From contig CADBTW010000045.1 of NCBI GenBank assembly GCA_902797695.1, positions 84,426 through 148,425 on the forward strand: DNA of 64,000 nucleotides. The letters are read 5' to 3'. Below the pieces are notes generated by a model, which saw nothing but the letters and a program-made list of their open reading frames with translations, had not been told where the DNA came from and ran no database searches. The DNA is from an uncultured Sutterellaceae bacterium. Lineage in GTDB: Bacteria > Pseudomonadota > Gammaproteobacteria > Burkholderiales > Burkholderiaceae_F. The position numbers and the translations under genes are program-made. Numbering within the stretch: the first letter of the stretch is position 1; each line of letters begins with the position of its first letter. Shown piece after piece: positions 1 to 64,000 of this stretch.

Positions 1-1095
1 ATGGAGAAGATCGGCGCCGCGAACGCCCTCGTGAGGCTCACGGTGACGCCGCTTAAGAAAATGAACAGCCCGTACATCGTGCTCGTCCTCGGCTACATCA
101 TCGGCCAGCTCCTCGTGATGGTGATCCCGAGCGCCGCAGGCCTCGCGATGCTGCTCCTCGTAGCGCTCTTCCCGATCCTGAAGGGCGTGGGCGTCTCGCC
201 CGCCGCGGCGGTCGCCGTGATCGGCACCTCGGCCGGCATGACGCTCGGCCCGTCCTCCGGCACGGCGAACCTCGCCGCGAAGGTCGCGGGGCTTGACCCG
301 ATCATCTACTTCGTCCAGTACCAGCTCCCGGTCGCGATCCCGACCCTCATCGCGGTCGCCCTCACGCACTACTTCGTGCAGCGCTACTACGATAAGAAAA
401 ACGACGAGGTCTACCAGGCGGCCGAAGCCGTGAAGGCGAAGGAAGTCCCGCAGGTTCCGGGCTGGTACGCGATCTTCCCGCTCCTCCCGATCGCGATGAT
501 GATCATCTTCTCGAAGCTCGTCTTCGCCAAGGTGAAGATCGACACGATCGCCGCGCTCTTCCTCGTCTGGGTTTTCGTCGTGATCGTTGAGCTCATCCGC
601 ACCCGCGACGCGAAGAAGATCTTCAAGGACGCGATGGCAATGTTCCAGGCGATGGGCAAGATGTTCACCGGAATTGTCGCGCTCATCATCTGCGCCGAAT
701 TCTTCGCGAACGGCCTCAAGGTTTCCGGCGTGATCGACATCCTGATCAACTCCGCGCAGGGAATCGGCGCCGGCATGATCGCGATGACCGTGATCCTCGC
801 CCTGATCGTCGGCCTCGTCACGTTCCTCACGGGTTCGGGCGTCGGCGCCTACTCGAGCTTCGCGGCGCTCGCCCCTGATGTCGCGACCGGCCTCGGCGGA
901 ACGGTTGCCTCCCTCGTGACCCCGATGCAGTTTGCGTCCGGCATGTTCCGCGCGATGTCCCCGGTCGCGGGCGTCATCATCGCGGTCGCGGGCGCTGCCG
1001 GCATCACGCCGCTCGCCGTTGTCCGCCGCACCTGGCTCCCGATGGTGGTCGGCATGGTGGTCACCTTCATCGCGAACGCGATCTTCGTCGCGTAA
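1..1095 (+). CDS. dcuC: DcuC-family anaerobic C4-dicarboxylate carrier, 5' end outside window
   Basis: Inner-membrane carrier expected to exchange or export C4-dicarboxylates (fumarate, malate, succinate) in anaerobic growth. The visible 364 residues are strings of hydrophobic helices with small-residue loops such as GTSAGMTLGPSSGTANLA and a C-terminal GSGVGAYSSF segment, as in DcuC. E. coli DcuC is about 460 residues, so roughly 100 residues probably lie before base 1 and the ATG at base 1 is likely an internal Met. The stop is followed by 89 bases and then a secreted hydrolase gene. Family assignment is from sequence character; substrate is inferred. A dicarboxylate carrier fits the fumarate-reductase-like proteins at 36-42 kb. 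Confidence 0.75.
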   Translation: MEKIGAANALVRLTVTPLKKMNSPYIVLVLGYIIGQLLVMVIPSAAGLAMLLLVALFPILKGVGVSPAAAVAVIGTSAGMTLGPSSGTANLAAKVAGLDPIIYFVQYQLPVAIPTLIAVALTHYFVQRYYDKKNDEVYQAAEAVKAKEVPQVPGWYAIFPLLPIAMMIIFSKLVFAKVKIDTIAALFLVWVFVVIVELIRTRDAKKIFKDAMAMFQAMGKMFTGIVALIICAEFFANGLKVSGVIDILINSAQGIGAGMIAMTVILALIVGLVTFLTGSGVGAYSSFAALAPDVATGLGGTVASLVTPMQFASGMFRAMSPVAGVIIAVAGAAGITPLAVVRRTWLPMVVGMVVTFIANAIFVA

Positions 1096-1184
1096 CCAGC
1101 TCTTTCCCGGGGGGTGCCGACTTACGCCGCTCCCCTCCTCCTGAAATTCACGGAAAACTTCTTGGAAAAAACAGGACACGGAAC

Positions 1185-1997
1185 ATGAAGAAAAGCATCC
1201 TCGCAGCAGCCGCTCTCGCGGCCATCGCATTCTCCCTTGAGGCCTCTGCCCTCGACACCGGCGTCGCCCCTGAAGTGAAGGGCCTGAAGACCGCCGCCCC
1301 GCAAACCGGGCTATATGTCGGGAACTCGTTCACTTACTACAACTGCGGCGTGAACGGATACGTCCGCGGCCTCGCAAACGCGTCCCACGAGAAGTGGAAG
1401 GCGCGCCAGATCACGATCAGCTCCGGCCGCATCTCCTTCCACCCGATCGAGGAGTACCTCGAGGACCACGCGCTCGACCCTTACGCGAAGGGGAAGGTTA
1501 AGGACGGGAAGCTCGTCGCACCGATGTTCGACATCGTGTTCCTCCAGGGCCAGAGCTCCGAACCGATCGACCCGAAGGCCTCTCCGACCTATCGCAAGTA
1601 CCTGAAGAAGGCAATCGAGGAAGTGAGGAAGGCCGGTTCTGAACCGGTCGTCGTGGTCACCTGGGCGCAGAAGGACAAGCCCGCAGACACCCGGAAGCTC
1701 GCCGACGCGACGATTGCCGCGGCGAACGAGAACCATGCGGTCGCGCTTCCTGTCGGACTCGCCTTCGAGGAATCCCTGAAGGCGCGCCCTGACCTCATCC
1801 TGCACGCCCCTGACAAGCGTCACCCGTCCGCCGCCGGCTCCTACCTCTACGGCGCGATGATGTACAGCCTCCTCTTCAGGAAGAGCCCCGAAGGCCTCAA
1901 CTTCCTCGGCGGCTGCGAAAAGCCCCTCAAGGCTTCGGATGCCAAGTTCCTGCAGGGAGTCGCCTGGCGCGTCACGAAGGAGTTCTACGGCTGGTAG
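1185..1997 (+). CDS. Secreted SGNH/GDSL-type hydrolase
   Basis: Exported esterase-like hydrolase of the SGNH fold. Residues 1-22 form a Sec signal peptide ending in ASA. The nucleophile block is GNSFT (Ser48), a middle block is QGQS (121-124), and the acid/base pair is in PDKRHPS (Asp210, His213), the standard order and spacing for SGNH enzymes. At 270 residues it is a single domain. A purine-rich AGGACACGGAAC stretch precedes the ATG. It stands alone between the DcuC-like carrier and a strong terminator, so context gives no substrate. Natural substrates of this family include acyl, acetyl and carbohydrate esters; which one applies cannot be told. Confidence 0.75.
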   Translation: MKKSILAAAALAAIAFSLEASALDTGVAPEVKGLKTAAPQTGLYVGNSFTYYNCGVNGYVRGLANASHEKWKARQITISSGRISFHPIEEYLEDHALDPYAKGKVKDGKLVAPMFDIVFLQGQSSEPIDPKASPTYRKYLKKAIEEVRKAGSEPVVVVTWAQKDKPADTRKLADATIAAANENHAVALPVGLAFEESLKARPDLILHAPDKRHPSAAGSYLYGAMMYSLLFRKSPEGLNFLGGCEKPLKASDAKFLQGVAWRVTKEFYGW

Positions 1998-2036
1998 CCG
2001 CGGCCTTTTCCCCGTTTTTTCTGTTGGGAAATACCG

Positions 2037-2075
2037 AAACCCGTGCCTTCTTTAATGGGAAGGTACGGGTTTTTG
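2037..2075 (+). terminator. Intrinsic terminator after SGNH hydrolase gene
   Basis: A 14-position inverted repeat (2037-2050 with 2059-2072, one mismatch) ends in a T run. It ends transcription from the hydrolase gene. It also lies inside the 5' extension of the next open frame, which argues that the SulP gene starts downstream of it. Confidence 0.85.
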
Positions 2076-2159
2076 TTATGCCAGGGCGGAGGAATCCAGC
2101 TCTCCAGAGGCTATAGTCTCCACAAGTCATTACACGAACTTTACAAAGAAGGGGCAAGG

Positions 2160-3893
2160 GTGAACTGGTTACCCGGAAAAACAGGGATTCGGAAGCTCAG
2201 CTTCCGTGACGCGGGCGGGTACATGCGGAACCACCGGACGGATTTCGCGGCCGGGCTCTCCGTGATCGGACTCCTCATTCCGGAAGCGGTCGCCTATGCC
2301 GGGATCGCGGGACTCCCCGCGTCCTCTGGCCTCGTCGCGCTTTTCTTCGGCCTCGCCTGCTTCCTCGCCTTCGGTTCAAGCCGCTACGCCGTGGTCGCGG
2401 CGACGTCGTCCGCCGCCATGGTGCTTTCCGCCGGAATCGCAACGCTCTCCGAGGTCGAGAAAGGCGTTGACCCGGCGACGATCGCGGCCGTGCTCGTGAT
2501 CCTCACGGGCTTCTGGTTCGCCCTCGCACGGCTTCTCGGCTTCGCCCGTGCCGCAAACTTCGTTGCGAAGCCTGTTCTTCGAGGCGTTTCGATGGGGCTC
2601 GCCCTCACGATTACGCTGATGCAGCTTCCAAAGCTCTTCGGCATTGTGCCGTCCACGCATTCTCCCTGGGAACGGCTCGTCGAAACCGCAACCGGATTTG
2701 CTGGCGCCAACCCCGCTTCCGTGGTGACGGGAGTCGTCGCGCTCCTCGTGCTGTTCCTCTGGCGCTCGAAATCGCAGCCCGTGGGCCTTTGGGTCGTGAT
2801 CGGTTCGATCGTCGCAACCTACGTCTTCCCGCTCGCCGAGCGCGGGGTCGAGCTCGTCGGCGACATCAGCCTGCACGGCTCCGCGATTTCCTTCCAGAGC
2901 CTCGCGAACGCCGACTGGGCGGGAGCAATCCAGATGAGCGCCGCGCTCTGCATCATCGTCTACGCGGAGTCGTACTCAAGCATCCACAGCGCTGCGGCCC
3001 GGAACGGCGAATCGATCGACTCTAACCGAAACCTTACGGCAATCGGTGCCGCGAACATCCTCTCCGGATTCTTCGGGGGGCTTCCCGTCGGGGCCGGCTT
3101 TTCCGCAACGAGCCTGAACGAGGCGTCAGGCGCCCAAAGCAAGGTCTCGACCGCTGCGGCACTTGCCGTGTACCTTGTCGCGCTCGTCTTCTTCCTCCCC
3201 CTGATCAGCCGGATTCCCGAACCGGTTCTCGCCGCGGTCGTGATCCGCGCGGTAGGGCCTGGCCTCTCGCCCAAGCCCCTCCTCCCCTACTTCCACTGGC
3301 AGCGGGACCGCTTCCTCGCGATCGTGAGCTTCCTTGCGGTCGCGCTTCTCGGCGTCGTAAACGGGCTTCTTGTCTCGATCGTCCTCTCCTGCGTTCTGAT
3401 TCTCATGAACGCCGCCCAGCCCCGGGTGTCGGAGCTACGGAAGCTTCCGAGCTCGCACAGCTTTGTGAACGTCCGGATCTTCCCGAAAGCGGAGCCCATT
3501 CCTGGAATCCTTGTCCTTCGCATCGACCAGCCGATGTTCTTCGCGAACGCGGAGCCGGTGCTGAAAAAGGCGACCGAGATGTTCAGGGCCCGAGCGAAGG
3601 AAGAGCATCTCTCGCATCTCATACTCAGCCTCGAGGAAAGCTCCGACCTCGACGGCACTTCGATCGAAGCTCTTCAGGTCTTCTCAAAGCGCCTCGAGGA
3701 CAAGGGGTGCCGCCCAATGCTCTGCCGGCTCCACAGGCGCGCCCGCTCGGCGCTCGTCAGGGCCGCCGTTCCAGCACTCCTCCCGGGGCAGCTCTCGCTT
3801 CTCTCGGTCGACCGTGCCGTGAAGATCGCGAAGGAGTATCAGGCGCACGAAGCGGCACTCTCCGCTACCGCGATGAAGGAAGACGCCCGCTAG
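2160..3893 (+). CDS. SulP-family anion transporter with C-terminal STAS domain
   Basis: Membrane carrier of the SulP (SLC26) family, which moves sulfate, bicarbonate or other anions. The N-terminus has the family hallmark LIPEAVAYAGIAGLP, followed by a long set of membrane helices to about residue 400. A cytoplasmic STAS domain fills the C-terminus (after PIPGILVLRIDQPMFFANAE, with SSDLDGTSIEAL). I place the start at a GTG (2160) with a GAAGGGG ribosome site 6-9 bases upstream. The frame is open from 2043, but that stretch contains the terminator of the previous gene. The 577-residue product is normal for the family. Substrate cannot be assigned; sulfate and bicarbonate are the usual candidates. 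Confidence 0.85.
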   Translation: MNWLPGKTGIRKLSFRDAGGYMRNHRTDFAAGLSVIGLLIPEAVAYAGIAGLPASSGLVALFFGLACFLAFGSSRYAVVAATSSAAMVLSAGIATLSEVEKGVDPATIAAVLVILTGFWFALARLLGFARAANFVAKPVLRGVSMGLALTITLMQLPKLFGIVPSTHSPWERLVETATGFAGANPASVVTGVVALLVLFLWRSKSQPVGLWVVIGSIVATYVFPLAERGVELVGDISLHGSAISFQSLANADWAGAIQMSAALCIIVYAESYSSIHSAAARNGESIDSNRNLTAIGAANILSGFFGGLPVGAGFSATSLNEASGAQSKVSTAAALAVYLVALVFFLPLISRIPEPVLAAVVIRAVGPGLSPKPLLPYFHWQRDRFLAIVSFLAVALLGVVNGLLVSIVLSCVLILMNAAQPRVSELRKLPSSHSFVNVRIFPKAEPIPGILVLRIDQPMFFANAEPVLKKATEMFRARAKEEHLSHLILSLEESSDLDGTSIEALQVFSKRLEDKGCRPMLCRLHRRARSALVRAAVPALLPGQLSLLSVDRAVKIAKEYQAHEAALSATAMKEDAR

Positions 3894-3937
3894 AATAGCC
3901 CCGAAAACAATTCCTCCCGAGGAGGCTCCGAGGCGAC

Positions 3938-5812
3938 ATGGCACCCGAAAAGAACAAGGTTGAACTCCTCTCCCCCGCGAAGAACGCCGCGATCGGGATC
4001 GAGGCGATTCGGCACGGGGCCGACGCGGTCTACATCGGAGGTCCCGCGTTCGGTGCGAGGAGCGCGGCAGGGAATTCGCTCGAGGACATCGAGCGGCTCT
4101 GCAGCTTCGCACACCGGTTCCGGGCGCGGATTCTCCTCACGCTAAACACGATTCTCCGGGACGAGGAAATCGAGCCTGCTAGGGACCTCGCGTGGAAGGC
4201 GTGGGAAGCCGGGGTCGACGCGCTCATCATCCAGGACATGGGGCTCCTCAAGACGGATCTCCCGCCTATCCAGCTCCACGCGTCCACCCAGTGCGACATC
4301 AGGACACCGGAAAAAGCGAAGTTCCTGGAGGATTCCGGCTTCTCCCAGATCGTCCCCGCCCGCGAGCTCACCCTACCCGAGATCCGCGCGATCGCCGACG
4401 TGCTCGACAGGGCGCGGATCGAGTGCTTCGTGCACGGGGCGCTCTGCGTTTCCTATAGCGGACTCTGCTACGCGAGCGAAGCGCTGAAGCACCGGAGCGC
4501 GAACCGCGGCGCCTGCGCCCAGATCTGCAGGCTGCCCTACAGGGCAGAGCTTCCGGACGGTACCGTGCTTGAGGAGCACCGGTACCTACTGTCCCTCAAG
4601 GACAACGACCAGGCTCCGAACCTCGGGGAACTGCTCGACGCCGGCGTCCGGAGCTTCAAGATCGAGGGGCGCCTGAAGGACATGGACTACGTGAAGAACA
4701 TCACGGCCTGGTACCGGAAGGCGCTTGACCGGGAGCTCGAGCGGCGGCATGAGCTCGCTCACGAGTCCATGGGCGAAGTGAGGTTCTCGTTCGAACCGAA
4801 CCCCGCGAAGACCTTCAGCCGGGGATCGACCGACTATTTCCTCCACGGCAGGCACCCCGGGATCGCGTCTCTTGACACCCCGAAGAGCGCCGGGGAGCCT
4901 GTCGGAACCGTTATCCGCACGACCCAGAGGTCGATCCTCGTCCGCGCTTCCGCTCCCCTTCATAACGGCGACGGCCTCACGTATTTCTCGCACTCCGATC
5001 TCCGGGGCCTTCTCGTGAACCGCGCCGAGCGGATCAACGGAAGCCGCTGGGAAGCCTTCACGCGCGAGTCTCCCTCGAGGACGGAAGGGCTCGTGCCCGG
5101 AACCCCGCTCTCGCGTAACCGCGATCAGGAGTGGGAAAAAACGCTTGAGGGGAAAACAGCCGAGCGGCGCGTCCCTGTCACGATCGAAGCGCTGGAAGAG
5201 CCGGGGAAGCTTGAGCTGCGGATGATTGACCCCGAAGGCACGGCTGCGCAGCTCACGCTCGCTCTCCGGGGAGACCCTGCAAAGAATCCGGAAAAGGCGA
5301 CATCCCAGCTCCGGACAGCGCTCCTGAAGCTCGGCGACACGGACTACGAGGCGCGTGACGTGCGGATTCACGCCCCGGAGCCTCTCTTCATCCCGATTTC
5401 CGTACTGAACCAGGCCCGCCGGGAACTCGTTTCGAAGATGGAGCGGGCTTGTGAAAAATCGTTCGTGCGGTGGACGAGGTCGCCTTCCCGACTAGTCCCC
5501 TTCCCCGCGAAGTCGCTCGACTACCGGGGAAACGTCTTCAATTCGCTGGCGAAGTCCTTCTACGAGGAGCGCGGCTGCGAAGTGACGGAGCCCGCGTTCG
5601 AAGCCGGTGAAAAGACGGGAGAAGTGGAGCTCATGCGCTGCCGGCACTGCATCCGGTACACGCTCGGGCTCTGCCCGAAGGAAGCGGCGAAGCGGGGCGA
5701 GAAGGTGAAGCCCCTTCCGATCACGCTCGTCTCGGGACCGATCCGTCTCACGGCCCGGTTTCACTGCGGTCCCTGCGAGATGTCCGTCTGGGGAACACGC
5801 CAAAAGGCCTAG
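3938..5812 (+). CDS. rlhA: U32-family protein, RlhA-like 23S rRNA C2501 hydroxylation protein
   Basis: Member of the U32 'peptidase' family whose studied members hydroxylate RNA using prephenate-derived chemistry and an FeS cluster. The U32 signature is clear: ECFVHGALCVSYSGLC then NRGACAQICRLPYR, containing the conserved cysteines. At 624 residues it matches the long RlhA (YdcP) form rather than the shorter tRNA-acting TrhP (about 450). It also has the extra C-terminal domain with a Cys-rich end (MRCRHCIRYTLGLCP, HCGPCEMSVWG). The gene begins with ATG after a GAGGAGGCTCCGAGGCGAC leader, 44 bases after the SulP gene. Family is certain; the RlhA-specific role is a strong inference from length and C-terminal architecture. 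Confidence 0.8.
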   Translation: MAPEKNKVELLSPAKNAAIGIEAIRHGADAVYIGGPAFGARSAAGNSLEDIERLCSFAHRFRARILLTLNTILRDEEIEPARDLAWKAWEAGVDALIIQDMGLLKTDLPPIQLHASTQCDIRTPEKAKFLEDSGFSQIVPARELTLPEIRAIADVLDRARIECFVHGALCVSYSGLCYASEALKHRSANRGACAQICRLPYRAELPDGTVLEEHRYLLSLKDNDQAPNLGELLDAGVRSFKIEGRLKDMDYVKNITAWYRKALDRELERRHELAHESMGEVRFSFEPNPAKTFSRGSTDYFLHGRHPGIASLDTPKSAGEPVGTVIRTTQRSILVRASAPLHNGDGLTYFSHSDLRGLLVNRAERINGSRWEAFTRESPSRTEGLVPGTPLSRNRDQEWEKTLEGKTAERRVPVTIEALEEPGKLELRMIDPEGTAAQLTLALRGDPAKNPEKATSQLRTALLKLGDTDYEARDVRIHAPEPLFIPISVLNQARRELVSKMERACEKSFVRWTRSPSRLVPFPAKSLDYRGNVFNSLAKSFYEERGCEVTEPAFEAGEKTGEVELMRCRHCIRYTLGLCPKEAAKRGEKVKPLPITLVSGPIRLTARFHCGPCEMSVWGTRQKA

Positions 5813-5934
5813 GTCACCCCTCCTAGGGAGTAGGCAGGAGTGCTACCAAAAATACTGCATTCGCGGTATGTACCAAAATTTCTTGTGGGAGATAATGGAT
5901 TTTATCTGTTAAAAATCCCCCGCAGGAGACGAGC

Positions 5935-7188
5935 TTGGACTACGCAATAAAGGACGGCATCCTGATGGTCAACGTTTCCGCCGTGCAGGCGGTGGCGCTT
6001 GCCGTCATCACTTACTTCTTCGGTGTCTGGGCGAAGAAGAAAATCTCGATACTCGAAAGGCTCTCGATCCCGAGCCCGGTCGTCGGCGGCATGACGTTCG
6101 CCGTCATCCTTTCCATCCTCGACGGGTGCGGCGTGATGAAGGTGCATTTCGACTCGTCGCTGCAGACCCTCTTCATGCTCGCCTTCTACACGACGGTCGG
6201 CCTCATGGCGAGCTTCAAGCTGATCAAGAAGGGAGGCAAGCTCCTTGTCTGCTTCTTCCTCGCGGTCTCGGTCCTCTGCTTCCTGCAGAACGGCGTCGGC
6301 ATCGCGCTCGCGACGATGATGGGGATCGACATGCACTACGGTATCCTCTCAGGCTCCATTTCCATGATGGGCGGCCTCGGGACGGCGGCCGCCTTCGGCC
6401 CGTTCTTCGAGCAGACGTACGGGGTAACCGGCGGTACGGCGGTCGGCATCACGTCGGCCACCTTCGGCATGGTCGCGGCGCTTCTTCTTGGCGGCCCGTT
6501 CGGCGAATGGGTGATCCGCCGCTACAAGGTGAAGACCCCGAAGAAGGTCGGGGAGCCTGAACCTGAACTTCGGATCCCGGCGGACACGGAAGTGTCCGTC
6601 ACCGACCAGAAGCGCGCGAACACCCCGACGATGACGGATGAGCTCATGAAGGCGGGATCGATCGTCGCGCTCTGCATCGCGGGCGGCATGATCGTTTCCT
6701 CCTGGCTCGGGCACTTCATCACGCTCCCCGCCTACATCGGCTCGATGATCGTCGCTGCGATCCTCAGGAACATCGGCGATTTTTCCGGCCTCTACAAGGT
6801 TGATGGAAAGGGCATGAACGCGGTCGCGGACATCAGCCTTGTTCTCTTCGTCACGATGGCGATCAACTCCCTCAAGCTCTATGAACTCATCCACCTCGCG
6901 ATTCCGATGATGGTGATTCTCGCCGCGCAGACCGTCCTCATGCTCGGGTTCGCCTGGCTCGTCTTCATCAAGCTCTTCGGAAAAGACTATGACAACGTGA
7001 TGCTCGCCGTCGGCGGCATCGGGTTCGGCATGGGAGCCACCGTGAACGGGCTCGCCAACATGCAGGCGATCGGCGAAAAATACGGCACGAGCGCGCGGGC
7101 CTGGCTCATTGTCAGCATCGTGGGCGCGTTCCTGATCGACTTCGTGAACGCCCTCGTGATCACCTGGATGGGCACGCTTCCGTTCTAG
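5935..7188 (+). CDS. gltS: Sodium/glutamate symporter GltS
   Basis: Inner-membrane Na+:glutamate symporter of the ESS family. It has about ten helices and the glycine-rich pore-loop motifs of this family (GGMTFAVILS near the start, SGSISMMGGLGTAAAFGP, GGTAVGITSATFGM, and a second-half repeat GGIGFGMGATVNGLANM). Length (417) is near the family norm. The start is a TTG: AGGAGA sits six bases before it, and the frame upstream has no better codon; an internal ATG at 5965 is the alternative. Two copies of TACCAAAA lie upstream (about 5845-5878), position suggestive of regulation but unproven. Convergent with the pyridoxamine kinase gene. Confidence 0.9.
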   Translation: MDYAIKDGILMVNVSAVQAVALAVITYFFGVWAKKKISILERLSIPSPVVGGMTFAVILSILDGCGVMKVHFDSSLQTLFMLAFYTTVGLMASFKLIKKGGKLLVCFFLAVSVLCFLQNGVGIALATMMGIDMHYGILSGSISMMGGLGTAAAFGPFFEQTYGVTGGTAVGITSATFGMVAALLLGGPFGEWVIRRYKVKTPKKVGEPEPELRIPADTEVSVTDQKRANTPTMTDELMKAGSIVALCIAGGMIVSSWLGHFITLPAYIGSMIVAAILRNIGDFSGLYKVDGKGMNAVADISLVLFVTMAINSLKLYELIHLAIPMMVILAAQTVLMLGFAWLVFIKLFGKDYDNVMLAVGGIGFGMGATVNGLANMQAIGEKYGTSARAWLIVSIVGAFLIDFVNALVITWMGTLPF

Positions 7189-7221
7189 TCCCGGAACTCT
7201 CAGGTGCAAGCAAACCAAAGC

Positions 7222-7246
7222 CCGGACTGCCAAGCGGTCCGGTTTT
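7222..7246 (+). terminator. Terminator after gltS
   Basis: CCGGAC (7222-7227) pairs with GTCCGG (7237-7242) and is followed by TTTT. It separates the convergent gltS and pyridoxamine kinase genes. Confidence 0.7.
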
Positions 7247-7289
7247 GATCGTTACCGGCAACCAGAATCCTTCGTTTCCTTCCGGAAAC

Positions 7290-8162
7290 TCAGGGTTTCT
7301 CGCCGCAGGGCGCGGTTTCATCGATCACGGAGAGGCAGCTCTCAACCTGCACGCCCTTGAACTTGTCCTCGTTCCCGCGGTTCACCCGCACGAGCTCCCT
7401 GACCGCGTCCATCGCGGACCGAACCGCCTTCTCCATTCCCCAGCCTTCAAGAGTTCGCCCAAGGAAAACCGAGCTGAAGATGTCGCCGGTTCCTGGGAAA
7501 AAGACCGGAATGTAGTCGTAGGGGATCGTGAACGAGCGCTTCGCGCGATCGTCCCAGCAGGAGACGGCGTGGCCGACCCCTGAGACTTCCGCGCTCGTCA
7601 CGACGACGCTCCGGGCGCCAAGCGCCCTCAACTTTTCGACGAGCGAGCCCATTGCGGCAGGGCTTACTGGGTCCGGGGTCCAGGGAATCCCGGCGAGGCA
7701 GCAGGCCTCGGTGAAGTTCGGGACGATGAAGTCGGAGACCGGAAGGAGCCGCCGCATGTAGTTTATGGTTTCCTCGGGGAGCCCCTGATAGAGCTCTCCC
7801 TCGTCCGCCATCACCGGGTCCGTGAGGACGAGCGCACCGCGGGCACGCTGCCGCTCGCAAAACGACCGGACGAGTTCCGCCTGCTCGAGCGACGACATGA
7901 AACCGGTCGCGATCGCGTCGAACCGGAACCCGAGCTCGTCCCAGATCCCGATCGACTGCCTCATGTAGGACGTGGTGTCGAGCACCGCGTACTTTCCGTA
8001 GTTGAACGTGTTCGATATGAGCGCTGTCGGGAGGTTGTAGAGGTTGCATCCGAGGTGGGAGAGCACGGGCTGCATTGCAGAGATCCCGACCTTGCCGTAG
8101 CCTGCGGCGTCCGCAATAAGCAGGACCTGGCGGCCCGCACCGATTTCCATCTTATTTTCCAT
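7290..8162 (-). CDS. pdxY: Pyridoxamine/pyridoxal kinase, PfkB-family (PdxY-like)
   Basis: Cytoplasmic vitamin B6 salvage kinase that phosphorylates pyridoxal or pyridoxamine with ATP. The ribokinase-fold features are present: an N-terminal substrate region (DAAGYGKVGISAMQPVL), LTDPVMADEG in the middle, VPNFTEACCLAG, and the anion-hole/catalytic motif FFPGTGDIFSS near residue 230. Length (290) fits PdxY. The gene starts with ATG preceded by AAGGGAGTGGGGA. It is the last gene of a minus-strand set (stress protein, small membrane protein, kinase), 12 bases after the membrane protein. The family is clear; preference between pyridoxal and pyridoxamine is not visible. Confidence 0.85.
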   Translation of the reverse strand: MENKMEIGAGRQVLLIADAAGYGKVGISAMQPVLSHLGCNLYNLPTALISNTFNYGKYAVLDTTSYMRQSIGIWDELGFRFDAIATGFMSSLEQAELVRSFCERQRARGALVLTDPVMADEGELYQGLPEETINYMRRLLPVSDFIVPNFTEACCLAGIPWTPDPVSPAAMGSLVEKLRALGARSVVVTSAEVSGVGHAVSCWDDRAKRSFTIPYDYIPVFFPGTGDIFSSVFLGRTLEGWGMEKAVRSAMDAVRELVRVNRGNEDKFKGVQVESCLSVIDETAPCGEKP

Positions 8163-8174
8163 TCCCCACTCCCT

Positions 8175-8438
8175 TCAGGCCGAAGTTCGCTTCCCGTGCC
8201 TCTTCTTGCCCTTGCCTTCTTTGATTCCGGCTGACTCTAGTTCTGTCTTCGCTTCAAGCGCCTCTTTCTCCGCTTTCTGCTTCTCGTCCATCCGGCATTT
8301 TCCGAAGGCGAACATGAAGCCGAGTATGCCCATCGCGACGATCGTGATCACGTCAGCGGTGAAGAACGTCATCACCCAGGCCGTGACCGCGCCGACCGTG
8401 AGGCCGATGACTATGGGAGCTGCTTTGGTTTTCTGCAT
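8175..8438 (-). CDS. Small two-helix membrane protein with charged tail
   Basis: Unrecognised 87-residue protein. Two adjacent hydrophobic segments cover residues about 8-44. The rest is a lysine/glutamate-rich cytoplasmic tail (KQKAEKEALEAKTELESAG) likely to be helical or coiled coil, ending in basic residues. I start at the internal ATG at 8438, preceded by GCAGGG; the frame stays open to 8531 but the added residues look non-coding. The 12-base gap to the pyridoxamine kinase gene suggests co-transcription. No function can be assigned. Confidence 0.6.
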   Translation of the reverse strand: MQKTKAAPIVIGLTVGAVTAWVMTFFTADVITIVAMGILGFMFAFGKCRMDEKQKAEKEALEAKTELESAGIKEGKGKKRHGKRTSA

Positions 8439-8617
8439 TCGGAGCCCTGCGGGAAATCTTGGTGATATGTCGGGAAGTCTGTGTATTTTAGCGGCAGTCC
8501 AAACATCGGGCGCCATAAATTCCCAAGGCACGGAAAAGGCGGCGCGCTCCCGAAATTCCAGTGGGGAGCCGGCGCCGCCCGTCTCAGGTCCGCGCGATGC
8601 GCGGAACTGTTCGCACG

Positions 8618-9529
8618 CTACCGGATGATGAGTACCGGTGCCGCGGTTTCAGCCGCGACCCGGGTCGTGACCGAGCCGAGGATCGCCGCACGGAAGTTCG
8701 TGTAGCCGCGGGACCCCATCACGACGAGGTCAAGCCCCTCGCGGTTCGCGTAGGAGGAGATCCTGTCGCCGGCGGACCCGACTAGCTTCACAGGGGTCAC
8801 GTTCGCGAACCCCTTGTCTCTCAGCGATTCGACGACGGGGCGGGTGTTTTCCTCGAATGTCTTCTCTTCAAGCTTCCTCGCCTCTTCCTCTGTCACAACG
8901 GCCATGTCGCAGTCGCTCGACGCCGTGATCATCGCATTCATCGCGTCCTCGACCACGTTGAGGACGCGGATCTCAGGATTCGCGCCGAGTAGCTCGCGAT
9001 ACCGCTCGAGGTACCGGACCGCGATTTCGCCGTAGGGCGAGCCGTCAACCGCGATGCCGACCTTGAGGTCGTCCTTCTTCGGAGCCGGCGCGTCGCGAAC
9101 GAGAAGCACCGGGACCGAGGTTCCTGCAAGGACCGCGGTGGAGACCGAGCCGAGGAAGAGCTTCTCGGCGTTCGTCTTCCCCTGGGTACCCATCACGATG
9201 AGGTCAGGCTTCCACGCCGCGGTTTCCTCGAGCACGGCTTCCGCCGGCGCCTTGCGAACGGTCATTTCGCGGAAGGGGATTCCCTTCACCTGGAGAGGCG
9301 TCCGGACCGCGGCGAAGGCCTTCTCCGCCCTGACCCTGTAAAGCTCTTCCAGCGTCTTTTCACCCCAGACCTCGGAGAGGAGCGCCCCCGTCACGACGCT
9401 TCCGTTCAGGAACTGCGCGTTGAGAACCTCGATCTCCGGCTTCCTCCCGAGAAGCGACGTACGGGACGCGATGAACTCTGCGGCAAGCGCGCTGTATTCA
9501 CTGCCGTCAACCGGAAGGAGAATCTTCAT
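8618..9529 (-). CDS. Tandem-domain universal stress protein (UspA family)
   Basis: Cytoplasmic stress protein with two Usp domains in one chain (residues 1-145 and about 155-303). Each domain begins with a beta strand and acidic loop (ILLPVDGS, VGIAVDGS) and ends with the ATP-binding glycine pattern: GTQGKTNAEKLFLGSVS in the first, GSRGYTNFRAAILGSVT in the second. Both copies keep the small residues needed to bind nucleotide. 303 residues is typical of tandem Usp proteins. The gene is first in the minus-strand set; a GC-rich hairpin (8589-8605) follows its stop. The partner or stress signal is not known. Confidence 0.88.
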   Translation of the reverse strand: MKILLPVDGSEYSALAAEFIASRTSLLGRKPEIEVLNAQFLNGSVVTGALLSEVWGEKTLEELYRVRAEKAFAAVRTPLQVKGIPFREMTVRKAPAEAVLEETAAWKPDLIVMGTQGKTNAEKLFLGSVSTAVLAGTSVPVLLVRDAPAPKKDDLKVGIAVDGSPYGEIAVRYLERYRELLGANPEIRVLNVVEDAMNAMITASSDCDMAVVTEEEARKLEEKTFEENTRPVVESLRDKGFANVTPVKLVGSAGDRISSYANREGLDLVVMGSRGYTNFRAAILGSVTTRVAAETAAPVLIIR

Positions 9530-9724
9530 TTCACTGCCTCCTTTTTGGCAGGCGCGCCTTGCAGCCCCGGGAAGCGCCTGCCGTTGTTGCTGTTCGTGGG
9601 CCTATCGTTCCTGCCTAAGTAAAACTATATAGCAAAAGGACGGAAACGGATGACGGAATTGGAAAAAATCCGAACGGGCGTCATACCGCATCCTAATTTC
9701 AGAAATGTGAAAACGCGGCTGGGA

Positions 9725-9905
9725 ATAAAAAAACAGCCCGGAGCAGGAAGGAGAGGAATCTGCCCGGGCGTGAATGCAACAACCATTGGAGTTACATGAG
9801 GAATGGTACGCATAGGCCGGGGAAAAATCTTCGCCACGTAGTACTAGGCCTCCTCCCCCGGTAGCCCTAGTTCGCCCAATCGGATTCTGAAAGGCTGGGA
9901 GGCAG
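9725..9905 (-). ncRNA. Candidate small RNA with intrinsic terminator
   Basis: On the minus strand, a stem of GCCCGGGCAG with CTG-C-(T)-CCGGGC (9736-9769) is followed by TGTTTTTTTATT, a textbook intrinsic terminator with no gene upstream to serve. About 180 bases upstream a TATATA/TATATT box (about 9912-9920) with TTGCCT some 18 bases before it could be a promoter. The transcript would contain a stem CTAGG/CCTAG presenting GGGGGAGGAGG. A short GTG-started frame (9837-9625) reads through the terminator and looks unlikely. Not tested for conservation. Confidence 0.3.
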
Positions 9906-9940
9906 GGACAAAAATATATACTTTTTCGATTTTCCCTAAG

Positions 9941-9998
9941 GCAATTCCCCTAGCGGAATTGCTTTGGATGAAAAGCGATAGCCTCTATGAGCTATTGC
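9941..9998. repeat. Two adjacent inverted repeats upstream of carrier gene
   Basis: GCAATTCC-6-GGAATTGC (9941-9962, perfect 8-bp arms) and GCGATAGC-8-GCTATTGC (9975-9998, one G-T pair). They lie 42-99 bases upstream of the carrier promoter, so they are better placed as protein-binding sites or RNA ends than as a leader of that gene. Confidence 0.5.
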
Positions 9999-10039
9999 GC
10001 CCCGTCTTTCAGGCGTCTTCAGGAAACATTTTTAAAAAA

Positions 10040-10067
10040 TTGACATAAGATGGAGAAAGTTTATACA
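10040..10067 (+). promoter_or_regulatory. Sigma-70-type promoter for the carrier gene
   Basis: A perfect TTGACA (10040-10045) is followed after 16 bases by TATACA (10062-10067), 56 bases before the ATG of the carrier gene. Confidence 0.6.
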
Positions 10068-10123
10068 TTTCGACTTCCTTCCCGGGCGGGATCGCAAGCC
10101 GGAACAAAGTCTGGAATAACAAC

Positions 10124-11323
10124 ATGTACAACTTTCTGCTTGCCTTCACGGCCTGCGGCATCTGCGTGATCATCGGCGAACTCGTGTCCTCGTGGACGAA
10201 GGCCTGGGTTCCGTCTGTCTTCGTCACGGCCTGCCTGATGCTCGCCGGCTACTGGACGATCTTCCCCCACAACCTCGTGAAGGACTCGTTCCTCCTCCCC
10301 TTCGGCGCGACGATCAGCGTGATGATCATGATCACGCACCTCGGCACGATCATTTCGCTTAAGCGCCTGCTCGGCCAGTGGAAGACAGTGATCACCTGTC
10401 TCGCGGGGCTGCTCGGCATGTGCCTCTGCGCGTTCTTCATCTGCCCGGTCTTCATGGACAAGACGCTCGTGATCGCCGGCCTTCCCCCGCTCACGGGCGG
10501 CATCGTGGCGACCACGATGATTCAGAAGGCCGCCATGGCGAAGGGCCTTGAGCTCGCCGCGCTCTTCGCGATCTCCTGCTACTGCATCCAGGGCTTCGCC
10601 GGTTACCCCCTCACCGCAATCGCGCTGAAGAAGGAAGGCACCCGGCTCCTGAAGGAATACCGCGAGAAGGGGCTCACGGCTGACGCGAAGGACGCCGCTG
10701 CCGTCCAGGAAGCGCTTGAGCTCGCGGCCGGCGGCGAGAACGCCCGCCGTCTCCCGCTCCAGATCCCCGAGAAGTACAACAGCTCGATCGTGATCCTCAC
10801 GAAGCTCGCGGTTGTTGCCTGGCTCGCCACGATCGTCGGCAAGTACTCCGGCGTCTCCGGCGCCGTCTGGGCCCTCGTCCTCGGCGTCGTCTTCTGCCGC
10901 TTCGGCTTCCTCGACCGCGACGCCCTCCACAAGGCGAACTCCTTCAACATCATGATGTTCGCCCTGATGATGTTCGTGTTCGACGGCCTGAAGGACATGA
11001 CCCCCGAACGGCTCTTCGGTATGATCGGCCCGATGATCGGCTTCATTCTCGTCGGCGTTGCCGGCATGGCGGCTGCGGCCTTCGTGATCAGCAAGATCCT
11101 GAAGCGCGGCTTCTTCCTCTGCTTCGCGAACTGCCTCACCGCGCTCTACGGGTTCCCGTTCGACCAGATCATCACGATGAGCACCTGCAAGACGATCGCG
11201 AAGAACAAGGAGGAGTACGAGTTCCTCATGGGTCGCCTCTTCCCGTCCATGATCGTCGGCGGCTTTGTGACGGTTACAATCACCTCGGTCGTCATCGCTG
11301 GCTTCTTCATGAAGATGCTCTAG
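10124..11323 (+). CDS. Multi-pass membrane carrier of unassigned family
   Basis: A 399-residue inner-membrane protein with about ten hydrophobic helices. A hydrophilic loop of about 55 residues sits in the middle (near 175-225, charged and helical, KKEGTRLLKEYREKG). Repeated small-residue stretches (GLPPLTGGIVATTMIQKA, CLTALYGFPFDQIITMSTCKT) recall the re-entrant loops of ESS/GltS-type or CitMHS-type carriers, but I do not recognise the family. It is followed by a double hairpin and three M20 amidohydrolases, so it may import the amide or peptide these enzymes cleave. That link is inference from order only. It has its own promoter at 10040. Confidence 0.7.
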   Translation: MYNFLLAFTACGICVIIGELVSSWTKAWVPSVFVTACLMLAGYWTIFPHNLVKDSFLLPFGATISVMIMITHLGTIISLKRLLGQWKTVITCLAGLLGMCLCAFFICPVFMDKTLVIAGLPPLTGGIVATTMIQKAAMAKGLELAALFAISCYCIQGFAGYPLTAIALKKEGTRLLKEYREKGLTADAKDAAAVQEALELAAGGENARRLPLQIPEKYNSSIVILTKLAVVAWLATIVGKYSGVSGAVWALVLGVVFCRFGFLDRDALHKANSFNIMMFALMMFVFDGLKDMTPERLFGMIGPMIGFILVGVAGMAAAAFVISKILKRGFFLCFANCLTALYGFPFDQIITMSTCKTIAKNKEEYEFLMGRLFPSMIVGGFVTVTITSVVIAGFFMKML

Positions 11324-11360
11324 CCTTGGCCCGATTCAATATAGAAAGCATGACAGCTTG

Positions 11361-11422
11361 AAGCGGCTTTTCATCAGAGGGGCCGCTTCGCAGGAGGCCC
11401 TCAGGCGGACTGAGGGCCTTCT
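11361..11422 (+). terminator. Double hairpin between carrier and first amidohydrolase
   Basis: AAGCGGC/GCCGCTT (11361-11389) is followed by AGGCCCTCAG-5-CTGAGGGCCT (11395-11419) and a T-rich TCTCATTT. The second hairpin is a good terminator or read-through control point before the M20 genes. Confidence 0.65.
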
Positions 11423-11471
11423 CATTTGAAGGCTGCAACAAAGTCATTTCTTACATTGGAGGTATTTGAGA

Positions 11472-12656
11472 ATGGATTTAAAGGCTCTTGAAGAAAAGTG
11501 GACCCCGTACCAGATCGAGATGCGCCGCTGGTTCCACAGGCATCCGGAACCGAGCGAGCACGAGTTCGAGACAACGAAGAAGATCCGCGAGGAGCTCGAC
11601 AAGGCCGGGATCGAATGGAAACCCTGCGGCGAACGCCTTTCCGCGACCGGGACGCTTGCCGTGATCCAGGGCGGGAAGCCCGGGAAGACCTTCCTCTGCC
11701 GCGGCGACATTGACGGCCTCTCGGTCACCGAGAAGACCGGCCTCCCCTTCGCGAGCGAGAACCCGGGCTACATGCACGCCTGCGGCCACGACAACCACAT
11801 CTCGATGCTCCTCACCGCGGTGATGATCGCGAACGAGATCAAGGACGAGATTCCCGGCACGATCCGCTTCCTCTTCCAGCCTGCGGAGGAAGTCGCGACC
11901 GGCGCCCTCGACATGATGAAGGGCGGCGCGCTTGACGGCGTCGACGGCGCCTTCGGCATGCACATCTGGTCCGAGCTCCCGGCCGGGAAGGTTTCCCTGC
12001 AGGCGGGCGGCCGCATGGGCGCGACCGACCAGTTCCAGATCCGCATCACCGGGAAGTCCGGCCACGCCGCCCTCCCCCACAAGTGCTACGACGCCACGGT
12101 CGCGATGGCGGCGACCATCATGAACCTGCAGGCGATCGCGAGCCGCGAGACGAACCCGGTCCAGGACGTCGTCGTCACGGTAGGGAAGGCCCAGTCCGGC
12201 ACCCGCTTTAACGTTTGCTCCGGGTCCGCGGTCCTCGACGGCACGGTGCGGTCGCTTGACTCCGACGTCCGCGAGCACGCCGAGGAGGCGATCAAGCGCA
12301 TTGCCTCGATGACCGCCGAAACCTTCCGCTGCAAGGCTGACGTCGACTACATCCGCCTCTGCGACAACGTCGTGAACGACCCCGAGGTGACCGCTGACGG
12401 CCGCGCAGCCGTGAAGGCCGTGCTCGGGCCCGACGCGCTTGACGACACCGCGCTTCCTACGATGGGGGGCGAAGACTTCGGTTTCTTCACCCACAAGGTG
12501 AAGGCCGCGTTCGCGCTCTTCGGAACCCGGAACGAAGCCTGCGGCGCCTGCTACCCGCAGCACTCCGACCACTACACGTCTGACGAGTCGATGCTGATCA
12601 AGGGCGCCCTGCTCCACGTGCAGGTCGCGCTCACGTTCCTCAACAGGAACAAGTAA
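11472..12656 (+). CDS. M20 family amidohydrolase, copy 1
   Basis: Metal-dependent amidohydrolase of the M20D group (hippurate hydrolase, N-acyl-amino-acid hydrolase, IAA-conjugate hydrolase). Metal-site motifs are present: GDID (Asp79), HACGHDNH (His102, Cys104, His106), QPAEE near residue 137 and MGGEDFGFF near 335, plus the PQHSDHY histidine near the end. The dimerisation domain sits in the middle. The ATG at 11472 has GGAGG nine bases upstream; a TTG at 11466 is too close. 394 residues. It is the first of three tandem paralogues, separated from copy 2 by a strong terminator, so it can be expressed alone. Substrate unknown. Confidence 0.88.
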   Translation: MDLKALEEKWTPYQIEMRRWFHRHPEPSEHEFETTKKIREELDKAGIEWKPCGERLSATGTLAVIQGGKPGKTFLCRGDIDGLSVTEKTGLPFASENPGYMHACGHDNHISMLLTAVMIANEIKDEIPGTIRFLFQPAEEVATGALDMMKGGALDGVDGAFGMHIWSELPAGKVSLQAGGRMGATDQFQIRITGKSGHAALPHKCYDATVAMAATIMNLQAIASRETNPVQDVVVTVGKAQSGTRFNVCSGSAVLDGTVRSLDSDVREHAEEAIKRIASMTAETFRCKADVDYIRLCDNVVNDPEVTADGRAAVKAVLGPDALDDTALPTMGGEDFGFFTHKVKAAFALFGTRNEACGACYPQHSDHYTSDESMLIKGALLHVQVALTFLNRNK

Positions 12657-12700
12657 CGGACAGCCTGGCCCCTGGGATTCAAGTCCCGGGCCTTCCTGCA

Positions 12701-12738
12701 GCCCCTTCCCGGTTTCCAGACGCCGGGAAGGGGCTTTT
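12701..12738 (+). terminator. Terminator after first amidohydrolase
   Basis: A perfect 12-bp stem (12701-12712 with 12723-12734) with a 10-base loop is followed by TTTT. Confidence 0.9.
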
Positions 12739-12823
12739 CACATTCAGGCGAAGAAGCGCCTCTCGCCTTATATTGTTCAACCGGAGGGAGGAAACGTTCC
12801 CGCCCGTATATGGAGCCATTCAA

Positions 12824-14002
12824 TTGGAAGAGAAGAAGCTAGAAGCGGAGGTCGCCCCGTACGTGGTCTCGATGCGGCGATTCTTTCACGAGAACCCGGA
12901 ACTGAGCGGCCGCGAGGCCGGCACAGCCGAACGGATCAGGAAGGAGCTCACGGAGGCCGGGATCCCCTGGAAGCCCTGCGGGAAGAAACTCGGGACCGGA
13001 ACCGTGGCGACGATCGTAGGCGGCGCCCCGGGTAAAACCTTCATGATCCGCGCCGACATCGACGCGCTTCCTATCGAGGAGAAGAGCGGGGTTCCGTTCT
13101 CGAGCCGGGCCCCTGGCGTGATGCACGCCTGCGGCCACGACTGCCACGCGGCGATGCTTCTTGGCGCCGCACGGATCCTCTGGCAGGAACGTTCTAGCCT
13201 CAGGGGCACCGTGAAGCTCCTCTTCCAGCCGGCGGAGGAAACCGCCGAGGGCGCGCTTGACATGATCGCGGACGGTGCGCTTGATGGCGTTGACGCGATC
13301 TTCGGGATGCACGTCGGGTCATCGATCCCTTCAGGCCGCGCTACGGTGCACCCTGGACCGAAGAGCGCCGCGACGGACTGGTTCCGCGTGAAGTTCACGG
13401 GAGAGTCTGGGCACGCCGCGAAGCCCGAGGAATGCATCGACGTGGCTCCTGCCGTCGCGACCTTCGTCCTTGACCTGCAGACGATACGGAGCCGCGAGAC
13501 GGACCCGTTCGAACCCGTGGTCGTCACAGTCGGCACGATCCGGAGCGGCTCGCGCTGGAACGTGACCTCGGGCGAAGCCGTTGTCGAGGGAACGATCCGC
13601 TGCTACAGCCCCGAGGTACGGACGCGGGCGGAAAAGTCCGTTGAACGGATCGCGAAGGAAACCGCGGCAGCCTACCGGTGCTCGGCCGAGACCGAAGTGA
13701 AGCGGCTCTGTGACCCGGTCGTGAACGACCCGGCGGTGACGGAGGTCGCAAGACGGGCAATCGAATCTGTCCTCGGGCCTGCCGCCCTCTTCCCCGAAAC
13801 CCGGAACATGGGAGGGGAGGACTTCGGGTTCTATTCGACCCGGATCCCTGCCGCCTTCGCCCACCTGGGCGTCCGGAACGAAGCGTGCGGCGCGGTCTAC
13901 CCCCAGCACTCAGACCGCTACCGCGTTGACGAAAGCGCGCTCGCGAAGGGTGCCCTGATCCACGCGGCCGCCGTCCGGCTTTTCCTTAATGGCTCACTTT
14001 AA
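12824..14002 (+). CDS. M20 family amidohydrolase, copy 2
   Basis: Paralogue of the preceding gene with all M20D motifs: RADID, HACGHDCH (His101, Cys103, His105), QPAEE, MGGEDFGFY and PQHSDRY. The start is placed at a TTG (12824). GGAG lies eight bases upstream, and the resulting N-terminus lines up residue for residue with copy 1 up to MRR(W/F)FH. The frame is open from 12773 without a usable ribosome site. Product 392 residues. Its stop overlaps or nearly touches the third copy, so copies 2 and 3, the carbonic anhydrase and the permease look like one operon. Substrate unknown. Confidence 0.87.
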   Translation: MEEKKLEAEVAPYVVSMRRFFHENPELSGREAGTAERIRKELTEAGIPWKPCGKKLGTGTVATIVGGAPGKTFMIRADIDALPIEEKSGVPFSSRAPGVMHACGHDCHAAMLLGAARILWQERSSLRGTVKLLFQPAEETAEGALDMIADGALDGVDAIFGMHVGSSIPSGRATVHPGPKSAATDWFRVKFTGESGHAAKPEECIDVAPAVATFVLDLQTIRSRETDPFEPVVVTVGTIRSGSRWNVTSGEAVVEGTIRCYSPEVRTRAEKSVERIAKETAAAYRCSAETEVKRLCDPVVNDPAVTEVARRAIESVLGPAALFPETRNMGGEDFGFYSTRIPAAFAHLGVRNEACGAVYPQHSDRYRVDESALAKGALIHAAAVRLFLNGSL

Positions 14003-14015
14003 GAACAATTCGCAA

Positions 14016-15197
14016 ATGCCTGATTACAAGAAATTAAAGGACGAGTTCTCGTCCTATGTCACCGAAGTGCGTCGTTATCTCCACGCGCACCCGGAGCTTT
14101 CACATGAGGAAAAGGAAACGTCCCTCTATCTCCAGCGAGAGCTCGCGAAGGACGGCATTCCCTTCCGGACCTGCGGAAAGCGCTTCCCCTGGGGGATCCT
14201 CGCCGAGATCAGGGGAGGCACGGCAGGAAAGACGGTGCTCCTTCGCTCCGACATGGACGCGCTCCCAATCGAGGAGAAGACCGGTCTCCCGTTCGCGAGC
14301 GAAGCGAAGGGCGTCATGCACGCCTGCTGCCACGACACGCACATGGCGATGCTCCTCACCGCGGCCCGGATGCTGAACCGGGTGAAGGACGAGCTTCGCG
14401 GGACCGTCCGGATCCTCTTCGAACCGTCGGAAGAGACGGGGGAAGGCGCGGCCGACATGCTCGAAGGCGGATGCGCGGAAGGGGTCGACTTCGCGTGGTC
14501 GATGCACGCCTGGCCCGCGCTTCCCGCCGGACACGTATCGATCGAGGACGGTCCCCGGATGGGAGCGACGGACGAGTTCCGGGTCGACGTGAAGGGGCTC
14601 CCCGGGCACGCCGCCGCTCCCCATCTCTCGGTCGACGCGACGCTCGCCGCCGCCTCGATCGCGACCGCGCTCCAGACGATCGTCTCGCGCGAAGTGCATC
14701 CCGCGTCGACTGTCGTCGTCACGATCGGACAGCTCCACTCGGGAACCCGCTGGAACGTGGTCTCTGGGGACGCCTTCCTCGACGGCACGATCCGCTGCTT
14801 CAGAGAGAAGGACCGGAAGACCGCGCAGGACGGCATCACCCGGATCAGCGAGTCGATCGCGAGGGCCCACGGCTGCACGGCGAAGTCCTCCTTCCGCTGG
14901 GCCGCCGACGCCGTCGTGAACGATCCCTCGGTATCCGCCGCGGCGCGCGAGGCGGCGACCGAGGTGCTCGGTGCGGATGCCCTCGCCACGACCCCCGCGA
15001 CGCTTGTCGGCGAGGACTTCGCGGTCATCATGGACCGCGTTCCCTCGGCCTTCGGGTTCTTCGGAACCGGAAGGACGGACGGCGGCACGAGCTATCCGCT
15101 CCATAACGAGCGGTGCAGCCCTGACGAATCCGGCCTGATCCAGGGCGCTCTCCTCCACACGGCGGTAGCATTCAGGCTTCTCAACGGAAAGGCATGA
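14016..15197 (+). CDS. M20 family amidohydrolase, copy 3 (diverged)
   Basis: Third M20D paralogue, about 393 residues. Metal ligands remain (RSDMD; His102, Cys104, His106), but several positions constant in copies 1 and 2 have changed: HACCHDTH for HACGHD, FEPSEE for FQPAEE, VGEDFAVIM for GGEDFGFY, and PLHNERC for PQHSD(H/R)Y. This points to a different substrate range. I start at the ATG at 14016, which aligns with the other copies. An ATG at 13989 that overlaps copy 2 by 14 bases is possible; neither has a strong ribosome site. The end overlaps the carbonic anhydrase start as ATGA. Confidence 0.85.
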   Translation: MPDYKKLKDEFSSYVTEVRRYLHAHPELSHEEKETSLYLQRELAKDGIPFRTCGKRFPWGILAEIRGGTAGKTVLLRSDMDALPIEEKTGLPFASEAKGVMHACCHDTHMAMLLTAARMLNRVKDELRGTVRILFEPSEETGEGAADMLEGGCAEGVDFAWSMHAWPALPAGHVSIEDGPRMGATDEFRVDVKGLPGHAAAPHLSVDATLAAASIATALQTIVSREVHPASTVVVTIGQLHSGTRWNVVSGDAFLDGTIRCFREKDRKTAQDGITRISESIARAHGCTAKSSFRWAADAVVNDPSVSAAAREAATEVLGADALATTPATLVGEDFAVIMDRVPSAFGFFGTGRTDGGTSYPLHNERCSPDESGLIQGALLHTAVAFRLLNGKA

Positions 15198-15775
15198 ACG
15201 GAATGAAAAAGGGAATCGGAGCGCGCGAGGCGCTTGGCCTTCTGAAGAAAGGGAACGACCGCTACGTGCGGGAAAACGCCCGCGGGGACACGGGACCTGA
15301 AAGACGGCTTGAGACCGCTCGGAACGGCCAGGCGCCGTTTGCCGCCGTCATCTGCTGCTCCGACTCCCGCTCCATACCGGAAGCGGTCTTCGCCTGCGGG
15401 ATCGGCGACCTCTTCGTGATCCGGGTCGCGGGGAACGTGATCGACGACCACCAGCTCGGCTCGGTCGAGTACGCTGCGGACCACCTTGGCGTCCGGCTCG
15501 TCGTCGTCCTCGGACACACGCACTGCGGCGCGGTCGAGGCCGCGATCCACCACGACCCGGACGGCTACGTGAAGACGATCACGGACGAAGTGCTCCGCTC
15601 GATCGGGAACGAGACCGACCCCCTCCGGGCCGCGTGCCTCAACGCCGAAGGAAGCGTCCGGAGGATCGAGGAATCGCTCGGCATCCGGAAGCACGAGTCG
15701 GAGGACGGCCTCGCCGTGCTCCCCGCGGTCCTCGACATCGAAACGGGCCGCGTCAGGTTCCTGAAGGAACTCTAG
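15194..15775 (+). CDS. Beta-class carbonic anhydrase
   Basis: Zinc enzyme interconverting CO2 and bicarbonate. The beta-class signature is complete: CSDSR (Cys55 ligand, Asp57-Arg59 dyad) and GHTHCG (His108 and Cys111 ligands). At 193 residues it is a normal single-domain form without a signal peptide, hence cytoplasmic. Start ATG overlaps the stop of amidohydrolase copy 3 (ATGA), which implies translational coupling. Why a carbonic anhydrase is coupled to amidohydrolases is not clear; hydrolysis of a carbamoyl-type substrate releasing CO2 or bicarbonate would be one explanation, but nothing in the sequence shows it. Confidence 0.9.
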   Translation: MNGMKKGIGAREALGLLKKGNDRYVRENARGDTGPERRLETARNGQAPFAAVICCSDSRSIPEAVFACGIGDLFVIRVAGNVIDDHQLGSVEYAADHLGVRLVVVLGHTHCGAVEAAIHHDPDGYVKTITDEVLRSIGNETDPLRAACLNAEGSVRRIEESLGIRKHESEDGLAVLPAVLDIETGRVRFLKEL

Positions 15776-15794
15776 TTCCAGGGACGGCTTCGGG

Positions 15795-17069
15795 ATGGCC
15801 TCAGCCCTCATCTTCCTCGCGACGCTCGCCCTCGTCATCTGGCAGCCGAAGGGGCTCGGGATCGGCTGGACCGCGTGCGGCGGAGCGCTACTCTCGCTTC
15901 TCCTCGGAACCGTCGCCCCTAGTGACGTCCCGAAGGTCTGGTCAATCGTCTGGAACGCGTCAGGGACCCTGATCGGCCTCATCGTGATCACGCTTGTCCT
16001 CGACCGCTCAGGGCTCTTCCGCTGGTGTGCGCTATGGATCGCCCGTGCGGCGGGCGGGAGCGGCCTGAGGCTCTTCGCCCTCGTGATCCTCCTTGGTGCC
16101 GCGATGTCCGCGTTCCTCGCGAATGACGGCGCGGTCCTCATCCTCACGCCGATCGTCATGGCGCTCCTCGACATGCTCGGATTTCCTCTCGCCTCGAAGC
16201 TCGCCTTCGTGATGGCGGCTGGATTCATTGTCGACTCGGCGAGCCTTCCCTTTGTCTCCTCGAACCTCGTCAACATCATCTCGGCCGACTTCTGCGGAGC
16301 GGGTTTCATCGAATACGCCCGGGTGATGGTGCCGGTCGACCTCGCGTCCGTCGCGGCGAGCCTCGCGGTGCTCTGGGCGGTTTTCCGGCGTTCCGTCCCG
16401 AAACGCTTCGACCCTGCGGCGCTTCCCGCGCCCGAAAGCGCGATCCTGATCCCCTCCGTCTTCAGGATCGGCTGGCTGGTCCTCGCCCTCCAACTCGGGT
16501 TCTGCCTCGCCTCGTCTTTCCTTGGGATCCCCGTTTCCGCGGTTACCTGCGGCTGCGCGCTTGTCCTCCTCGTCTCTGCCCGGTCTAGCGGCAAGGCGGA
16601 TGTCGTGGGGATCCTCCGGGGCGCCCCGTGGCACATCGTCTTCTTTTCGCTCGGGATGTACCTCGTCGTCTACGGGCTCCGGAACGAGGGCTGGATGAAC
16701 GGGCTCTCCTCGCTCCTCTCCTCGCTCGCCTCGTCCGGGGAAGGGGCCGCCTCGTTCGGAACCGGCTTCATCGCGGCGTTCCTCTCAAGCATCATGAACA
16801 ACCTCCCCGCCACGATGGCGGGAACACTCGCGATCGACGCGTCGGGAGCCGAGGGCGCGCTCCGCGGCATCATGTTCTACGCGAACGCGATCGGCTGCGA
16901 CCTTGGGCCCAAGATCACCCCGATCGGGAGCCTCGCGACGCTTCTCTGGCTCTCCGTCCTCTCGCACAAGGGGCTTCGCATCACCTGGGGCTACTACATG
17001 GGGGTCGGTATCGTCCTCACGCTCCCTGTCCTCGCGGCCGCGCTCGGCGCCCTCGTGCTTGTCGCCTAG
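15795..17069 (+). CDS. ArsB/NhaD-type permease
   Basis: Inner-membrane permease of the ion-transporter superfamily that includes the arsenite pump ArsB. It has about 11 helices. Family motifs are FLANDGAVLILTPIVMAL in the first half, SSNLVNIISADFC, and MNNLPATMAG with CDLGPKITPIGSLATLLWL in the second half, all typical of ArsB. 424 residues is the normal length. The gene follows the carbonic anhydrase by 19 bases and looks like the last gene of that operon. No arsR, arsC or arsA is nearby, so an arsenic role is uncertain; export of another small anion is possible. Confidence 0.8.
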   Translation: MASALIFLATLALVIWQPKGLGIGWTACGGALLSLLLGTVAPSDVPKVWSIVWNASGTLIGLIVITLVLDRSGLFRWCALWIARAAGGSGLRLFALVILLGAAMSAFLANDGAVLILTPIVMALLDMLGFPLASKLAFVMAAGFIVDSASLPFVSSNLVNIISADFCGAGFIEYARVMVPVDLASVAASLAVLWAVFRRSVPKRFDPAALPAPESAILIPSVFRIGWLVLALQLGFCLASSFLGIPVSAVTCGCALVLLVSARSSGKADVVGILRGAPWHIVFFSLGMYLVVYGLRNEGWMNGLSSLLSSLASSGEGAASFGTGFIAAFLSSIMNNLPATMAGTLAIDASGAEGALRGIMFYANAIGCDLGPKITPIGSLATLLWLSVLSHKGLRITWGYYMGVGIVLTLPVLAAALGALVLVA

Positions 17070-17103
17070 GCCCGGGGCGGTTACCGGAACCCACAAAAGG
17101 AAA

Positions 17104-17139
17104 ACCGGCAGGCGCGGGAGGGATCCCGACACTGCCGGT
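17104..17139 (-). terminator. Terminator of the hydrogenase operon
   Basis: ACCGGCAG/CTGCCGGT arms (17104-17111 and 17132-17139). On the minus strand the stem is followed by TTTTCC. It sits between the convergent permease and hydrogenase genes. Confidence 0.75.
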
Positions 17140-17167
17140 CTTCAGTCACCTGAGGTCCTCGGGTTTT

Positions 17168-18964
17168 CTATCCGAGCTTCACGAGTTTCCAGATCTGGGA
17201 AACATTCTTCGGCGCGGGCTTCCGCTTCCTGTTCGTGTACTCGGTGTGAAGCAGATGGTGCGCGAGCTCGCCGTTCGGCTCCCCGAGGTACTCGTCATAG
17301 AGCCTGATCACGTCCGGGTTCTCGTGGCTCTGGCGGATCGGGCGCGTGCGGTCGATCGTGTAGATTCCTTCCATCCGTTCGCGCGCGTGGGTGAGGTACC
17401 CGTTCTTGATCCGGATCGTGCCACCGCCGTCGATGCAGCCGCCGGGGCAGGCCATCACCTCGACGAACTGGTAGTCCGCTTCGCCGCTCTCGATTTTGCG
17501 GATCAGGTTCTCCGCGTTCCGGAGGCCGTTCGCGACCGCGATCCTCACGGTGCCCGCTTCCCCGAGGTTCACGGTTCCTTCCTTAATCCCCTGGAAGCCA
17601 CGTGCCGGGGCGTACTCGATCCACTCGAGGCTACCGCCCGTCACCTTGTGGTAGACCGTGCGGAGCGCAGCCTCCATGACGCCCCCCGTGACGCCGAAGA
17701 TCGCGCCGGCGCCCGTGTTCTCGCTCATGAATGGCGAATCGTACTTCCCGGGCTCGAGCCTCCGGAGGTCGATGCCGTGGCGCCTCAGGAGACGCGCGAA
17801 CTCACGGACCGTGAGGACGAGGTCGGTGTCGGGGCGGCCTTCCCGCGAAAGCTGCGGACGCGCCGCCTCGCCCTTCTTCGCGGTGCAGGGCATGATCGAG
17901 ATGAAGCGGAGCTTTCTGGGATCGACCCCCTTCTCCTTCGCGAACCAAGTCTTCGCGAGCGCGCCGAAGATCCCCTGCGGGGAGCGCGTCGTGCTGAGGT
18001 TCGGAATCAGTTCCGGATGGTGCTTCTCGACATAGTTCACCCAGCCCGGGCAGCAGCTTGTCATCATCGGGAGCTTCCCGCCCTCCTTGAAGCGCTTCAG
18101 GAACTCTGTCCCCTCCTCCATGATCGTGACGTCGGCAGCCCAGTTCACGTCGCAGACATAGTCCGCTCCGAGAAGCTTCAGGGCCGCGATGATGAGGCCC
18201 TCGGTGTTCTCTCCGGGCGGAATTCCGAACTCGTCCCCAATCGTGACGCGAACCGACGGCGCGAAGGCGACGACTGTCGTCACTTCCGGGTCCACGAGCC
18301 AGTCGGTCGCGGTCTCCGTCTCGTCCTTTTCGCCAAGCGCCCCGGTCGGGCAGACCATCGTGCACTGGCCGCACTCGACGCAGATCGAGCTGTCGATCCA
18401 GCGGTTCGCGCCCGCGATCCCGACCCCGCACTTCGTACCGATCCCGTCCATCGTGAGGGCCGAGATCCCCTGGATTTTCCGGCAGGCGTCGATGCAGCGG
18501 GCGCACCGGATGCACTTGTTCACGTCGCGCTGGAGGCCTGCGGCGCTTTGGTCCACGACACGCTTCGCGGTGAAGCGGCCCGAGCAGCTGTTGTTCCTGA
18601 GGCCCACGTAGAGCGCGACGTCCTGCAGCTCGCAGTTCCCGTGCCGCACGCAGCTCGCGCAGTCCTGCTCGTGATCGGAGAAGATCCACGCGACCTGCAT
18701 GCGCTGCATTCGGCGCACTTCCGGGGTCCTCGTCCAGACCTTCATCCCTTCCTGCATCGGCGTCGTGCAGGACGTGACGATCTGCTTCTTGTGGGTAGAG
18801 GGGTCGTCCGCCTCCACGAGACACACGCGGCAGGTTCCCGGATGATGGTCGAGGGGCTCGAACGCGCAGAGCGTCGGGATGAAGACGCCGCTCCGGCGCG
18901 CAACCTGGAGAATCGTTTCGCCGTCCTTGAAGTCGACGGCCTTGTCGTTAATCCACGCCTTCAT
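17168..18964 (-). CDS. [FeFe]-hydrogenase catalytic subunit, NuoG-like N-terminus
   Basis: Cytoplasmic H2-activating enzyme. Domains in order are a [2Fe-2S] domain (Cys33, 45, 48, 66), a His/Cys [4Fe-4S] domain (His98, Cys102, 105, 111), two [4Fe-4S] ferredoxin clusters (Cys151-161 and Cys195-205), then the H-cluster domain. All three H-cluster signatures are present: TSCCPGW (Cys304 proton-transfer position, Cys305 ligand), MPCTAKKGEA (Cys360) and EVMACPGGC (Cys506, Cys510). The usual GGGQ after the last motif reads GGGT. 598 residues, full length. It lies three bases after the GltD-type partner, clearly one operon. HydE, HydF and HydG maturases are not in the window. The partner suggests NAD(P)H coupling. 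Confidence 0.9.
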   Translation of the reverse strand: MKAWINDKAVDFKDGETILQVARRSGVFIPTLCAFEPLDHHPGTCRVCLVEADDPSTHKKQIVTSCTTPMQEGMKVWTRTPEVRRMQRMQVAWIFSDHEQDCASCVRHGNCELQDVALYVGLRNNSCSGRFTAKRVVDQSAAGLQRDVNKCIRCARCIDACRKIQGISALTMDGIGTKCGVGIAGANRWIDSSICVECGQCTMVCPTGALGEKDETETATDWLVDPEVTTVVAFAPSVRVTIGDEFGIPPGENTEGLIIAALKLLGADYVCDVNWAADVTIMEEGTEFLKRFKEGGKLPMMTSCCPGWVNYVEKHHPELIPNLSTTRSPQGIFGALAKTWFAKEKGVDPRKLRFISIMPCTAKKGEAARPQLSREGRPDTDLVLTVREFARLLRRHGIDLRRLEPGKYDSPFMSENTGAGAIFGVTGGVMEAALRTVYHKVTGGSLEWIEYAPARGFQGIKEGTVNLGEAGTVRIAVANGLRNAENLIRKIESGEADYQFVEVMACPGGCIDGGGTIRIKNGYLTHARERMEGIYTIDRTRPIRQSHENPDVIRLYDEYLGEPNGELAHHLLHTEYTNRKRKPAPKNVSQIWKLVKLG

Positions 18965-18967
18965 TTC

Positions 18968-20992
18968 CTAGTGCTCCCCATCGCCAAGGCCAGAAACGTA
19001 GTCGGCACGCTGCGCCTCGTTCCCAGGAATCGGGCGAGGCGTCGCGACCGCGTACATCCGGTAGCAGCGCATGCATCGCTCGGCCTCGTACCGGGCGACG
19101 TCGTCCGAGAACGTGAGGTCGACCTCGCGGAAGTTGCACTCGCGGTCCTCGACAGGAATCGTCGGAACGGAATGCCGGGGCTTCTTCAGCACCGGGACGC
19201 GTGGCGCGCCGTCCTCGAGCAGCTTCAGGTCGCGGATGATCTCGCCCATCCGTGAGCGCGGCGTGAAGCCGACTGAGCCGCGCGAAAGGTACTCGTCGAT
19301 CGAGTTCGCGGCGCGGGCGCCCTGGGCGAGACCTCCGATCAGCGTGGTCGGTCCCGTCGCGCAGTCGCCGCCCGCGAAGACGCCCGGGCGGCTCGTCGCG
19401 AGCGCGGGGCTCACGGAAATATTCCCCCAGCGGTCGAGGAGGACGCCGTCAGCGTCCGTGAAGACGTTGCGCTCGAGCTTCTGCCCGATCGCGGCGATCA
19501 CGGTTGAGCAGGGAACGTCAAATTCGCTCCCGTGCTTCGGACGGACCGAGGGGCGTCCGCGCGAGTCGCGGCCGACGATCTCCATCTCGGTAAGCCTGAG
19601 GCCCGAGACGTGGCCGTCCTCGGAAAGGATCTTCACCGGGTTCGTGAGGAAGTGGAACTCCACCCCCTCAAGCTTCGCCGCCTCGATTTCCTCCTTGTCA
19701 GCGGACGCCTGGTCCTCGGTGCGGCGGTAGACGACGTGGACGCGGCCGGACGCGATCCGGCGCGCCGTGCGGCAGCAGTCCATCGCGACGTTCCCGCAGC
19801 CCACCACGACGACGTCGCCGTGGATCCGGGGCGGGAGGCCATCCGCGACTCCCTTCTCGATCTCAAGCAGGAAGTCAATGCCGTTCCGATAGCCGAGCAG
19901 CGTGCGGTCCTCGTCCGGGAGCCCGAGGTAGGCGCCCTCGGCGCAGCCGATCCCGAGGAACACCGCGCCGTAGCCGTCGTCAAAGAGCGAGGACACTGTA
20001 AAGTCGCGGCCGAGCCGCTGCCCGAAGTGCCATTCTCCCCCGAGCTCCCCGATTGCGTCGGTCTCCTTCTGGAGGAGCCCCTTCGGAAGCCGGTAAGGAG
20101 GAATGCCGCGGAGCGCCATGCCGCCCGCCTTCACGTCCTTGTCGTAGATGTCGACCGGATAGCCCTTGAGGAGCAGGTGATAGGCGCAGTTGAGCCCGGC
20201 GGGGCCTGCGCCAACCACGGCGACGCTCGCCTTCGAGTAGTCCGTCATCGGGCGGATCCCGTGGAAAAGATCCGAAATGCCGGCCCCGGCGTTGTCCGAG
20301 ACGTAGCGCTTGATGTCCTTGATCGCGACGGCGCGATCGACGTAGTTCCGGCGGCAGGCCTTTTCGCAGGGCCGCACGCAGACGCGGCCGCAGGTCGCGA
20401 CGAGCGGGTAGTGGTGCAGGAGGACACCCTCGGCGAGGTCCGGGTGCCCGTCACGGACATAGTCGATGTAGCGCGGGATGTTCACGTGCGCGGGGCAGGC
20501 CTCGATGCACTTCGCCGTGACCGTCATGTACATGTCGCCCTTGTGGGGCTCGGCGTCTCCGAAGAGCTGGTTGCGGAAGAAGGCGAGCGCTCCGATGATC
20601 GCCTCGGGGCTAGTTCGGCCGATCCCGCAGAGGCTCGTGAGCCTCATCTGCATCGCGGATTCCAGTATGTGCGGCCAGTCGACCGAATCTCCCCTGCCCT
20701 CGATCAGGTCCTTCAGCGCCCCTTCGATGAGGAAGGAGCCCGTGCGGCAGGGGGTGCAGCGGCCGCAGGAGTTCTCCCGCAGCAGCCTGTAGTAGCGATA
20801 GAGGATGCCAGCGAGCGAGACGCCCCGCTCGAAGACGAGAAAGCCGAAGTTGCAGACGAGCGCCTCGACCGGGTTCCCCGGGTTGAAGCTCGCGATCCGG
20901 TCGAGCGCGAGGCCTTCCGGCGCCGCGTTCCCGCCCTTGATGTTGTCGTACTTGACGCCCTTCCAGACGCCGTAAAGGATTTTCTTCCCCAT
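18968..20992 (-). CDS. Fusion: NuoF C-terminal FeS domain + GltD-like NAD(P)H oxidoreductase
   Basis: Probable electron-transfer partner of the hydrogenase. Residues about 40-145 match the C-terminal part of NuoF/HydB, with the N3-type cluster motif SCGRCTPCRTG (Cys76, 79, 82) and Cys122. The FMN/NADH domain of NuoF is absent. From about 155 the chain is like glutamate synthase small subunit/NfnB: N-terminal FeS cysteines (Cys162, 166, 201, 205, 209, 213), FAD motif VVGAGPAGLNCAY near 259, NAD(P)H motif VVVVGCGNVAMDCCRTARR near 395 and a C-terminal FAD motif FAGGDCATGP. A terminal pair CMRCYR may bind a further cluster. It recalls glutamate-synthase-linked [FeFe]-hydrogenase sets; the direction of electron flow is unknown. 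Confidence 0.85.
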   Translation of the reverse strand: MGKKILYGVWKGVKYDNIKGGNAAPEGLALDRIASFNPGNPVEALVCNFGFLVFERGVSLAGILYRYYRLLRENSCGRCTPCRTGSFLIEGALKDLIEGRGDSVDWPHILESAMQMRLTSLCGIGRTSPEAIIGALAFFRNQLFGDAEPHKGDMYMTVTAKCIEACPAHVNIPRYIDYVRDGHPDLAEGVLLHHYPLVATCGRVCVRPCEKACRRNYVDRAVAIKDIKRYVSDNAGAGISDLFHGIRPMTDYSKASVAVVGAGPAGLNCAYHLLLKGYPVDIYDKDVKAGGMALRGIPPYRLPKGLLQKETDAIGELGGEWHFGQRLGRDFTVSSLFDDGYGAVFLGIGCAEGAYLGLPDEDRTLLGYRNGIDFLLEIEKGVADGLPPRIHGDVVVVGCGNVAMDCCRTARRIASGRVHVVYRRTEDQASADKEEIEAAKLEGVEFHFLTNPVKILSEDGHVSGLRLTEMEIVGRDSRGRPSVRPKHGSEFDVPCSTVIAAIGQKLERNVFTDADGVLLDRWGNISVSPALATSRPGVFAGGDCATGPTTLIGGLAQGARAANSIDEYLSRGSVGFTPRSRMGEIIRDLKLLEDGAPRVPVLKKPRHSVPTIPVEDRECNFREVDLTFSDDVARYEAERCMRCYRMYAVATPRPIPGNEAQRADYVSGLGDGEH

Positions 20993-21342
20993 GCTTTTCC
21001 AGCCGCGCCCGTTCCTGGCCCGAAAGGGCCGGGACTGGGCCGCGTCTCCAGTCAGTTCTTCCCAGGTGGTGAGGAACGTTGCCCCTTTTTGTTCTTTTGC
21101 GACGGGCCTGCGGCGGGGCGACCTAGCCCGTTCGGCCTACTCATGATACTCGCATGGAAAAGGCCTCATCGGGCTCGCGGCTACCGGAAAGGAAGGACCC
21201 CGTTCCCGTTAACGCTTTAAAACAATTTCCCCTTCTATCAGCTTGAAGAAGCGGGAGAAAAAGCGCACCATCCTGTATTTCGCTGACATCTGCCTGCCAG
21301 CCGGATTTCCCATTCCGGCTGATCCGAAACCAGAAAAAGGAA
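20993..21342. other. Divergent intergenic region upstream of hydrogenase operon
   Basis: 350 bases between the hydrogenase partner (minus) and a small secreted protein gene (plus). A short GGCCC-GAAA-GGGCC hairpin (about 21019-21032) is the only clear structure. Promoters for both directions should lie here, but I see no confident -35/-10 pair. Confidence 0.4.
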
Positions 21343-21708
21343 ATGAACACGAAGCACTTCGTCGCGGCCTCCGCCGCGGTTCTCATGATTTCGCTCGCGG
21401 CCCCGGCTCACGCCGCGCCAGCTTCCGTCTCGGTCCTCGAGACGCAGCCCGCTGTCGAGGTGGGCTATATCGAGAAGAACGCCCGTGACAAGCAGGTCCT
21501 GAGGGTCATCGGAACGGTCACGAAGAAGCTCGGCGAGGACCTCTGGGAACTTCGGGGGAAGGACGGCAAGACGGCACGGGTCCGGTTCCCGGAGGGGGAT
21601 CCGGGGATCACTGAGGGGCTTCGCTACCAGCTATTCGCCCGGGTGCATCGCACGGGTTCTGATACCGTCCTCCACGCCTGGGCCCCGAAGGAACTCCCTC
21701 AGCACTAG
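21343..21708 (+). CDS. Small secreted protein, OB-fold (BOF-like)
   Basis: A 121-residue exported protein. Residues 1-24 are a Sec signal peptide ending AHA. The mature part has the strand pattern of the YgiW/YdeI-type bacterial OB-fold (VLRVIGTVTKKLGEDLWELRGKDGKTARVRF). Members of that group bind small ligands or act in stress tolerance in the periplasm. There are no cysteines in the mature part. AAGG lies just before the ATG. It stands alone upstream of the queD gene and could be an independent unit. Family placement is by pattern only and therefore moderate. Confidence 0.6.
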   Translation: MNTKHFVAASAAVLMISLAAPAHAAPASVSVLETQPAVEVGYIEKNARDKQVLRVIGTVTKKLGEDLWELRGKDGKTARVRFPEGDPGITEGLRYQLFARVHRTGSDTVLHAWAPKELPQH

Positions 21709-21823
21709 ACGTACCGCTTCCGCGGCACCGATCCCGGGCGGGTCGCTAGAATTAGACATCCGACCAGCGGGCTGGTACGGGGAACCCCCTTCCAGGCCCC
21801 GGCTAAATGACACGCACGAGGAC

Positions 21824-22237
21824 ATGTACACCGTCACCCGCTACCACGACATCTCCTGCGGCCACCGGGTCTGCGGGCACGAGAACAAGTGCTCCCACCT
21901 CCACGGCCACAATTACCGGATCACCTTCGTCTGCACCGGGGAACTTGATTCCGTCGGGCGCGTGATCGACTTTTCTGTCATCAAGGACCGGCTCTGCATG
22001 TGGCTTGAGAAGAACTTCGACCACCGGTTCCTCATCTGGGAGGACGATCCCCTCGCGGATCCGCTTCTCGCGCTCGACCCCAAGGTCGTGAAGGTGCCGT
22101 TCAACCCGACAGCGGAGAACATTGCCGAGTACCTCGTGAAGACCGTCGCCCCGAAGCAGCTCGAGGGGACGGGTGTGAAGCTCGTCCGCTGCGACGTGGA
22201 GGAGACGAGGAAATGCACGGCGAGCTACATCCTCTAG
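21824..22237 (+). CDS. queD: 6-carboxy-5,6,7,8-tetrahydropterin synthase QueD
   Basis: Second enzyme of queuosine/7-deazaguanine synthesis; converts dihydroneopterin triphosphate to carboxytetrahydropterin. The zinc histidines are in CGHRVCG (His14) and CSHLHGHNY (His27, His29), with catalytic Cys23. A DFSVIKDRL helix and the FDHRF motif follow, and the glutamate of CDVEET lies near the end. 137 residues, usual for QueD. Its 3' end overlaps queE by 25 bases, so the two are translationally coupled. queC and queF are not in the window. Confidence 0.92.
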   Translation: MYTVTRYHDISCGHRVCGHENKCSHLHGHNYRITFVCTGELDSVGRVIDFSVIKDRLCMWLEKNFDHRFLIWEDDPLADPLLALDPKVVKVPFNPTAENIAEYLVKTVAPKQLEGTGVKLVRCDVEETRKCTASYIL

Positions 22238-22917
22238 AAGCGGATCCCGTGTATTTCGTGAACGAGATCTTCGCCTCGATCCAGGGCGAAGGACTCCTCG
22301 CCGGTACCCCGGCGGTGTTTGTCCGGCTCCAGGGCTGCCCCGTGCACTGTCCCTGGTGCGATACGAAGTACACGTGGAAGGAAGGCTCGGGGGAAGTCGC
22401 CCTGGTCGATCCCGAAGAAGTGTTCCGGAAGGACTCGAAGCCCCGTTGCGCGAGGATCACGGGGGACGAAGTCGCCCGTCAGGCTCGTGACCGCTGGCCC
22501 CGGGTGCCGCTCGCCGTAGTGACAGGGGGCGAACCTTGCGCGCAGCCCGTGCGGCAGCTCCTCGGTTCCCTCGAGCGGTCCGGGTTCAGGACCGAAATCG
22601 AAACCTCGGGGTTCCTCCCGGTCGATGTTCCTGACCGGACCTTCGTCACGGTGTCCCCGAAGATCACGGTGCCGGGCGGAAGGGTCCTTCCCGAGGCTCT
22701 CCGTCGGGCGGACGAAGTGAAGATGGTGGTGGGGTCGCCAGAGGATCTCGCGGCGCTCGACCGGATCCTCCCCCTGATCCCCGCTGACACACCGGTTTCG
22801 CTGCAGCCACTGTCCGCCGACTCCGCGGCGTCCGACCTCTGCTTCCGCACCGCGATGGAGCGGGGAGGCCGCTTCCGGGTCTCGGTCCAGATCCACAAGT
22901 ACCTCGGTGTCCGCTGA
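22213..22917 (+). CDS. queE: 7-carboxy-7-deazaguanine synthase QueE (radical SAM)
   Basis: Radical SAM enzyme that turns the QueD product into 7-carboxy-7-deazaguanine. The cluster motif is GCPVHCPWCD (Cys42, 46, 49), preceded by the family start NEIFASIQGEG and followed by VVTGGEPC, the SAM-binding GGE motif. 234 residues, normal. The ATG at 22213 has AGGAGACGAGGAA directly upstream, inside queD, which fixes the start. Overlap with queD marks a two-gene operon for queuosine precursor synthesis. Confidence 0.92.
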   Translation: MHGELHPLEADPVYFVNEIFASIQGEGLLAGTPAVFVRLQGCPVHCPWCDTKYTWKEGSGEVALVDPEEVFRKDSKPRCARITGDEVARQARDRWPRVPLAVVTGGEPCAQPVRQLLGSLERSGFRTEIETSGFLPVDVPDRTFVTVSPKITVPGGRVLPEALRRADEVKMVVGSPEDLAALDRILPLIPADTPVSLQPLSADSAASDLCFRTAMERGGRFRVSVQIHKYLGVR

Positions 22918-22952
22918 AGGCGCTCCGGGCCTTTACCTGGAATCAGACGCAG

Positions 22953-23825
22953 ATGAGGGAAGAGAAAGCGACGGAACAGGGAAAGAAGAAAGGACGCTTC
23001 CCGCGTCGGGCGGCGGCCCTCGCCGCAGTCGCCGTTGCGCTCTCGGTCCTCGCTTCGGGTTGCGGAAACGGGGGCTCCTCCCCCGCCTCTTCCCTAGAAA
23101 CCCCGCCCGCGGAGCAGTCGCCCGCAGCGGTGACGAACGGGATTGCCACCGGCGACCCTTCCGGACCTTCCGCCCCGCAACCCGCGGGAACCGCCCTGCC
23201 GGTTGAACCGGGGGCCGCTTCACCGGCCCCAGCTCCTTCGTCCCGCCTTCCCGGGTTCGGTGACGATTCGGCGAGCCCCCTGAGGCGCGAGGGCGAATAC
23301 GTTCCGGAAGCGGAAGGTCCAGTTCAGGATCCCGGGCCCGAAGGCCCTTCGGATGTTCCGGGAGAGCTCCCGAAGCCGCAGCCATCCGGATCTGACGATC
23401 CTCTTTCCGCTATTCTTTCTGGCGGACATGATCCGGAGTTCCATCGCACGGAAGGCGTGAAGCCTGAAGATCAGGCTGAGAACCCGGCCCCTGCCCCCGC
23501 CCGGGAACAGCAGCGGGAATTCCGTCGCGACACGAACGCGCTCTTCGGCGCCGTGCGTCCGGCACCCGGAACGGAAAGGCCCTTCAATCAGGCGGAGATC
23601 CGGTGGTGCCTCGCCGAAAGGATCCGGCTCGAGGCCGCCGGCGCGAACATCGACCGGACGAAGGGCGATGCGGTCGACGCGTTCAACCGCGCGGCCCGGG
23701 GCTACAACGCGTCCTGCGGGCACTACACGTTCAGGCACGAGGACCGGGTAGCGGCGGAGCGCGACGTGAACTCGTGGGAGAACGAAATACGCGCTGAAGG
23801 CCGGGGATTCTTCCGCCCGAGGTGA
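22953..23825 (+). CDS. Lipoprotein with Pro-rich linker and C-terminal Cys-pair domain
   Basis: Unrecognised exported lipoprotein, 290 residues. A basic N-terminus and hydrophobic stretch end in the lipobox LASGC (acylated Cys37). Residues about 40-190 are low-complexity, rich in Pro, Ser, Ala and Gly, as in a periplasmic spacer. The last 75 residues form a compact helical domain with paired cysteines (RWCLAERIRLEAAG and YNASCGHYTFRHEDR), a pattern seen in uncharacterised proteobacterial envelope proteins. The domain ends near the stop. It follows queE by 35 bases, but no functional link is evident. Role unknown. Confidence 0.65.
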   Translation: MREEKATEQGKKKGRFPRRAAALAAVAVALSVLASGCGNGGSSPASSLETPPAEQSPAAVTNGIATGDPSGPSAPQPAGTALPVEPGAASPAPAPSSRLPGFGDDSASPLRREGEYVPEAEGPVQDPGPEGPSDVPGELPKPQPSGSDDPLSAILSGGHDPEFHRTEGVKPEDQAENPAPAPAREQQREFRRDTNALFGAVRPAPGTERPFNQAEIRWCLAERIRLEAAGANIDRTKGDAVDAFNRAARGYNASCGHYTFRHEDRVAAERDVNSWENEIRAEGRGFFRPR

Positions 23826-23849
23826 ACGGCTGCCCCTGCCCCGTAATTC

Positions 23850-24263
23850 TTATTCGGCTCCCTTCGCCGCGGCCCGGAGGAGCTTCGCCGACTCGTAGGC
23901 CTCAAGTTCCGCGCTTCTGAGCGCCTCGTCCCAGCCGGGATCGGAGTCCCCTGGCGGGTTCCCCCGGAGCGTGACGATCCGGGGTGTGAGAAGTTCAAGC
24001 GTGTGGGCTGCGCGGAGCGCCTCTTCCCTGAAGGCCCCCGGATCCCCGGTCCCCGGGTCGCCGCCCCGCGAGAGCATCAGGGCGATCCCCGTGCGCTCAA
24101 GCGTTTCCCGCGCCCTTCCGAACCCGGATGCCGCGGTACGGACCGTGTCCGGGGCTGCTCCATCAGGACGATCGAGGGCTCGGTTCAGCGCCTCCCCGGC
24201 ACTGACCGCCTCCTCTAGCGCCTTCCTCGCTTCGCTCAGGACCGATTCCCTTGATGCGGACAC
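23850..24263 (-). CDS. Hypothetical all-helical protein
   Basis: Unrecognised, about 137 residues, rich in Ala, Glu, Arg and Leu and likely a helical bundle, without signal peptide, membrane segment or cysteine. The start is best placed at a GTG (24263): GGGAG lies seven bases upstream. The frame is also open to a TTG at 24278, which would overlap that ribosome site. It is convergent with the lipoprotein gene. No function proposed. Confidence 0.5.
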   Translation of the reverse strand: MSASRESVLSEARKALEEAVSAGEALNRALDRPDGAAPDTVRTAASGFGRARETLERTGIALMLSRGGDPGTGDPGAFREEALRAAHTLELLTPRIVTLRGNPPGDSDPGWDEALRSAELEAYESAKLLRAAAKGAE

Positions 24264-24301
24264 TTTCAGGTCTCCCAAAAATTGAATGTGCAGAAATTTA
24301 T

Positions 24302-24334
24302 AGGGGCGGTTCTCCTGACTTCCGAACCGCCCCC
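24302..24334 (-). terminator. Hairpin after aldehyde dehydrogenase gene
   Basis: GGGGCGGTTC pairs with GAACCGCCCC around a short loop. On the minus strand it is followed by TATAAATTTC, so it could end the aldehyde dehydrogenase transcript just before the helical-protein gene. Confidence 0.6.
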
Positions 24335-24360
24335 GTTGCCTTGAGTGAAGGGATCGTGTC

Positions 24361-25776
24361 TTAGTCCCCGGTGTCGAAGAGCGCCTTCTGCTCCGTGAAC
24401 TCGATCATCCCGTAGACGCCTCCCTCGCGCCCGATGCCGCTCTGCTTCCAGCCGCCGAACGGGGCCGAGGTGTCGCGCGGGCTCGTGTTGATGTAGACGT
24501 TCCCGGCCTCGATCCGCTTCGCGACTTCGGTCGCAAGCGCCTTTTCGCCGAACACCCCGGCGTTGAGGCCGTAGGTCGCGTCGTTCGCGATCCGGACCGC
24601 TTCGTCGATGTCCTTGTAGGTGATCACGCAGAGCACCGGCCCGAAGATCTCCTCGCGGGCGATCCGCATCGAGTTCGAAACGCCCGTGAAGATCGCGGGC
24701 TCGACATAGTAGCCGCGGCCCTCCTCCGGAACTGATCCGGTGAGGAGCCTCGCGCCCTCCTCAAGCCCGAGCCTGATGTAGCTCCGCACCTTCTCGAACT
24801 GGGCACGGGACGCCATGGGTCCGAGCTTCGACGCGGGGTCCTTCGGGTCGCCCACCTTGTACTCGGGAACGATCCTGAGCATCTCGCGCTCGATCGCCTC
24901 CGCTTCCGACTCCGGGACGAGGAGGCGGGAGAACGCCGTGCAGGTCTGCCCGGAGTTGAGGAGGATCGAATTGAAGAGGATATGGATCGGAACCGAATAG
25001 TCGCGGATCCCGGGGAGCATCACGTAGGGGGACTTGCCGCCAAGCTCGAGGCTCACGCGCTTCACGGATTCAAGCGCGCTCTTCGAAACAGCGATCCCGC
25101 CCTTCGTCGACCCGGTGAAGGAGACCATGTCGACGAGCGGATGCGTGGAGAGGCTCGCACCGAGCTCCGACCCCCGGCCGGTCACGAGGTTGAAGGTGCC
25201 GGCCGGGAACCCGGCGGCGTCGATCGCCTCGGCGAGCGAATAGGCGGAGAGCGGCGTGTGCTGGCTCGGCTTCAGGATCACGGTGTTCCCCATGAGGAGC
25301 GCCGGGACGATCTTTTGGATCACCTGCCCGAGGGGGTAGTTCCAGGGCGTGATGCAGGCGACGACCCCGACCGGCTCCCGGTACACGGTGGAGGCGGCCA
25401 TCTTCTCTACGAGCGGGACCGATGGCGCGAGGTCGATGTAGTTCCGGGTCCTCACGTACTGGTACTCGACCTGGCTCTTCCGCGTGAACCCCTCGGGGCT
25501 CCCGAGCTCTTCGCGGACGAGCCGCACGAGCTCTTCCTCGCGGGCGCGGAATTCCGTGAGGAACCGCTCCATCAGGGCGATGCGCTCGGCGAGCGGCGTC
25601 GCACGCCACGCGGGGAGCGCGGCAGCCGCGGCCTTTGCCGCCCGGTCAACGTCAGCCGCGTTCCCGGCCGGAACCCGGGCGACGACCGTTTGGTCCGCAG
25701 GGTTCTCGACCTCGATCCACGAGGACGACGCGCTCGGAACCCACTTCCCTCCGATGTAGAGCTTTTCGAAATCCAT
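24361..25776 (-). CDS. NAD(P)-dependent aldehyde dehydrogenase
   Basis: Cytoplasmic oxidation of an aldehyde to an acid with NAD(P)+. Active-site elements are in place: PWNYPLG (Asn145), LELGGKSP (general base Glu244), SGQTC (nucleophile Cys279) and EEIFGPVL. Length 471 is standard. The ATG at 25776 has GGAGGT six bases upstream; the frame is open further to 25956, but that part crosses the promoter repeats. It is divergent from the tctC gene, so the aldehyde or acid may relate to the substrate of that transporter. The aldehyde itself cannot be identified from sequence. Confidence 0.9.
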   Translation of the reverse strand: MDFEKLYIGGKWVPSASSSWIEVENPADQTVVARVPAGNAADVDRAAKAAAAALPAWRATPLAERIALMERFLTEFRAREEELVRLVREELGSPEGFTRKSQVEYQYVRTRNYIDLAPSVPLVEKMAASTVYREPVGVVACITPWNYPLGQVIQKIVPALLMGNTVILKPSQHTPLSAYSLAEAIDAAGFPAGTFNLVTGRGSELGASLSTHPLVDMVSFTGSTKGGIAVSKSALESVKRVSLELGGKSPYVMLPGIRDYSVPIHILFNSILLNSGQTCTAFSRLLVPESEAEAIEREMLRIVPEYKVGDPKDPASKLGPMASRAQFEKVRSYIRLGLEEGARLLTGSVPEEGRGYYVEPAIFTGVSNSMRIAREEIFGPVLCVITYKDIDEAVRIANDATYGLNAGVFGEKALATEVAKRIEAGNVYINTSPRDTSAPFGGWKQSGIGREGGVYGMIEFTEQKALFDTGD

Positions 25777-25795
25777 TTCCGCACCTCCATCAAAA

Positions 25796-25851
25796 GGGAA
25801 AATACCTAAGCAATTTGTCATAAGTCCGCAAAAATGCGGAAGTATTTTCCC
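25796..25851. promoter_or_regulatory. Nested inverted repeats, probable operator
   Basis: Perfect 10-bp arms GGGAAAATAC (25796-25805) and GTATTTTCCC (25842-25851) enclose a second perfect palindrome TCCGCA-AAAA-TGCGGA (25825-25840). They lie 20 bases upstream of the aldehyde dehydrogenase start, in the region shared with tctC. An operator or RNA leader hairpin are both possible. Confidence 0.5.
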
Positions 25852-26000
25852 TAACAAACGCGTTTCCAAGCTTGCAGGACGCGGGCCAAATCGTTCTAAT
25901 TGGCCCAATTCCCTAATTTTTAGAGATACATCCAGTCCGCCACGCCGAAGAGTCACTTAAGGCGCCGGACACTAAATTCAAGGAAGGACATCGAGTAATT

Positions 26001-26978
26001 ATGAACCGTCGTACATTTGCAAGCGCAGCCGCCGCTGCGATCCTCACCGCCGTTACCGGCCCCGCCCTCGCCCTGGGGTCCCGCCCGACCACGATCGTGG
26101 TCCCGTGGCCTGCCGGCGGTCCGCTCGATGTCTCCGCACGCACGCTCGCTGACGCCGTGAAGGGCACGCTCGGCACGGTCGTGGTCGAGAACCGCCCGGG
26201 CGCCGGCGGCACGCGCGGCGTCTCCTCCGTCGCCAAGGCGAAGGCGGACGGCAAGACCCTCGTCGTCGGCGCCGTCGCGACTCACGCGATCAACCCCTCG
26301 CTCTTCAAGAAGCTCCCCTACGACCCGGTGAAGGACTTCCAGCCGATCACCCTGATCGCGCACGTCCCGAACGTCCTCGTGATCACGCCCGAGTTCCAGA
26401 AGCAGTCCGGCATCAAGAGCGTGAAGGACCTCATCGCCTACGCGAAGAAGAACCCCGGGAAGCTCAACTTCGCTTCCGGCGGCAACGGCTCCGCCGGCCA
26501 CCTCGCGGGCGAGCTCCTCAAGGCCGAGGCGGGCCTCGACATCGTCCACGTCCCGTTCCAGGGCGCGGGCCCCGCGAAGCTCTCCGTGCTTTCCGGCCAG
26601 ACGCAGCTGATCTTCGACAACCTCGCTTCCGCCACTTCCAATATCGCGGCCGGTAAGTTCATTCCGCTCGCTGTCACCACCGCGCGCCGCGCGAAGGCCC
26701 TTCCGAACGTCCCGACGATGCAGGAGTGCGGCGTGAAGAACTTCGACATCTCCACCTGGTACGGGCTCTTCGCCCCGGCGAAGACCCCGAAGGACGAGGT
26801 CGCGAAGCTGAACAAGGCATTCACGGACGCCCTTAAGTCGAAGGCCGTCTCCGACCGCCTCGCGAAGCTTGGCGGCGAAGCGTCGCCCACCACGCCAGAG
26901 CAGTTCGCGGACCTGATCCAGCACGAGATCCCGAAGTACGCGAAGATCGTCAAGGTTTCCGGCGCGCACGTCGACTAG
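26001..26978 (+). CDS. tctC: Tripartite tricarboxylate transporter substrate-binding protein (TctC/Bug)
   Basis: Periplasmic solute receptor of the TTT family. Residues 1-25 are a signal peptide (MNRRTF start, ALA end). The Bug-family ligand loops are present: VVPWPAGGPLDVSAR near 35-50, VENRPGAGG near 72, FASGGNGSAGHLAGELL near 165 and HVPFQGAGPA. 325 residues, normal. Followed by a hairpin and then tctB and tctA, the usual order. Bug proteins bind carboxylates (citrate, glutarate, amino acids, aromatic acids); the ligand is not readable. The family is strongly expanded in Betaproteobacteria. Confidence 0.92.
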   Translation: MNRRTFASAAAAAILTAVTGPALALGSRPTTIVVPWPAGGPLDVSARTLADAVKGTLGTVVVENRPGAGGTRGVSSVAKAKADGKTLVVGAVATHAINPSLFKKLPYDPVKDFQPITLIAHVPNVLVITPEFQKQSGIKSVKDLIAYAKKNPGKLNFASGGNGSAGHLAGELLKAEAGLDIVHVPFQGAGPAKLSVLSGQTQLIFDNLASATSNIAAGKFIPLAVTTARRAKALPNVPTMQECGVKNFDISTWYGLFAPAKTPKDEVAKLNKAFTDALKSKAVSDRLAKLGGEASPTTPEQFADLIQHEIPKYAKIVKVSGAHVD

Positions 26979-27045
26979 GCGCGTGAGGGAGCCGGACCGC
27001 GCCTAGGATAGCCGCGGCCCCGGGTTCCCTGCCGGCACCTCGGGA

Positions 27046-27080
27046 GGGGCGACGGGCGTACGGAACGCCCCCGCCCCTTT
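27046..27080 (+). terminator. Hairpin between tctC and tctB
   Basis: GGGGC-GACGGGCGT pairs with ACGCCC-CC-GCCCC and is followed by TTTCC. A partial terminator here would let the binding protein be made in excess over the membrane subunits. Confidence 0.55.
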
Positions 27081-27185
27081 CCTTGCAATGGGAAACGGAC
27101 CTCGAGATCCTTCCCCGGTGCAGCGCTTCCCCATCGGGCCCCAGGCCCACGGGACGCAGTTTTCCACACTTTCAGGCGATCCACG

Positions 27186-27659
27186 TTGAAACTCAAGAAC
27201 CAGAAGGACTTCTGGGCCGGCATTCTTTTCGCCGCGTTCGGGATCTTCTTCATCATATTTGCCCAGGAGAACGAGCTCGGCTCGGCCTCCCGCATGGGCC
27301 CCGCATACTTCCCGACGCTGCTCGGCGGGATCCTCACCTTCCTCGGGCTCGCCTGCGCGGTGAAGGGACTTTTCCTCTCGCCAAACGACGGGACCGATGG
27401 CCGGATTCCGCGCCCGAACCTCGTGATCCTCTTCTCGATCATGGGTTCGATCGCAGTCTTCTGCCTTCTCCTCGAATGGACCGGGTTCCTCGTCGCGATG
27501 GCGCTGATGGTGATCCTCTGCTCGGCCGCGGGCGGCGAATTCAGGACGAAGGAAGTGATCGTCCTCGTCGTCATCCTCTGCGCGCTCTGCTGGATGATCT
27601 TCGTCTACCTCCTCGGAATGACGATCCCCGTCATCCCGCCGTTCCTCATCGGAGACTAG
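27186..27659 (+). CDS. tctB: Tripartite tricarboxylate transporter small membrane subunit (TctB)
   Basis: Small membrane subunit of the TTT carrier, 157 residues with four hydrophobic helices and the typical beginning KDFWAGILFAAFGIFF and ASRMGPAYFPTLLGG. The start is a TTG at 27186; no ATG is available before the first helix, and only a weak AGGCGA precedes it. The stop is four bases before tctA. Confidence 0.88.
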   Translation: MKLKNQKDFWAGILFAAFGIFFIIFAQENELGSASRMGPAYFPTLLGGILTFLGLACAVKGLFLSPNDGTDGRIPRPNLVILFSIMGSIAVFCLLLEWTGFLVAMALMVILCSAAGGEFRTKEVIVLVVILCALCWMIFVYLLGMTIPVIPPFLIGD

Positions 27660-27663
27660 GGCC

Positions 27664-29178
27664 ATGGACCTTCTTTCGAACCTCGCCATCGGGTTCGGGA
27701 ACGCCCTGACGCTCTCGAACCTCTTCTACTGCTTCGTCGGCGTCACGGTCGGGACGCTGATCGGGGTGCTCCCCGGGATCGGGCCCGTCGCCGCGATCGC
27801 GATGCTGCTCCCGATCACCTATTCGCTCGACCCCTCCGCCGCCCTCATCATGCTTGCCGGCATTTACTACGGCGCGGAGTACGGCGGCTCGACCACGGCG
27901 ATTCTCGTCAACATCCCGGGCGACGCCTCAGCCGTCATCACGTGCCTTGACGGGCACCAGATGGCGAAGAAGGGGCGCGCGGGCACCGCGCTTGGGGTCG
28001 CCGCGCTCGGGTCGTTCTTCGCCGGCTGCGTCGCGACGCTTGTCATCGCCGCGTTCGCTCCTCCCCTCATCGCGATCGCCTTCAAGTTCGAGGCGGCCGA
28101 GTACTTCAGCCTCATGGTGCTCGGCCTCGTCGGCGCCGTGGTGCTCGCGAACGGCTCCCTCATCAAGGCGTTCTGCATGGTGCTCCTCGGGCTCCTCTTC
28201 GGCATGGTCGGGACCGACATCAATTCAGGCGCCCTCCGATACACCTTCGGCACCGAGAGCCTCCAGGAGGGACTCAACTTCGTCGCGATCTCGATGGGAA
28301 TCTTCGGGTTTGCGGAGATCGCGAACAACCTCGAGCGGGGCGGGTCGCGGACGTTTTCCACGATGAAGGTCGGGCGCGTCCTTCCGACATGGGCCGATAT
28401 CCGCGAGTGCATCGCGCCTGTCGTCCGGTCGACCGCGGTCGGGTCGCTGCTTGGCGTCCTCCCAGGGGGCGGGGCGCTCCTCTCCTCCTTCGCCGCCTAC
28501 ACGATGGAGAAGAAGATCGCCGGGAAAAACGCGAACCCGCCGTTCGGCGAAGGGAACGTGAAGGGAGTCGCGGCGCCCGAATCCGCGAACAACGCGGGAG
28601 CCCAGACTTCCTTCATCCCGATGCTCACGCTCGGGATCCCGTCGAACGCCGTGATGGCCCTCATGATCGGGGCGATGATGATCCACGACATCCAGCCCGG
28701 CCCCCAGGTGATGAGCACGGACCCCGCGCTCTTCTGGGGCCTCATCGTCTCGATGTGGGTCGGGAACCTGATGCTCGTGGTCCTCAACCTCCCGATGATC
28801 AACGTATGGGTGAAGCTGCTCCGCGTTCCGTACCGGTGGCTCTTCCCTGCGATCGTAGCGTTCTGCGTGATCGGGACCTACTCGATCAACAACAATGTCT
28901 TCGACATCTGGGTCTCGATCTTCTTCGGCATCCTCGGCTACGTCTTCATCAAGCTCGGATGCGAGGCGGCGCCCTTCATCCTCGGCTTCATCCTCGGGCC
29001 CATGATGGAGGAGAACCTGAGGCGGGCGCTTCTCCTCTCGCGGGGCGACCCGACCGTCTTCTTCACGCGGCCGATCAGCTGCGGGCTCCTCATCGCCGCG
29101 CTCCTCCTCCTCGTCGCCGTGCTCGCGCCGTCCGTCCGGAAGAAACGCGAGACCGCGTTCCAGGACGACGACGCGTAG
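27664..29178 (+). CDS. tctA: Tripartite tricarboxylate transporter large membrane subunit (TctA)
   Basis: Main transport subunit of the TTT system, driven by an ion gradient. 504 residues with about 11-12 helices. Signature regions are GVLPGIGPVAAIAMLLPITY near 36, YYGAEYGGSTTAILVNIPGD near 62, and the second-half repeat VLPGGGALLSSF with PESANNAGAQTSFIPMLTLGIP. Directly after tctB, one transcription unit, closed by a strong terminator. Confidence 0.93.
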   Translation: MDLLSNLAIGFGNALTLSNLFYCFVGVTVGTLIGVLPGIGPVAAIAMLLPITYSLDPSAALIMLAGIYYGAEYGGSTTAILVNIPGDASAVITCLDGHQMAKKGRAGTALGVAALGSFFAGCVATLVIAAFAPPLIAIAFKFEAAEYFSLMVLGLVGAVVLANGSLIKAFCMVLLGLLFGMVGTDINSGALRYTFGTESLQEGLNFVAISMGIFGFAEIANNLERGGSRTFSTMKVGRVLPTWADIRECIAPVVRSTAVGSLLGVLPGGGALLSSFAAYTMEKKIAGKNANPPFGEGNVKGVAAPESANNAGAQTSFIPMLTLGIPSNAVMALMIGAMMIHDIQPGPQVMSTDPALFWGLIVSMWVGNLMLVVLNLPMINVWVKLLRVPYRWLFPAIVAFCVIGTYSINNNVFDIWVSIFFGILGYVFIKLGCEAAPFILGFILGPMMEENLRRALLLSRGDPTVFFTRPISCGLLIAALLLLVAVLAPSVRKKRETAFQDDDA

Positions 29179-29209
29179 GACCGGACTCGAAGCCGCTTTA
29201 CGGTCCGCT

Positions 29210-29260
29210 GGCCGGGAGCAGGCCTTCCTGCAACAGGAAGACATCGCCTCCCGGCCTTTT
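29210..29260 (+). terminator. Terminator after tctA
   Basis: GGCCGGGAG (29210-29218) pairs with CTCCCGGCC (29248-29256) and TTTT follows. A smaller nested stem (CTTCCTG/CAGGAAG) lies inside. Confidence 0.85.
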
Positions 29261-29395
29261 CATTTCCCAGCCCCGCCACCCTCCCACTTGAAAACCCGGC
29301 CATCCGCCCCCAAATAAGGAGGATCGGCAACAAGAAAGGCCCTTCCCCACGGGAAACTCCCCCGGTGAAGGGCCGGGATGGAGAAAAGGTTAGAA

Positions 29396-31285
<1,890 letters not shown>

Positions 31286-31340
31286 TCGTTTCGGAATCCG
31301 GAAGAGGCGGCGCCCGCCCCTCTCCCCGCTTTCTACCCCT

Positions 31341-31386
31341 AGCCGCCCTTCCCCCCATTGGTCTCCGGGGAATGGGCGGCTTTTTC
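31341..31386 (+). terminator. Terminator after htpG
   Basis: AGCCGCCC (31341-31348) pairs with GGGCGGCT (31374-31381), with an inner TTCCCC/GGGGAA stem, then a T5 run. Confidence 0.85.
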
Positions 31387-31433
31387 GTGCGAGGAAAAGC
31401 TCTTGAACCCCGGAAACCGCCTGAGCGAAGGAG

Positions 31434-31462
31434 TTCCGGCCCCGAAGCCTGCTCCCTATAAT
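31434..31462 (+). promoter_or_regulatory. Sigma-70 promoter of pckA
   Basis: A consensus TATAAT (31457-31462) with TTCCGG 17 bases upstream (31434-31439), about 40 bases before the pckA ATG. Confidence 0.6.
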
Positions 31463-31502
31463 CGAAAGCACGTTTGTAAAGTTCTTGTAAAGGAAAGAAG
31501 GG

Positions 31503-33146
31503 ATGTCGAAGAAGCAGGAAAGCGGCATTGCGGAGAGCCTCGCTCGGATCGGGATCAGAGACCCGATTGAAATCATCCGTAACCCGTCCTACGAGAGGCT
31601 TTTCGAGGAGGAGATGAAGCCCGGGCTCGAAGGGTTCGAAAAGGGAATCCTGACCGACACCGGCGCCGTGGACGTGATGACCGGGCGCTTCACGGGACGC
31701 TCCCCCCGAGACAAGTACTTCGTCCTGAACGACGCGAGCCGCTACACGGTCTGGTGGGACAACCACGACTATCCGAACGACAACCACCCGATGACTCCGG
31801 AAGCCTGGGGAGAAGTCCGCCGGATCGCGGCGGAGGAGCTCTCCGGAAAGCGCCTCTTCGTCGTCGACGCTTTCTGCGGCGCGAGTCCCGCGACCCGGAT
31901 CAGGGTGCGGTTCGTGATGGAGATCGCGTGGCAGGCGCATTTCGTCACGAACATGTTCATCAGGCCCTCGGAGGAAGAGCTCGCCAAGTTCGGCGCGCCT
32001 CAGTTCACGGTGCTTTGCGCGAGCCGCGCGAAGGTCGGGAACTGGAAGGCGCTCGGGCTCGCGAGCGAAACCGCGGTCGCCTTCAACCTGCAGACATCCG
32101 AACAGGTGATCCTCAACACCTGGTACGGTGGCGAGATGAAGAAGGGGCTCTTCTCCATCATGAACTACCTGAACCCGCTCCGCGGCATCGCCTCGATGCA
32201 CTGCTCGGCGAACACGGACAGGGAGGGCCGGAACTCCGCGATCTTCTTCGGGCTCTCTGGCACCGGGAAGACCACGCTCTCCACAGATCCGAAGCGCCTC
32301 CTCATCGGGGACGACGAGCACGGGTGGGACGACGACGGGATCTTCAACTACGAGGGCGGCTGCTACGCGAAGGTGATCGACCTCGATCCGAAGAGCGAAC
32401 CCGACATCCACCAGGCGATCAGGCGGGACGCGCTGCTCGAGAACGTCACGGTCCGCTCTGACGGGACGCCTGACTATTCCGACCGGAGCAGGACCGAGAA
32501 CACCCGGGTCTCCTACCCGATCTACCACATCGATAACATCGTCCGGCCCGTTTCGCGGGGTCCTGCCGCGAAGCAGGTGATCTTCCTCGCGGCGGACGCG
32601 TACGGGGTGCTGCCGCCCGTCTCCATCCTCACAACCGAGCAGGCCGAGTACTACTTCCTCTCCGGGTACACTTCAAAGCTCGCCGGAACCGAGATCGGCG
32701 TGACGGAACCGGTGCCGACCTTCTCCGCGTGCTTTGGCCAGGCGTTCCTCTCGCTCCACCCGTTCAAGTACGCGGAGGTGCTCGCGCGGCGCGCGACCGA
32801 GTCCGACTCCCGGTTCTACCTCGTGAACACCGGCTGGAACGGAACCGGGAAGAGGATTTCAATTCGGGACACCCGCGCGATCGTGGACGCGATCCTCAAT
32901 AGTTCCATCCTCCGCGCACCGACCGCGACGCTCCCCGTCTTCGGGCTCGAGTTCCCGACCGAGCTCCCCGGAACCGACCGCTCGATCCTAGACCCCCGGA
33001 ACACATATTCGAATCCTGACGAATGGAGAAAGCGCGCGAACTCTCTCGCGATCCGCTTCCGGAAGAACTTCCGGAAATACATGCGGAGCGACCGCTGCGT
33101 GCTGCTCGCGGAGAGCGGCCCGCACGAGGACGAACCTGCCGGTTGA
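31503..33146 (+). CDS. pckA: Phosphoenolpyruvate carboxykinase (ATP)
   Basis: Interconverts oxaloacetate plus ATP with PEP, CO2 and ADP in the cytoplasm. The P-loop is GLSGTGKTT (250-258); the substrate loop [10 protein letters not shown] (65-74) and metal-binding IGDDEHGW region are present. 547 residues, as usual for the ATP-dependent form. ATG with AAGAAGGG upstream. Single gene. In an asaccharolytic anaerobe that uses dicarboxylates it would serve gluconeogenesis or, run in reverse, anaplerotic CO2 fixation and ATP formation; the direction is inference. Confidence 0.95.
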
Positions 33147-33260
33147 TTTTCCTGTATGACAAGAACGGGGAAAAGCGCCCGGTCTAGCCCCGAAGCGCTA
33201 TCCCCTTCGCCCCCCTGTCACCACGATCTGAACTTCGCGGCATCTATACTCAAGAGGAAT

Positions 33261-33291
33261 CCCGCCGTTTTCTCTCCCCAGGGACGGCGGG
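33261..33291 (+). terminator. Hairpin downstream of pckA
   Basis: CCCGCCGT (33261-33268) pairs with ACGGCGGG (33284-33291). Only ATTAAT follows, so termination strength is doubtful. Confidence 0.4.
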
Positions 33292-33343
33292 ATTAATCGT
33301 GTTCCTGATTCATGCAAATTCGGCTTTTGCGTCATCTGAGAAA

Positions 33344-33616
33344 ATGAAGAAGCTGAGCTATCGTGAAAAATTCGACGTCATGGACCGTGAGGCACGGATG
33401 ACGCTCGTCCTTGCCGTGATCGTCACCGCGGCATTCTGGCTCGCCGTGCTGCTGCTCCGGAACAGATCGGAGCTTCTCCTCGGCATGCCGCTTTGGTTCA
33501 CCGTGTCCTGCATCGGCGGCTATCTCCTCTCGGTCGCGGGCGTGATCTTCGTCGTGAAGCGCTGGTTCGTCGACTTCGACCTCGGGGACGATGAAGAAAA
33601 GGAGGGCCGGGAATGA
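33344..33616 (+). CDS. yhdT: YhdT-family small membrane protein
   Basis: Small protein found directly before panF in many bacteria (DUF997). Two helices (about residues 20-38 and 50-72) and the family phrase GMPLWFTVSCIGGYLLS identify it. I use the ATG at 33344 (90 residues). The frame is open from a GTG at 33299, but neither start has a clear ribosome site. The stop overlaps the panF start (ATGA), indicating coupled translation. It is thought to assist the pantothenate carrier; its exact role is unknown. Confidence 0.8.
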   Translation: MKKLSYREKFDVMDREARMTLVLAVIVTAAFWLAVLLLRNRSELLLGMPLWFTVSCIGGYLLSVAGVIFVVKRWFVDFDLGDDEEKEGRE

Positions 33617-35109
33617 CTGGATCGGTTTCCGTTCTTGTGCCGGTAATGGCGTTCCTCGCCCTCCTCCTCACGGTGGGATGGCTCGCAAACCGCGCTGGAA
33701 GGAGCGCGAAGGACTTCGAGCGCGACTACTTCATCGGAAGCCGCGGGATGGGGGGCATCGTCCTCGAGATGACCCTCGTCGCGACATACGGAAGCGTGAG
33801 TTCCTTCGTTTCGGGGCCAGGAGTCGCTTGGAACCTCGGGTTCGGCTGGGTCGTCTTCGCCGCGCCCCAGATCATCACGGGGTTCCTCCTCCTCGGGACC
33901 GTTGGGAAGAAGCTTGCCGTTATCGCACGACGCACGGACTCCCTCACGATCATCGACGTTCTCCGCGCGCGGTACGAGTCGCGAGGGCTCGCGGTCGCCT
34001 TCTCCGTATTCCTCCTCGTCTTCTTCACCGCGATGGTGGTGGGGCAGTTCATGGGGGGAGCCCAGATCTTCTCCGCGATCACCGGACTCGACTACAAGCT
34101 CGGTCTCATCCTCTTCGCCGCGGTCACCGTGATCTACACCTCGTCCGGGTTCAGGGCAGTGGTGTGGACGGACGCCGTGTGCGCGGTTCTGATGCTTGTT
34201 GGCATGGTGTCGCTCGGCTGGACTGTCCTCGACGAAGGCGGCGGAATTTCCGGAATCATGCAGACGATCTCCGCCGCGAACGTCGGCCCTGACGGCGTGA
34301 GCCGGAATCTGAAGCCAGACGCGGGCGGCGCCCTTCCCTGGACCCTCCTCTTTTCTTCCTGGATCCTGGTCGGCTTCGGAACGGTCGGGCTCCCGCAGTC
34401 CCTTGTCCGCTGCCTCGGCTACCGGACGACACGGGACCTCTCGCGCGCGATGATCGTCGCAACGATCGTCTGCGGCGCGCTCATGATCGGAATGACCCTG
34501 ATCGGGGTCCTCGCGCGGGGCGTTGTGCTCGCGAAGCCCGCGGCGGGCACCGACGCCGTGATTCCGCAGCTGATCGTTGGGCACATGAACCCGATCCTCG
34601 CCGGCATCACGATCGTGGGGCCGCTTGCCGCGACGATGAGCACGGTCTCCTCTCTCCTCATCGCGGCGTCCTCCACCGTCGTCAGGGACCTTCTCGAGCG
34701 TTCTGTGGGTGAGGAAGCGAGGAAGCGCCTCTCTACTCTTGACCCGAAGCGGGTAAGCGTTTCAGTCACGCTCTTCCTCGGGCTAGTTTCGATCCTCCTC
34801 GCGCTCTATCCGCAGAGCATCGTGGTCTGGGTCAACATGTTCGCGTTCGGGGGGCTTGAAAGCGCGTTCCTCTGGCCGGTCGTCCTCGGACTCTTCTGGC
34901 CCCGGATGAACACGCGCGGCGCCGCCTGGGGAGTCGCGACGGGACTCGGGCTCTACACCGCGATGATGGCGCTCGGGATCCATGTGGCGGGGTTCCACAA
35001 CATCGTCTTCGGGACCTTTGCTGGGTTCCTCTTCTCCGTAATCGGCACGCTTTCAGGGGAAGGAAATTCACGCCGGGTCCGCGAGGTCTTCTTCCCGAAC
35101 CGGGATTAG
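33613..35109 (+). CDS. panF: Sodium/pantothenate symporter PanF
   Basis: Na+-driven pantothenate (vitamin B5) carrier of the SSS family. 498 residues, about 13 helices, with family motifs DYFIGSRGMGG near 36, the Na+-site region LVATYGSVSSFVSGPGVAWN, and GPLAATMSTVSSLLIAASS. It directly follows yhdT with a four-base overlap and AGGAGGGCCGGGA as ribosome site. The yhdT-panF pair is the usual arrangement and supports the substrate assignment over other SSS members. Confidence 0.9.
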   Translation: MTGSVSVLVPVMAFLALLLTVGWLANRAGRSAKDFERDYFIGSRGMGGIVLEMTLVATYGSVSSFVSGPGVAWNLGFGWVVFAAPQIITGFLLLGTVGKKLAVIARRTDSLTIIDVLRARYESRGLAVAFSVFLLVFFTAMVVGQFMGGAQIFSAITGLDYKLGLILFAAVTVIYTSSGFRAVVWTDAVCAVLMLVGMVSLGWTVLDEGGGISGIMQTISAANVGPDGVSRNLKPDAGGALPWTLLFSSWILVGFGTVGLPQSLVRCLGYRTTRDLSRAMIVATIVCGALMIGMTLIGVLARGVVLAKPAAGTDAVIPQLIVGHMNPILAGITIVGPLAATMSTVSSLLIAASSTVVRDLLERSVGEEARKRLSTLDPKRVSVSVTLFLGLVSILLALYPQSIVVWVNMFAFGGLESAFLWPVVLGLFWPRMNTRGAAWGVATGLGLYTAMMALGIHVAGFHNIVFGTFAGFLFSVIGTLSGEGNSRRVREVFFPNRD

Positions 35110-35411
35110 AGAACAACTGGCTAAAGAGAACTGCAGGGACGGCCGGGTGCATTCCAGCCCCCGGCGGGAAATTCGTGAATCCTGTTCCCGCAACTCCTAT
35201 TCGGTTGGAGAAATTATTCGCTGCCAGGTCTTTCAGGGTTTCAGACCCTGCCGTCGTTACCTTGCCCCATAGACCCTGGCAGACACGGCCCGCAAAACGG
35301 AATGCTCCATTCCAGAATACCCGACAGATCTTCCCCGCACTGGCGCGCGGGCTGGCGCTGCCCAGCAGCAAGGCTTTCAGCCGCTGGAAGAAACATCTCA
35401 GGCAGAGAAAG

Positions 35412-35445
35412 AAAAACCCGGCGGATGGAGAGGGGATCCGCCGGG
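35412..35445 (-). terminator. Distal terminator of cytochrome/flavoprotein operon
   Basis: CCCGGCGGAT (35417-35426) pairs with ATCCGCCGGG (35436-35445). On the minus strand it is followed by TTTTTCTTTC. Confidence 0.85.
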
Positions 35446-35496
35446 ACCGGAATGCGAGGGCGCGCGCTTCGCGTCACCGCTCCGGAAGAGAAAGTC

Positions 35497-35530
35497 ATCC
35501 GGAAGGTTTCCTAGAAAAAACCTTCCGGAT
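35497..35530 (-). terminator. Proximal hairpin of cytochrome/flavoprotein operon
   Basis: A perfect 13-bp stem (35497-35509 with 35518-35530) lies 90 bases after the cytochrome gene; on the minus strand TGACTTTCTC follows. With the next hairpin it forms a tandem terminator. Confidence 0.7.
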
Positions 35531-35620
35531 TTGCTTTGCCGCGCTGCTTGGGGAATCTTCTTTTCATTTCCCCCCGGCGCGGCGTCGGGGAGAAAAACGT
35601 GCATTGGACGACAGGTCCTG

Positions 35621-36025
35621 CTACTTCTTCTTTGACGGCGCACCTTCCTCGTGGCAACCGGAACTGCTGCACTTCTGGAAGTTCTCCATGTGGTGGCAGC
35701 CGTAGCAGGTCGAGAACGTCGGCTGCTTATGCTTCTCGCCCTTCTTCGGCGGGATGGAGTGAATTCCGTGGCACTCCTTGCAGTCCGGCGGGAGCTTCCT
35801 CGCCTCATGCGGCTTGCCAGCCGTCGGATCCATGTACTGGTGGGGCTGGATCTTGTCCCCGAATTCGTCCTTCCAGTCCTTCGTCTGTTCACGGAGCTTG
35901 TCGTAGGGGCCGTGGCACTGCAGACAGTACTCAGGGCTTCCAGGGGCAGGATCCGTCGCGAAGGACGGAAGAGCGAAGAGGCCGGCCGCTGCTAGGAGCA
36001 TTGCGGCGATAACGGTTTTCTTCAT
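35621..36025 (-). CDS. Periplasmic tetrahaem c-type cytochrome
   Basis: Small electron carrier for the neighbouring flavoprotein, 134 residues with a Sec signal peptide (1-23, ending SFA). Four haem sites are visible: CLQCH (34-38), CKECH (82-86), CYGCH (107-111) and the unusual CSSSGCH (119-125, four residues between the cysteines). The haem spacing resembles the N-terminal domain of Shewanella flavocytochrome c3, here as a separate protein. It is 24 bases downstream of the flavoprotein gene and shares its transcript. It probably passes electrons from a membrane quinol dehydrogenase to the flavoprotein. Confidence 0.9.
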   Translation of the reverse strand: MKKTVIAAMLLAAAGLFALPSFATDPAPGSPEYCLQCHGPYDKLREQTKDWKDEFGDKIQPHQYMDPTAGKPHEARKLPPDCKECHGIHSIPPKKGEKHKQPTFSTCYGCHHMENFQKCSSSGCHEEGAPSKKK

Positions 36026-36049
36026 TGCTCTTCCTCCTTCACGCCGAAG

Positions 36050-37960
36050 TTACTTGAGAGAAGCGAACTTCTTGCCGAGGACGTACGACTGGATCAGGCC
36101 GCGGGAGAGGCCGTGCATCGAGGAGCCGCCCGTCACTTCGCCGACGGCGTAGAGACCCGGAATTGTGGTCTTGCCGTCCCAGCAGACGACGTTCAGTTCC
36201 TGGTTCACGTGCAGGCCGCAGTAGCAGTCGTGGAGGGTGACCGAAGTCCAGGCGCCGTAGAACGGGGCCTTCTCGATCTTGTACATGGGCTTCGGCTTGC
36301 CGAAGTCCGTGTCCTCGCCCTTGTCGACGAACTCGTTGTAGCGCTTCACGGTCTCGGCGAGCTGCTTCGGATCAATCTTGTGGGTCATCCACGGATTGCT
36401 GTTGATCTTCTGCGCGAGCTCTTCGATCGTGTCGGCCTTGAAGCAGTACTTCGGATCGACCGTCGTGTCGTTGATGTGCATCTTCTCGCGGCGGGCGCCT
36501 TCGGAGTCGAAAATTGCCCACTGAGGACCAGCGTCGAAGTCGTTCTCAAGCGTGGAGCCTTCGTTCAGAGCGAGGGCAGCCGGGATGAAGTTGAGCGGGT
36601 TGTACTTCGTGCGGAGGTAGTTGCGATAGTCGCCCTGGACGTAGGGGTTCTTGTCGAGATCCTTGAAGTGAGCGCCGTTCGTGCCGTTCATCAGGCCGCG
36701 GGTCGCGTTCGAGGTGCCGTAGGAGGTCATCGCCGGGCCCTTCGTCTTGGAGGCACCGACGCTCACGAGCTCATCGAAGAAGCGCTTGCCGCACCAGTTG
36801 ACGACGATCGCGTTCTGCCAGTTGCGGAGCGCAACGCCGGAGTGCTTGATGATCGGGAAAAGCGGGGATTCAGGAGCCCAGCGGAGGTACGTGTCGCGAA
36901 CACCGATCACGGCGCCACGGGTGAGAGAAATCGAGCGGTCCGTGCAGGCGTTAACGACGCCCCAGAGCGCGCCGCCCAGCTTGATCGCGGCGAGCGTGCC
37001 GGAACCGTCCTGCGGAGAGTATTCGGTAGCGGCGGAAGCGTACTCGGCGTGGAGGCGCGGGTCGATGATGCGGCGGAAGGCGACGTTGTCGGTCCAGCCA
37101 GCGGTCGCGAGGACGAGGGCCTTCTTCGCGTGAACCGTGATCTTCTGCTTCTTTTCCTTGATGAAGGCCGGGTTCGCGGCGTTCAGGGCAACGAGCTCCT
37201 TGCCGTCCGGGAGAACCTTCGGGGTACGGTGGGCGTTGATGCCGAGGACCTTCGTCGTGACGCCGTCCTTCTGGGTCGCGATGATGTCGTCCATGTAGAA
37301 GTTCATCAGGAACTTGACGCCGGCCTTCAGGGCAGCCTGTTCGAGGGCGCGCATCAGAACGGTGCCGCGGGTGCCGGACGGGGCTTCAGCGTTCGCGCCC
37401 TTCGTCCAGGAGAAGTGCAGTTCACGAGGCGCGGAGCAGCCGGCACCGTAAGCGCCGGCGTTATCCGGCTTCTTGTCGATGAAGGGAACCCCGATCTTCA
37501 CGAGCCAGTTGTAGGTGTCGACGCCGTTGTAGGCGATCATGTGCGCCTGGGCGCGGTCAATGAAGCGGTAATCCGGCCACCCGTTCGGGAGAGTGACCGA
37601 CCAGTCGGTCAGGTCCTTGAACCAGGTCTCGGGATCGTCCTTGATGCCGTACTTCTTCTGCATCGCGGTGCCGCCACCGATCAGGGTGTTGCCCTGGGAA
37701 ATGATCGCGTGGCCGCCGATATCGTAGTTGGCATCGACGATAAGGGCAGTGAGGCCGGCTTCACGTGCGCGGATCGCGGCAGGGATGCCGGAAGCGCCGG
37801 CACCAATGACGACCACGTCAGCCTCGTAGTCCCACTTAGCGGGGATCTTGCTCGCGCCCTTCTTCCCAGCGGCAAGTGCGCCGGAGGCGGCAGCCATCAT
37901 GGCGCCGCCGATCGCAGCGGAACCGCCAAGGAATGTACGACGGGAAACGTTCGTGCTCAT
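36050..37960 (-). CDS. Tat-exported flavocytochrome-c-type reductase flavoprotein
   Basis: Periplasmic FAD reductase of the fumarate/urocanate/methacrylate reductase family. The Tat motif is SRRTFLGG (residues 6-13), and the FAD loop is VVIGAGASGIPAA (from 50). The C-terminal flavin region is GLYAVGEVTGGSSMHGLSRG. Fumarate reductases carry HHTMGG and GGVHGANRLGGN here; this protein has HDCYCGL and GGSSMHGLSRGLIQ, so the substrate is probably not fumarate. 636 residues from the ATG at 37960, which has GGAGAGG upstream. Forms an operon with the tetrahaem cytochrome. A two-component system next door may sense the substrate. Confidence 0.88.
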   Translation of the reverse strand: MSTNVSRRTFLGGSAAIGGAMMAAASGALAAGKKGASKIPAKWDYEADVVVIGAGASGIPAAIRAREAGLTALIVDANYDIGGHAIISQGNTLIGGGTAMQKKYGIKDDPETWFKDLTDWSVTLPNGWPDYRFIDRAQAHMIAYNGVDTYNWLVKIGVPFIDKKPDNAGAYGAGCSAPRELHFSWTKGANAEAPSGTRGTVLMRALEQAALKAGVKFLMNFYMDDIIATQKDGVTTKVLGINAHRTPKVLPDGKELVALNAANPAFIKEKKQKITVHAKKALVLATAGWTDNVAFRRIIDPRLHAEYASAATEYSPQDGSGTLAAIKLGGALWGVVNACTDRSISLTRGAVIGVRDTYLRWAPESPLFPIIKHSGVALRNWQNAIVVNWCGKRFFDELVSVGASKTKGPAMTSYGTSNATRGLMNGTNGAHFKDLDKNPYVQGDYRNYLRTKYNPLNFIPAALALNEGSTLENDFDAGPQWAIFDSEGARREKMHINDTTVDPKYCFKADTIEELAQKINSNPWMTHKIDPKQLAETVKRYNEFVDKGEDTDFGKPKPMYKIEKAPFYGAWTSVTLHDCYCGLHVNQELNVVCWDGKTTIPGLYAVGEVTGGSSMHGLSRGLIQSYVLGKKFASLK

Positions 37961-38146
37961 TTTTCCTCTCCTCAAATTGGTAGTACAACTTCAGGGCATC
38001 GAAATGCCGCTAAGGGAATAATTCCTCAAGGGAGGGAAAATCGAATCAGATGTTGGTTACCCGGGGTACCTGTCACGAAAGATATAGGTAATACGCACTA
38101 GGCATTTAGATATAAGCCGTTCTTGGCCGCCTTGAAAAAGGGACAA

Positions 38147-38779
38147 TCACGATTCGGCCGGCTGCTCCTGAAGGGCCCCGGCTGCGTCAAGGGTCCGGAT
38201 GAATTCAGCCGGAGACGAGGTGTGAAGCTTCCGCATGGCGGACGCGCGGTGAATCTTCACAGTGTGCTCGCTGATTCCGAGTTCGAAGGCGATCTGCTTG
38301 TTGAGAAGCCCGTTCGCGACCCGGACCGCGACTTCCCGCTCGCGTTGCGTGAGAGAAGCCCAGCGGGTGCGCGCGGTCTCCTCCCCTTCTGTCCTCAGGC
38401 GCGCTTCCGCATCCTTCGCGATCGCCTTCCTGACCGCGGCGAAGAGCTTTGTCGGCTCGTCCGCCTTCGTGAGGAAGTCGCTTGCCCCCTGGCGGAAGGC
38501 CTGGACCGCCATGTCCATGTCGCCGTGCCCCGTGATGATGATGACCGGAAGCCCGATCGATCGCTCATCCATCGCTTCCTTGAGTTCCAGGCCGCTCATG
38601 CCGGGCATCCGGACGTCGAGCACGACGCAGCCCGGAATCCGGGGATCGTCCTTCTCGAGGAACTCGATCGCGGAAGCGTAGGTGACGACATTGAAGCCTT
38701 CGACCCTGAGGACAAAGGATTCGGACTCGCGGAAATCCGCGTTGTCGTCCACGATCCGTACGAGAGAAAGATTAGACAT
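38147..38779 (-). CDS. FixJ/TtrR-type response regulator
   Basis: Cytoplasmic transcription factor with an N-terminal receiver (acidic pair Asp11/Asp12, phospho-acceptor Asp55, Thr83, Lys105) and a C-terminal LuxR-type helix-turn-helix (LTQREREVAVRVANGLLNKQIA, then HTVKIHRASAMRKL). 210 residues. Its ATG lies within the end of the kinase gene (8-base overlap), so it is the partner of that kinase. The genes it controls are probably the reductase genes on either side. Confidence 0.9.
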   Translation of the reverse strand: MSNLSLVRIVDDNADFRESESFVLRVEGFNVVTYASAIEFLEKDDPRIPGCVVLDVRMPGMSGLELKEAMDERSIGLPVIIITGHGDMDMAVQAFRQGASDFLTKADEPTKLFAAVRKAIAKDAEARLRTEGEETARTRWASLTQREREVAVRVANGLLNKQIAFELGISEHTVKIHRASAMRKLHTSSPAEFIRTLDAAGALQEQPAES

Positions 38780-40613
38780 GCGTTTCTCCAGAATTCGTTT
38801 TTTCTCCCGGATTCCTTCTCCCGGCAGATACGATTACAGATTTGGATGAAGGAAGAAACACGTCCGCCCGAAGCCCGCCCCCCGGCCGTGCTTCGAACGA
38901 GGTTCTCCCGCCGTGCCGCTCCACGATTTCGAGCGCGATCGGGAGCCCGAGCCCGAGTCCCTTCTGCCCCTTCGTTGTGCCAAGGAAGGCGTGCCCCATT
39001 TCCCTTACGACTGCCTCAGGCACCTCGGCGCCGGAATTTTCAATCACGACCTTCCATCCTCCGGGAGCCTCGTCGAGCAAGGCGCGGACAAAGGGCGACG
39101 GATGCTCGGATGCGGCTTCCAGCGCGTTTTTCAGCAGATTATGAAGAGCGAGCTCGAGCTCAAGCGGGTCGCCCTCGATGAGAGCCGGCTCCTTCCTGAC
39201 GGACAACGCCACGTTGATTCCGGAGGACGAGGCGAGCGAGGTCGTCCGCGCGCAGCGCCTGAGAATTGCCGCGAGGTCGCAGGACACGTGTTCCGCGCCG
39301 CGGGACTTCGCGTAGGACCGGACGTGGTCCACGATTCTCGCGATCTCGATCGCCTGCCGGTGGATTTTTCCGATCACGTCGACGAGAAGCGGCTTCGGGA
39401 TGTTTCCGCGGCTCGCGAGGATCTCGAGCCCCGCCGAATAGTTGACGATCGCGCCGGCAGGCTGCTTCAGCTCATGCGCCACCATGCTCGAAAGCTGACT
39501 CACCATGCCGCTTCGCTCGAGCCCCGAGAGCCTCGCCCGGGCGGAATCCGCTTCACGCGCCAGCGCGTCGCGTTCGGAAAGCACCTTCTGAAGCGACGCT
39601 GTGCGCCGCCTGACAAGCATTCCTGTGCGCACGGAGTGGAGGATGAGCGCGGCGAGCGCGATGAGCGCCGCGATGATCCAGGCCTTGTAGAGCCGGACGA
39701 ACCCCTGGAGCGTCGTCGTGCGCAGGTATTCGTAGGGCCCGAGCTTCAGGGCCCTGTACATCCGGTCAAGGGCCGAAAAGTCACGGGCACTCCCCCAGGC
39801 ATACCCCTCAGGCAGAGTCGGCATCGTGAGGAGCTTTGCCGTCATCTCGCGAACTGATTCGGCGTCCGCTGACGGAAGTGCCGAGAAGACCATGTCCGGA
39901 TAAAGCTCCGTCGTGTGCTGGCATTTCGATTTCTGCTCGGGAACGACCCCGGCGTAGGGAAGCACTCGAAACGATCCGGGCGTGAGCTCGCCCGTCTGCT
40001 CAAGCTCCTCGAACATGCAGAGCTGCATCACGCCGGCTGTCGCCCTCCCCGTCGCGATTTCCCAGGGGACCCCGAGCTCCTGGTAGTGCGTCTCGTGCAC
40101 TTCGGAAAAGAACTTTTCTGGATCATGCCCTCGCTGGGCAAGGAGTCCGGAGAGGATTCCCCAGCCCTGGAACGCACGGCGATCCGTGATCGCGACGCTC
40201 TCTCCCTTCAGGTCATCGATCGACCGAAGGTCCGTTCGTTCCGTGGGAACGACGACCGCGACGCCGTCCGAAAGCGCCGGGTCCGGCGACACGCGGGAAA
40301 GCCTCGTCGCCATGTGCACGGCGCCGAGCTCGCGGTTCGCGACCCAGTAGGTGCCTGACTGCGAGACAAAATAGTCGAACGGGGAGTCCGGCTTCACCTC
40401 CGTCACTTCGACCGTCTTCACCTCGCGGTCCGGAAAGCTATTCCTGAGGTATTCGAGCGTGGGCCCGAGCGTATTCACCCACACCCAGGGCGCAAAGGGA
40501 CCCACGAGCCCGATCCGGATCGGCGGCTCGGCTGAGATCGCTGTGGCGGGCGCCGTTCCCAGCAGGACGGCGAGCCACGTGGCGGACAGAATTTCCCTTA
40601 ACGTGTGACGCAT
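38772..40613 (-). CDS. TtrS-like sensor histidine kinase with periplasmic binding domain
   Basis: Membrane sensor kinase. After a signal peptide (1-28) a PhnD/TtrS-type periplasmic solute-binding domain spans about 30-300. One transmembrane helix (310-327), a coiled coil (about 340-370), a HisKA helix with VAHELKQP (His380) and an HATPase domain (NLLKNALEA, GLGLGLPIALEIVERHGG) follow. 613 residues. TtrS of Salmonella senses tetrathionate with the same architecture. This one lies between two Tat-exported flavoprotein reductase genes, so it may sense their electron acceptor. The ligand is unknown. Confidence 0.88.
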   Translation of the reverse strand: MRHTLREILSATWLAVLLGTAPATAISAEPPIRIGLVGPFAPWVWVNTLGPTLEYLRNSFPDREVKTVEVTEVKPDSPFDYFVSQSGTYWVANRELGAVHMATRLSRVSPDPALSDGVAVVVPTERTDLRSIDDLKGESVAITDRRAFQGWGILSGLLAQRGHDPEKFFSEVHETHYQELGVPWEIATGRATAGVMQLCMFEELEQTGELTPGSFRVLPYAGVVPEQKSKCQHTTELYPDMVFSALPSADAESVREMTAKLLTMPTLPEGYAWGSARDFSALDRMYRALKLGPYEYLRTTTLQGFVRLYKAWIIAALIALAALILHSVRTGMLVRRRTASLQKVLSERDALAREADSARARLSGLERSGMVSQLSSMVAHELKQPAGAIVNYSAGLEILASRGNIPKPLLVDVIGKIHRQAIEIARIVDHVRSYAKSRGAEHVSCDLAAILRRCARTTSLASSSGINVALSVRKEPALIEGDPLELELALHNLLKNALEAASEHPSPFVRALLDEAPGGWKVVIENSGAEVPEAVVREMGHAFLGTTKGQKGLGLGLPIALEIVERHGGRTSFEARPGGGLRADVFLPSSKSVIVSAGRRNPGEKTNSGETHV

Positions 40614-40696
40614 GGTGCCGATGATGATAGCCTATCGGGAACATCGGTCCGATTCAGTTTTCCGAGGGATACGGATTCCGGCACAAGGCAGGGAGC

Positions 40697-42157
40697 ATGG
40701 GGACGAGGATGCACATCTCGCGCCGCAGGGCGATCGTGGCAGGCCTAGGCGCAACGGCAGCCGTCGTTGCGACCGTCGCGGGCCTTCAGACGATATCGAA
40801 AAAAAGCGACTACCGGAACGATTACGACGTTGTGGTCGCGGGGGGCGGCGTCGCCGGATTCGCGGCCGCCCTGTCGGCCGCCGAGGCCGGCGCCCGGGTC
40901 GCTGTGCTTGAGAAGCTCCCCGCTCTCGCGAACGCCTATTTCGACGCCCGGAACATGGCGGTGGTCGATCCGCTTCGCGAGACGCCGCTCGGGATCCCCG
41001 ACTCGCTCGAGCGCCACTACCGGGACACTCTCGACGCGGCAGGCCCGACCGCGGATCCCGCGCTCGTCCGCATCATGGTCGAAGAGGCACCGACCGCCCT
41101 CCTCTGGATCGAGAGGCTCGGCATGGTGTTCTCGCCCACTCTCATCAATTCGGGGTCGCACTGGCCGCGAAGCCACGTCCCGATCGGGCCGGGCTACGTC
41201 CAGGTGCTCTCGAAGGCGGCTGCCCGTGCCGGGGTCGACACCTTCTTCTCCCGGGACGTGGTCGAGATTCGCCGCGGGAAGGGCGGACGAGCCGAATCGG
41301 TGGTCGCCCGGACCGAGGGCGGAACCCTCGAGCGCTGGATTCCGAAAAAGGCCCTTGTCCTCGCGGGGGGTGGCTTCGGAAGCAACCACGAGATGATCAG
41401 CCGTTTTGCGCCGGCGAAGGCGCGGTTCGAAAGCGCGAACGAGGCAGGTTCTTCAGGCGAGCTGCTCCTCGCGGCCGAACGGGCTGGGGCGGCGCTTGTC
41501 GACATGGACGCGGTCGAGGTTGTACCGCGCTCCAACCCGAAGGCCGGAATCCAGGCCTATCTCCACATCAACAATGCCCGCTACATCGTCGTGAATTCCC
41601 TGGGCAAACGGTTCGTCGCCGAGGACGCGCACCGGAACAAGATCGCCGAGGCCTTTTCCCGACAGCCGGGCGAGTTCGCCTTCGAAATCGGGGACGACAG
41701 GACCGTGAAGAGCTACTCGATGCTCATGCAGGCCGACCTCTGGAAGGCGATCGAGATCGGGGAAGCGTTCAAGGCGGACACCGTGGAAGAGCTCGCCCAT
41801 AAAATCGGCGTGCCGGTAGCCTCCCTTCGCAGGACCGTCGACGCCTACAACCGGTCGGTGAGGACAAAGCGGGACCCCCTCGGAAAGCTCCCGATCAACC
41901 TCTCGCACGAACTCCGCCAGCCGCCGTTTTGGGCCGCGAGGGTGCAGCAACGCATCCATCTGACGCCCGGAGGCCTCCGCATCAACACCGAAGCCCGGGT
42001 CCTCGATCAGTTCGGCCGACCGATTCCGGCCCTCTTCGCCGCAGGCGAGATCACGGGCGGAATCCACGGACGGAATTCGCTCGGGGGTGACAGCGTGACG
42101 GACGCGCTCGTCTTCGGAATGATCGCCGGAACGAACGCCGCGAGGGAAAAGGTCTGA
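40697..42157 (+). CDS. Tat-exported FAD-dependent fumarate-reductase-like flavoprotein
   Basis: Second flavoprotein reductase of the flavocytochrome c family, 486 residues, with a twin-arginine start (ISRRRAIVAG) and FAD motif VVVAGGGVAGFAAALSAAEAG near 50-70. The C-terminus has HLTPGGLRIN and FAAGEITGGIHGRNSLGGDS, closer to fumarate reductase than the protein at 36 kb. The arginine of the usual NRLGGN, which binds substrate in Fcc3, is serine here (NSLGG), while an extra Arg sits two positions earlier. No haem domain is attached. It is divergent from the sensor kinase (83-base gap), consistent with control by it. Confidence 0.87.
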   Translation: MGTRMHISRRRAIVAGLGATAAVVATVAGLQTISKKSDYRNDYDVVVAGGGVAGFAAALSAAEAGARVAVLEKLPALANAYFDARNMAVVDPLRETPLGIPDSLERHYRDTLDAAGPTADPALVRIMVEEAPTALLWIERLGMVFSPTLINSGSHWPRSHVPIGPGYVQVLSKAAARAGVDTFFSRDVVEIRRGKGGRAESVVARTEGGTLERWIPKKALVLAGGGFGSNHEMISRFAPAKARFESANEAGSSGELLLAAERAGAALVDMDAVEVVPRSNPKAGIQAYLHINNARYIVVNSLGKRFVAEDAHRNKIAEAFSRQPGEFAFEIGDDRTVKSYSMLMQADLWKAIEIGEAFKADTVEELAHKIGVPVASLRRTVDAYNRSVRTKRDPLGKLPINLSHELRQPPFWAARVQQRIHLTPGGLRINTEARVLDQFGRPIPALFAAGEITGGIHGRNSLGGDSVTDALVFGMIAGTNAAREKV

Positions 42158-42387
42158 CCGGAAGCTCTTCCCCGCGCGGCCCATCGGGTCCTCGCCATTC
42201 GAAAAACAGAAAACCTTATTCCACGGGGTTTCCCATGAGTTGATGCCATCAAATCCCGCATAGATTTATATACAGGAAAAGCAAAAACGAGCGACACCTT
42301 TGAAATGCCCCGGCGAAGTCCGGCGGGAGCTTGTTTTCCCGGGATTAGAATCGTGAGACCGTGCTAGCAGCTTTGGAGTCTGAGGGA

Positions 42388-42885
42388 ATGGACAGCGTTG
42401 AATTCCGCTTCGCGGAACCGGGGGACGAGGGGAAGATCCTCTTCTTCATCCGGTCGCTCGCGAAGTACGAACGGATGGAGAAAGAGGTCGTCGCGACGGA
42501 ACCGCTTCTCCGCGAGTGGATATTCGGGAAGAAGAAGTGCGAAGTGATTTTCGCGGTCGTTAGCGGGAAGGAAGCGGGGTTCGCCCTTTTCTTCAACAAT
42601 TTCTCGACCTTCCTCGGACGCGCCGGCCTCTACCTCGAAGACCTCTTCGTACTCCCCGAATACCGGGGCCGCGGGATCGGGACCGCCCTGATCCGCAGGC
42701 TCGCCCGCATCGCGATTGACCGAGGGCTCGGCCGCATGGACTGGACGTGCCTCGACTGGAACGAGCCGAGCATCCGCTTCTACAAGTCGCTCGGCGCCGC
42801 ACCGCTCTCCGACTGGACGATCTACAGGCTTGAGGGCGAAACGCTCGCACGCGCGGCGGAAGCCGGGGGAGAAAAGAATGAGTGA
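42388..42885 (+). CDS. GNAT-family N-acetyltransferase
   Basis: Cytoplasmic acetyl-CoA-dependent acyltransferase. The GNAT core is intact: LYLEDLFVLPEYRGRGIGTALIRRLA (acetyl-CoA loop with RGRGIG near residue 92) and the later WNEPSIRFYKSLGA motif. 165 residues from the ATG at 42388, with GAGGGA just upstream; a GTG at 42361 is an alternative. Resembles the diamine/thialysine acetyltransferase-like group by length and motif layout, but the acceptor is uncertain. The 3' end overlaps the methyltransferase start by eight bases. Confidence 0.85.
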   Translation: MDSVEFRFAEPGDEGKILFFIRSLAKYERMEKEVVATEPLLREWIFGKKKCEVIFAVVSGKEAGFALFFNNFSTFLGRAGLYLEDLFVLPEYRGRGIGTALIRRLARIAIDRGLGRMDWTCLDWNEPSIRFYKSLGAAPLSDWTIYRLEGETLARAAEAGGEKNE

Positions 42886-43702
42886 AAAGCTGAAGCCCGA
42901 CTATGGGAACTGGATGCCGGGGGGCGTCGTGCTCTTCCTCGGAATGGTCGCGCTGCTCTGCGCCGTGCTCGGAGTTCTCTCAGCAGCGGGGCTCCTCGGG
43001 TCAGAAGGGTCGCTCAAGACCTGGACCACCGTTTCCTGCTTCGCGGCGGCAGTGTTCGCGGGGCTCGTCTTCATCCGGGCGCGGCAGCTGAACCGCGCGT
43101 TCTCGTACTCCGGAACCGAACGGATCGCGGAACGCGTCGTGAAGGCGGTCGCGGAGCGGGTGACGGTGCCTGAAGGAGGCTCCGTGCTTGACGTCGGCAC
43201 AGGGAGCGGCGCGCTCGCGATCGAAATCGCGAAGCGGAACCTGGGAGCCACCGTCACCGGAGTCGACACCTGGACCGGCCTCTACCGGGGACTCTCCGAG
43301 AAGGTCTGCGGCGCGAACGCGGCGGCTGAAGGCGTTTCAAACACGACGTTCCTCAAGGGCGACGCGCGGAAGCTCCCGTTCCCTGACGAAACGTTCGACG
43401 TCGTCACGAGCAACTACGTCTACCACAGCATCCCCTACGTGAACCGTCCGGCCCTCATCCTCGAATCGATCCGGGTGCTGAAGACAGGGGGCACCTTCGT
43501 CCTCCACGACATGGTGCCGCGCGCGAGGATCCAGGGGCTAGCAGAAATGAAGTCCGCGCTGGAAGCGAACGGTTGCCGGAACGTGAAGCTCACGCAGACG
43601 GACGACGGCCTGATCCTCGAAAAGCGCCGCGCCCGGTTCCTCGGGCTCGGAGGCTCCTTCCTCCTCACAGGACGGAAGGGAAAGGCTACCAAAAAGGCCT
43701 GA
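42878..43702 (+). CDS. Membrane-anchored class I SAM-dependent methyltransferase
   Basis: N-terminal part has two hydrophobic helices (about residues 13-40 and 48-65). A class I methyltransferase domain follows, with motif I LDVGTGSGALAIEIAK near 105, the acidic end of strand 2 (GVDTW), LPFPDETFDVVTSNYVYHSI (motif IV) and LKTGGTFVLHDMV. 274 residues. Translationally coupled to the acetyltransferase (overlap ATGAGTGA). Similar two-helix methyltransferases are common but poorly characterised; the substrate may be a lipid or membrane-bound small molecule. Followed by a terminator shared with the convergent LysR gene. Confidence 0.85.
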   Translation: MSEKLKPDYGNWMPGGVVLFLGMVALLCAVLGVLSAAGLLGSEGSLKTWTTVSCFAAAVFAGLVFIRARQLNRAFSYSGTERIAERVVKAVAERVTVPEGGSVLDVGTGSGALAIEIAKRNLGATVTGVDTWTGLYRGLSEKVCGANAAAEGVSNTTFLKGDARKLPFPDETFDVVTSNYVYHSIPYVNRPALILESIRVLKTGGTFVLHDMVPRARIQGLAEMKSALEANGCRNVKLTQTDDGLILEKRRARFLGLGGSFLLTGRKGKATKKA

Positions 43703-43756
43703 TGGAGGGAACCGGGCCGGGTTTTCCCACCCCCCCCCGTTCTTCAGCATTTCGAG

Positions 43757-43790
43757 AAGGGCGCTTCCCAACGAGGGGGCGCCCTTTTCC
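43757..43790. terminator. Bidirectional terminator
   Basis: AAGGGCGC (43757-43764) pairs with GCGCCCTT (43779-43786), followed by TTTTCC on the plus strand. Serves the methyltransferase gene and perhaps the convergent LysR gene. Confidence 0.75.
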
Positions 43791-43810
43791 TGAACGGAGC
43801 CTCAGGTTCC

Positions 43811-44800
43811 TCAGAATTCCTTCCCGGCCGGCCCGGGATCCGACGTGCCTCCGGAGCCGAAGTTCCGCTTCGCCGCGGCAGCGATGAGCGACCTCACCCA
43901 CTGGTTCGCGGGGTTCGAGTCGTCCCGCGCGGACCAGACGAGCTTCGTTCTCGAGCGGGCGTTCCCATAGTCCGTGAAATCAGCAGCCGGGATCATCCCG
44001 ATTTCGTCCGAAAGCCGCCCTGCCCGCTCGCCGGCTTTCGTCGTCGCCCACTGGACCGCAGAGGGGCAGCTTTCGAGGATCGCGAAAGGGGCCCCTGCGA
44101 AGTATGGCGAATACACGCGGTTCGTCCCGGGGCCTCGCTCGTAGCCGCAGGCCTCGTCCTGCCCGCCGCTCGCGAACCGCCGGTTCATGAACTGGACGTA
44201 GGGCGAAAGGTCCGAGAGCGAGAGCTCCCCCTCGCGGAGCCACTTCCGGTAGACCGGGTGGTCCTTCCGGAGGACAAGGCAGTACGAAAATTCCGAGAGC
44301 ACGATCCAGCGGAGCGACTTGCGATTGTCGGGAAATGCGCAGATTCCGAGGTCCGCCCTCCCCGACTCGATCATCCATGACCCGCTCCGCCTGAGCGGGA
44401 TGATGTCGAGGGTGAGGCCCGGGGCCTTCCTCTTCAGTTCCGGAATCACCGGGGCGACGTAGCCGAGGAAACCGTTGTCGGTCACGAGGATCCGGAACGA
44501 TCCCGAGAGGCTCCCCGGGTCGAACCGGTCCTCCTCATAAAACCCCGAGAGGCTCTCGAGGAGCGGAAGAAGGCGCTCGGAAAGCGCCCGCATCCTCGGA
44601 GTGGGGAGAAGCCTGTTTCCGCTTCGCTTGAAGAGCGGGTCCCCTGCCCTCTCGCGCGCCTGGGAGAGGAGCCTCGAGGCTGATGACAACGAGAGTCCGG
44701 CAGCCTTCGCCGCTCCCCGAAGCGTTTCACCGGAGAGAAGACGCTCGAGGAGCCGGAGCTCGTCCGGCGTCGGGATATTTCCAGAACCGTATTTTTCCAA
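43811..44800 (-). CDS. LysR-family transcriptional regulator (next to dmsAB)
   Basis: DNA-binding regulator with an N-terminal winged helix (LRLLERLLSGETLRGAAKAAGLSLSSASRLLSQ, residues about 15-50) and a periplasmic-binding-fold effector domain from about 100. 329 residues, slightly long. Start is a TTG (44800) with GAGGAG eight bases upstream. Divergent from the dmsA-like gene across a 306-base gap that contains an inverted repeat, the usual layout for a LysR regulator and its target. Effector unknown. Confidence 0.87.
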   Translation of the reverse strand: MEKYGSGNIPTPDELRLLERLLSGETLRGAAKAAGLSLSSASRLLSQARERAGDPLFKRSGNRLLPTPRMRALSERLLPLLESLSGFYEEDRFDPGSLSGSFRILVTDNGFLGYVAPVIPELKRKAPGLTLDIIPLRRSGSWMIESGRADLGICAFPDNRKSLRWIVLSEFSYCLVLRKDHPVYRKWLREGELSLSDLSPYVQFMNRRFASGGQDEACGYERGPGTNRVYSPYFAGAPFAILESCPSAVQWATTKAGERAGRLSDEIGMIPAADFTDYGNARSRTKLVWSARDDSNPANQWVRSLIAAAAKRNFGSGGTSDPGPAGKEF

Positions 44801-45106
44801 GCCGCTGCTCCTCAGCCAGCTGCGTTCTTTTGATTCGCTGACAGGTCGAATTGATATTGATTCTCGTGAGCAAAAGCGAAATCGCTCAGCGACTGCTTGA
44901 TTTATAGCGAAATTCTATGCCGGAATTTTCGTTCTGATATCTGGTGACGAAACCGGAATGTCAGCGGTGCCATTCCGAAGTAGGTAATTCCTCTTGCATC
45001 GTCCGGAAGCACTAATCAGACTGAAGCCGGTGACTAGACCCTCGCCCGGGAACAAATACCAAATGAAAACAATGCCGGGCGGCGAAGAACGATAGGAGAA
45101 GCGCAA
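44801..45106. promoter_or_regulatory. Divergent control region of LysR and dmsA-like genes
   Basis: AT-rich relative to its flanks. An inverted repeat CGGAATG-10-CATTCCG (44954-44977) and an FNR-like half site TTGAT (44851-44855, second half poor) are the visible elements. No -35/-10 pair is certain. Confidence 0.5.
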
Positions 45107-47509
45107 ATGGATTTCTCTAAACTTCTGACGAAGCGCCGGACGTTCCTCCAGGGCGTCCTCGCGGCTTCCGCTCTCGGCATCGTGCCGCTCCCCTGCACCG
45201 TGGCGGTCGCGCGGGCAGTCGAGGAAATGGACAGCTGCGTCTGGTGCGCTTGCGTGATCAATTGCGGCCAGCGCTGTCCACTGCGGTGCATTGTGAAGAA
45301 CGGGCAGGTGATCCGGGTCGAGACCGACAACTCGCTTCCGGACAGCGCCGAGCCCCGTCTCCCCCGACAGATCAGGGCGTGCCAGCGCGGGCGCTCGATG
45401 CGGCAGAGGATCTATTCTCCCGACCGCCTGAAGTACCCGATGAAGCGGGTCGGGGAACGCGGCGACGGGAAGTTCGTCCGGATCACCTGGGACGAGGCCC
45501 TGAAGACGATCGCCTCCGAATGGAAGCGGATTCGCGAGAAGTACGGGAACGAGGCGATCTACTGGCAGTACTGCAGCGGCCAGCAGAGCCTCGTGAGCAG
45601 CCGCAGGGCATGGTGGCGCCTGATGAACCTCATGGGCGGCTATCTCAAGTACTACGGTTCCTACTCGACTGCGCAGCTCCGGCGCGCGATGCCGTTCACC
45701 TTCGGCGAGCGGCTCCAGGCCTCCCTCCCATCTGAGATCGCGAACGCGGACCTTTATGTCACGTTCGGGAACAATTCGAACGTGAACCGTCCGTCAGGCG
45801 GCGGCAAGGGCTACCAGATCGACCAGGCGATGGAGAAGCACCGCCCGAGGATGATCGTGATCGACCCGGTGTTCACCGACACCGCCTCGACCCGCGCGGA
45901 CCAGTGGATCCCGATCCGCCCGGGCACCGACGCCGCGCTCGTCAACGCGCTCGCCTATGAGTTCATCCGCAACAACTGGATCGACCAGGCGTTCCTCGAC
46001 AAGTACTGCGTCGGGTTCGACGAAAAGACGATGCCTGAGGGCGCCCCTGCCCACGCGGACTACAAGTCCTACATCATGGGGACCGGCTACGACCGCATCC
46101 CGAAGACCCCTGAATGGGCGGCGCCCATCACGAAGATTCCTGCTGAAACCATCAGGAAGCTCGCCTCCGAAATGGCGCACGCGAAGCGGCTCTTCGTTTC
46201 ACAGGGCTGGGGCACGCAGCGCCGAGCGAACGGCGAGCAGGCCTGCCGTTCGATCGCGATGGTGCCGATCCTCCTCGGCCAGATCGGGCTCCCCGGCACG
46301 AATAACGGCGACCACGAGGGCAACACCCCCTTCCCCGCGGTCTATCTCCCGACTGGGAAAAACCCGGTGAAGGAGAAGATTCCTGTCTTCATGTGGACTG
46401 ACGCGATCTTCCGCGGCCCCGAGATGACCCGCCGCACCGACGGCATCCTGGGGGTCGAAAAGCTGAAGGTCGGAATCAAGATGATCGTGAATTCGGGCGG
46501 AAACACGATGATCAACCAGCACTCCGAAACCTTGTGGACCGACAAGATCCTGAGGAACACGAAGAACTGTGAATTCATTGTGGTCTGCGACAACATGATG
46601 ACCCCGTCCGCGCGGTACGCCGACATCCTGCTTCCGGACACGCTCGGACCCGAAACGAACGACATCGCCTGCCAGGGCGGCAGCAACGGCGACGTCGCCG
46701 AGATGCTCGCGATCCAGAAGGGGATCGAGCCGCAGTTTGAGCAGCTCTCCTCCTGGGAGATCTGCAGGAGGCTCGCGAAGGAACTCGGACTCGAGGAGAA
46801 GTTCACCGAGGGCCGCAGCCAGATGGACTGGGTGAAGTGGTGCTACGAGGAAACCCGGAAAAAGGTTCCGCAGCTCCCCGACTTCGACACCTTCTGGAAG
46901 AACGGAATGGCGAAGGTCTGGGGCTATCGGAAAGACCCCGTCTGCCTCGGCGCCTTCAGGCGCGATCCGAAGAAGAACCCGATCAAGACCCCGTCCGGGC
47001 TGATCGAGATCTACTCGAAGAAGCTCGCGGACGAGACGCGCGACTGGATCCTTCCGAAGGGCGACGTCATCACCCCGATCCCGACCTTCTACAAGAGCTG
47101 GGACATGGAGGGCGACCCGAACGAAAAGAAGTACCCGCTCGAATGCTTCGGCATCCACGGGCACGGCCGCATCCACTCGACCTTCTACAACCTCCCGTGG
47201 CTGCAGGAACTGCACCCTGACGCCGTGATCATCAATCCGGTCGACGCGAAGCCTCGCGGGATCAAGGAGGGCGACATGGTGCTTGTCTGGAACGACCGCG
47301 GAACGCTCGAGCTTCCGGCGCGCGTCACGCCCCGCATCATGCCTGGCGTCATCACGATCCCCCAGGGCGCGTGGTTCACGCCGAAGAAGATCGGCGGCAG
47401 GGTGGTGGACGTCGGCGGCAACATCAACACGATCACGAGCCACCGTCCGTCCGCCCTCGCGAAGGGCAACCCCCAGCACACGAACCTCGTCCAGGTTCGG
47501 AAGGCCTAG
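45107..47509 (+). CDS. DmsA-type molybdopterin oxidoreductase, catalytic subunit
   Basis: Periplasmic terminal reductase of the DMSO reductase family using bis-MGD molybdenum. Tat signal TKRRTFLQG (8-16). An FeS motif region CVWCACVINCGQRCPLRC (44-61) with Cys92 would bind the [4Fe-4S] cluster. The YGSYSTAQ segment (183-190) matches DmsA, where the Ser before Thr (here Ser187) ligates Mo. 800 residues, close to E. coli DmsA (814). Followed by dmsB 24 bases later. S- or N-oxides are the likely substrates by this active site, but many Sutterella-type paralogues are uncharacterised. Confidence 0.88.
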   Translation: MDFSKLLTKRRTFLQGVLAASALGIVPLPCTVAVARAVEEMDSCVWCACVINCGQRCPLRCIVKNGQVIRVETDNSLPDSAEPRLPRQIRACQRGRSMRQRIYSPDRLKYPMKRVGERGDGKFVRITWDEALKTIASEWKRIREKYGNEAIYWQYCSGQQSLVSSRRAWWRLMNLMGGYLKYYGSYSTAQLRRAMPFTFGERLQASLPSEIANADLYVTFGNNSNVNRPSGGGKGYQIDQAMEKHRPRMIVIDPVFTDTASTRADQWIPIRPGTDAALVNALAYEFIRNNWIDQAFLDKYCVGFDEKTMPEGAPAHADYKSYIMGTGYDRIPKTPEWAAPITKIPAETIRKLASEMAHAKRLFVSQGWGTQRRANGEQACRSIAMVPILLGQIGLPGTNNGDHEGNTPFPAVYLPTGKNPVKEKIPVFMWTDAIFRGPEMTRRTDGILGVEKLKVGIKMIVNSGGNTMINQHSETLWTDKILRNTKNCEFIVVCDNMMTPSARYADILLPDTLGPETNDIACQGGSNGDVAEMLAIQKGIEPQFEQLSSWEICRRLAKELGLEEKFTEGRSQMDWVKWCYEETRKKVPQLPDFDTFWKNGMAKVWGYRKDPVCLGAFRRDPKKNPIKTPSGLIEIYSKKLADETRDWILPKGDVITPIPTFYKSWDMEGDPNEKKYPLECFGIHGHGRIHSTFYNLPWLQELHPDAVIINPVDAKPRGIKEGDMVLVWNDRGTLELPARVTPRIMPGVITIPQGAWFTPKKIGGRVVDVGGNINTITSHRPSALAKGNPQHTNLVQVRKA

Positions 47510-47533
47510 GGACAGCAACGGGAGACAATCGAA

Positions 47534-48145
47534 ATGACTCAGAAGGGATTTTTCATCGATACCACCCGCTGCGCCGGGTGCCGGACCTGCAGCGTCGCCT
47601 GCAAGGATCTCAACAACACGCCGAAGGGCATGAACTTCCGCCGCGTGATCGAGTACGAGGGAGGAACCTGGGAGAAGGATCCGAAGGGGTTCTGGCGCCA
47701 GGACGTCTTCGCGTACTATGTCTCGATCGGATGCAACGAGTGCGCGGACCCCGCCTGCGTGAAGGTGTGCCCGGTGAAGGCGCACTATAAGAGGACCGAG
47801 GACGGGCTCGTCCTCATCGACCAGTCGAAGTGCATCGGCTGCGGGGCCTGCGCGAAGGCCTGCCCCTACGGCGTCCCGCAGTTTGACGAGAAACTTCGGA
47901 AGATGCGGAAGTGCGACGGGTGCGTCGCGCGCACCTCGAAGGGCGGGCAGCCCGTCTGCGTCGAGAGCTGCCCGGAACGCGCGCTCGAATTCGGGGACAT
48001 CGAGGAGCTCCGGAAGAAGCACGGGAAGCTCGACGAGATCGCGCCGCTCCCCTCCGCGTCGCTCACGAAGCCGAGCATCGTGATCCGGCCCTGCCGCTCG
48101 GCGAAGCCGGTCGGCTTCAAGGGCGGCTCCGCCCACCGCTTCTAG
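47534..48145 (+). CDS. DmsB-type four-cluster FeS subunit
   Basis: Electron-transfer subunit paired with the preceding reductase. Four [4Fe-4S] motifs are present: CAGCRTCSVAC, CNECADPACVKVCP, CIGCGACAKACP and CDGCVARTSKGGQPVCVESCP. 203 residues, normal for DmsB; no own signal peptide, so it would be exported with the Tat-tagged partner. No dmsC anchor or TorD-like chaperone follows; a terminator comes 50 bases later. It must rely on an anchor encoded elsewhere, possibly that of the next operon. Confidence 0.9.
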   Translation: MTQKGFFIDTTRCAGCRTCSVACKDLNNTPKGMNFRRVIEYEGGTWEKDPKGFWRQDVFAYYVSIGCNECADPACVKVCPVKAHYKRTEDGLVLIDQSKCIGCGACAKACPYGVPQFDEKLRKMRKCDGCVARTSKGGQPVCVESCPERALEFGDIEELRKKHGKLDEIAPLPSASLTKPSIVIRPCRSAKPVGFKGGSAHRF

Positions 48146-48194
48146 ATTGAAAGGGCTTCCGGTGCTTGAAGCGAACACGCCGGAATAGCATCAG

Positions 48195-48229
48195 GCCCCG
48201 CGAAGAAGAATAACTTCGCGGGGCTTTTT
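48195..48229 (+). terminator. Terminator after dmsAB-like operon
   Basis: Perfect 11-bp stem GCCCCGCGAAG/CTTCGCGGGGC (48195-48205 and 48214-48224) followed by TTTTT. Confidence 0.95.
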
Positions 48230-48325
48230 CAATCCCCTGAAAGCGCTGTGCAACAGACCGATCAGAAAAGGCCCTGCATCGCGAAGGGAATGAACACAAT
48301 CGGGAAGAATCCCCTGCCCTTCCGG

Positions 48326-49237
48326 TCAAATCGAGAGCTTCACTTCCTTCGGATGGTCCTCCCCGAACTGCCGGAGATCGTTCTCGTGCTGCCGCCGGAG
48401 GAAATCGCGGATCAGGTCGTCCTTCTTCCCGCCCTTCTTCCATACCGCGCAGAACTGAATGCGGCTTCCTTCGCCAGAGAGCGGAATGCGGACGAGACGG
48501 TTCTGCTCGATCAGCGAAATTACCGTAGTCTCCTGGAAAATCGCGATCCCGTTCCCGAGGAGGATGTTCGTGATGGCGGAGGACGGCTCAAGCTCATAGT
48601 CCCAGGTCCGCATTACCTCGGAGAAGAAGGACGGGTAGGTTTCGCGGTCCTCGTAGAGGATCTGCTCGCCATCAAGCTCCCGACGTTCGATCGTATCGTA
48701 ACCCGCGAAGTGATGCCCCTGGGGGAGAACAACGAAACGGGGCATCTTACGCACGAACGCGACTTCGTACCCGAGCCCCGCGATCTTCGCGGGATCAGCG
48801 AACACGTAGGCGATGTCGCAGTAGCCGGCCGCGATCGCGTCCCAGGCCTGCTTCGCGAAGCACCTTGTCTCGAAGACGCTTAAGCCTGGCATTTCGTGCA
48901 GCAGCTTCTGCACGACGGGAAGCCACGGTTCGTCCGGCACAAACGGCAGGGCCACGCGGAGCTCGTAGTGCGCCGCCCGCTCGAGCGCCTTCGCCTCGTT
49001 CACCGTTTCAGCCATTTCCCTTTGGTAGCGCCGGAAGCGTGATTCGAGCAGTTCTCCCGCGCGCGTCTTTTCCACCCCGCGCCGGGTCCGGGAGAAAAGC
49101 CTCGCGCCGATTTCCTCCTCAAGCGACTGAATCTGCTGGCTTACTCCGGACTGCGAGCAGAAGCAGCGCCGTGCTGTCTTCGAGAATGATAACGTTTCGC
49201 AGACAGTGAGGAAAACGTCAATTTGCTTAGTGTTCAT
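48326..49237 (-). CDS. LysR-family regulator (divergent from second Mo-reductase operon)
   Basis: N-terminal winged helix (VFLTVCETLSFSKTARRCFCSQSGVSQQIQSLEEEIGARLF, residues 8-48) and an effector domain from about 90. 303 residues, standard. It faces the reductase operon at 49.5 kb with a perfect T-N11-A palindrome between them, the classic LysR arrangement. Effector unknown. Its cysteine-rich helix-turn-helix (CFCSQ) is unusual and could allow redox effects, though this is speculation. Confidence 0.9.
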   Translation of the reverse strand: MNTKQIDVFLTVCETLSFSKTARRCFCSQSGVSQQIQSLEEEIGARLFSRTRRGVEKTRAGELLESRFRRYQREMAETVNEAKALERAAHYELRVALPFVPDEPWLPVVQKLLHEMPGLSVFETRCFAKQAWDAIAAGYCDIAYVFADPAKIAGLGYEVAFVRKMPRFVVLPQGHHFAGYDTIERRELDGEQILYEDRETYPSFFSEVMRTWDYELEPSSAITNILLGNGIAIFQETTVISLIEQNRLVRIPLSGEGSRIQFCAVWKKGGKKDDLIRDFLRRQHENDLRQFGEDHPKEVKLSI

Positions 49238-49282
49238 AATGGCTTAAGGCGATTTGCCGAGAACCTCCTCCTGATGGAGGAT

Positions 49283-49297
49283 ATCAGTAAAACTGAT
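49283..49297. promoter_or_regulatory. LysR-type operator palindrome
   Basis: ATCAGT-AAA-ACTGAT is a perfect inverted repeat that contains T-N11-A (49284-49296), the LysR box. It is 46 bases before the LysR start and about 200 before the reductase start. AT-rich DNA follows to about 49410, with TATATAAAAT at 49395. Confidence 0.7.
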
Positions 49298-49494
49298 TAC
49301 TATCGCTATTCATTTTATGTAAATTGAAAGAAAAAAACAGCGATTTTTTCCAAAAAAACAATATAAAAACCCGTGGCAGGACGGAAAAGCCCGCTATATA
49401 AAATTTTCAGTGCCGTTGGAGAAAAGCTCGGCGACTTCCGCGCGAGCGCAAAGAACAACCATCCAACGCGACTTCTGCACGCAAGGAGACTTGT

Positions 49495-52167
49495 ATGGAA
49501 AGAACAGCATTAACAAGGAGAAGCTTCTTCCGGGCAACGGCACTGACCGGCGCTGCCGCCGGACTCGCAGGGGCGATCCCGGGCGGGTTCGTGAAGGACG
49601 CCGAGGCCGCGGCCGAGAAGGCCGCGAAGAAGGACGAGACGAAGATCGTCAAGACCCTCTGCCGCGCCTGCATTCACAACTGCGGCGTCCTCGCGCACGT
49701 GAGGAACGGCCGTATCGTGAAGCTCGAGGGGAACCCAGAGTACCCGATGAGCAAGGGCTGCCTCTGCCCGAAGGCCCTCGCCGGCATCCAGGCGGTCTAT
49801 AACCCGATGAGGAACAAGTACCCGATGCTGCGCGTCGGAAAGCGCGGCGAAGGCAAGTTCCGTCGCATCAGCTGGAAGGAGGCGATCGACCTCCTCGCGA
49901 AGAAGCTGATGGAGGCGAAGAACAAGTGGGGCGCCGAGTCCGTGATCGTGACGACCGGCGGCGGCGGCAACCCCGCGTTCCGCGGCGTCCGGCGCTTTGC
50001 GAACGCTTTCGGTACCCCGAACTTCTGGGAGCCGGGGTGCGCCCAGTGCTTCCTCCCCCGCACCGTGGCCTACGGCCTCATGTACGGCGGCCCGACCACG
50101 TCGATCGCTGACGAGAACTCGCTCGAGATCTACAACCCGAAGACCCCGATGAAGTCGATCGTGCTCTGGGGCACCGATCCTTCCTACAGCTGCCCCGCGG
50201 GCGGCGGCCAGGCGCTCTCCACGCTCCGCGCGAAGGGCGTGAAGACCGTCGTGATCGATCCGCGCTGGGCGGGCGACTCCTCGCACGCCGACGTCTGGCT
50301 TCCGATCCGTCCCGGCACCGACGTCGCGCTCGAGCTCGGCTGGGTGAACTACATCATCGCCCACAAGCTCTATGACGAGAAGTTCTGCTCGGAGTGGACG
50401 AACCTCTCCTACCTCGTCAACACGAAGACAAAGATGATGATGAAGGCGACGGAGCTCGACCCGAAGGCGAAGGCTGACGAGTACGTCGTCCTCGACGGGA
50501 AGACCCCGCGCGTCAATCCCTATCCGTTCGACGCGAAGATGAAGATCACGCTCGACGGCGAAGTCGCGATCAAGGGGACTCTCTACAAGACCGGCTTCCG
50601 GCTCCTGAAGGAGCGCGCGGCCGAGTGGACGCTTGAGAAGACCGGCAAGGTCTGCCACCTCGACCCGAAGATGATCGAGAAGGCGATCAAGATCTACGCC
50701 GAGGGCCCGTCCGGCATCTCGCTCGGCGTCGCGACCGACCAGTACGAGCAGTCCGTGCAGGCAGCCATGGGGTCCGTCATCCTGAACGGCCTCATGGGCT
50801 ATGTCGAGAAGCCCGGGACGCTCATGAACCGCAACCCGAACTCGGGCGTTTCCCCGGCTGGCTCACTCGCCACCCCGGCCTCCTACCTCCTCCCGAAGGG
50901 GCAGCTGAAGAAGCGCCTCGGCGGCGACGACTTCAAGGGCCTCTACCAGTGGGACGCGGCGCAGCCGCCTGCGGTGCTTAAGGCAGCCCTCACCGGGAAG
51001 CCCTACCAGCCGCACATCTGGATCGAGCGCTCCGGCAACAAGTTCGCGGTCTGCGGCAACTCCCCCTCCTGGGTCGCCGCCCTGAAGAAGTTCGACTTCG
51101 TCGTGCACATGTACATGTACCCGACCTCCTTCTCGATGTACGCGGATCTCCTCCTCCCGGCGACCGAGTGGCTTGAGACGAACATGCTGATCCAGTCGCT
51201 CAACATGATCTTCGCCCGCCAGGCTGTCACCCACACCTGGGAAACCGAGGACGAGACGCTCTTCTGGGCGAAGCTCGGCAAGAAGCTCGCCTCGATGGGC
51301 CACGAGAACATGAAGCGCGCCTGCGACCCGAAGGTGATGGGCAAGGACCTCGCCTACTGGAACTCGATGGAGGAGCTCCTCGACGGGCGCCTGAAGAACG
51401 TCGGCCTCACGTGGAAGGAGATGCTCGCGCACCACAATCCGTACACCTGGATGCCGTACGACAAGTGGAACACCTACGGGGTCTACCTGCAGAAGGACCC
51501 GAAGACCGGAAAGCCGAAGGGCTTCCACACGCACTGCAAGAAGCTCGAGCTCTACGGCGAATGCTTCATCACGCTCGGCCGCACCGGCAAGCCCTTCGCG
51601 CTTGACGAGAACCGCCCGGTGAAGAAGGACTACGATCCGCTCCCCTACTACACGGAGCCTGCCGAGTCCCCGAACCGTCCGATCGCGAAGAAGTACCCGC
51701 TCGTCCTCACGTCCGGCCGTGTGCCGTGGTTCCATCACGGCACGCTCCGGAACGCCCCGTACCTCCGCGAGTCGTACCCGGTGCCTGAACTCTGGATCAC
51801 GCCTGCCGACGCGAAGAAGGCCGGCGTCGCGAACGGCAACTGGGCGTGGATCGAAAGCGCCCGCGGCAAGACCCAGGGCAAGGTCCGCGTGACGAAGGCG
51901 ATCCCGCCTGGAGTGGTCTACATGGAACGCTTCTGGTTCCCTGAGACGCTCTACACGCCGACCCACGGCTTCCGCGAAGCGAACGTGAACGTCCTCACGA
52001 AGAACGACCCGCCGTACAACGACGTCGTCGGGACGTACACCCTCCGCGGCTTCCAGGTCCGTGTCTCGAAGGCTGCCGGCGCCCCGAAGGGCGTCTGGAC
52101 GAAGCCCGAGCAGTTCAAGGCCTGGCTGCCGAAGCCGACTGACCGTACCAAGAATCCGGAGCTCTAA
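49495..52167 (+). CDS. Molybdopterin oxidoreductase of uncertain substrate, probably Cys-ligated
   Basis: Periplasmic Mo-bisMGD enzyme, 890 residues. Tat signal LTRRSFFRA (6-14). [4Fe-4S] motif Cys56-x2-Cys59-x3-Cys63-x27-Cys91. At the position where DmsA has its Mo-ligating Ser, this protein has FWEPGCAQCF (Cys182, Cys185), so a cysteine ligand is likely, as in thiosulfate/polysulfide reductases and acetylene hydratase. It is not a close DmsA. Its context (FeS subunit, anchor, TorD chaperone, LysR regulator) shows a membrane-bound respiratory enzyme. Candidate roles include sulfur-compound reduction or reductive dehydroxylation of catechols, but the substrate cannot be read from sequence. 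Confidence 0.85.
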   Translation: MERTALTRRSFFRATALTGAAAGLAGAIPGGFVKDAEAAAEKAAKKDETKIVKTLCRACIHNCGVLAHVRNGRIVKLEGNPEYPMSKGCLCPKALAGIQAVYNPMRNKYPMLRVGKRGEGKFRRISWKEAIDLLAKKLMEAKNKWGAESVIVTTGGGGNPAFRGVRRFANAFGTPNFWEPGCAQCFLPRTVAYGLMYGGPTTSIADENSLEIYNPKTPMKSIVLWGTDPSYSCPAGGGQALSTLRAKGVKTVVIDPRWAGDSSHADVWLPIRPGTDVALELGWVNYIIAHKLYDEKFCSEWTNLSYLVNTKTKMMMKATELDPKAKADEYVVLDGKTPRVNPYPFDAKMKITLDGEVAIKGTLYKTGFRLLKERAAEWTLEKTGKVCHLDPKMIEKAIKIYAEGPSGISLGVATDQYEQSVQAAMGSVILNGLMGYVEKPGTLMNRNPNSGVSPAGSLATPASYLLPKGQLKKRLGGDDFKGLYQWDAAQPPAVLKAALTGKPYQPHIWIERSGNKFAVCGNSPSWVAALKKFDFVVHMYMYPTSFSMYADLLLPATEWLETNMLIQSLNMIFARQAVTHTWETEDETLFWAKLGKKLASMGHENMKRACDPKVMGKDLAYWNSMEELLDGRLKNVGLTWKEMLAHHNPYTWMPYDKWNTYGVYLQKDPKTGKPKGFHTHCKKLELYGECFITLGRTGKPFALDENRPVKKDYDPLPYYTEPAESPNRPIAKKYPLVLTSGRVPWFHHGTLRNAPYLRESYPVPELWITPADAKKAGVANGNWAWIESARGKTQGKVRVTKAIPPGVVYMERFWFPETLYTPTHGFREANVNVLTKNDPPYNDVVGTYTLRGFQVRVSKAAGAPKGVWTKPEQFKAWLPKPTDRTKNPEL

Positions 52168-52169
52168 CC

Positions 52170-52763
52170 ATGGCGCAGAAAACACTCGTAATTGACCTCG
52201 ACCGCTGCACCGGATGCGGTGCGTGCGAAACCGCGTGCAAGATGGAAAACAACGTGGCGCTCGGCGTGTACTACAACAAGCTCCACGAAATCGGGCCGGT
52301 CGGCACCTTCCCGAACCTGAAGGGCTATTGGCTCCCGCACGTCTGCCAGCAGTGCCGCGACGCACCCTGCGTCGCGGTCTGCCCGACCCACGCCACCTAC
52401 CAGACGAAGGACGGGCAGGTGCTGATCGACAAGAAGAAGTGCATCGGCTGCAAGCTCTGCATGAAGGCGTGCCCGTACGGCGCCCGCAGCTTCAACGCCG
52501 AACTGAAAGTTGTCGAGAAGTGCACGCTCTGCCATCACCTGCAGGAAGTGGGCGAGAAGCCCGCATGCGTCAAGGCCTGCTGCGCGCACGCCCGGTTCTT
52601 CGGCGACATCGATGATCCCAACAGCGATGTCTCGAAGGCGATCGCGGCTGCCGGCAAGGAGAATGTCCACTCCATGCCTGACCACGGCAACCATCCTTCG
52701 GTCCGGTACATCCTGCATAAGAAGCAGGGCGACTGGCTGAAGAACCCGCCGAAGATGATCTAA
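52170..52763 (+). CDS. DmsB-type four-cluster FeS subunit of the second reductase
   Basis: 197-residue ferredoxin-like subunit with four [4Fe-4S] motifs (CTGCGACETAC, CQQCRDAPCVAVCP, CIGCKLCMKACP, CTLCHHLQEVGEKPACVKAC). Starts two bases after the catalytic gene. It links the catalytic subunit to the membrane anchor encoded next. Confidence 0.93.
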   Translation: MAQKTLVIDLDRCTGCGACETACKMENNVALGVYYNKLHEIGPVGTFPNLKGYWLPHVCQQCRDAPCVAVCPTHATYQTKDGQVLIDKKKCIGCKLCMKACPYGARSFNAELKVVEKCTLCHHLQEVGEKPACVKACCAHARFFGDIDDPNSDVSKAIAAAGKENVHSMPDHGNHPSVRYILHKKQGDWLKNPPKMI

Positions 52764-52815
52764 GGCTCTTTCCTTAGAATCTAGGCGTTGTCAAAAAGAG
52801 GGAGGAAGGATCGAG

Positions 52816-53634
52816 ATGAGTGCTATTGCTTGGAACCTCGTCCTCCTCGCGGGGGCTGCCTCCGCGGGGGCTGGGGCGGCAGCTGCGGCCGGAGCCGGTG
52901 AAACGCTTGGCGGCGCTTCAGGGCCCGATCTCCGCAGAGTCGCCTCCTCCTCCCTTATCCTTCTGCTCCTCGCGCTCGCGATCGGGATCCTGTCGCTCGG
53001 GCATCCCTCGATGGCGCTTACGATCCTCTCGAACCCGGGATCCGGGCTTTTCTGGGAGCTCTTCGCGTTCGGAGCCTCAATTCTTCTTTCGGCCGCCTAC
53101 GTGGCGGCCCTCTCGAAGGGCGCGGCCGAGAGCACCTGCCGGACGGCGGGAACGCTTTCGGGTTCCTTCGCGCTCCTTCTCATGCTTTTCATCGGGCTCA
53201 CGAGCTACATGCCGTGGAGCCCCGTCTGGGGAACGTGGACGCTCGCGGTCCCCTTCGTGCTCTTCGCGGTGCAGGGGGCCGTGTTCGTCCGTATCGGCAC
53301 CGTTGATGCTGGCCCCAGGACCCGGAAGTTTGCGTCGATCGCGCCTGCGGTGACGCTCGCCTCGATCGCGATCTACCTCTCGGTCCTTGCCGGGAGCAGC
53401 GACGAAACCGCGGCTGCCGCGCTTTCGGAAGGGATTTCCGGAAGCTTTGCCGCCGGCTTCTGGGGACTCGTCGTCATCGCCGGAATCGCCGTCCCCGCCC
53501 TCCTTCCGTTCCTCAGGAACATTTCCCCGAAGATCGCCGGACTCGCCGGACTCCTACTCTCCGCGCTCGGCTGCGGCGCCTTCCAGTGGTTCCTCGGGGC
53601 GCTCGGAACCGTCGAGGCGGTACCCGTCTACTAG
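52816..53634 (+). CDS. DmsC-like membrane anchor subunit
   Basis: Integral membrane protein, 272 residues with about eight hydrophobic helices, matching DmsC in length and helix number but low in sequence conservation. Position after the A and B subunits gives the assignment. It would oxidise menaquinol and pass electrons to the FeS subunit. Very Ala/Gly-rich first loop. AGGGAGGAAGGATCGAG precedes the ATG. Confidence 0.75.
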   Translation: MSAIAWNLVLLAGAASAGAGAAAAAGAGETLGGASGPDLRRVASSSLILLLLALAIGILSLGHPSMALTILSNPGSGLFWELFAFGASILLSAAYVAALSKGAAESTCRTAGTLSGSFALLLMLFIGLTSYMPWSPVWGTWTLAVPFVLFAVQGAVFVRIGTVDAGPRTRKFASIAPAVTLASIAIYLSVLAGSSDETAAAALSEGISGSFAAGFWGLVVIAGIAVPALLPFLRNISPKIAGLAGLLLSALGCGAFQWFLGALGTVEAVPVY

Positions 53635-53655
53635 TAAAAACAAAAGGGCAGTCAA

Positions 53656-54336
53656 ATGGATGAACTCGAAGCCATCTTCTCCAACCGCGAAAGCCTCTAC
53701 GCGATGCTCTCCCGGCTCCTCATCCGCGAGGTGGACGCGGAGTTCCTCGCGGCGCTGAAGGCCACCTCCTTCCCCGAGGACGCAGGGGTTGCGGAGCTCA
53801 CCGAAGGCTACCGGATGCTTTCAGGCTACGTGAAGAACCCGCCTGAGAACGCGCTCGAAGACCTCGCGGTCGACTACGCCGGCGCGATCCTCGGGGCTGG
53901 CCACGCCGCGCAGACCGAGGTCGCCTGCCCCTACGAATCGTTCTACACGTCGCCCTCGCGCCTCCTGCAGCAGGACTCGTGGGAAAAGATGCGGAACCTC
54001 TGCCTGCTGAAGGGCTACGTCCTGAACGACCGGGGGCTCCTAGAAGACCACCTGGGGCTCGAGCTCCAGTACATGGGGATCCTCGTCCGCGAGAGCCTCG
54101 CCGCGATACGCGCGAAGGACGAGGCCGAGCTCCGCAGGAATGTCGGCGAAGAGGTCACGTTCCTCGAAACGCACCTCCTCAACTGGGTGCCCTCCTTCAC
54201 GCGGGACCTGAGGAAATTCGCGAAGGAGCCGCTCTACCAGGCGACAGCGAGGATCCTTGACGGGTTCCTGCCGCTTGACCGCGAGATGCTCCTCTCGCTC
54301 TCCAAGCCCGGGGAGGACGCGGCGGAATCGAAGTAG
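53656..54336 (+). CDS. TorD/DmsD-family maturation chaperone
   Basis: Cytoplasmic chaperone that binds the Tat leader of the reductase and aids Mo-cofactor insertion. 226 residues, all helical, with the family pattern EDHLGLELQYMG (about 132-143), ETHLLNWVPSF and the earlier LAVDYAGAILG and YESFY segments. It sits 21 bases after the anchor gene and ends the first half of the operon at a strong terminator. Confidence 0.9.
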   Translation: MDELEAIFSNRESLYAMLSRLLIREVDAEFLAALKATSFPEDAGVAELTEGYRMLSGYVKNPPENALEDLAVDYAGAILGAGHAAQTEVACPYESFYTSPSRLLQQDSWEKMRNLCLLKGYVLNDRGLLEDHLGLELQYMGILVRESLAAIRAKDEAELRRNVGEEVTFLETHLLNWVPSFTRDLRKFAKEPLYQATARILDGFLPLDREMLLSLSKPGEDAAESK

Positions 54337-54381
54337 GAGCTCCAAGGAGCTTTACCTGAATCCTCGCCGAACAGGCTTCCC

Positions 54382-54416
54382 GGCCCGCCTGAGCAGAAAA
54401 TGCCGGCGGGCCTTTT
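54382..54416 (+). terminator. Terminator after the TorD-like gene
   Basis: GGCCCGCC (54382-54389) pairs with GGCGGGCC (54405-54412), then TTTT. The following napG-like set must use another promoter or read-through. Confidence 0.85.
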
Positions 54417-54619
54417 CCCAATTGGAAGAGCCTGCTTCCGGGTGGGATTCGGAAGCAGTGAAATTTCATCAGAACGGCGCGGCGCAACGATCAAAAGCCT
54501 CGCCGGCAGACGAAGGCCCGGGCCACGAAGAAGAATCCGGCCGGGCACAGAAGGGCGGTAAAGCTCTTCCAGCCTTCCCCCCTCATCGGGAAGGACTTTA
54601 CACGCTTGAGGCGTCCGCC

Positions 54620-55240
54620 ATGGAAAAAGAAAAGGAGAAAGGACCCGCGATCAGCCGACGGAACGCGGCGCTCGGCGCCGGGGCCGCAGCGTTCATGCTG
54701 GCGCTCGGTGGAGCCGCGAAGGCCTGCGGGAGCCGCCCCCTCGTCCGCCCGCCGGGAGGCCAGGACGAATCCCAGTTCCTCGCGAAATGCATCCGTTGCG
54801 ACCGTTGCCGCTCGGTATGCCCGCTTGACGGGATCGGCGTCGGAACGATCCTTGACGGGCTCGTGAACGTCCGTGTTCCCGTGATGGACTTCCAGCACGG
54901 GCACTGCAACTTCTGCCGCAAGTGCATCGAGGTCTGCCCCACCGGGGCGCTCGAGGACTTCAAGGGAAAGACGACGAACATCGGGCTTGCCCGCCTCACC
55001 GAATCCTGCATCGCGCTCAGGACCGGCGCCTGCACCGTCTGCAAGCAGAAATGCCCCTACCACGCGATCACGCTGAATGACGCGAAGGAGCCGATCATTG
55101 ATCCGGAGAAGTGCAACGGGTGCGGGCTCTGCGTGAAGGTCTGCCCCGCCCTCAAGTACCAGTCGTTCGGAAACAACGCGGTGCTCGGGATCGAGGTCGT
55201 GCCCCGCGAAGCTGCGGAAAAGAAGGAGGGAGCGGAATGA
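54620..55240 (+). CDS. NapG-like periplasmic ferredoxin (Tat)
   Basis: Exported FeS electron carrier, 206 residues. Tat leader ISRRNAALGAG (about residues 10-20), then RPPGGQDESQFLAKCIRC as in NapG. Four [4Fe-4S] motifs: CIRCDRCRSVCP, CNFCRKCIEVCP, CIALRTGACTVCKQKCP and CNGCGLCVKVCP. In nitrate reductase systems NapG accepts electrons from the membrane protein NapH. Here the next gene encodes a NapH-like protein, but napA is absent, so the acceptor is probably one of the Mo-reductases. The ATG at 54620 begins the real gene; the frame is open earlier without sense. Confidence 0.88.
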   Translation: MEKEKEKGPAISRRNAALGAGAAAFMLALGGAAKACGSRPLVRPPGGQDESQFLAKCIRCDRCRSVCPLDGIGVGTILDGLVNVRVPVMDFQHGHCNFCRKCIEVCPTGALEDFKGKTTNIGLARLTESCIALRTGACTVCKQKCPYHAITLNDAKEPIIDPEKCNGCGLCVKVCPALKYQSFGNNAVLGIEVVPREAAEKKEGAE

Positions 55241-57453
55241 AGCCGAAGACATCAAGGCTGCGTGTCCTCACCGCGGCCGCATTCCTCCTCCTCACGGCGC
55301 TCGGGCTCGCCTTCCACACGGGCTGGGGGACGCTCTCATCCTTCGGGATCGGCGAGATCGCGTCGATCTGCCCGCTCGGCGCCCTTGAGACGCTTGCGGC
55401 GGGCCACTCGATCGCGCTCCGGGGGCTATGCGCTCTCGTCGTGTTCATCATCTTCACGATTCTCCTCGGGCGGGTTTTCTGCGGCTGGATGTGCCCTGTG
55501 CCGCTCGTCCGCAGGCCCTTCGGGAAAAAGAACCGCGCGAAGGCTGATCCTCAGGAGCAGCCGGTTTTCGTGAAGCCCTACGTTCCGAAGGCCGCGGCCG
55601 ACGGAAGCAGGGCGGCAGGCGCCGCGAAGGGGACGACCAGTTCGCCCGACGCCCTCCCCTCTTCCCGTTCAAAGAACTCAGACGTCGTTTCCCAGACCCC
55701 GTTCTGGGTGCTCGGAGGGGCGATTGCCTCGAGCGCCGTCTTCGGGTTCCCGGTCTTCTGCCTCATCTGCCCGGTCGGGATCACGTTCGCGATCGTGATC
55801 GGGGCCTGGCGGCTCTTCGCGTTCGCAGACCCCGCGTGGTCGCTGCTCTTCTTCGCGGCGGTGCTCGCCGTGGAACTCGTCTTCTTCCGCCGCTGGTGCC
55901 ACACGTTCTGCCCGCTTGGCGCCGTGATCTCGCTTGTCGCTCGGCTCAACCGGACGTTCAGGCCTCGGGTCGACAAGTCGGCGTGCCTCAAGGCGTCGAA
56001 GGGTCTCCCCTGCCGGGCCTGCGCCGAAGCGTGCCCCGAGGGGATCAACCTCACGGCGCCGCTCGACACGGCGACGCTCTCCCGGTGCACGAAGTGCCAC
56101 GAGTGCTCGGACGCGTGCCCCGCCGGCGCGATCTCGTTCCCCTTCAGCCTCGGATCCAAGGCTTCCGCTGGGGCCCGCACAATGCCGGGACGCGTAGCTG
56201 CGAAGTTCGTGCCGGCTGAAGAGAGAAAGAACTCGTTCACCGAAGCCGAGCTCCCGGTGTCCGACGCTGACGCCGCCCGCGAAGCGTCCCGCTGCATCTC
56301 CTGCCGCGAATGCGTCACGAGCTGCCCGCTCGGGAATCCGATCCCCGAGTGGCTTCGCGAAGTGCGGGAAGGAAGACTTAAGAAAGCGGCGGAGCTCCTC
56401 ATGACCCCGGGAACGATGCCGGAAGTGACGTCCCGGATCTGCCCGAAGGAGCGGCTCTGCGAAGGGCACTGCTCCATGGAGGGGGCCGGGGGCGGTATCT
56501 CGGTCGGCTCTCTTGAGCGCCTCGTCGCCGACACCGCCTTCCGGAAGGGCTGGATCCCGAGGCCCCGCGGGGGTGCGACGGGCCTCAGGGCCGCCGTGAT
56601 CGGCGCAGGCCCCTCAGGGCTCGCGTTCGCGGACACGCTCGCCTGCGCCGGCGCACACGTCACGGTCTACGACCGCAACCCCGAGATCGGCGGCCTCCTC
56701 ACCTACGGGATCCCCGCTTTCAAGCTGCCGCGCGAAATCGTGAAGCAGCGCCGCGTGCTCTACGAACGGCGCGGCATCCGGTTCGAACTCGGGAAGGAAG
56801 TCGGGAAGGACGTGAGCCTTGAAGCCCTCCTCAGTTCGTTTGACGCGGTCTACGCGGCGCCGGGCGCCTGGCGCCCCATCGCGCTCGCGGTCCCCGGGGC
56901 CGGTTCGAATGGCGTCCTCCAGGCGCTTCCCTTCCTCTCCGAACACCCTGACGTGAAGGGGAAGGCGGTCCTCGTCCTCGGCGGCGGCGACACGGCTGTC
57001 GACTGCGCCCGGACCGCCGTCCGTCTGGGGGCCTCGTCCGTCACGATCGCCTACAGGCGCGGGGAAGAACGGATGCGGGCAGAGAAATCCGAAGTGATCC
57101 TTGCCCGAGAGGAAGGGGTCCGCTTCCGGTTCAATTCCGACCCGGGCGAAGTCCTTTCCGAAAACGGCACTGCTTCAGGCGTCCGCTTCAAGGACGGTTC
57201 TACGGAACCCGCTGCGGCGATCATCGTCGCGTTCGGCTTCACCGGCACCGCGTCCGACTGGCTCAGGGCACCCGGGATCGAATTCGGGCCGAAGGGTGAA
57301 GTATCGGCTCCTGCCGGTCAGACAGGCAACCCGAAGATCCTCGCGGGCGGCGACGCCGTCCGGGGCCCCGCGCTCGCAGTCTACGCGATCGCTGACGGCC
57401 GGGCTGCGGCGCTCTCGCTCCTCAGCCGCCGGAAGTCTTCTGGGAAGAAATAG
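55237..57453 (+). CDS. Fusion: NapH-like membrane FeS protein + GltD-like NAD(P)H oxidoreductase
   Basis: 738 residues in two modules. The first 310 or so are NapH-like: helices with ICPLGALE, FCGWMCPVPL, CLICPVG and CHTFCPLGAV, then two cytoplasmic [4Fe-4S] motifs (CLKASKGLPCRACAEACP, CTKCHECSDACP). A GltD/NfnB-type module follows: FeS cysteines (CISCRECVTSCP, ICPKERLCEGHC), FAD loop AAVIGAGPSGLAFADTLA, NAD(P)H loop VLVLGGGDTAVDCARTA and C-terminal ILAGGDAVRGP. The stop/start overlap with napG (ATGA) shows coupling. As NapH keeps its C-terminus in the cytoplasm, the flavin module could feed NAD(P)H electrons into the membrane. I know no characterised protein of this design. Confidence 0.87.
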   Translation: MKPKTSRLRVLTAAAFLLLTALGLAFHTGWGTLSSFGIGEIASICPLGALETLAAGHSIALRGLCALVVFIIFTILLGRVFCGWMCPVPLVRRPFGKKNRAKADPQEQPVFVKPYVPKAAADGSRAAGAAKGTTSSPDALPSSRSKNSDVVSQTPFWVLGGAIASSAVFGFPVFCLICPVGITFAIVIGAWRLFAFADPAWSLLFFAAVLAVELVFFRRWCHTFCPLGAVISLVARLNRTFRPRVDKSACLKASKGLPCRACAEACPEGINLTAPLDTATLSRCTKCHECSDACPAGAISFPFSLGSKASAGARTMPGRVAAKFVPAEERKNSFTEAELPVSDADAAREASRCISCRECVTSCPLGNPIPEWLREVREGRLKKAAELLMTPGTMPEVTSRICPKERLCEGHCSMEGAGGGISVGSLERLVADTAFRKGWIPRPRGGATGLRAAVIGAGPSGLAFADTLACAGAHVTVYDRNPEIGGLLTYGIPAFKLPREIVKQRRVLYERRGIRFELGKEVGKDVSLEALLSSFDAVYAAPGAWRPIALAVPGAGSNGVLQALPFLSEHPDVKGKAVLVLGGGDTAVDCARTAVRLGASSVTIAYRRGEERMRAEKSEVILAREEGVRFRFNSDPGEVLSENGTASGVRFKDGSTEPAAAIIVAFGFTGTASDWLRAPGIEFGPKGEVSAPAGQTGNPKILAGGDAVRGPALAVYAIADGRAAALSLLSRRKSSGKK

Positions 57454-57465
57454 CAAGGGAAGGAA

Positions 57466-58536
57466 ATGGAAGAAAAGGAAAAGGAAGGAAACGGGGAAAA
57501 GCCCCTCATCCCCGGACTTCAGCCGGGGCTCCCCGGAATTGATCCGGTCAGATGCCTCAGGCACCGCCACAAGCTCTCGGGGTGCAACGCCTGCGTCAGG
57601 GCGTGCCCTGCCCGGGCAATCCGCGTGGCGGAGGGCGGCGTCGCCATTTCAGACGCCTGCACGAAGTGCGGCGCCTGCGTAGGTGCCTGTCCCGCCGCGG
57701 CACTTGATCTCGCAACAAGCCCTGACGACCCGATTCTCAGTGCGGCCTCCGGCGACACGGCGCGTTTCCGTTGCGAAAAGGCGAAGGCGGACACGGACGA
57801 CGCTGTTCTCCTCCCCTGCGTTTCAAGGCTCGACGCCACTCTTATCCTGAAGCTCGCCTCGGACGGCGTCAGGAAATTCGTCTTCACGACGGGCCGATGC
57901 GCTGGGTGCCCGAGGCGCTCGCCTTCGAGGCCTGTCGACGCCGTGATCCGTGAAGCGCGTGAAGCCGCGGCGATCTCCGGCACCGCGCTCGAATTCGAAA
58001 CCGAGGAACGGGCTTCCGCCCTCGATCTCGGGAAACGCGCGCTCTTCGGTCGCATCCTCGGCCGCATAAAGGATCCGCAGGCGGGCGAAGGGAAGCCGGA
58101 GGAACTCACGGCCCTTCCCCCGCCCTTCATCCCCGAGAAGAAGACCGGGCTCGTCCGAGCCCTCAACTCGCTTCTCTCCGGAAAGGAACCGGCCCTCAGC
58201 CGCTCTCCCCTCTTCACGGAGCCCGTGATCAGCGAGGAAGCCTGCAGCGCGTGCTCGATCTGCGCCGACACCTGTCCCACCGCGGCGCTCGTCGCGGAGG
58301 ACACGGAAACGGCCTACCGGATCACGTGCGAGCCCGCGAAATGCATCGGCTGCGGGCTCTGCCGCGACATCTGCTTCATGCACGCCGTGAAGCTTGTCGA
58401 ATCCGACCCGCTTTCCTCCGTGCTGAAAGGCAAAACAAAGACGCTTCTCGAGCGGAAGAAGGATTCGGGGGACGGATCTATGGAGTGGACGGGTGAGCCT
58501 GGCCAGATCCCGGACATTCCGGTTTACGACACCTGA
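57466..58536 (+). CDS. Four-cluster ferredoxin with central HdrA/MvhD-like segment
   Basis: Cytoplasmic FeS protein, 356 residues. Two [4Fe-4S] motifs at the N-terminus (CNACVRACP near 40, CTKCGACVGACP near 65) and two at the C-terminus (CSACSICADTCP near 260, CIGCGLCRDIC near 295). Between them LLPCVSRLDATLILKLASDG and TTGRCAGCP recall the small FeS subunits that couple to Hdr/Mvh systems. It begins 12 bases after the NapH-GltD fusion and is the last gene of the set. It may exchange electrons between the flavin module and soluble donors. Partner and direction are unknown. Confidence 0.75.
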   Translation: MEEKEKEGNGEKPLIPGLQPGLPGIDPVRCLRHRHKLSGCNACVRACPARAIRVAEGGVAISDACTKCGACVGACPAAALDLATSPDDPILSAASGDTARFRCEKAKADTDDAVLLPCVSRLDATLILKLASDGVRKFVFTTGRCAGCPRRSPSRPVDAVIREAREAAAISGTALEFETEERASALDLGKRALFGRILGRIKDPQAGEGKPEELTALPPPFIPEKKTGLVRALNSLLSGKEPALSRSPLFTEPVISEEACSACSICADTCPTAALVAEDTETAYRITCEPAKCIGCGLCRDICFMHAVKLVESDPLSSVLKGKTKTLLERKKDSGDGSMEWTGEPGQIPDIPVYDT

Positions 58537-58559
58537 CCCAAGCGCTCCTTTGCCCTTAC

Positions 58560-58581
58560 CCGGGGCCTCACGCGGCCCCGG
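58560..58581 (+). terminator. Hairpin after the ferredoxin gene
   Basis: Perfect CCGGGGCC-6-GGCCCCGG stem followed by AATCCTTT. It overlaps the 3' end of the convergent TetR pseudogene. Confidence 0.55.
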
Positions 58582-59153
58582 AATCCTTTGGGATCGCGGG
58601 GGACGGGGCGAGGGCGTTGAGAATGTACTCAAGCACCCTTTCCTTCTCTTCCTCCGCCATGGTGTCGAGGTCGAACTTGTGGATGAAGAAAATGCCTTCC
58701 ATCGCGAGGACCGCGGTCATCACAGGCACCCTCTTCTCTTCCGGCATCGCCGCGACCCTCTCCTTCACTTCCCTGTACCAGTCGCGGACCGGCTGCATCA
58801 GTTCCGGATCGTCAACCTGTTCCGAAAGAAGCTGTACCCCGACACGCGCCCAGCCGTGGTTATCACGGTTGAAGTCGCGGAACCACGAGACGTAGCCCGG
58901 CATCAGGGTATCCGCCGAGGAACCGATGAAGCGGGCCTCGTGCTCCTTCTGCCCCGACCTGATGTGCTCCGCGTAGTCTTCGAGAAGCGCCTTGTTGAGT
59001 GAGCGCTTCGTCTTAGGTGACGGCGCCCTTCGAGAGATGGGCGACCTCTGCCACGTGGTCCATGTTGAGGGAGGAAATCCCCTCCTGCTGCACGATGAAA
59101 CGGGCAGCCGCGATGATTGACGCGCGCGTCCGAAGGGCTTTTTCTGAAGGCAT
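58568..59153 (-). pseudogene. TetR-family regulator broken by an apparent 8-bp deletion
   Basis: The N-terminal half (ATG at 59153, GAGG seven bases upstream) reads as a TetR DNA-binding domain up to VAHLSKGAVT, then hits TAA at 59013-59015. The next frame resumes at once with KTKRSLNKALLEDYAEHIRSGQ and continues through a TetR ligand domain to 58568. TetR proteins normally have a tyrosine-histidine-phenylalanine between these parts; one base instead of nine remains, so eight bases are missing at about 59015. The recognition helix end is lost and the protein is cut at about 46 residues. It probably once regulated the neighbouring redox genes. Confidence 0.85.
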
Positions 59154-59514
59154 CCTTTGTCCTCTGCCGGTTTCCGAGCTGGAGATTGAAGTTCCGGCCT
59201 GAGCCGGAGGGCGATCGACGGCGAAGCGAGATATTCCCTGAATACGCCGGGGACCGGCCAGACGAGGGCTTGGCTGATTCCATTGATTCGCCCCCGTTCG
59301 CACGCCGGTTTCGTGTCTTTTATTTTACATTCCGAACATCTGTCTTCAGATCGCGAAGGAAGTGCCCGATGTCCTGCTCCGCCTCAAGGGACGGAAGACT
59401 TTCCTCCTCCCCTGGAGCCGCAATGTGTTACATCTTCCGGCGGTCCTCGAGTACTCCTCCGGATATAACTAGGGGATTCAGGAGAACCCCTTTTTTGACA
59501 AAGGAAAACAACAA
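59154..59514. other. Intergenic region before rubrerythrin-like gene
   Basis: 361 bases between the TetR pseudogene and the rubredoxin/rubrerythrin gene. No gene seen. A terminator-like hairpin (59471-59496) is the only clear element. Confidence 0.4.
59471..59496 (+). terminator. Terminator-like hairpin in rubrerythrin leader
   Basis: AGGGG (59471-59475) and CCCCT (59487-59491), with adjacent TT/AA pairs across a bulge, followed by TTTTTT. It ends 18 bases before the ATG, so it would act as an attenuator or shield the ribosome site. Confidence 0.45.
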
Positions 59515-59925
59515 ATGAAATACCGTTGCACTGTTTGCGGCTACATCTACGACGAAGAGAAGGAAGGCGTGAAGTTCGCCGACCTCCCCGACAACTGGAC
59601 CTGCCCGACCTGCCACGTGCCGAAGTCCAAGTTCGTTCCGGTCGAAGAGGGCATGAGCTGGGCTGCTGAGCACGTCGTCGGCGTCGCGAAGGACGTCCCC
59701 GAGGACATCAAGGCTGATCTCCGCGCGAACTTCGCGGGCGAATGCTCGGAGGTCGGCATGTACCTCGCGATGTCCCGCGTCGCCTTCCGCGAGGGCTACC
59801 CCGAAGTCGGCCTCTACTACGAGAAGGCCGCCCACGAGGAAGCCGAGCACGCCGCGAAGTTCGCCGAGCTCCTCGGCGAAGTGGTGACCGACTCCACGAA
59901 GGAAAATCTCTTTGTCAAATTTTAA
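59515..59925 (+). CDS. Reverse rubrerythrin, C-terminally truncated
   Basis: Oxidative-stress protein of anaerobes. N-terminal rubredoxin (Cys5, 8, 30, 33), then the first half of a rubrerythrin four-helix diiron domain ([13 protein letters not shown], Glu76; [12 protein letters not shown], Glu108/111 and His112). The family normally runs on for about 50 more residues with the second metal-binding helix pair. Here similarity stops after TDSTKENL and the chain ends FVKF-stop at 136 residues, exactly where the DNA turns AT-rich. The diiron site is incomplete, so peroxidase activity is doubtful; the rubredoxin part may still carry electrons. Confidence 0.8.
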
Positions 59926-60078
59926 AAAAAAGAGGTTTGTATTTAATGACTTAAAAGGTGGCGATTTTTATGTCACCGATTTTGTATCCATCGAGAATTC
60001 CATTTGATCTTCATCAATTTTTAGGCAGCCAATTAGCCCAGAAACAAATCCACTTCTTTTCGTAGGTTTGTCAAACAC

Positions 60079-60209
60079 CGGCAGCACGCTGCCGACCGCC
60101 CCTGGCGGTGTGTCAGGCGGGACGATCCCATCGTCCCGGCCGATCACGACAGGGAGCGGCGAACCCTGCGCGCTGGCTCAAAGAGACATCTCTTTGAGAT
60201 CAGCGTGCG
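60079..60209. repeat. Cluster of five consecutive stem-loops
   Basis: Perfect arms: CGGCAGC/GCTGCCG (60079-60094), ACCGCC/GGCGGT (60095-60109), GGGACGAT/ATCGTCCC (60119-60137), CAGGG/CCCTG (60150-60168), and a long hairpin CTCAAAGAGA/TCTCTTTGAG (60177-60198) extended by CGCTG/CAGCG (60171-60205). Together they fold almost all of 130 bases. Could be a structured RNA, a transfer or replication origin, or an insertion-element end. Confidence 0.6.
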
Positions 60210-60442
60210 ATCCTGCCTTCAAATGTTTTTCGGTCAGTTGCTGGAATTCCGTTTCTTCCTTCACCGAGACCAAGTTGGAAACCTGAAGAAAGAGCGCGTC
60301 TCTTAAAGAATGAATTTGACAGGACGCTTGGGGAGAACAATTCGCGCGAACCAGCCTATCGTCCCACAGGATCTGAGTCGAAAGCCGCGCCGAAGGGAAG
60401 GAAAGAGAGGAAAAACCGGAGAAGAAAGTCAAGAGGGCGGCT

Positions 60443-60524
60443 GAGGACCCGTCCGACACCCAATGTCTTGCCAAAGCAATCCCCGGGTATTACGTCCCTG
60501 ACGATCCGGGCGCAGTCCTCTGCC
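60443..60524 (-). pseudogene. Fragment A of an unidentified protein gene
   Basis: Minus-strand reading AEDCARIVRDVIPGDCFGKT then LGVGRVL matches fragment B at 61349-61430 without gaps (54 of 82 bases by hand count). Flanking frames are not meaningful, so it is a remnant of a duplicated gene. Family unknown; a transposase is one guess. Confidence 0.4.
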
Positions 60525-60822
60525 GGAACAGAGGCCGTGCCTTCAGGCCAACTCGGCACGGCCTATCCGCTTCCTGCCACTTTGGAGGGCCGGGCTACTT
60601 CATCCCCGGATGCCCGCAGCAAGAACGTTTCTGTTCTACGAAAATTATTCTCCTGAGCACCGACTTGATCAAGCGCCCGGGAAAAGAAACGGCCCGAAAC
60701 TTTGATAAAAATCGAAAGGAAGATCTTCCTGAGCATGCCGTCCGCGTACCAGCTGCCCGTCCCCTTCCAGATGTCGATGATGGGGACGGAAGCCGTTGAA
60801 TGTTCCCCTTGAGGCTGCGGCC

Positions 60823-61134
60823 TCATTCCCCCTTCTCCTCGAGCCTAGTCCGCCACCGCGTTTTCCGGAAAACCGAGTCGACCGACCTCCGGGTCCCGAA
60901 GATTTCCTCCCTGAGCTTCGGAAGAAGGCGCTCGAGGCTCCTTCAGCTCTCCGGGTCCCCTTCCCCCCTCGCAGCGGCCTCGTTCAGGTTCCGAGTGATC
61001 TGGTTCAGGTTGACGCCCACCCTGGAAAGGTCGTGGCATGACTAGCAGAGCGCCCGGACGTTCTCCGCCGAGTATGCGCTCTTGGATGTAGCGAAGTAGC
61101 GGAACGACGCGATCAGGCACAGAAAAACTGTCTA
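60823..61134 (-). pseudogene. Decayed C-terminal part of a MobC-like gene
   Basis: One continuous minus-strand frame aligns residue by residue with the intact MobC-like protein at 63263-63832 (for example VGVNLNQITRNLNEAAARGE against VGTNLNQISRNLNAAAKRGE, and the final KTRWRTRLEE against KTRWRTKLKE). It carries two in-frame stops, TAG at 61042-61044 and TGA at 60943-60945; the second replaces a Trp. The N-terminal half (ribbon-helix-helix) is missing. It is a clear paralogous relic in the same orientation. Confidence 0.85.
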
Positions 61135-61575
61135 TGCGGCGATTAGGGATAGGAAGGCAAAAGAAAGCCGGTTAGTCAGAATTGCTGAATTTTTCGAATT
61201 CCTGCCTGAGAAAGCGTTTTCGCGAGCTTTGCCGAAGACTTTGGACTTCCGATTATTAAAGCGCGACAAACCTTCGCGGACGGGGTAACTGTTGCGGACA
61301 AAAATACGGAAAGACCGTCAGAAGCTTATGTTGCCGACGGTCTTAAGAGAGGAACCTTCCGGGACCCAATGATGCCGCGCTAGCATCCCTGAGCAGAACG
61401 TCCGAAGCGATCCGGCCGCATTCCTCTCCCTTTTAAAGTTTAAACGAATCGCGTGAAAAAACAATGGCAAATAAGAATTCCCCATCACTGAACAGAAAGG
61501 GAAAGTACCCCTGAAACGAGTAGGCGACACTGCTCGCGATCTGGTGCCATTCAAACCCAGCCAACCTTCCCCGGC
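61135..61575. other. Non-coding relic stretch
   Basis: No gene supported. Contains fragment B (61349-61430) and a GACCGTC/GACGGTC hairpin (61313-61342) that on the minus strand is followed by TTTCC, a possible terminator for the sulfatase-family gene. Confidence 0.45.
61349..61430 (-). pseudogene. Fragment B of the unidentified protein gene
   Basis: Reads EECGRIASDVLLRDASAAS then LGPGRFLS-stop on the minus strand, homologous to fragment A. It lies downstream of the sulfatase-family gene as fragment A lies downstream of the MobC relic, which suggests a repeated larger unit. Confidence 0.4.
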
Positions 61576-63258
61576 TCATTCGAAATCCTTCAGTTCGGAA
61601 TAGATCCGGGCCCGGTATCCGGAGAGGATCCCCGCCTTCGGGCAGTCCGCAAGCCTTCCTCCGCAGAGCCTTCGCATCGCCGCGTTCGCCCGGTAGAAGG
61701 GAGAGAGCCTGAGGCCGGCTCGCTCGGCAACGAGCCCCCCGAGGAAGCTGATGTCGGTCACGCCCAGCGCCGCGTCGACCTTGCCCGAAAGGTTGTCCCT
61801 GAGTGAAAAGAAGGTGACCCGGGAGGGATCCGGGTACGGTATCCGGTACAGGTCCCACCTGATCCCCGGCTGGTGGTCTCCGAACCGGAGGAAAACGAGA
61901 GGCCGCTCCCGTCTTTCGACGTACCGGTGGAAACCCAGGAAGGCGTTCCCGCTCGCCGCGAGCTTCTCGAAGTACGCGGAGAGCGAAACCGCCTTCTCGT
62001 CCGAATCCGCGTGCCTGCGGATCTCGCCGTAAAGGACTCCCTTCCGGTTGTAGGGGCCGTGCTCCTCCATCGTGAGGACGTAGATGAACCTCGGACGCTC
62101 GTGCTCCTCGTCGAGCAGCCTCCTCACGTACCCGATCATGTCGGCGGTCGGGATCGACCAGATGTTCTCAGTCCGCGACGCCGGGTAGCCGAAGTCCTGG
62201 GGTCTCACCGTGCGCTCGGCTCCCAGCGCCCTGTAGGCTTCGCCCGAGTGGTAGGCGGACGGATTGAAGGACGTGAGGACGATCGTCTCGTAGCCGTTCC
62301 ACCGGAACTCGCGGAAGAGCGAGGCCCGGACCCTTCCGACCACCGTGTAGAAGACGGAGTTCTTCGCCGGTCCGAAGTCGTCCGGGTCGAGCCCGGTGAG
62401 GACGCTGAACTCGCTCAACCAGGTGCCGCCCCCGAACGTGTGGACGCGAAGGGGTCCCGAGGCCTTCCCCGCCGTCCGGTCGAGGAAGACGGGAAGCCCG
62501 GGGAGCGACCACCCGTCCCTGAACCCGTAGATCCTTGGGTCCGTTGTCGACTCCTGGAGCATCACGACGACGTCAGGCTTCTTCCCTCCCGGGGCCGCAG
62601 GAGGAGTGGCAGAGAACCTTGCCGCCGCTTCCATGAAGGGCCCCGAATCCCCTCTGTACCGGTCCGCCGGATTCGGCACGGCAGCGCCCCTTGCGCTCAT
62701 GAGGAGGTTCACGACGACGCCCTGCCCCTTCGGAAGGCTGCCGAGCCAGGCGGCTTCGTTCCGGGAAAGCGAAAAGCCGAGGACCAAGGCGCAGGCAACC
62801 GTTCCGGCGCCTGCGGCGATTCTCAAAGTGGGCCCCACGGGCTTCGAACGCCGCCAGAGAGAGACGAGGACCGCGGCGGAGAGGAGGATCGCAAGGGCGA
62901 TTCCAATTCCCGCGAACGGATAGTGGAGAAGCGTCCCGAGGTTCCCGGGGTCCAGCGCGACCGCGAGATCCGGCGTCATCAGCTTTTCCTTGTAGTAGTG
63001 TGACTTCATCCGGTCGAGCACGGCAAGGAAAATGACGAGAACCGAAGCACTGCCGGCCGAAAACACCGCGCGGCGCGTCAGTGCGAAAAGGAAAGAGAAG
63101 GCACATCCCGCGGCAGCCCATCCCGCAACCAGCGCAAAAGGATTCGCGAGATTTTTCCGGGAGAGGAAAGAGGCCGCGGCGAGAAGAAGAATGCCGAGGA
63201 CGGCTTTCGGGAACGCGTCCTTCATCCGCGTCAGGTTTTCCAGGGTTCGGATCCGCAT
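61576..63258 (-). CDS. Membrane sulfatase/LTA-synthase-family protein
   Basis: Inner-membrane protein with about five N-terminal helices (to about residue 175) and a large periplasmic alkaline-phosphatase-superfamily domain. Visible motifs are VVVMLQESTTDP (nucleophile Thr/Ser region near 240), FGGGTWLSEFSVLTGLDP, TMEEHGPYN and FGDHQPG (metal-binding Asp-His). This layout is that of lipoteichoic-acid synthase and phosphoglycerol or phosphoethanolamine transferases. 560 residues, ATG start. It begins four bases after the MobC-like gene, an unusual neighbour. Likely modifies lipid A, periplasmic glucans or other surface glycans; the donor is unknown. Confidence 0.8.
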   Translation of the reverse strand: MRIRTLENLTRMKDAFPKAVLGILLLAAASFLSRKNLANPFALVAGWAAAGCAFSFLFALTRRAVFSAGSASVLVIFLAVLDRMKSHYYKEKLMTPDLAVALDPGNLGTLLHYPFAGIGIALAILLSAAVLVSLWRRSKPVGPTLRIAAGAGTVACALVLGFSLSRNEAAWLGSLPKGQGVVVNLLMSARGAAVPNPADRYRGDSGPFMEAAARFSATPPAAPGGKKPDVVVMLQESTTDPRIYGFRDGWSLPGLPVFLDRTAGKASGPLRVHTFGGGTWLSEFSVLTGLDPDDFGPAKNSVFYTVVGRVRASLFREFRWNGYETIVLTSFNPSAYHSGEAYRALGAERTVRPQDFGYPASRTENIWSIPTADMIGYVRRLLDEEHERPRFIYVLTMEEHGPYNRKGVLYGEIRRHADSDEKAVSLSAYFEKLAASGNAFLGFHRYVERRERPLVFLRFGDHQPGIRWDLYRIPYPDPSRVTFFSLRDNLSGKVDAALGVTDISFLGGLVAERAGLRLSPFYRANAAMRRLCGGRLADCPKAGILSGYRARIYSELKDFE

Positions 63259-63262
63259 GGCG

Positions 63263-63832
63263 TCACCCTTCCGTCCTGCGGAGAGGAACCCTCCCCTCTT
63301 TCAGCTTCGTCCGCCACCGGGTCTTCATGAGGACCGAGAGAAGGAGCTTCGTGGTGTCGGAAATGCTTTTCTCGAGCTGCGGGAGGAGCACCCCGAGCCT
63401 TCCCCAGCTCTCGGGATCCGGTTCGCCCCTCTTCGCCGCGGCGTTCAAGTTCCTCGAGATCTGGTTCAGGTTCGTCCCGACTCTCGAAAGCGCTTCCCCC
63501 GCTTCCCTCAGTGCCCCGACGTCCTCCGCCGAAAACGCGTTCTCAGAGGCAGTGAAGTAGCGGAGCGCGGCGATCAGGTAGCGCTGGTTCGTCATGCCTG
63601 CCCTGCGGGCGGACTCCCGCAGCGCCTCGAATTCGCTCTTCTTCAGCCGGAGCCCGAGGTGCACCATCGGCTCCCTTTCCGTGTCGACGCCTGACTCGAA
63701 GGCGGCCTCGCCTGCAGTCCTCCCGCCGATCCGGTTCCTTATCCACACTGCAAGGGGAAGCTGTTCGCTTCTCGCGAGTGATTCCGCGTCCCTCTTCAGT
63801 TTTTCGTCAAGCCTCAGGGTGATTCTGGGCAA
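63263..63832 (-). CDS. MobC-like mobilisation accessory protein
   Basis: 189 residues. N-terminal ribbon-helix-helix (PRITLRLDEKLKRDAESLA) and C-terminal MobC motif (ALSRVGTNLNQISRNLNAAAK). MobC proteins bind the origin of transfer and assist a relaxase. No relaxase is in the window; the gene directly downstream is a sulfatase-family gene where mobA would be expected. TTG start (63832) with AAGGAG upstream. The flanking 170 bases are very AT-rich and should contain the promoter. A decayed copy lies at 60823-61134. Confidence 0.8.
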   Translation of the reverse strand: MPRITLRLDEKLKRDAESLARSEQLPLAVWIRNRIGGRTAGEAAFESGVDTEREPMVHLGLRLKKSEFEALRESARRAGMTNQRYLIAALRYFTASENAFSAEDVGALREAGEALSRVGTNLNQISRNLNAAAKRGEPDPESWGRLGVLLPQLEKSISDTTKLLLSVLMKTRWRTKLKEGRVPLRRTEG

Positions 63833-64000
63833 GGAACTTCTCCTTAAATTTTTACCTAATTCAATGTATATTAAAATACAATTTGACTAATTATCGGCAA
63901 TATTTAAGATTATTAAAACATTCACATTTGTCGGAACTATTCCATCAGCAAGCGTTTCTTGTTGAAAACAAATAAGAAATATAAATTTCAGGTTTGCCAC
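63833..64000. promoter_or_regulatory. AT-rich upstream region of mobC-like gene
   Basis: 168 bases, strongly AT-rich compared with the rest of the window. Several TATA-like boxes on the minus strand (for example around 63865-63880), none certain. Low GC suggests acquired DNA. Confidence 0.35.

Follow-up and report, generated by a model that had tools for sequence, protein, structure and literature searches.

A NapH-type membrane protein fused to a glutamate synthase beta-type flavin module in Sutterellaceae: a candidate NAD(P)H input beside a molybdenum oxidoreductase operon

Introduction

Can electrons from NAD(P)H reach a periplasmic reductase through a NapH-type membrane protein? The question is raised by a locus of an uncultured Sutterellaceae bacterium, located within the 64,000-nucleotide stretch of DNA analysed here (the window), in which one gene joins a NapH-type protein to a GltD-type flavin module. 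The first-pass annotation proposed that this fusion could let NAD(P)H electrons enter NapH directly and reach periplasmic Mo reductases without quinone, or that electrons could run in the opposite direction. We are aware of no experiment showing that NapH accepts electrons on the cytoplasmic side. Such an input has been the subject of one proposal (PMC4543118, excerpt). The standing models of NapGH involve quinol and NapG, and even these are disputed, the alternatives being a quinol dehydrogenase and a role in enzyme maturation (PMC6195509, excerpt).

Results

The NapH-GltD fusion is a real gene

The fusion gene (positions 55237-57453, + strand) codes for a protein of 738 aa, which was characterized by Pfam, NCBIfam, alignments, an AlphaFold2 model and a motif census. 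As first annotated, it is a single open frame coupled to the napG-like gene: its ATG (55237) overlaps the TGA of the frame 54620-55240 in an ATGA. Pfam identified Fer4_5 (two stretches), Fer4_7 (residues 283-366), Fer4_20 (331-438) and Pyr_redox_2 (452-721); the best NCBIfam stretches were NapH (149-304), the GltD type TIGR01318 (318-659) and the AegA model (221-730).

An assembly or frameshift artefact was ruled out by the finding of 17 distinct fused copies in 16 of the 67 genomes of the family, isolates among them; one named isolate that can be worked with, Turicimonas muris YL45, carries two copies (L048 and L054). The fused copies are approximately 41-54% identical to the window protein. 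That both halves are still joined at this distance, and that the AlphaFold2 model reaches a mean pLDDT of 79.2 and a pTM of 0.78, places the fusion beyond chance. In Foldseek searches the GltD half matched the fold of Xfn, NfnI and glutamate synthase (target TM 0.83-0.85). Literature searches, run on a collection without preprints and with few subscription journals, retrieved no description of the fusion, and none of the titles or abstract starts mentions a protein of this kind. Within these searches the protein is a new combination of known modules.

The NapH half is conserved and its GltD partner is predicted to be cytoplasmic

Across 35 aligned rows of fused and unfused proteins the NapH half keeps 15 invariant cysteines, indicating that it has not decayed. 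Two CX3CP motifs, as defined for NapH/MauN (PMC5928378, excerpt), are present in the membrane part (C82/C86 and C221/C225, each with the next proline invariant in the 35 rows), and the eight cysteines of the two C-terminal [4Fe-4S] motifs are invariant in the same rows. Four hydrophobic segments were found, in line with the four helices of NapH/MauN. The curated NCBIfam cut-offs for NapH were not reached (NF007013, 78.9 versus 234 bits; TIGR02163, 74.5 versus 213 bits). Lysine and arginine account for 0 of 32 residues in the first loop and 13 of 76 in the second, and this charge pattern predicts that the N- and the C-terminus are both inside and that the GltD half is cytoplasmic.

The GltD half retains its FAD motifs with a modified cluster region

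The GltD half scored above the Pfam thresholds for Fer4_20 (100.9 versus 25.8 bits) and Pyr_redox_2 (90.5 versus 26.1 bits) and below the curated cut-off of TIGR01318 (409.7 versus 482.95 bits). Among PDB sequences, glutamate synthase beta scored highest (252.8 bits), compared with 235 for Xfn and 217 for NfnI. In the window protein the FAD and NADPH motifs are complete (GAGPSG, GGGDTA, YRR and GGD), including the RR pair, which we take to be the contact for the NADPH 2'-phosphate.

Motifs were counted over 16 fused copies, not 17, as one copy ends at a contig end. The FAD motif GxGxxG and the motif GxGxx[AT] were found in 16/16 and the C-terminal GD in 15/16, GE replacing it in the remaining copy. 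The basic pair is RR or RK in 11 of the 16, a single arginine in four and HH in one, compared with RR in 11/11 free GltD proteins. The NAD(P)H motif is therefore intact in the window protein, as annotated, but relaxed among its fused relatives.

The description of the module as complete likewise held for the FAD/NAD(P)H motifs and for the cluster cysteines, retained in 17/17 fused copies, but not for the first cluster motif: a two-residue deletion, present in 17/17 fused copies and 0/11 free GltD proteins, gives a ferredoxin-like CxxCxxCxxxCP in place of the usual CxxC-x4-CxxxCP. Glutamate at the position of window residue E427, which presumably coordinates the second cluster of GltD, is kept in 11/17 fused copies versus 11/11 free proteins. 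The end branch in the GltD tree measures 0.93 for the window versus 0.02-0.34 in the free sister group, and by these sequences the GltD half of the fusion is evolving fast.

A molybdenum oxidoreductase operon is located immediately upstream

The statement that no napA is present was literally correct, but it overlooked an operon of Mo-bisPGD oxidoreductase type (49495-54336) directly upstream. Gene A (49495-52167, + strand, 890 aa) codes for a Tat-type Mo/W-bisPGD catalytic subunit, with PF04879, PF00384 and PF01568 and, by eye, TRRSFFRA near the start. Gene B (52170-52763, +) codes for a ferredoxin subunit resembling PsrB/DmsB (PF13247 and others). Gene C (52816-53634, +) was assigned through its relatives as a DmsC/NrfD-like membrane anchor: the window member matches no family, whereas among 14 aligned rows six match DmsC and five NrfD; seven hydrophobic segments are present in the window member and 7-8 in relatives. 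Gene D (53656-54336, +) codes for a TorD/NarJ-type maturation chaperone (PF02613; TorD model 69.6 bits, below the cut-off of 132). Catalytic subunit, ferredoxin subunit and anchor, the last by way of its relatives, together present a CISM layout, and the anchor probably already gives the reductase a quinol route.

The best PDB relatives of A, acetylene hydratase (2e7z) and thiosulfate reductase (2vpw), scored about 180 bits each and did not identify its substrate. None of the 25 NCBIfam families listed for A, among them PhsA, DmsA, TtrA, ArrA and NapA, reached its curated cut-off; PhsA scored best (255.5 versus 694 bits), and the napA models gave 132 bits against cut-offs of 904-931. A role as catechol dehydroxylase or other Eggerthellaceae enzyme was considered and no evidence was obtained for it.

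Between D and the napG-like gene, a terminator-like hairpin with a U-run was located (54382-54416, +; -22.9 kcal/mol, z -3.39), and only one of 200 shuffled sequences folded as well. It was missed by a simple terminator scan with a loop limit of 8; the promoter and terminator scan gave no promoters and nine terminator-like sites, no excess over shuffles. A-D and the three genes that follow may form two transcripts. Gene G (54620-55240, +, 206 aa) codes for a NapG-like Tat-type ferredoxin with four cluster motifs, Fer4 domains and, by eye, ISRRNAAL near the start; the NapF, NapG and MauM/NapG models of NCBIfam all match it below cut-off. No gltB lies beside the fusion, the largest ORF listed in the window having 890 aa.

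Downstream from the fusion, Fd (57466-58536, +) codes for a ferredoxin with no export signal by eye. The four cluster motifs first described were found, with 16 cysteines that do not vary among 24 aligned rows, the window's being one of them. The family has in addition an FlpD/MvhD-like middle domain: at a threshold of E <= 1, PF02662 matched 13 of the 24 members, with E values down to 7e-6, but not the protein of the window, and C103, C118, C145 and C148 are at least 90% conserved in the 24 rows. This assignment is based on Pfam and the conserved cysteines; a fold search gave only weak, poorly superposed matches. NapF was absent among the 25 of 66 NCBIfam matches shown for Fd. FlpD/MvhD-like domains occur in electron adaptors of HdrA.

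GltD was added to an older gene set

From 280 NapH relatives, 80 loci (69 unfused, 11 fused) were kept. NapG is found on the same strand as NapH in all 80, and an A-type match (score 35 or more; observed 44 to 1864) within up to 9 kb a side, on either strand, in 69. Only two (L056 and L112) of the 11 loci with no A match have 8 kb on both sides. D is on the same strand in 60/69 unfused and 11/11 fused loci. The same gene set minus GltD is also present in Coriobacteriia, Sporomusa, Sulfurospirillum and Telmatospirillum, which indicates that GltD joined an operon that already existed. The 11 named fused loci belong to Sutterellaceae, one being labelled only "Burkholderiales"; they are largely the same proteins as those of the fused family genomes and were not counted twice.

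The fused rows form one clade in the NapH tree (12/81 rows, support 100/96) and one in the GltD tree, from which Nfn was left out (17/49 rows, of which two represent the window; support 100/100). The latter clade is sister to free Burkholderiales GltD (96/96). All six of the closest free relatives that were inspected (five from Burkholderiales) adjoin a gltB of approximately 1,490-1,620 aa with all four glutamate synthase domains. These trees indicate that NapH gained a glutamate synthase beta module in Sutterellaceae. The GltD tree ruled out a copy of the organism's own gltD-like gene (L002) as the source, and an origin from a neighbouring gltD in the operon was unsupported, as a GltD-labelled ORF of at least 30 bits was found at only one of the 69 unfused loci (L094, 45 bits).

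Wider searches scored the top 2-4 candidates per genome, so that a diverged fusion could fall below the cut-offs. They gave two matches, both NapH only and neither fused, in 246 Coriobacteriia (E <= 1e-84) and ten in 300 Burkholderiales (1e-97), eight GltD only and two fused, both within the family. Among 398 genomes of the phylum (1e-88) matches were obtained in 78, and only the window's own starts before query residue 221. Four matches starting at 221-261 lie in ORFs of 665-685 aa which, by reading, appear to be ferredoxin-GltD proteins of AegA type; two starting at 235-252 run through many stops.

Genomes with the fusion lack complex I and Nqr/Rnf markers

The window's own genome lacks NuoH and Nqr/Rnf markers, and neither was found in any of the 16 fused family genomes. 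NuoH was present in 23 of 51 family genomes without the fusion versus 0 of 16 with it (Fisher p 0.0005, kinship ignored). Against NAD(P)H input through the fusion, 28 of the 44 family genomes without NuoH also do without the fusion. The window's genome encodes a UbiA-type prenyltransferase, and menaquinones have been reported in some Sutterellaceae (PMC11022602 and PMC7765368, excerpts).

Discussion

We tentatively favour, with a probability of about 0.4, a reading in which the fusion would provide a second, NAD(P)H-driven input to the reductase and a redox outlet, via NapH and NapG, beside the quinol route. The locus would then be a periplasmic Mo-reductase operon with A as catalytic subunit, B as ferredoxin, C as quinol-type anchor and D as chaperone, and NapG-NapH-ferredoxin, which predates the fusion, would be an auxiliary module. 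NAD(P)H would reduce the FAD of the GltD module. The electrons would then cross the two [4Fe-4S] clusters of that module and the cytoplasmic pair of [4Fe-4S] clusters in NapH, traverse the membrane part of NapH, be handed to NapG on the outer side and finally arrive at the reductase. Gene content, fusion, motifs, ancestry and synteny were observed here; the binding of cofactors and nucleotide, the topology, the direction and each electron step are inferred.

The original proposal of NAD(P)H input was borne out in part, by the FAD/NAD(P)H motifs, the predicted cytoplasmic GltD half and the Tat-type Mo oxidoreductase alongside. The retention of those motifs, the intact NapH cysteines, the charge topology, the synteny with NapG and A, the single fused clade in each tree, and the absence of NuoH and Nqr/Rnf argue for the favoured reading. 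The relaxed phosphate-site pair, GE for GD, the partly lost E427 and the fast evolution of GltD argue against it, as does the NapG frame of Parasutterella muris (L050), open for just 161 aa and so of uncertain export. Sending electrons outward would also draw on the membrane potential, which counts against this reading. A narrower version is somewhat unlikely: NapH would be a transmembrane iron-sulfur wire, electrons entering from NAD(P)H via GltD and leaving via NapG with quinone untouched, and in unfused ancestors the FlpD-containing ferredoxin with another cytoplasmic donor would have supplied them.

The GltD module could instead supply reductant for maturation, G, H, Fd and the chaperone D keeping the reductase or its clusters reduced in assembly or activation. 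D accompanies most loci, as counted above, and some show no match to A; reductase and chaperone are commonly co-located in any case. NapF is said to require NapH for its membrane attachment, by the title of a cited paper, which we counted for maturation. NapF, a cytoplasmic four-cluster protein, acts in the maturation of NapA (PMC10609526, excerpt), and PMC6195509 (excerpt) considers whether NapGH serves in maturation. A flavoprotein dedicated to assembly seems costly, and an exported NapG is hard to fit into a cytoplasmic step; we regard this explanation as unlikely. Rather unlikely, too, is an NAD(P)H:menaquinone oxidoreductase, in which electrons would pass from GltD through NapH to menaquinone, substituting for the missing complex I and Nqr, and the anchor C would oxidise menaquinol for the reductase. 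It agrees with the missing NuoH and Nqr/Rnf, the prenyltransferase, the reported menaquinones and the DmsC or NrfD matches of C relatives, yet it leaves NapG idle although NapG stands beside NapH at every locus, and most NuoH-less genomes manage without the fusion; NDH-2 or other NADH:quinone routes could lie beyond the markers searched, NuoH and Nqr/Rnf.

Very doubtful is a reverse flow, in which quinol or a donor in the periplasm would reduce NAD(P)+ by way of NapH, perhaps with Fd in a partly Nfn-like confurcation. The top Foldseek matches of the GltD half, Xfn and NfnI, couple NADPH and ferredoxin, and the Fd family carries the FlpD/MvhD-like domain; the best PDB match by sequence, however, is glutamate synthase beta, and the potential of menaquinol is much too high for it to reduce NAD(P)+ unless energy is supplied. 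A GltD half on its way to losing redox function, and retained as a scaffold or regulator, would fit the relaxed NADPH-phosphate site, the partial loss of the ligand glutamate, the long branches of the fused clade and the lack of an Fd match at two fused loci whose downstream sequence exceeds 7 kb (L058 and L059), but the conserved GltD cluster cysteines and FAD glycine motif make such a loss most improbable.

Returning to NAD(P)H input through NapH, this natural weld offers one protein for a direct test of cytoplasmic electron entry, and hints at a way in which gut Sutterellaceae that have no markers of complex I or Nqr/Rnf could get rid of NAD(P)H. Were the wire version true, NAD(P)H in these bacteria would discharge directly to a Mo reductase in the periplasm. 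The locus also ties the NapG-NapH-ferredoxin module to the many Mo reductases lacking an assigned function in Eggerthella and Gordonibacter (PMC4257093, excerpt).

Comparison with known systems

The GltD half shares Fer4_20, Pyr_redox_2, the FAD/NAD(P)H motifs and the fold with glutamate synthase beta, Nfn/Xfn, dihydropyrimidine dehydrogenase and AegA/YgfT. Unlike glutamate synthase beta, the fusion has no GltB partner and its first cluster motif is altered. In the excerpt of PMC8097209, AegA and YgfT likewise combine ferredoxin clusters with GltD but have only an N-terminal ferredoxin domain, and no GltD attached to a membrane protein is described; their curated scores were not reached (393.7 versus 1003 and 346 versus 1154 bits). 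AF0143 of Archaeoglobus fulgidus is a NapH homologue proposed to accept electrons from cytoplasmic reduced ferredoxin, but differs from the fusion in having no FAD/FMN domains and in being flanked by cytochrome oxidase subunit II genes and no Mo operon (PMC4543118, excerpt).

With CISM reductases of Psr/Phs/Dms type the locus shares the A-B-C-D order, a Tat-type start, ferredoxin B, anchor C and a TorD-type D; it differs in the attached NapG-NapH-Fd module and in an A below the cut-offs of the listed families. As in the NapGH(F) of periplasmic nitrate reductase (Wolinella succinogenes, E. coli), a Tat-type NapG adjoins a four-helix NapH with CX3CP and two [4Fe-4S] motifs, and a ferredoxin with four cluster motifs is nearby. 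In contrast to that system, the partner here is an A-B-C-D operon in place of napA, the ferredoxin family, unlike NapF, has an FlpD-like middle domain, and NapH carries GltD.

The fusion protein and its adjoining ferredoxins

As proposed in the first-pass annotation, a NapH-type membrane protein (residues ~1-305) and a GltD-type module (residues 331-721) share one open frame of 738 aa (55237-57453, + strand), both halves being matched by domain and family models. The coupling of this frame to the napG-like gene for a Tat-type ferredoxin (54620-55240) was likewise borne out: the ATG of the fusion overlaps the TGA of that gene.

The AlphaFold2 model of the fusion (mean pLDDT 79.2, pTM 0.78) was compared with known structures by Foldseek. 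The best PDB chains were Xfn (5vj7), NfnI (5jca/5jfc) and glutamate synthase (6s6s), with target TM scores of 0.83-0.85; none of the PDB matches listed, from the sequence and Foldseek searches, covered the NapH membrane half. Four hydrophobic segments were found, and Lys plus Arg account for 3 of the 7 N-terminal residues and 6 of the 33 past the last helix; the first loop has none in 32 residues and the second has 13 in 76. This pattern fits a predicted topology with both termini inside, in agreement with the cytoplasmic NapH C-terminus stated in the first-pass annotation, and would make the cytoplasm the site of the reactions with FAD and NAD(P)H.

The ferredoxin gene Fd (57466-58536, + strand; 356 aa) starts 12 bases past the fusion. 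Its 16 cluster cysteines are invariant in 24 aligned rows. Four near-invariant cysteines of the middle domain (C103, C118, C145 and C148, at least 90% conserved in the 24 rows) perhaps bind a fifth cluster; they are missing in one relative (L047). Past the operon lies a TetR-type regulator (58568-59303, - strand), apparently in two pieces, the C-terminal one (58568-58903, -; PF17937) in a different frame from the N-terminal one (59013-59303, -). A relative (L036) has a 193-aa open frame (12798-13379) whose start resembles that of this regulator.

The neighbouring Mo-reductase operon

The fusion, NapG and ferredoxin of the earlier description of this locus stand, but an operon on the same strand had been left out of it. 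Its genes are A, a catalytic subunit with a Tat-type start and Mo-bisPGD domains (49495-52167, +); B, a ferredoxin subunit (52170-52763, +); C, a membrane anchor with 7 hydrophobic segments (52816-53634, +); and D, a TorD/NarJ-type chaperone (53656-54336, +). The nearest PDB relatives of A are acetylene hydratase and thiosulfate reductase; it scored under the cut-off for each of the 25 NCBIfam families among the matches listed, and no substrate was assigned. C had no family match of its own; among 14 aligned rows, 6 match DmsC and 5 match NrfD.

D and the napG-like gene are separated by 283 bases with a terminator-like hairpin inside, so that in this genome the locus may be transcribed in two separate units. 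In relatives the corresponding frames overlap in some cases and lie up to 346 bases apart in others.

Other redox and sensory genes occur in the window. Upstream of the A-D operon, another Mo-bisPGD oxidoreductase of 800 aa is encoded together with a ferredoxin subunit (45107-48145, +). A phosphonate-binding-type domain is fused to a histidine kinase (38772-40613, -), divergent from a FAD_binding_2 flavoprotein (40697-42157). At 17168-20992 (-), an [FeFe] hydrogenase catalytic subunit (598 aa) adjoins a 674-aa protein in which a NuoF-type 4Fe-4S domain is combined with Fer4_20 and Pyr_redox_2, so that the window holds two GltD-type modules.

Distribution and origin of the fusion

Matches spanning both halves were found in 6 of 61 related genomes (G000, G001, G007, G027, G028, with two, and G034). 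The loci of G001, G027 and G034 and both of those in G028 show the order A-B-C-D-G-H/GltD-Fd; the G007 contig begins near D, and the open G frame of Parasutterella muris (G034, L050) spans 161 aa only. A family search at E <= 1e-100 gave 17 matches in 16 of 67 genomes, which are the 17 distinct fused copies.

When named genomes were scanned with the NapH half, 280 relatives were found, the best 80 of which were kept. Eleven are fused, from Sutterellaceae except for one named just 'Burkholderiales'. The 69 unfused ones come from Coriobacteriia, other Actinomycetota, Sporomusa, Bacillota MAGs, Sulfurospirillum and Telmatospirillum. Within up to 9 kb on each side and on the same strand, NapG accompanied NapH at all 69 unfused and all 11 fused loci, D at 60 and 11, A at 45 and 10, and Fd at 18 and 7, respectively. 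Four fused loci show no Fd: in two the contig ends too early, and L058 and L059 lack it. Counting either strand, an A match lies near 69 of the 80 loci with scores from 44 to 1864, so in many of them A is a distant Mo oxidoreductase. The unfused loci with the same neighbours indicate that a NapG-NapH(-Fd) module beside a Mo operon existed without GltD.

Some loci depart from this arrangement. Two (L056, L112) are D-G-H sets with no recognised A within 8 kb on either side, and a Sulfurospirillum operon (L045, 5725-6683, +) has two successive B-type matches; its ferredoxin subunit may be split or duplicated. One Eggerthella sinensis genome (G091; L049, L068, L118, L119) holds about 11 NapH-half matches, some adjoining differing A subunits, which points to wide reuse of the NapG-NapH module in Eggerthellaceae.

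In the NapH tree (81 rows) the 12 fused rows form one clade (100/96), and in the GltD tree (49 rows) the 17 fused rows, which include the window protein twice, do the same (100/100), as sister to free Burkholderiales GltD (96/96). A free Telmatospirillum GltD falls outside the sister group. A gltB with four glutamate synthase domains adjoins all six free GltD relatives inspected (5 Burkholderiales, 1 Telmatospirillum). A single fusion event is the simplest reading of these sequences; the inner order of the fused rows is unsure because some have long branches.

FlpD/MvhD is an electron adaptor to HdrA. At E <= 1 it was matched by the middle domain of 13 of the 24 Fd members, the best at 7e-6; the window Fd is not among them. 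Such a domain in the Fd family suggests that the ancestral NapG-NapH-Fd module also drew electrons from a cytoplasmic donor, in which case the GltD fusion would be a change of donor.

Nucleotide and cluster sites of the GltD half

Motifs were surveyed in the 17 distinct fused copies, 16 of them evaluable beyond the clusters, and in 11 free GltD. The FAD motif and GxGxx[AT] are kept in 16/16 fused copies and GD in 15/16. The basic pair, which in GltD binds the phosphate of NADPH, is RR in all 11 free GltD. Of the evaluable fused copies, 11 have RR or RK, 4 a single Arg and 1 HH; the window fusion has YRR. The NMPGS stretch of all 11 free GltD is absent from the fused copies. The first cluster motif is CxxCxxCxxxCP in 17/17 fused against CxxC-x4-CxxxCP in 11/11 free copies. 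A Glu that in GltD ligates the second cluster is kept in 11/17 fused copies, including the window protein (E427), and in 11/11 free ones. In our reading, the flavin and cluster chemistry is retained and the nucleotide preference is drifting; some fused copies possibly use NADH in place of NADPH.

Respiratory setting

Neither NuoH nor a membrane subunit of Nqr/Rnf was found in the genome of the window (94% complete); in 14 control genomes the same markers were positive in 11 and 4, respectively. NuoH was found in 23 and Nqr/Rnf in 7 of the 67 family genomes, and neither in any of the 16 fused genomes. The association of fusion with NuoH absence gave a Fisher p of 0.0005 with the 67 genomes treated as independent of kinship; whole genera lack NuoH, and the fusion is also absent from 28 of the 44 NuoH-less genomes. 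A UbiA-type gene is present in the genome of the window, which, together with the MK-6 and MMK-6 reported in some Sutterellaceae (excerpts of PMC11022602; PMC7765368), makes a quinone pool likely.

Proposed electron route and comparison with known systems

Most likely, NAD(P)H would reduce the FAD of GltD, from which electrons would reach the cytoplasmic clusters of NapH and then supply the Mo reductase. Exit through NapG is favoured by its constant presence beside NapH, and a parallel quinol route by the C anchor. The Nap literature leaves room for a role of the module in maturation instead: passages of PMC10609526 state that cytoplasmic NapF helps NapA maturation and cite a paper whose title says that NapF needs NapH to attach, and the assignment of NapGH as a quinol dehydrogenase has been doubted (in part of PMC6195509).

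No description of NapH and GltD joined in a single membrane protein next to a Mo-reductase operon was found in the literature searched; both halves have precedents. For a NapH homologue of Archaeoglobus, reduced ferredoxin has been proposed as the electron donor (passage in PMC4543118), and GltD modules are known as reused parts in DPD, Nfn and AegA (passage in PMC8097209). NapGH is already known as well.
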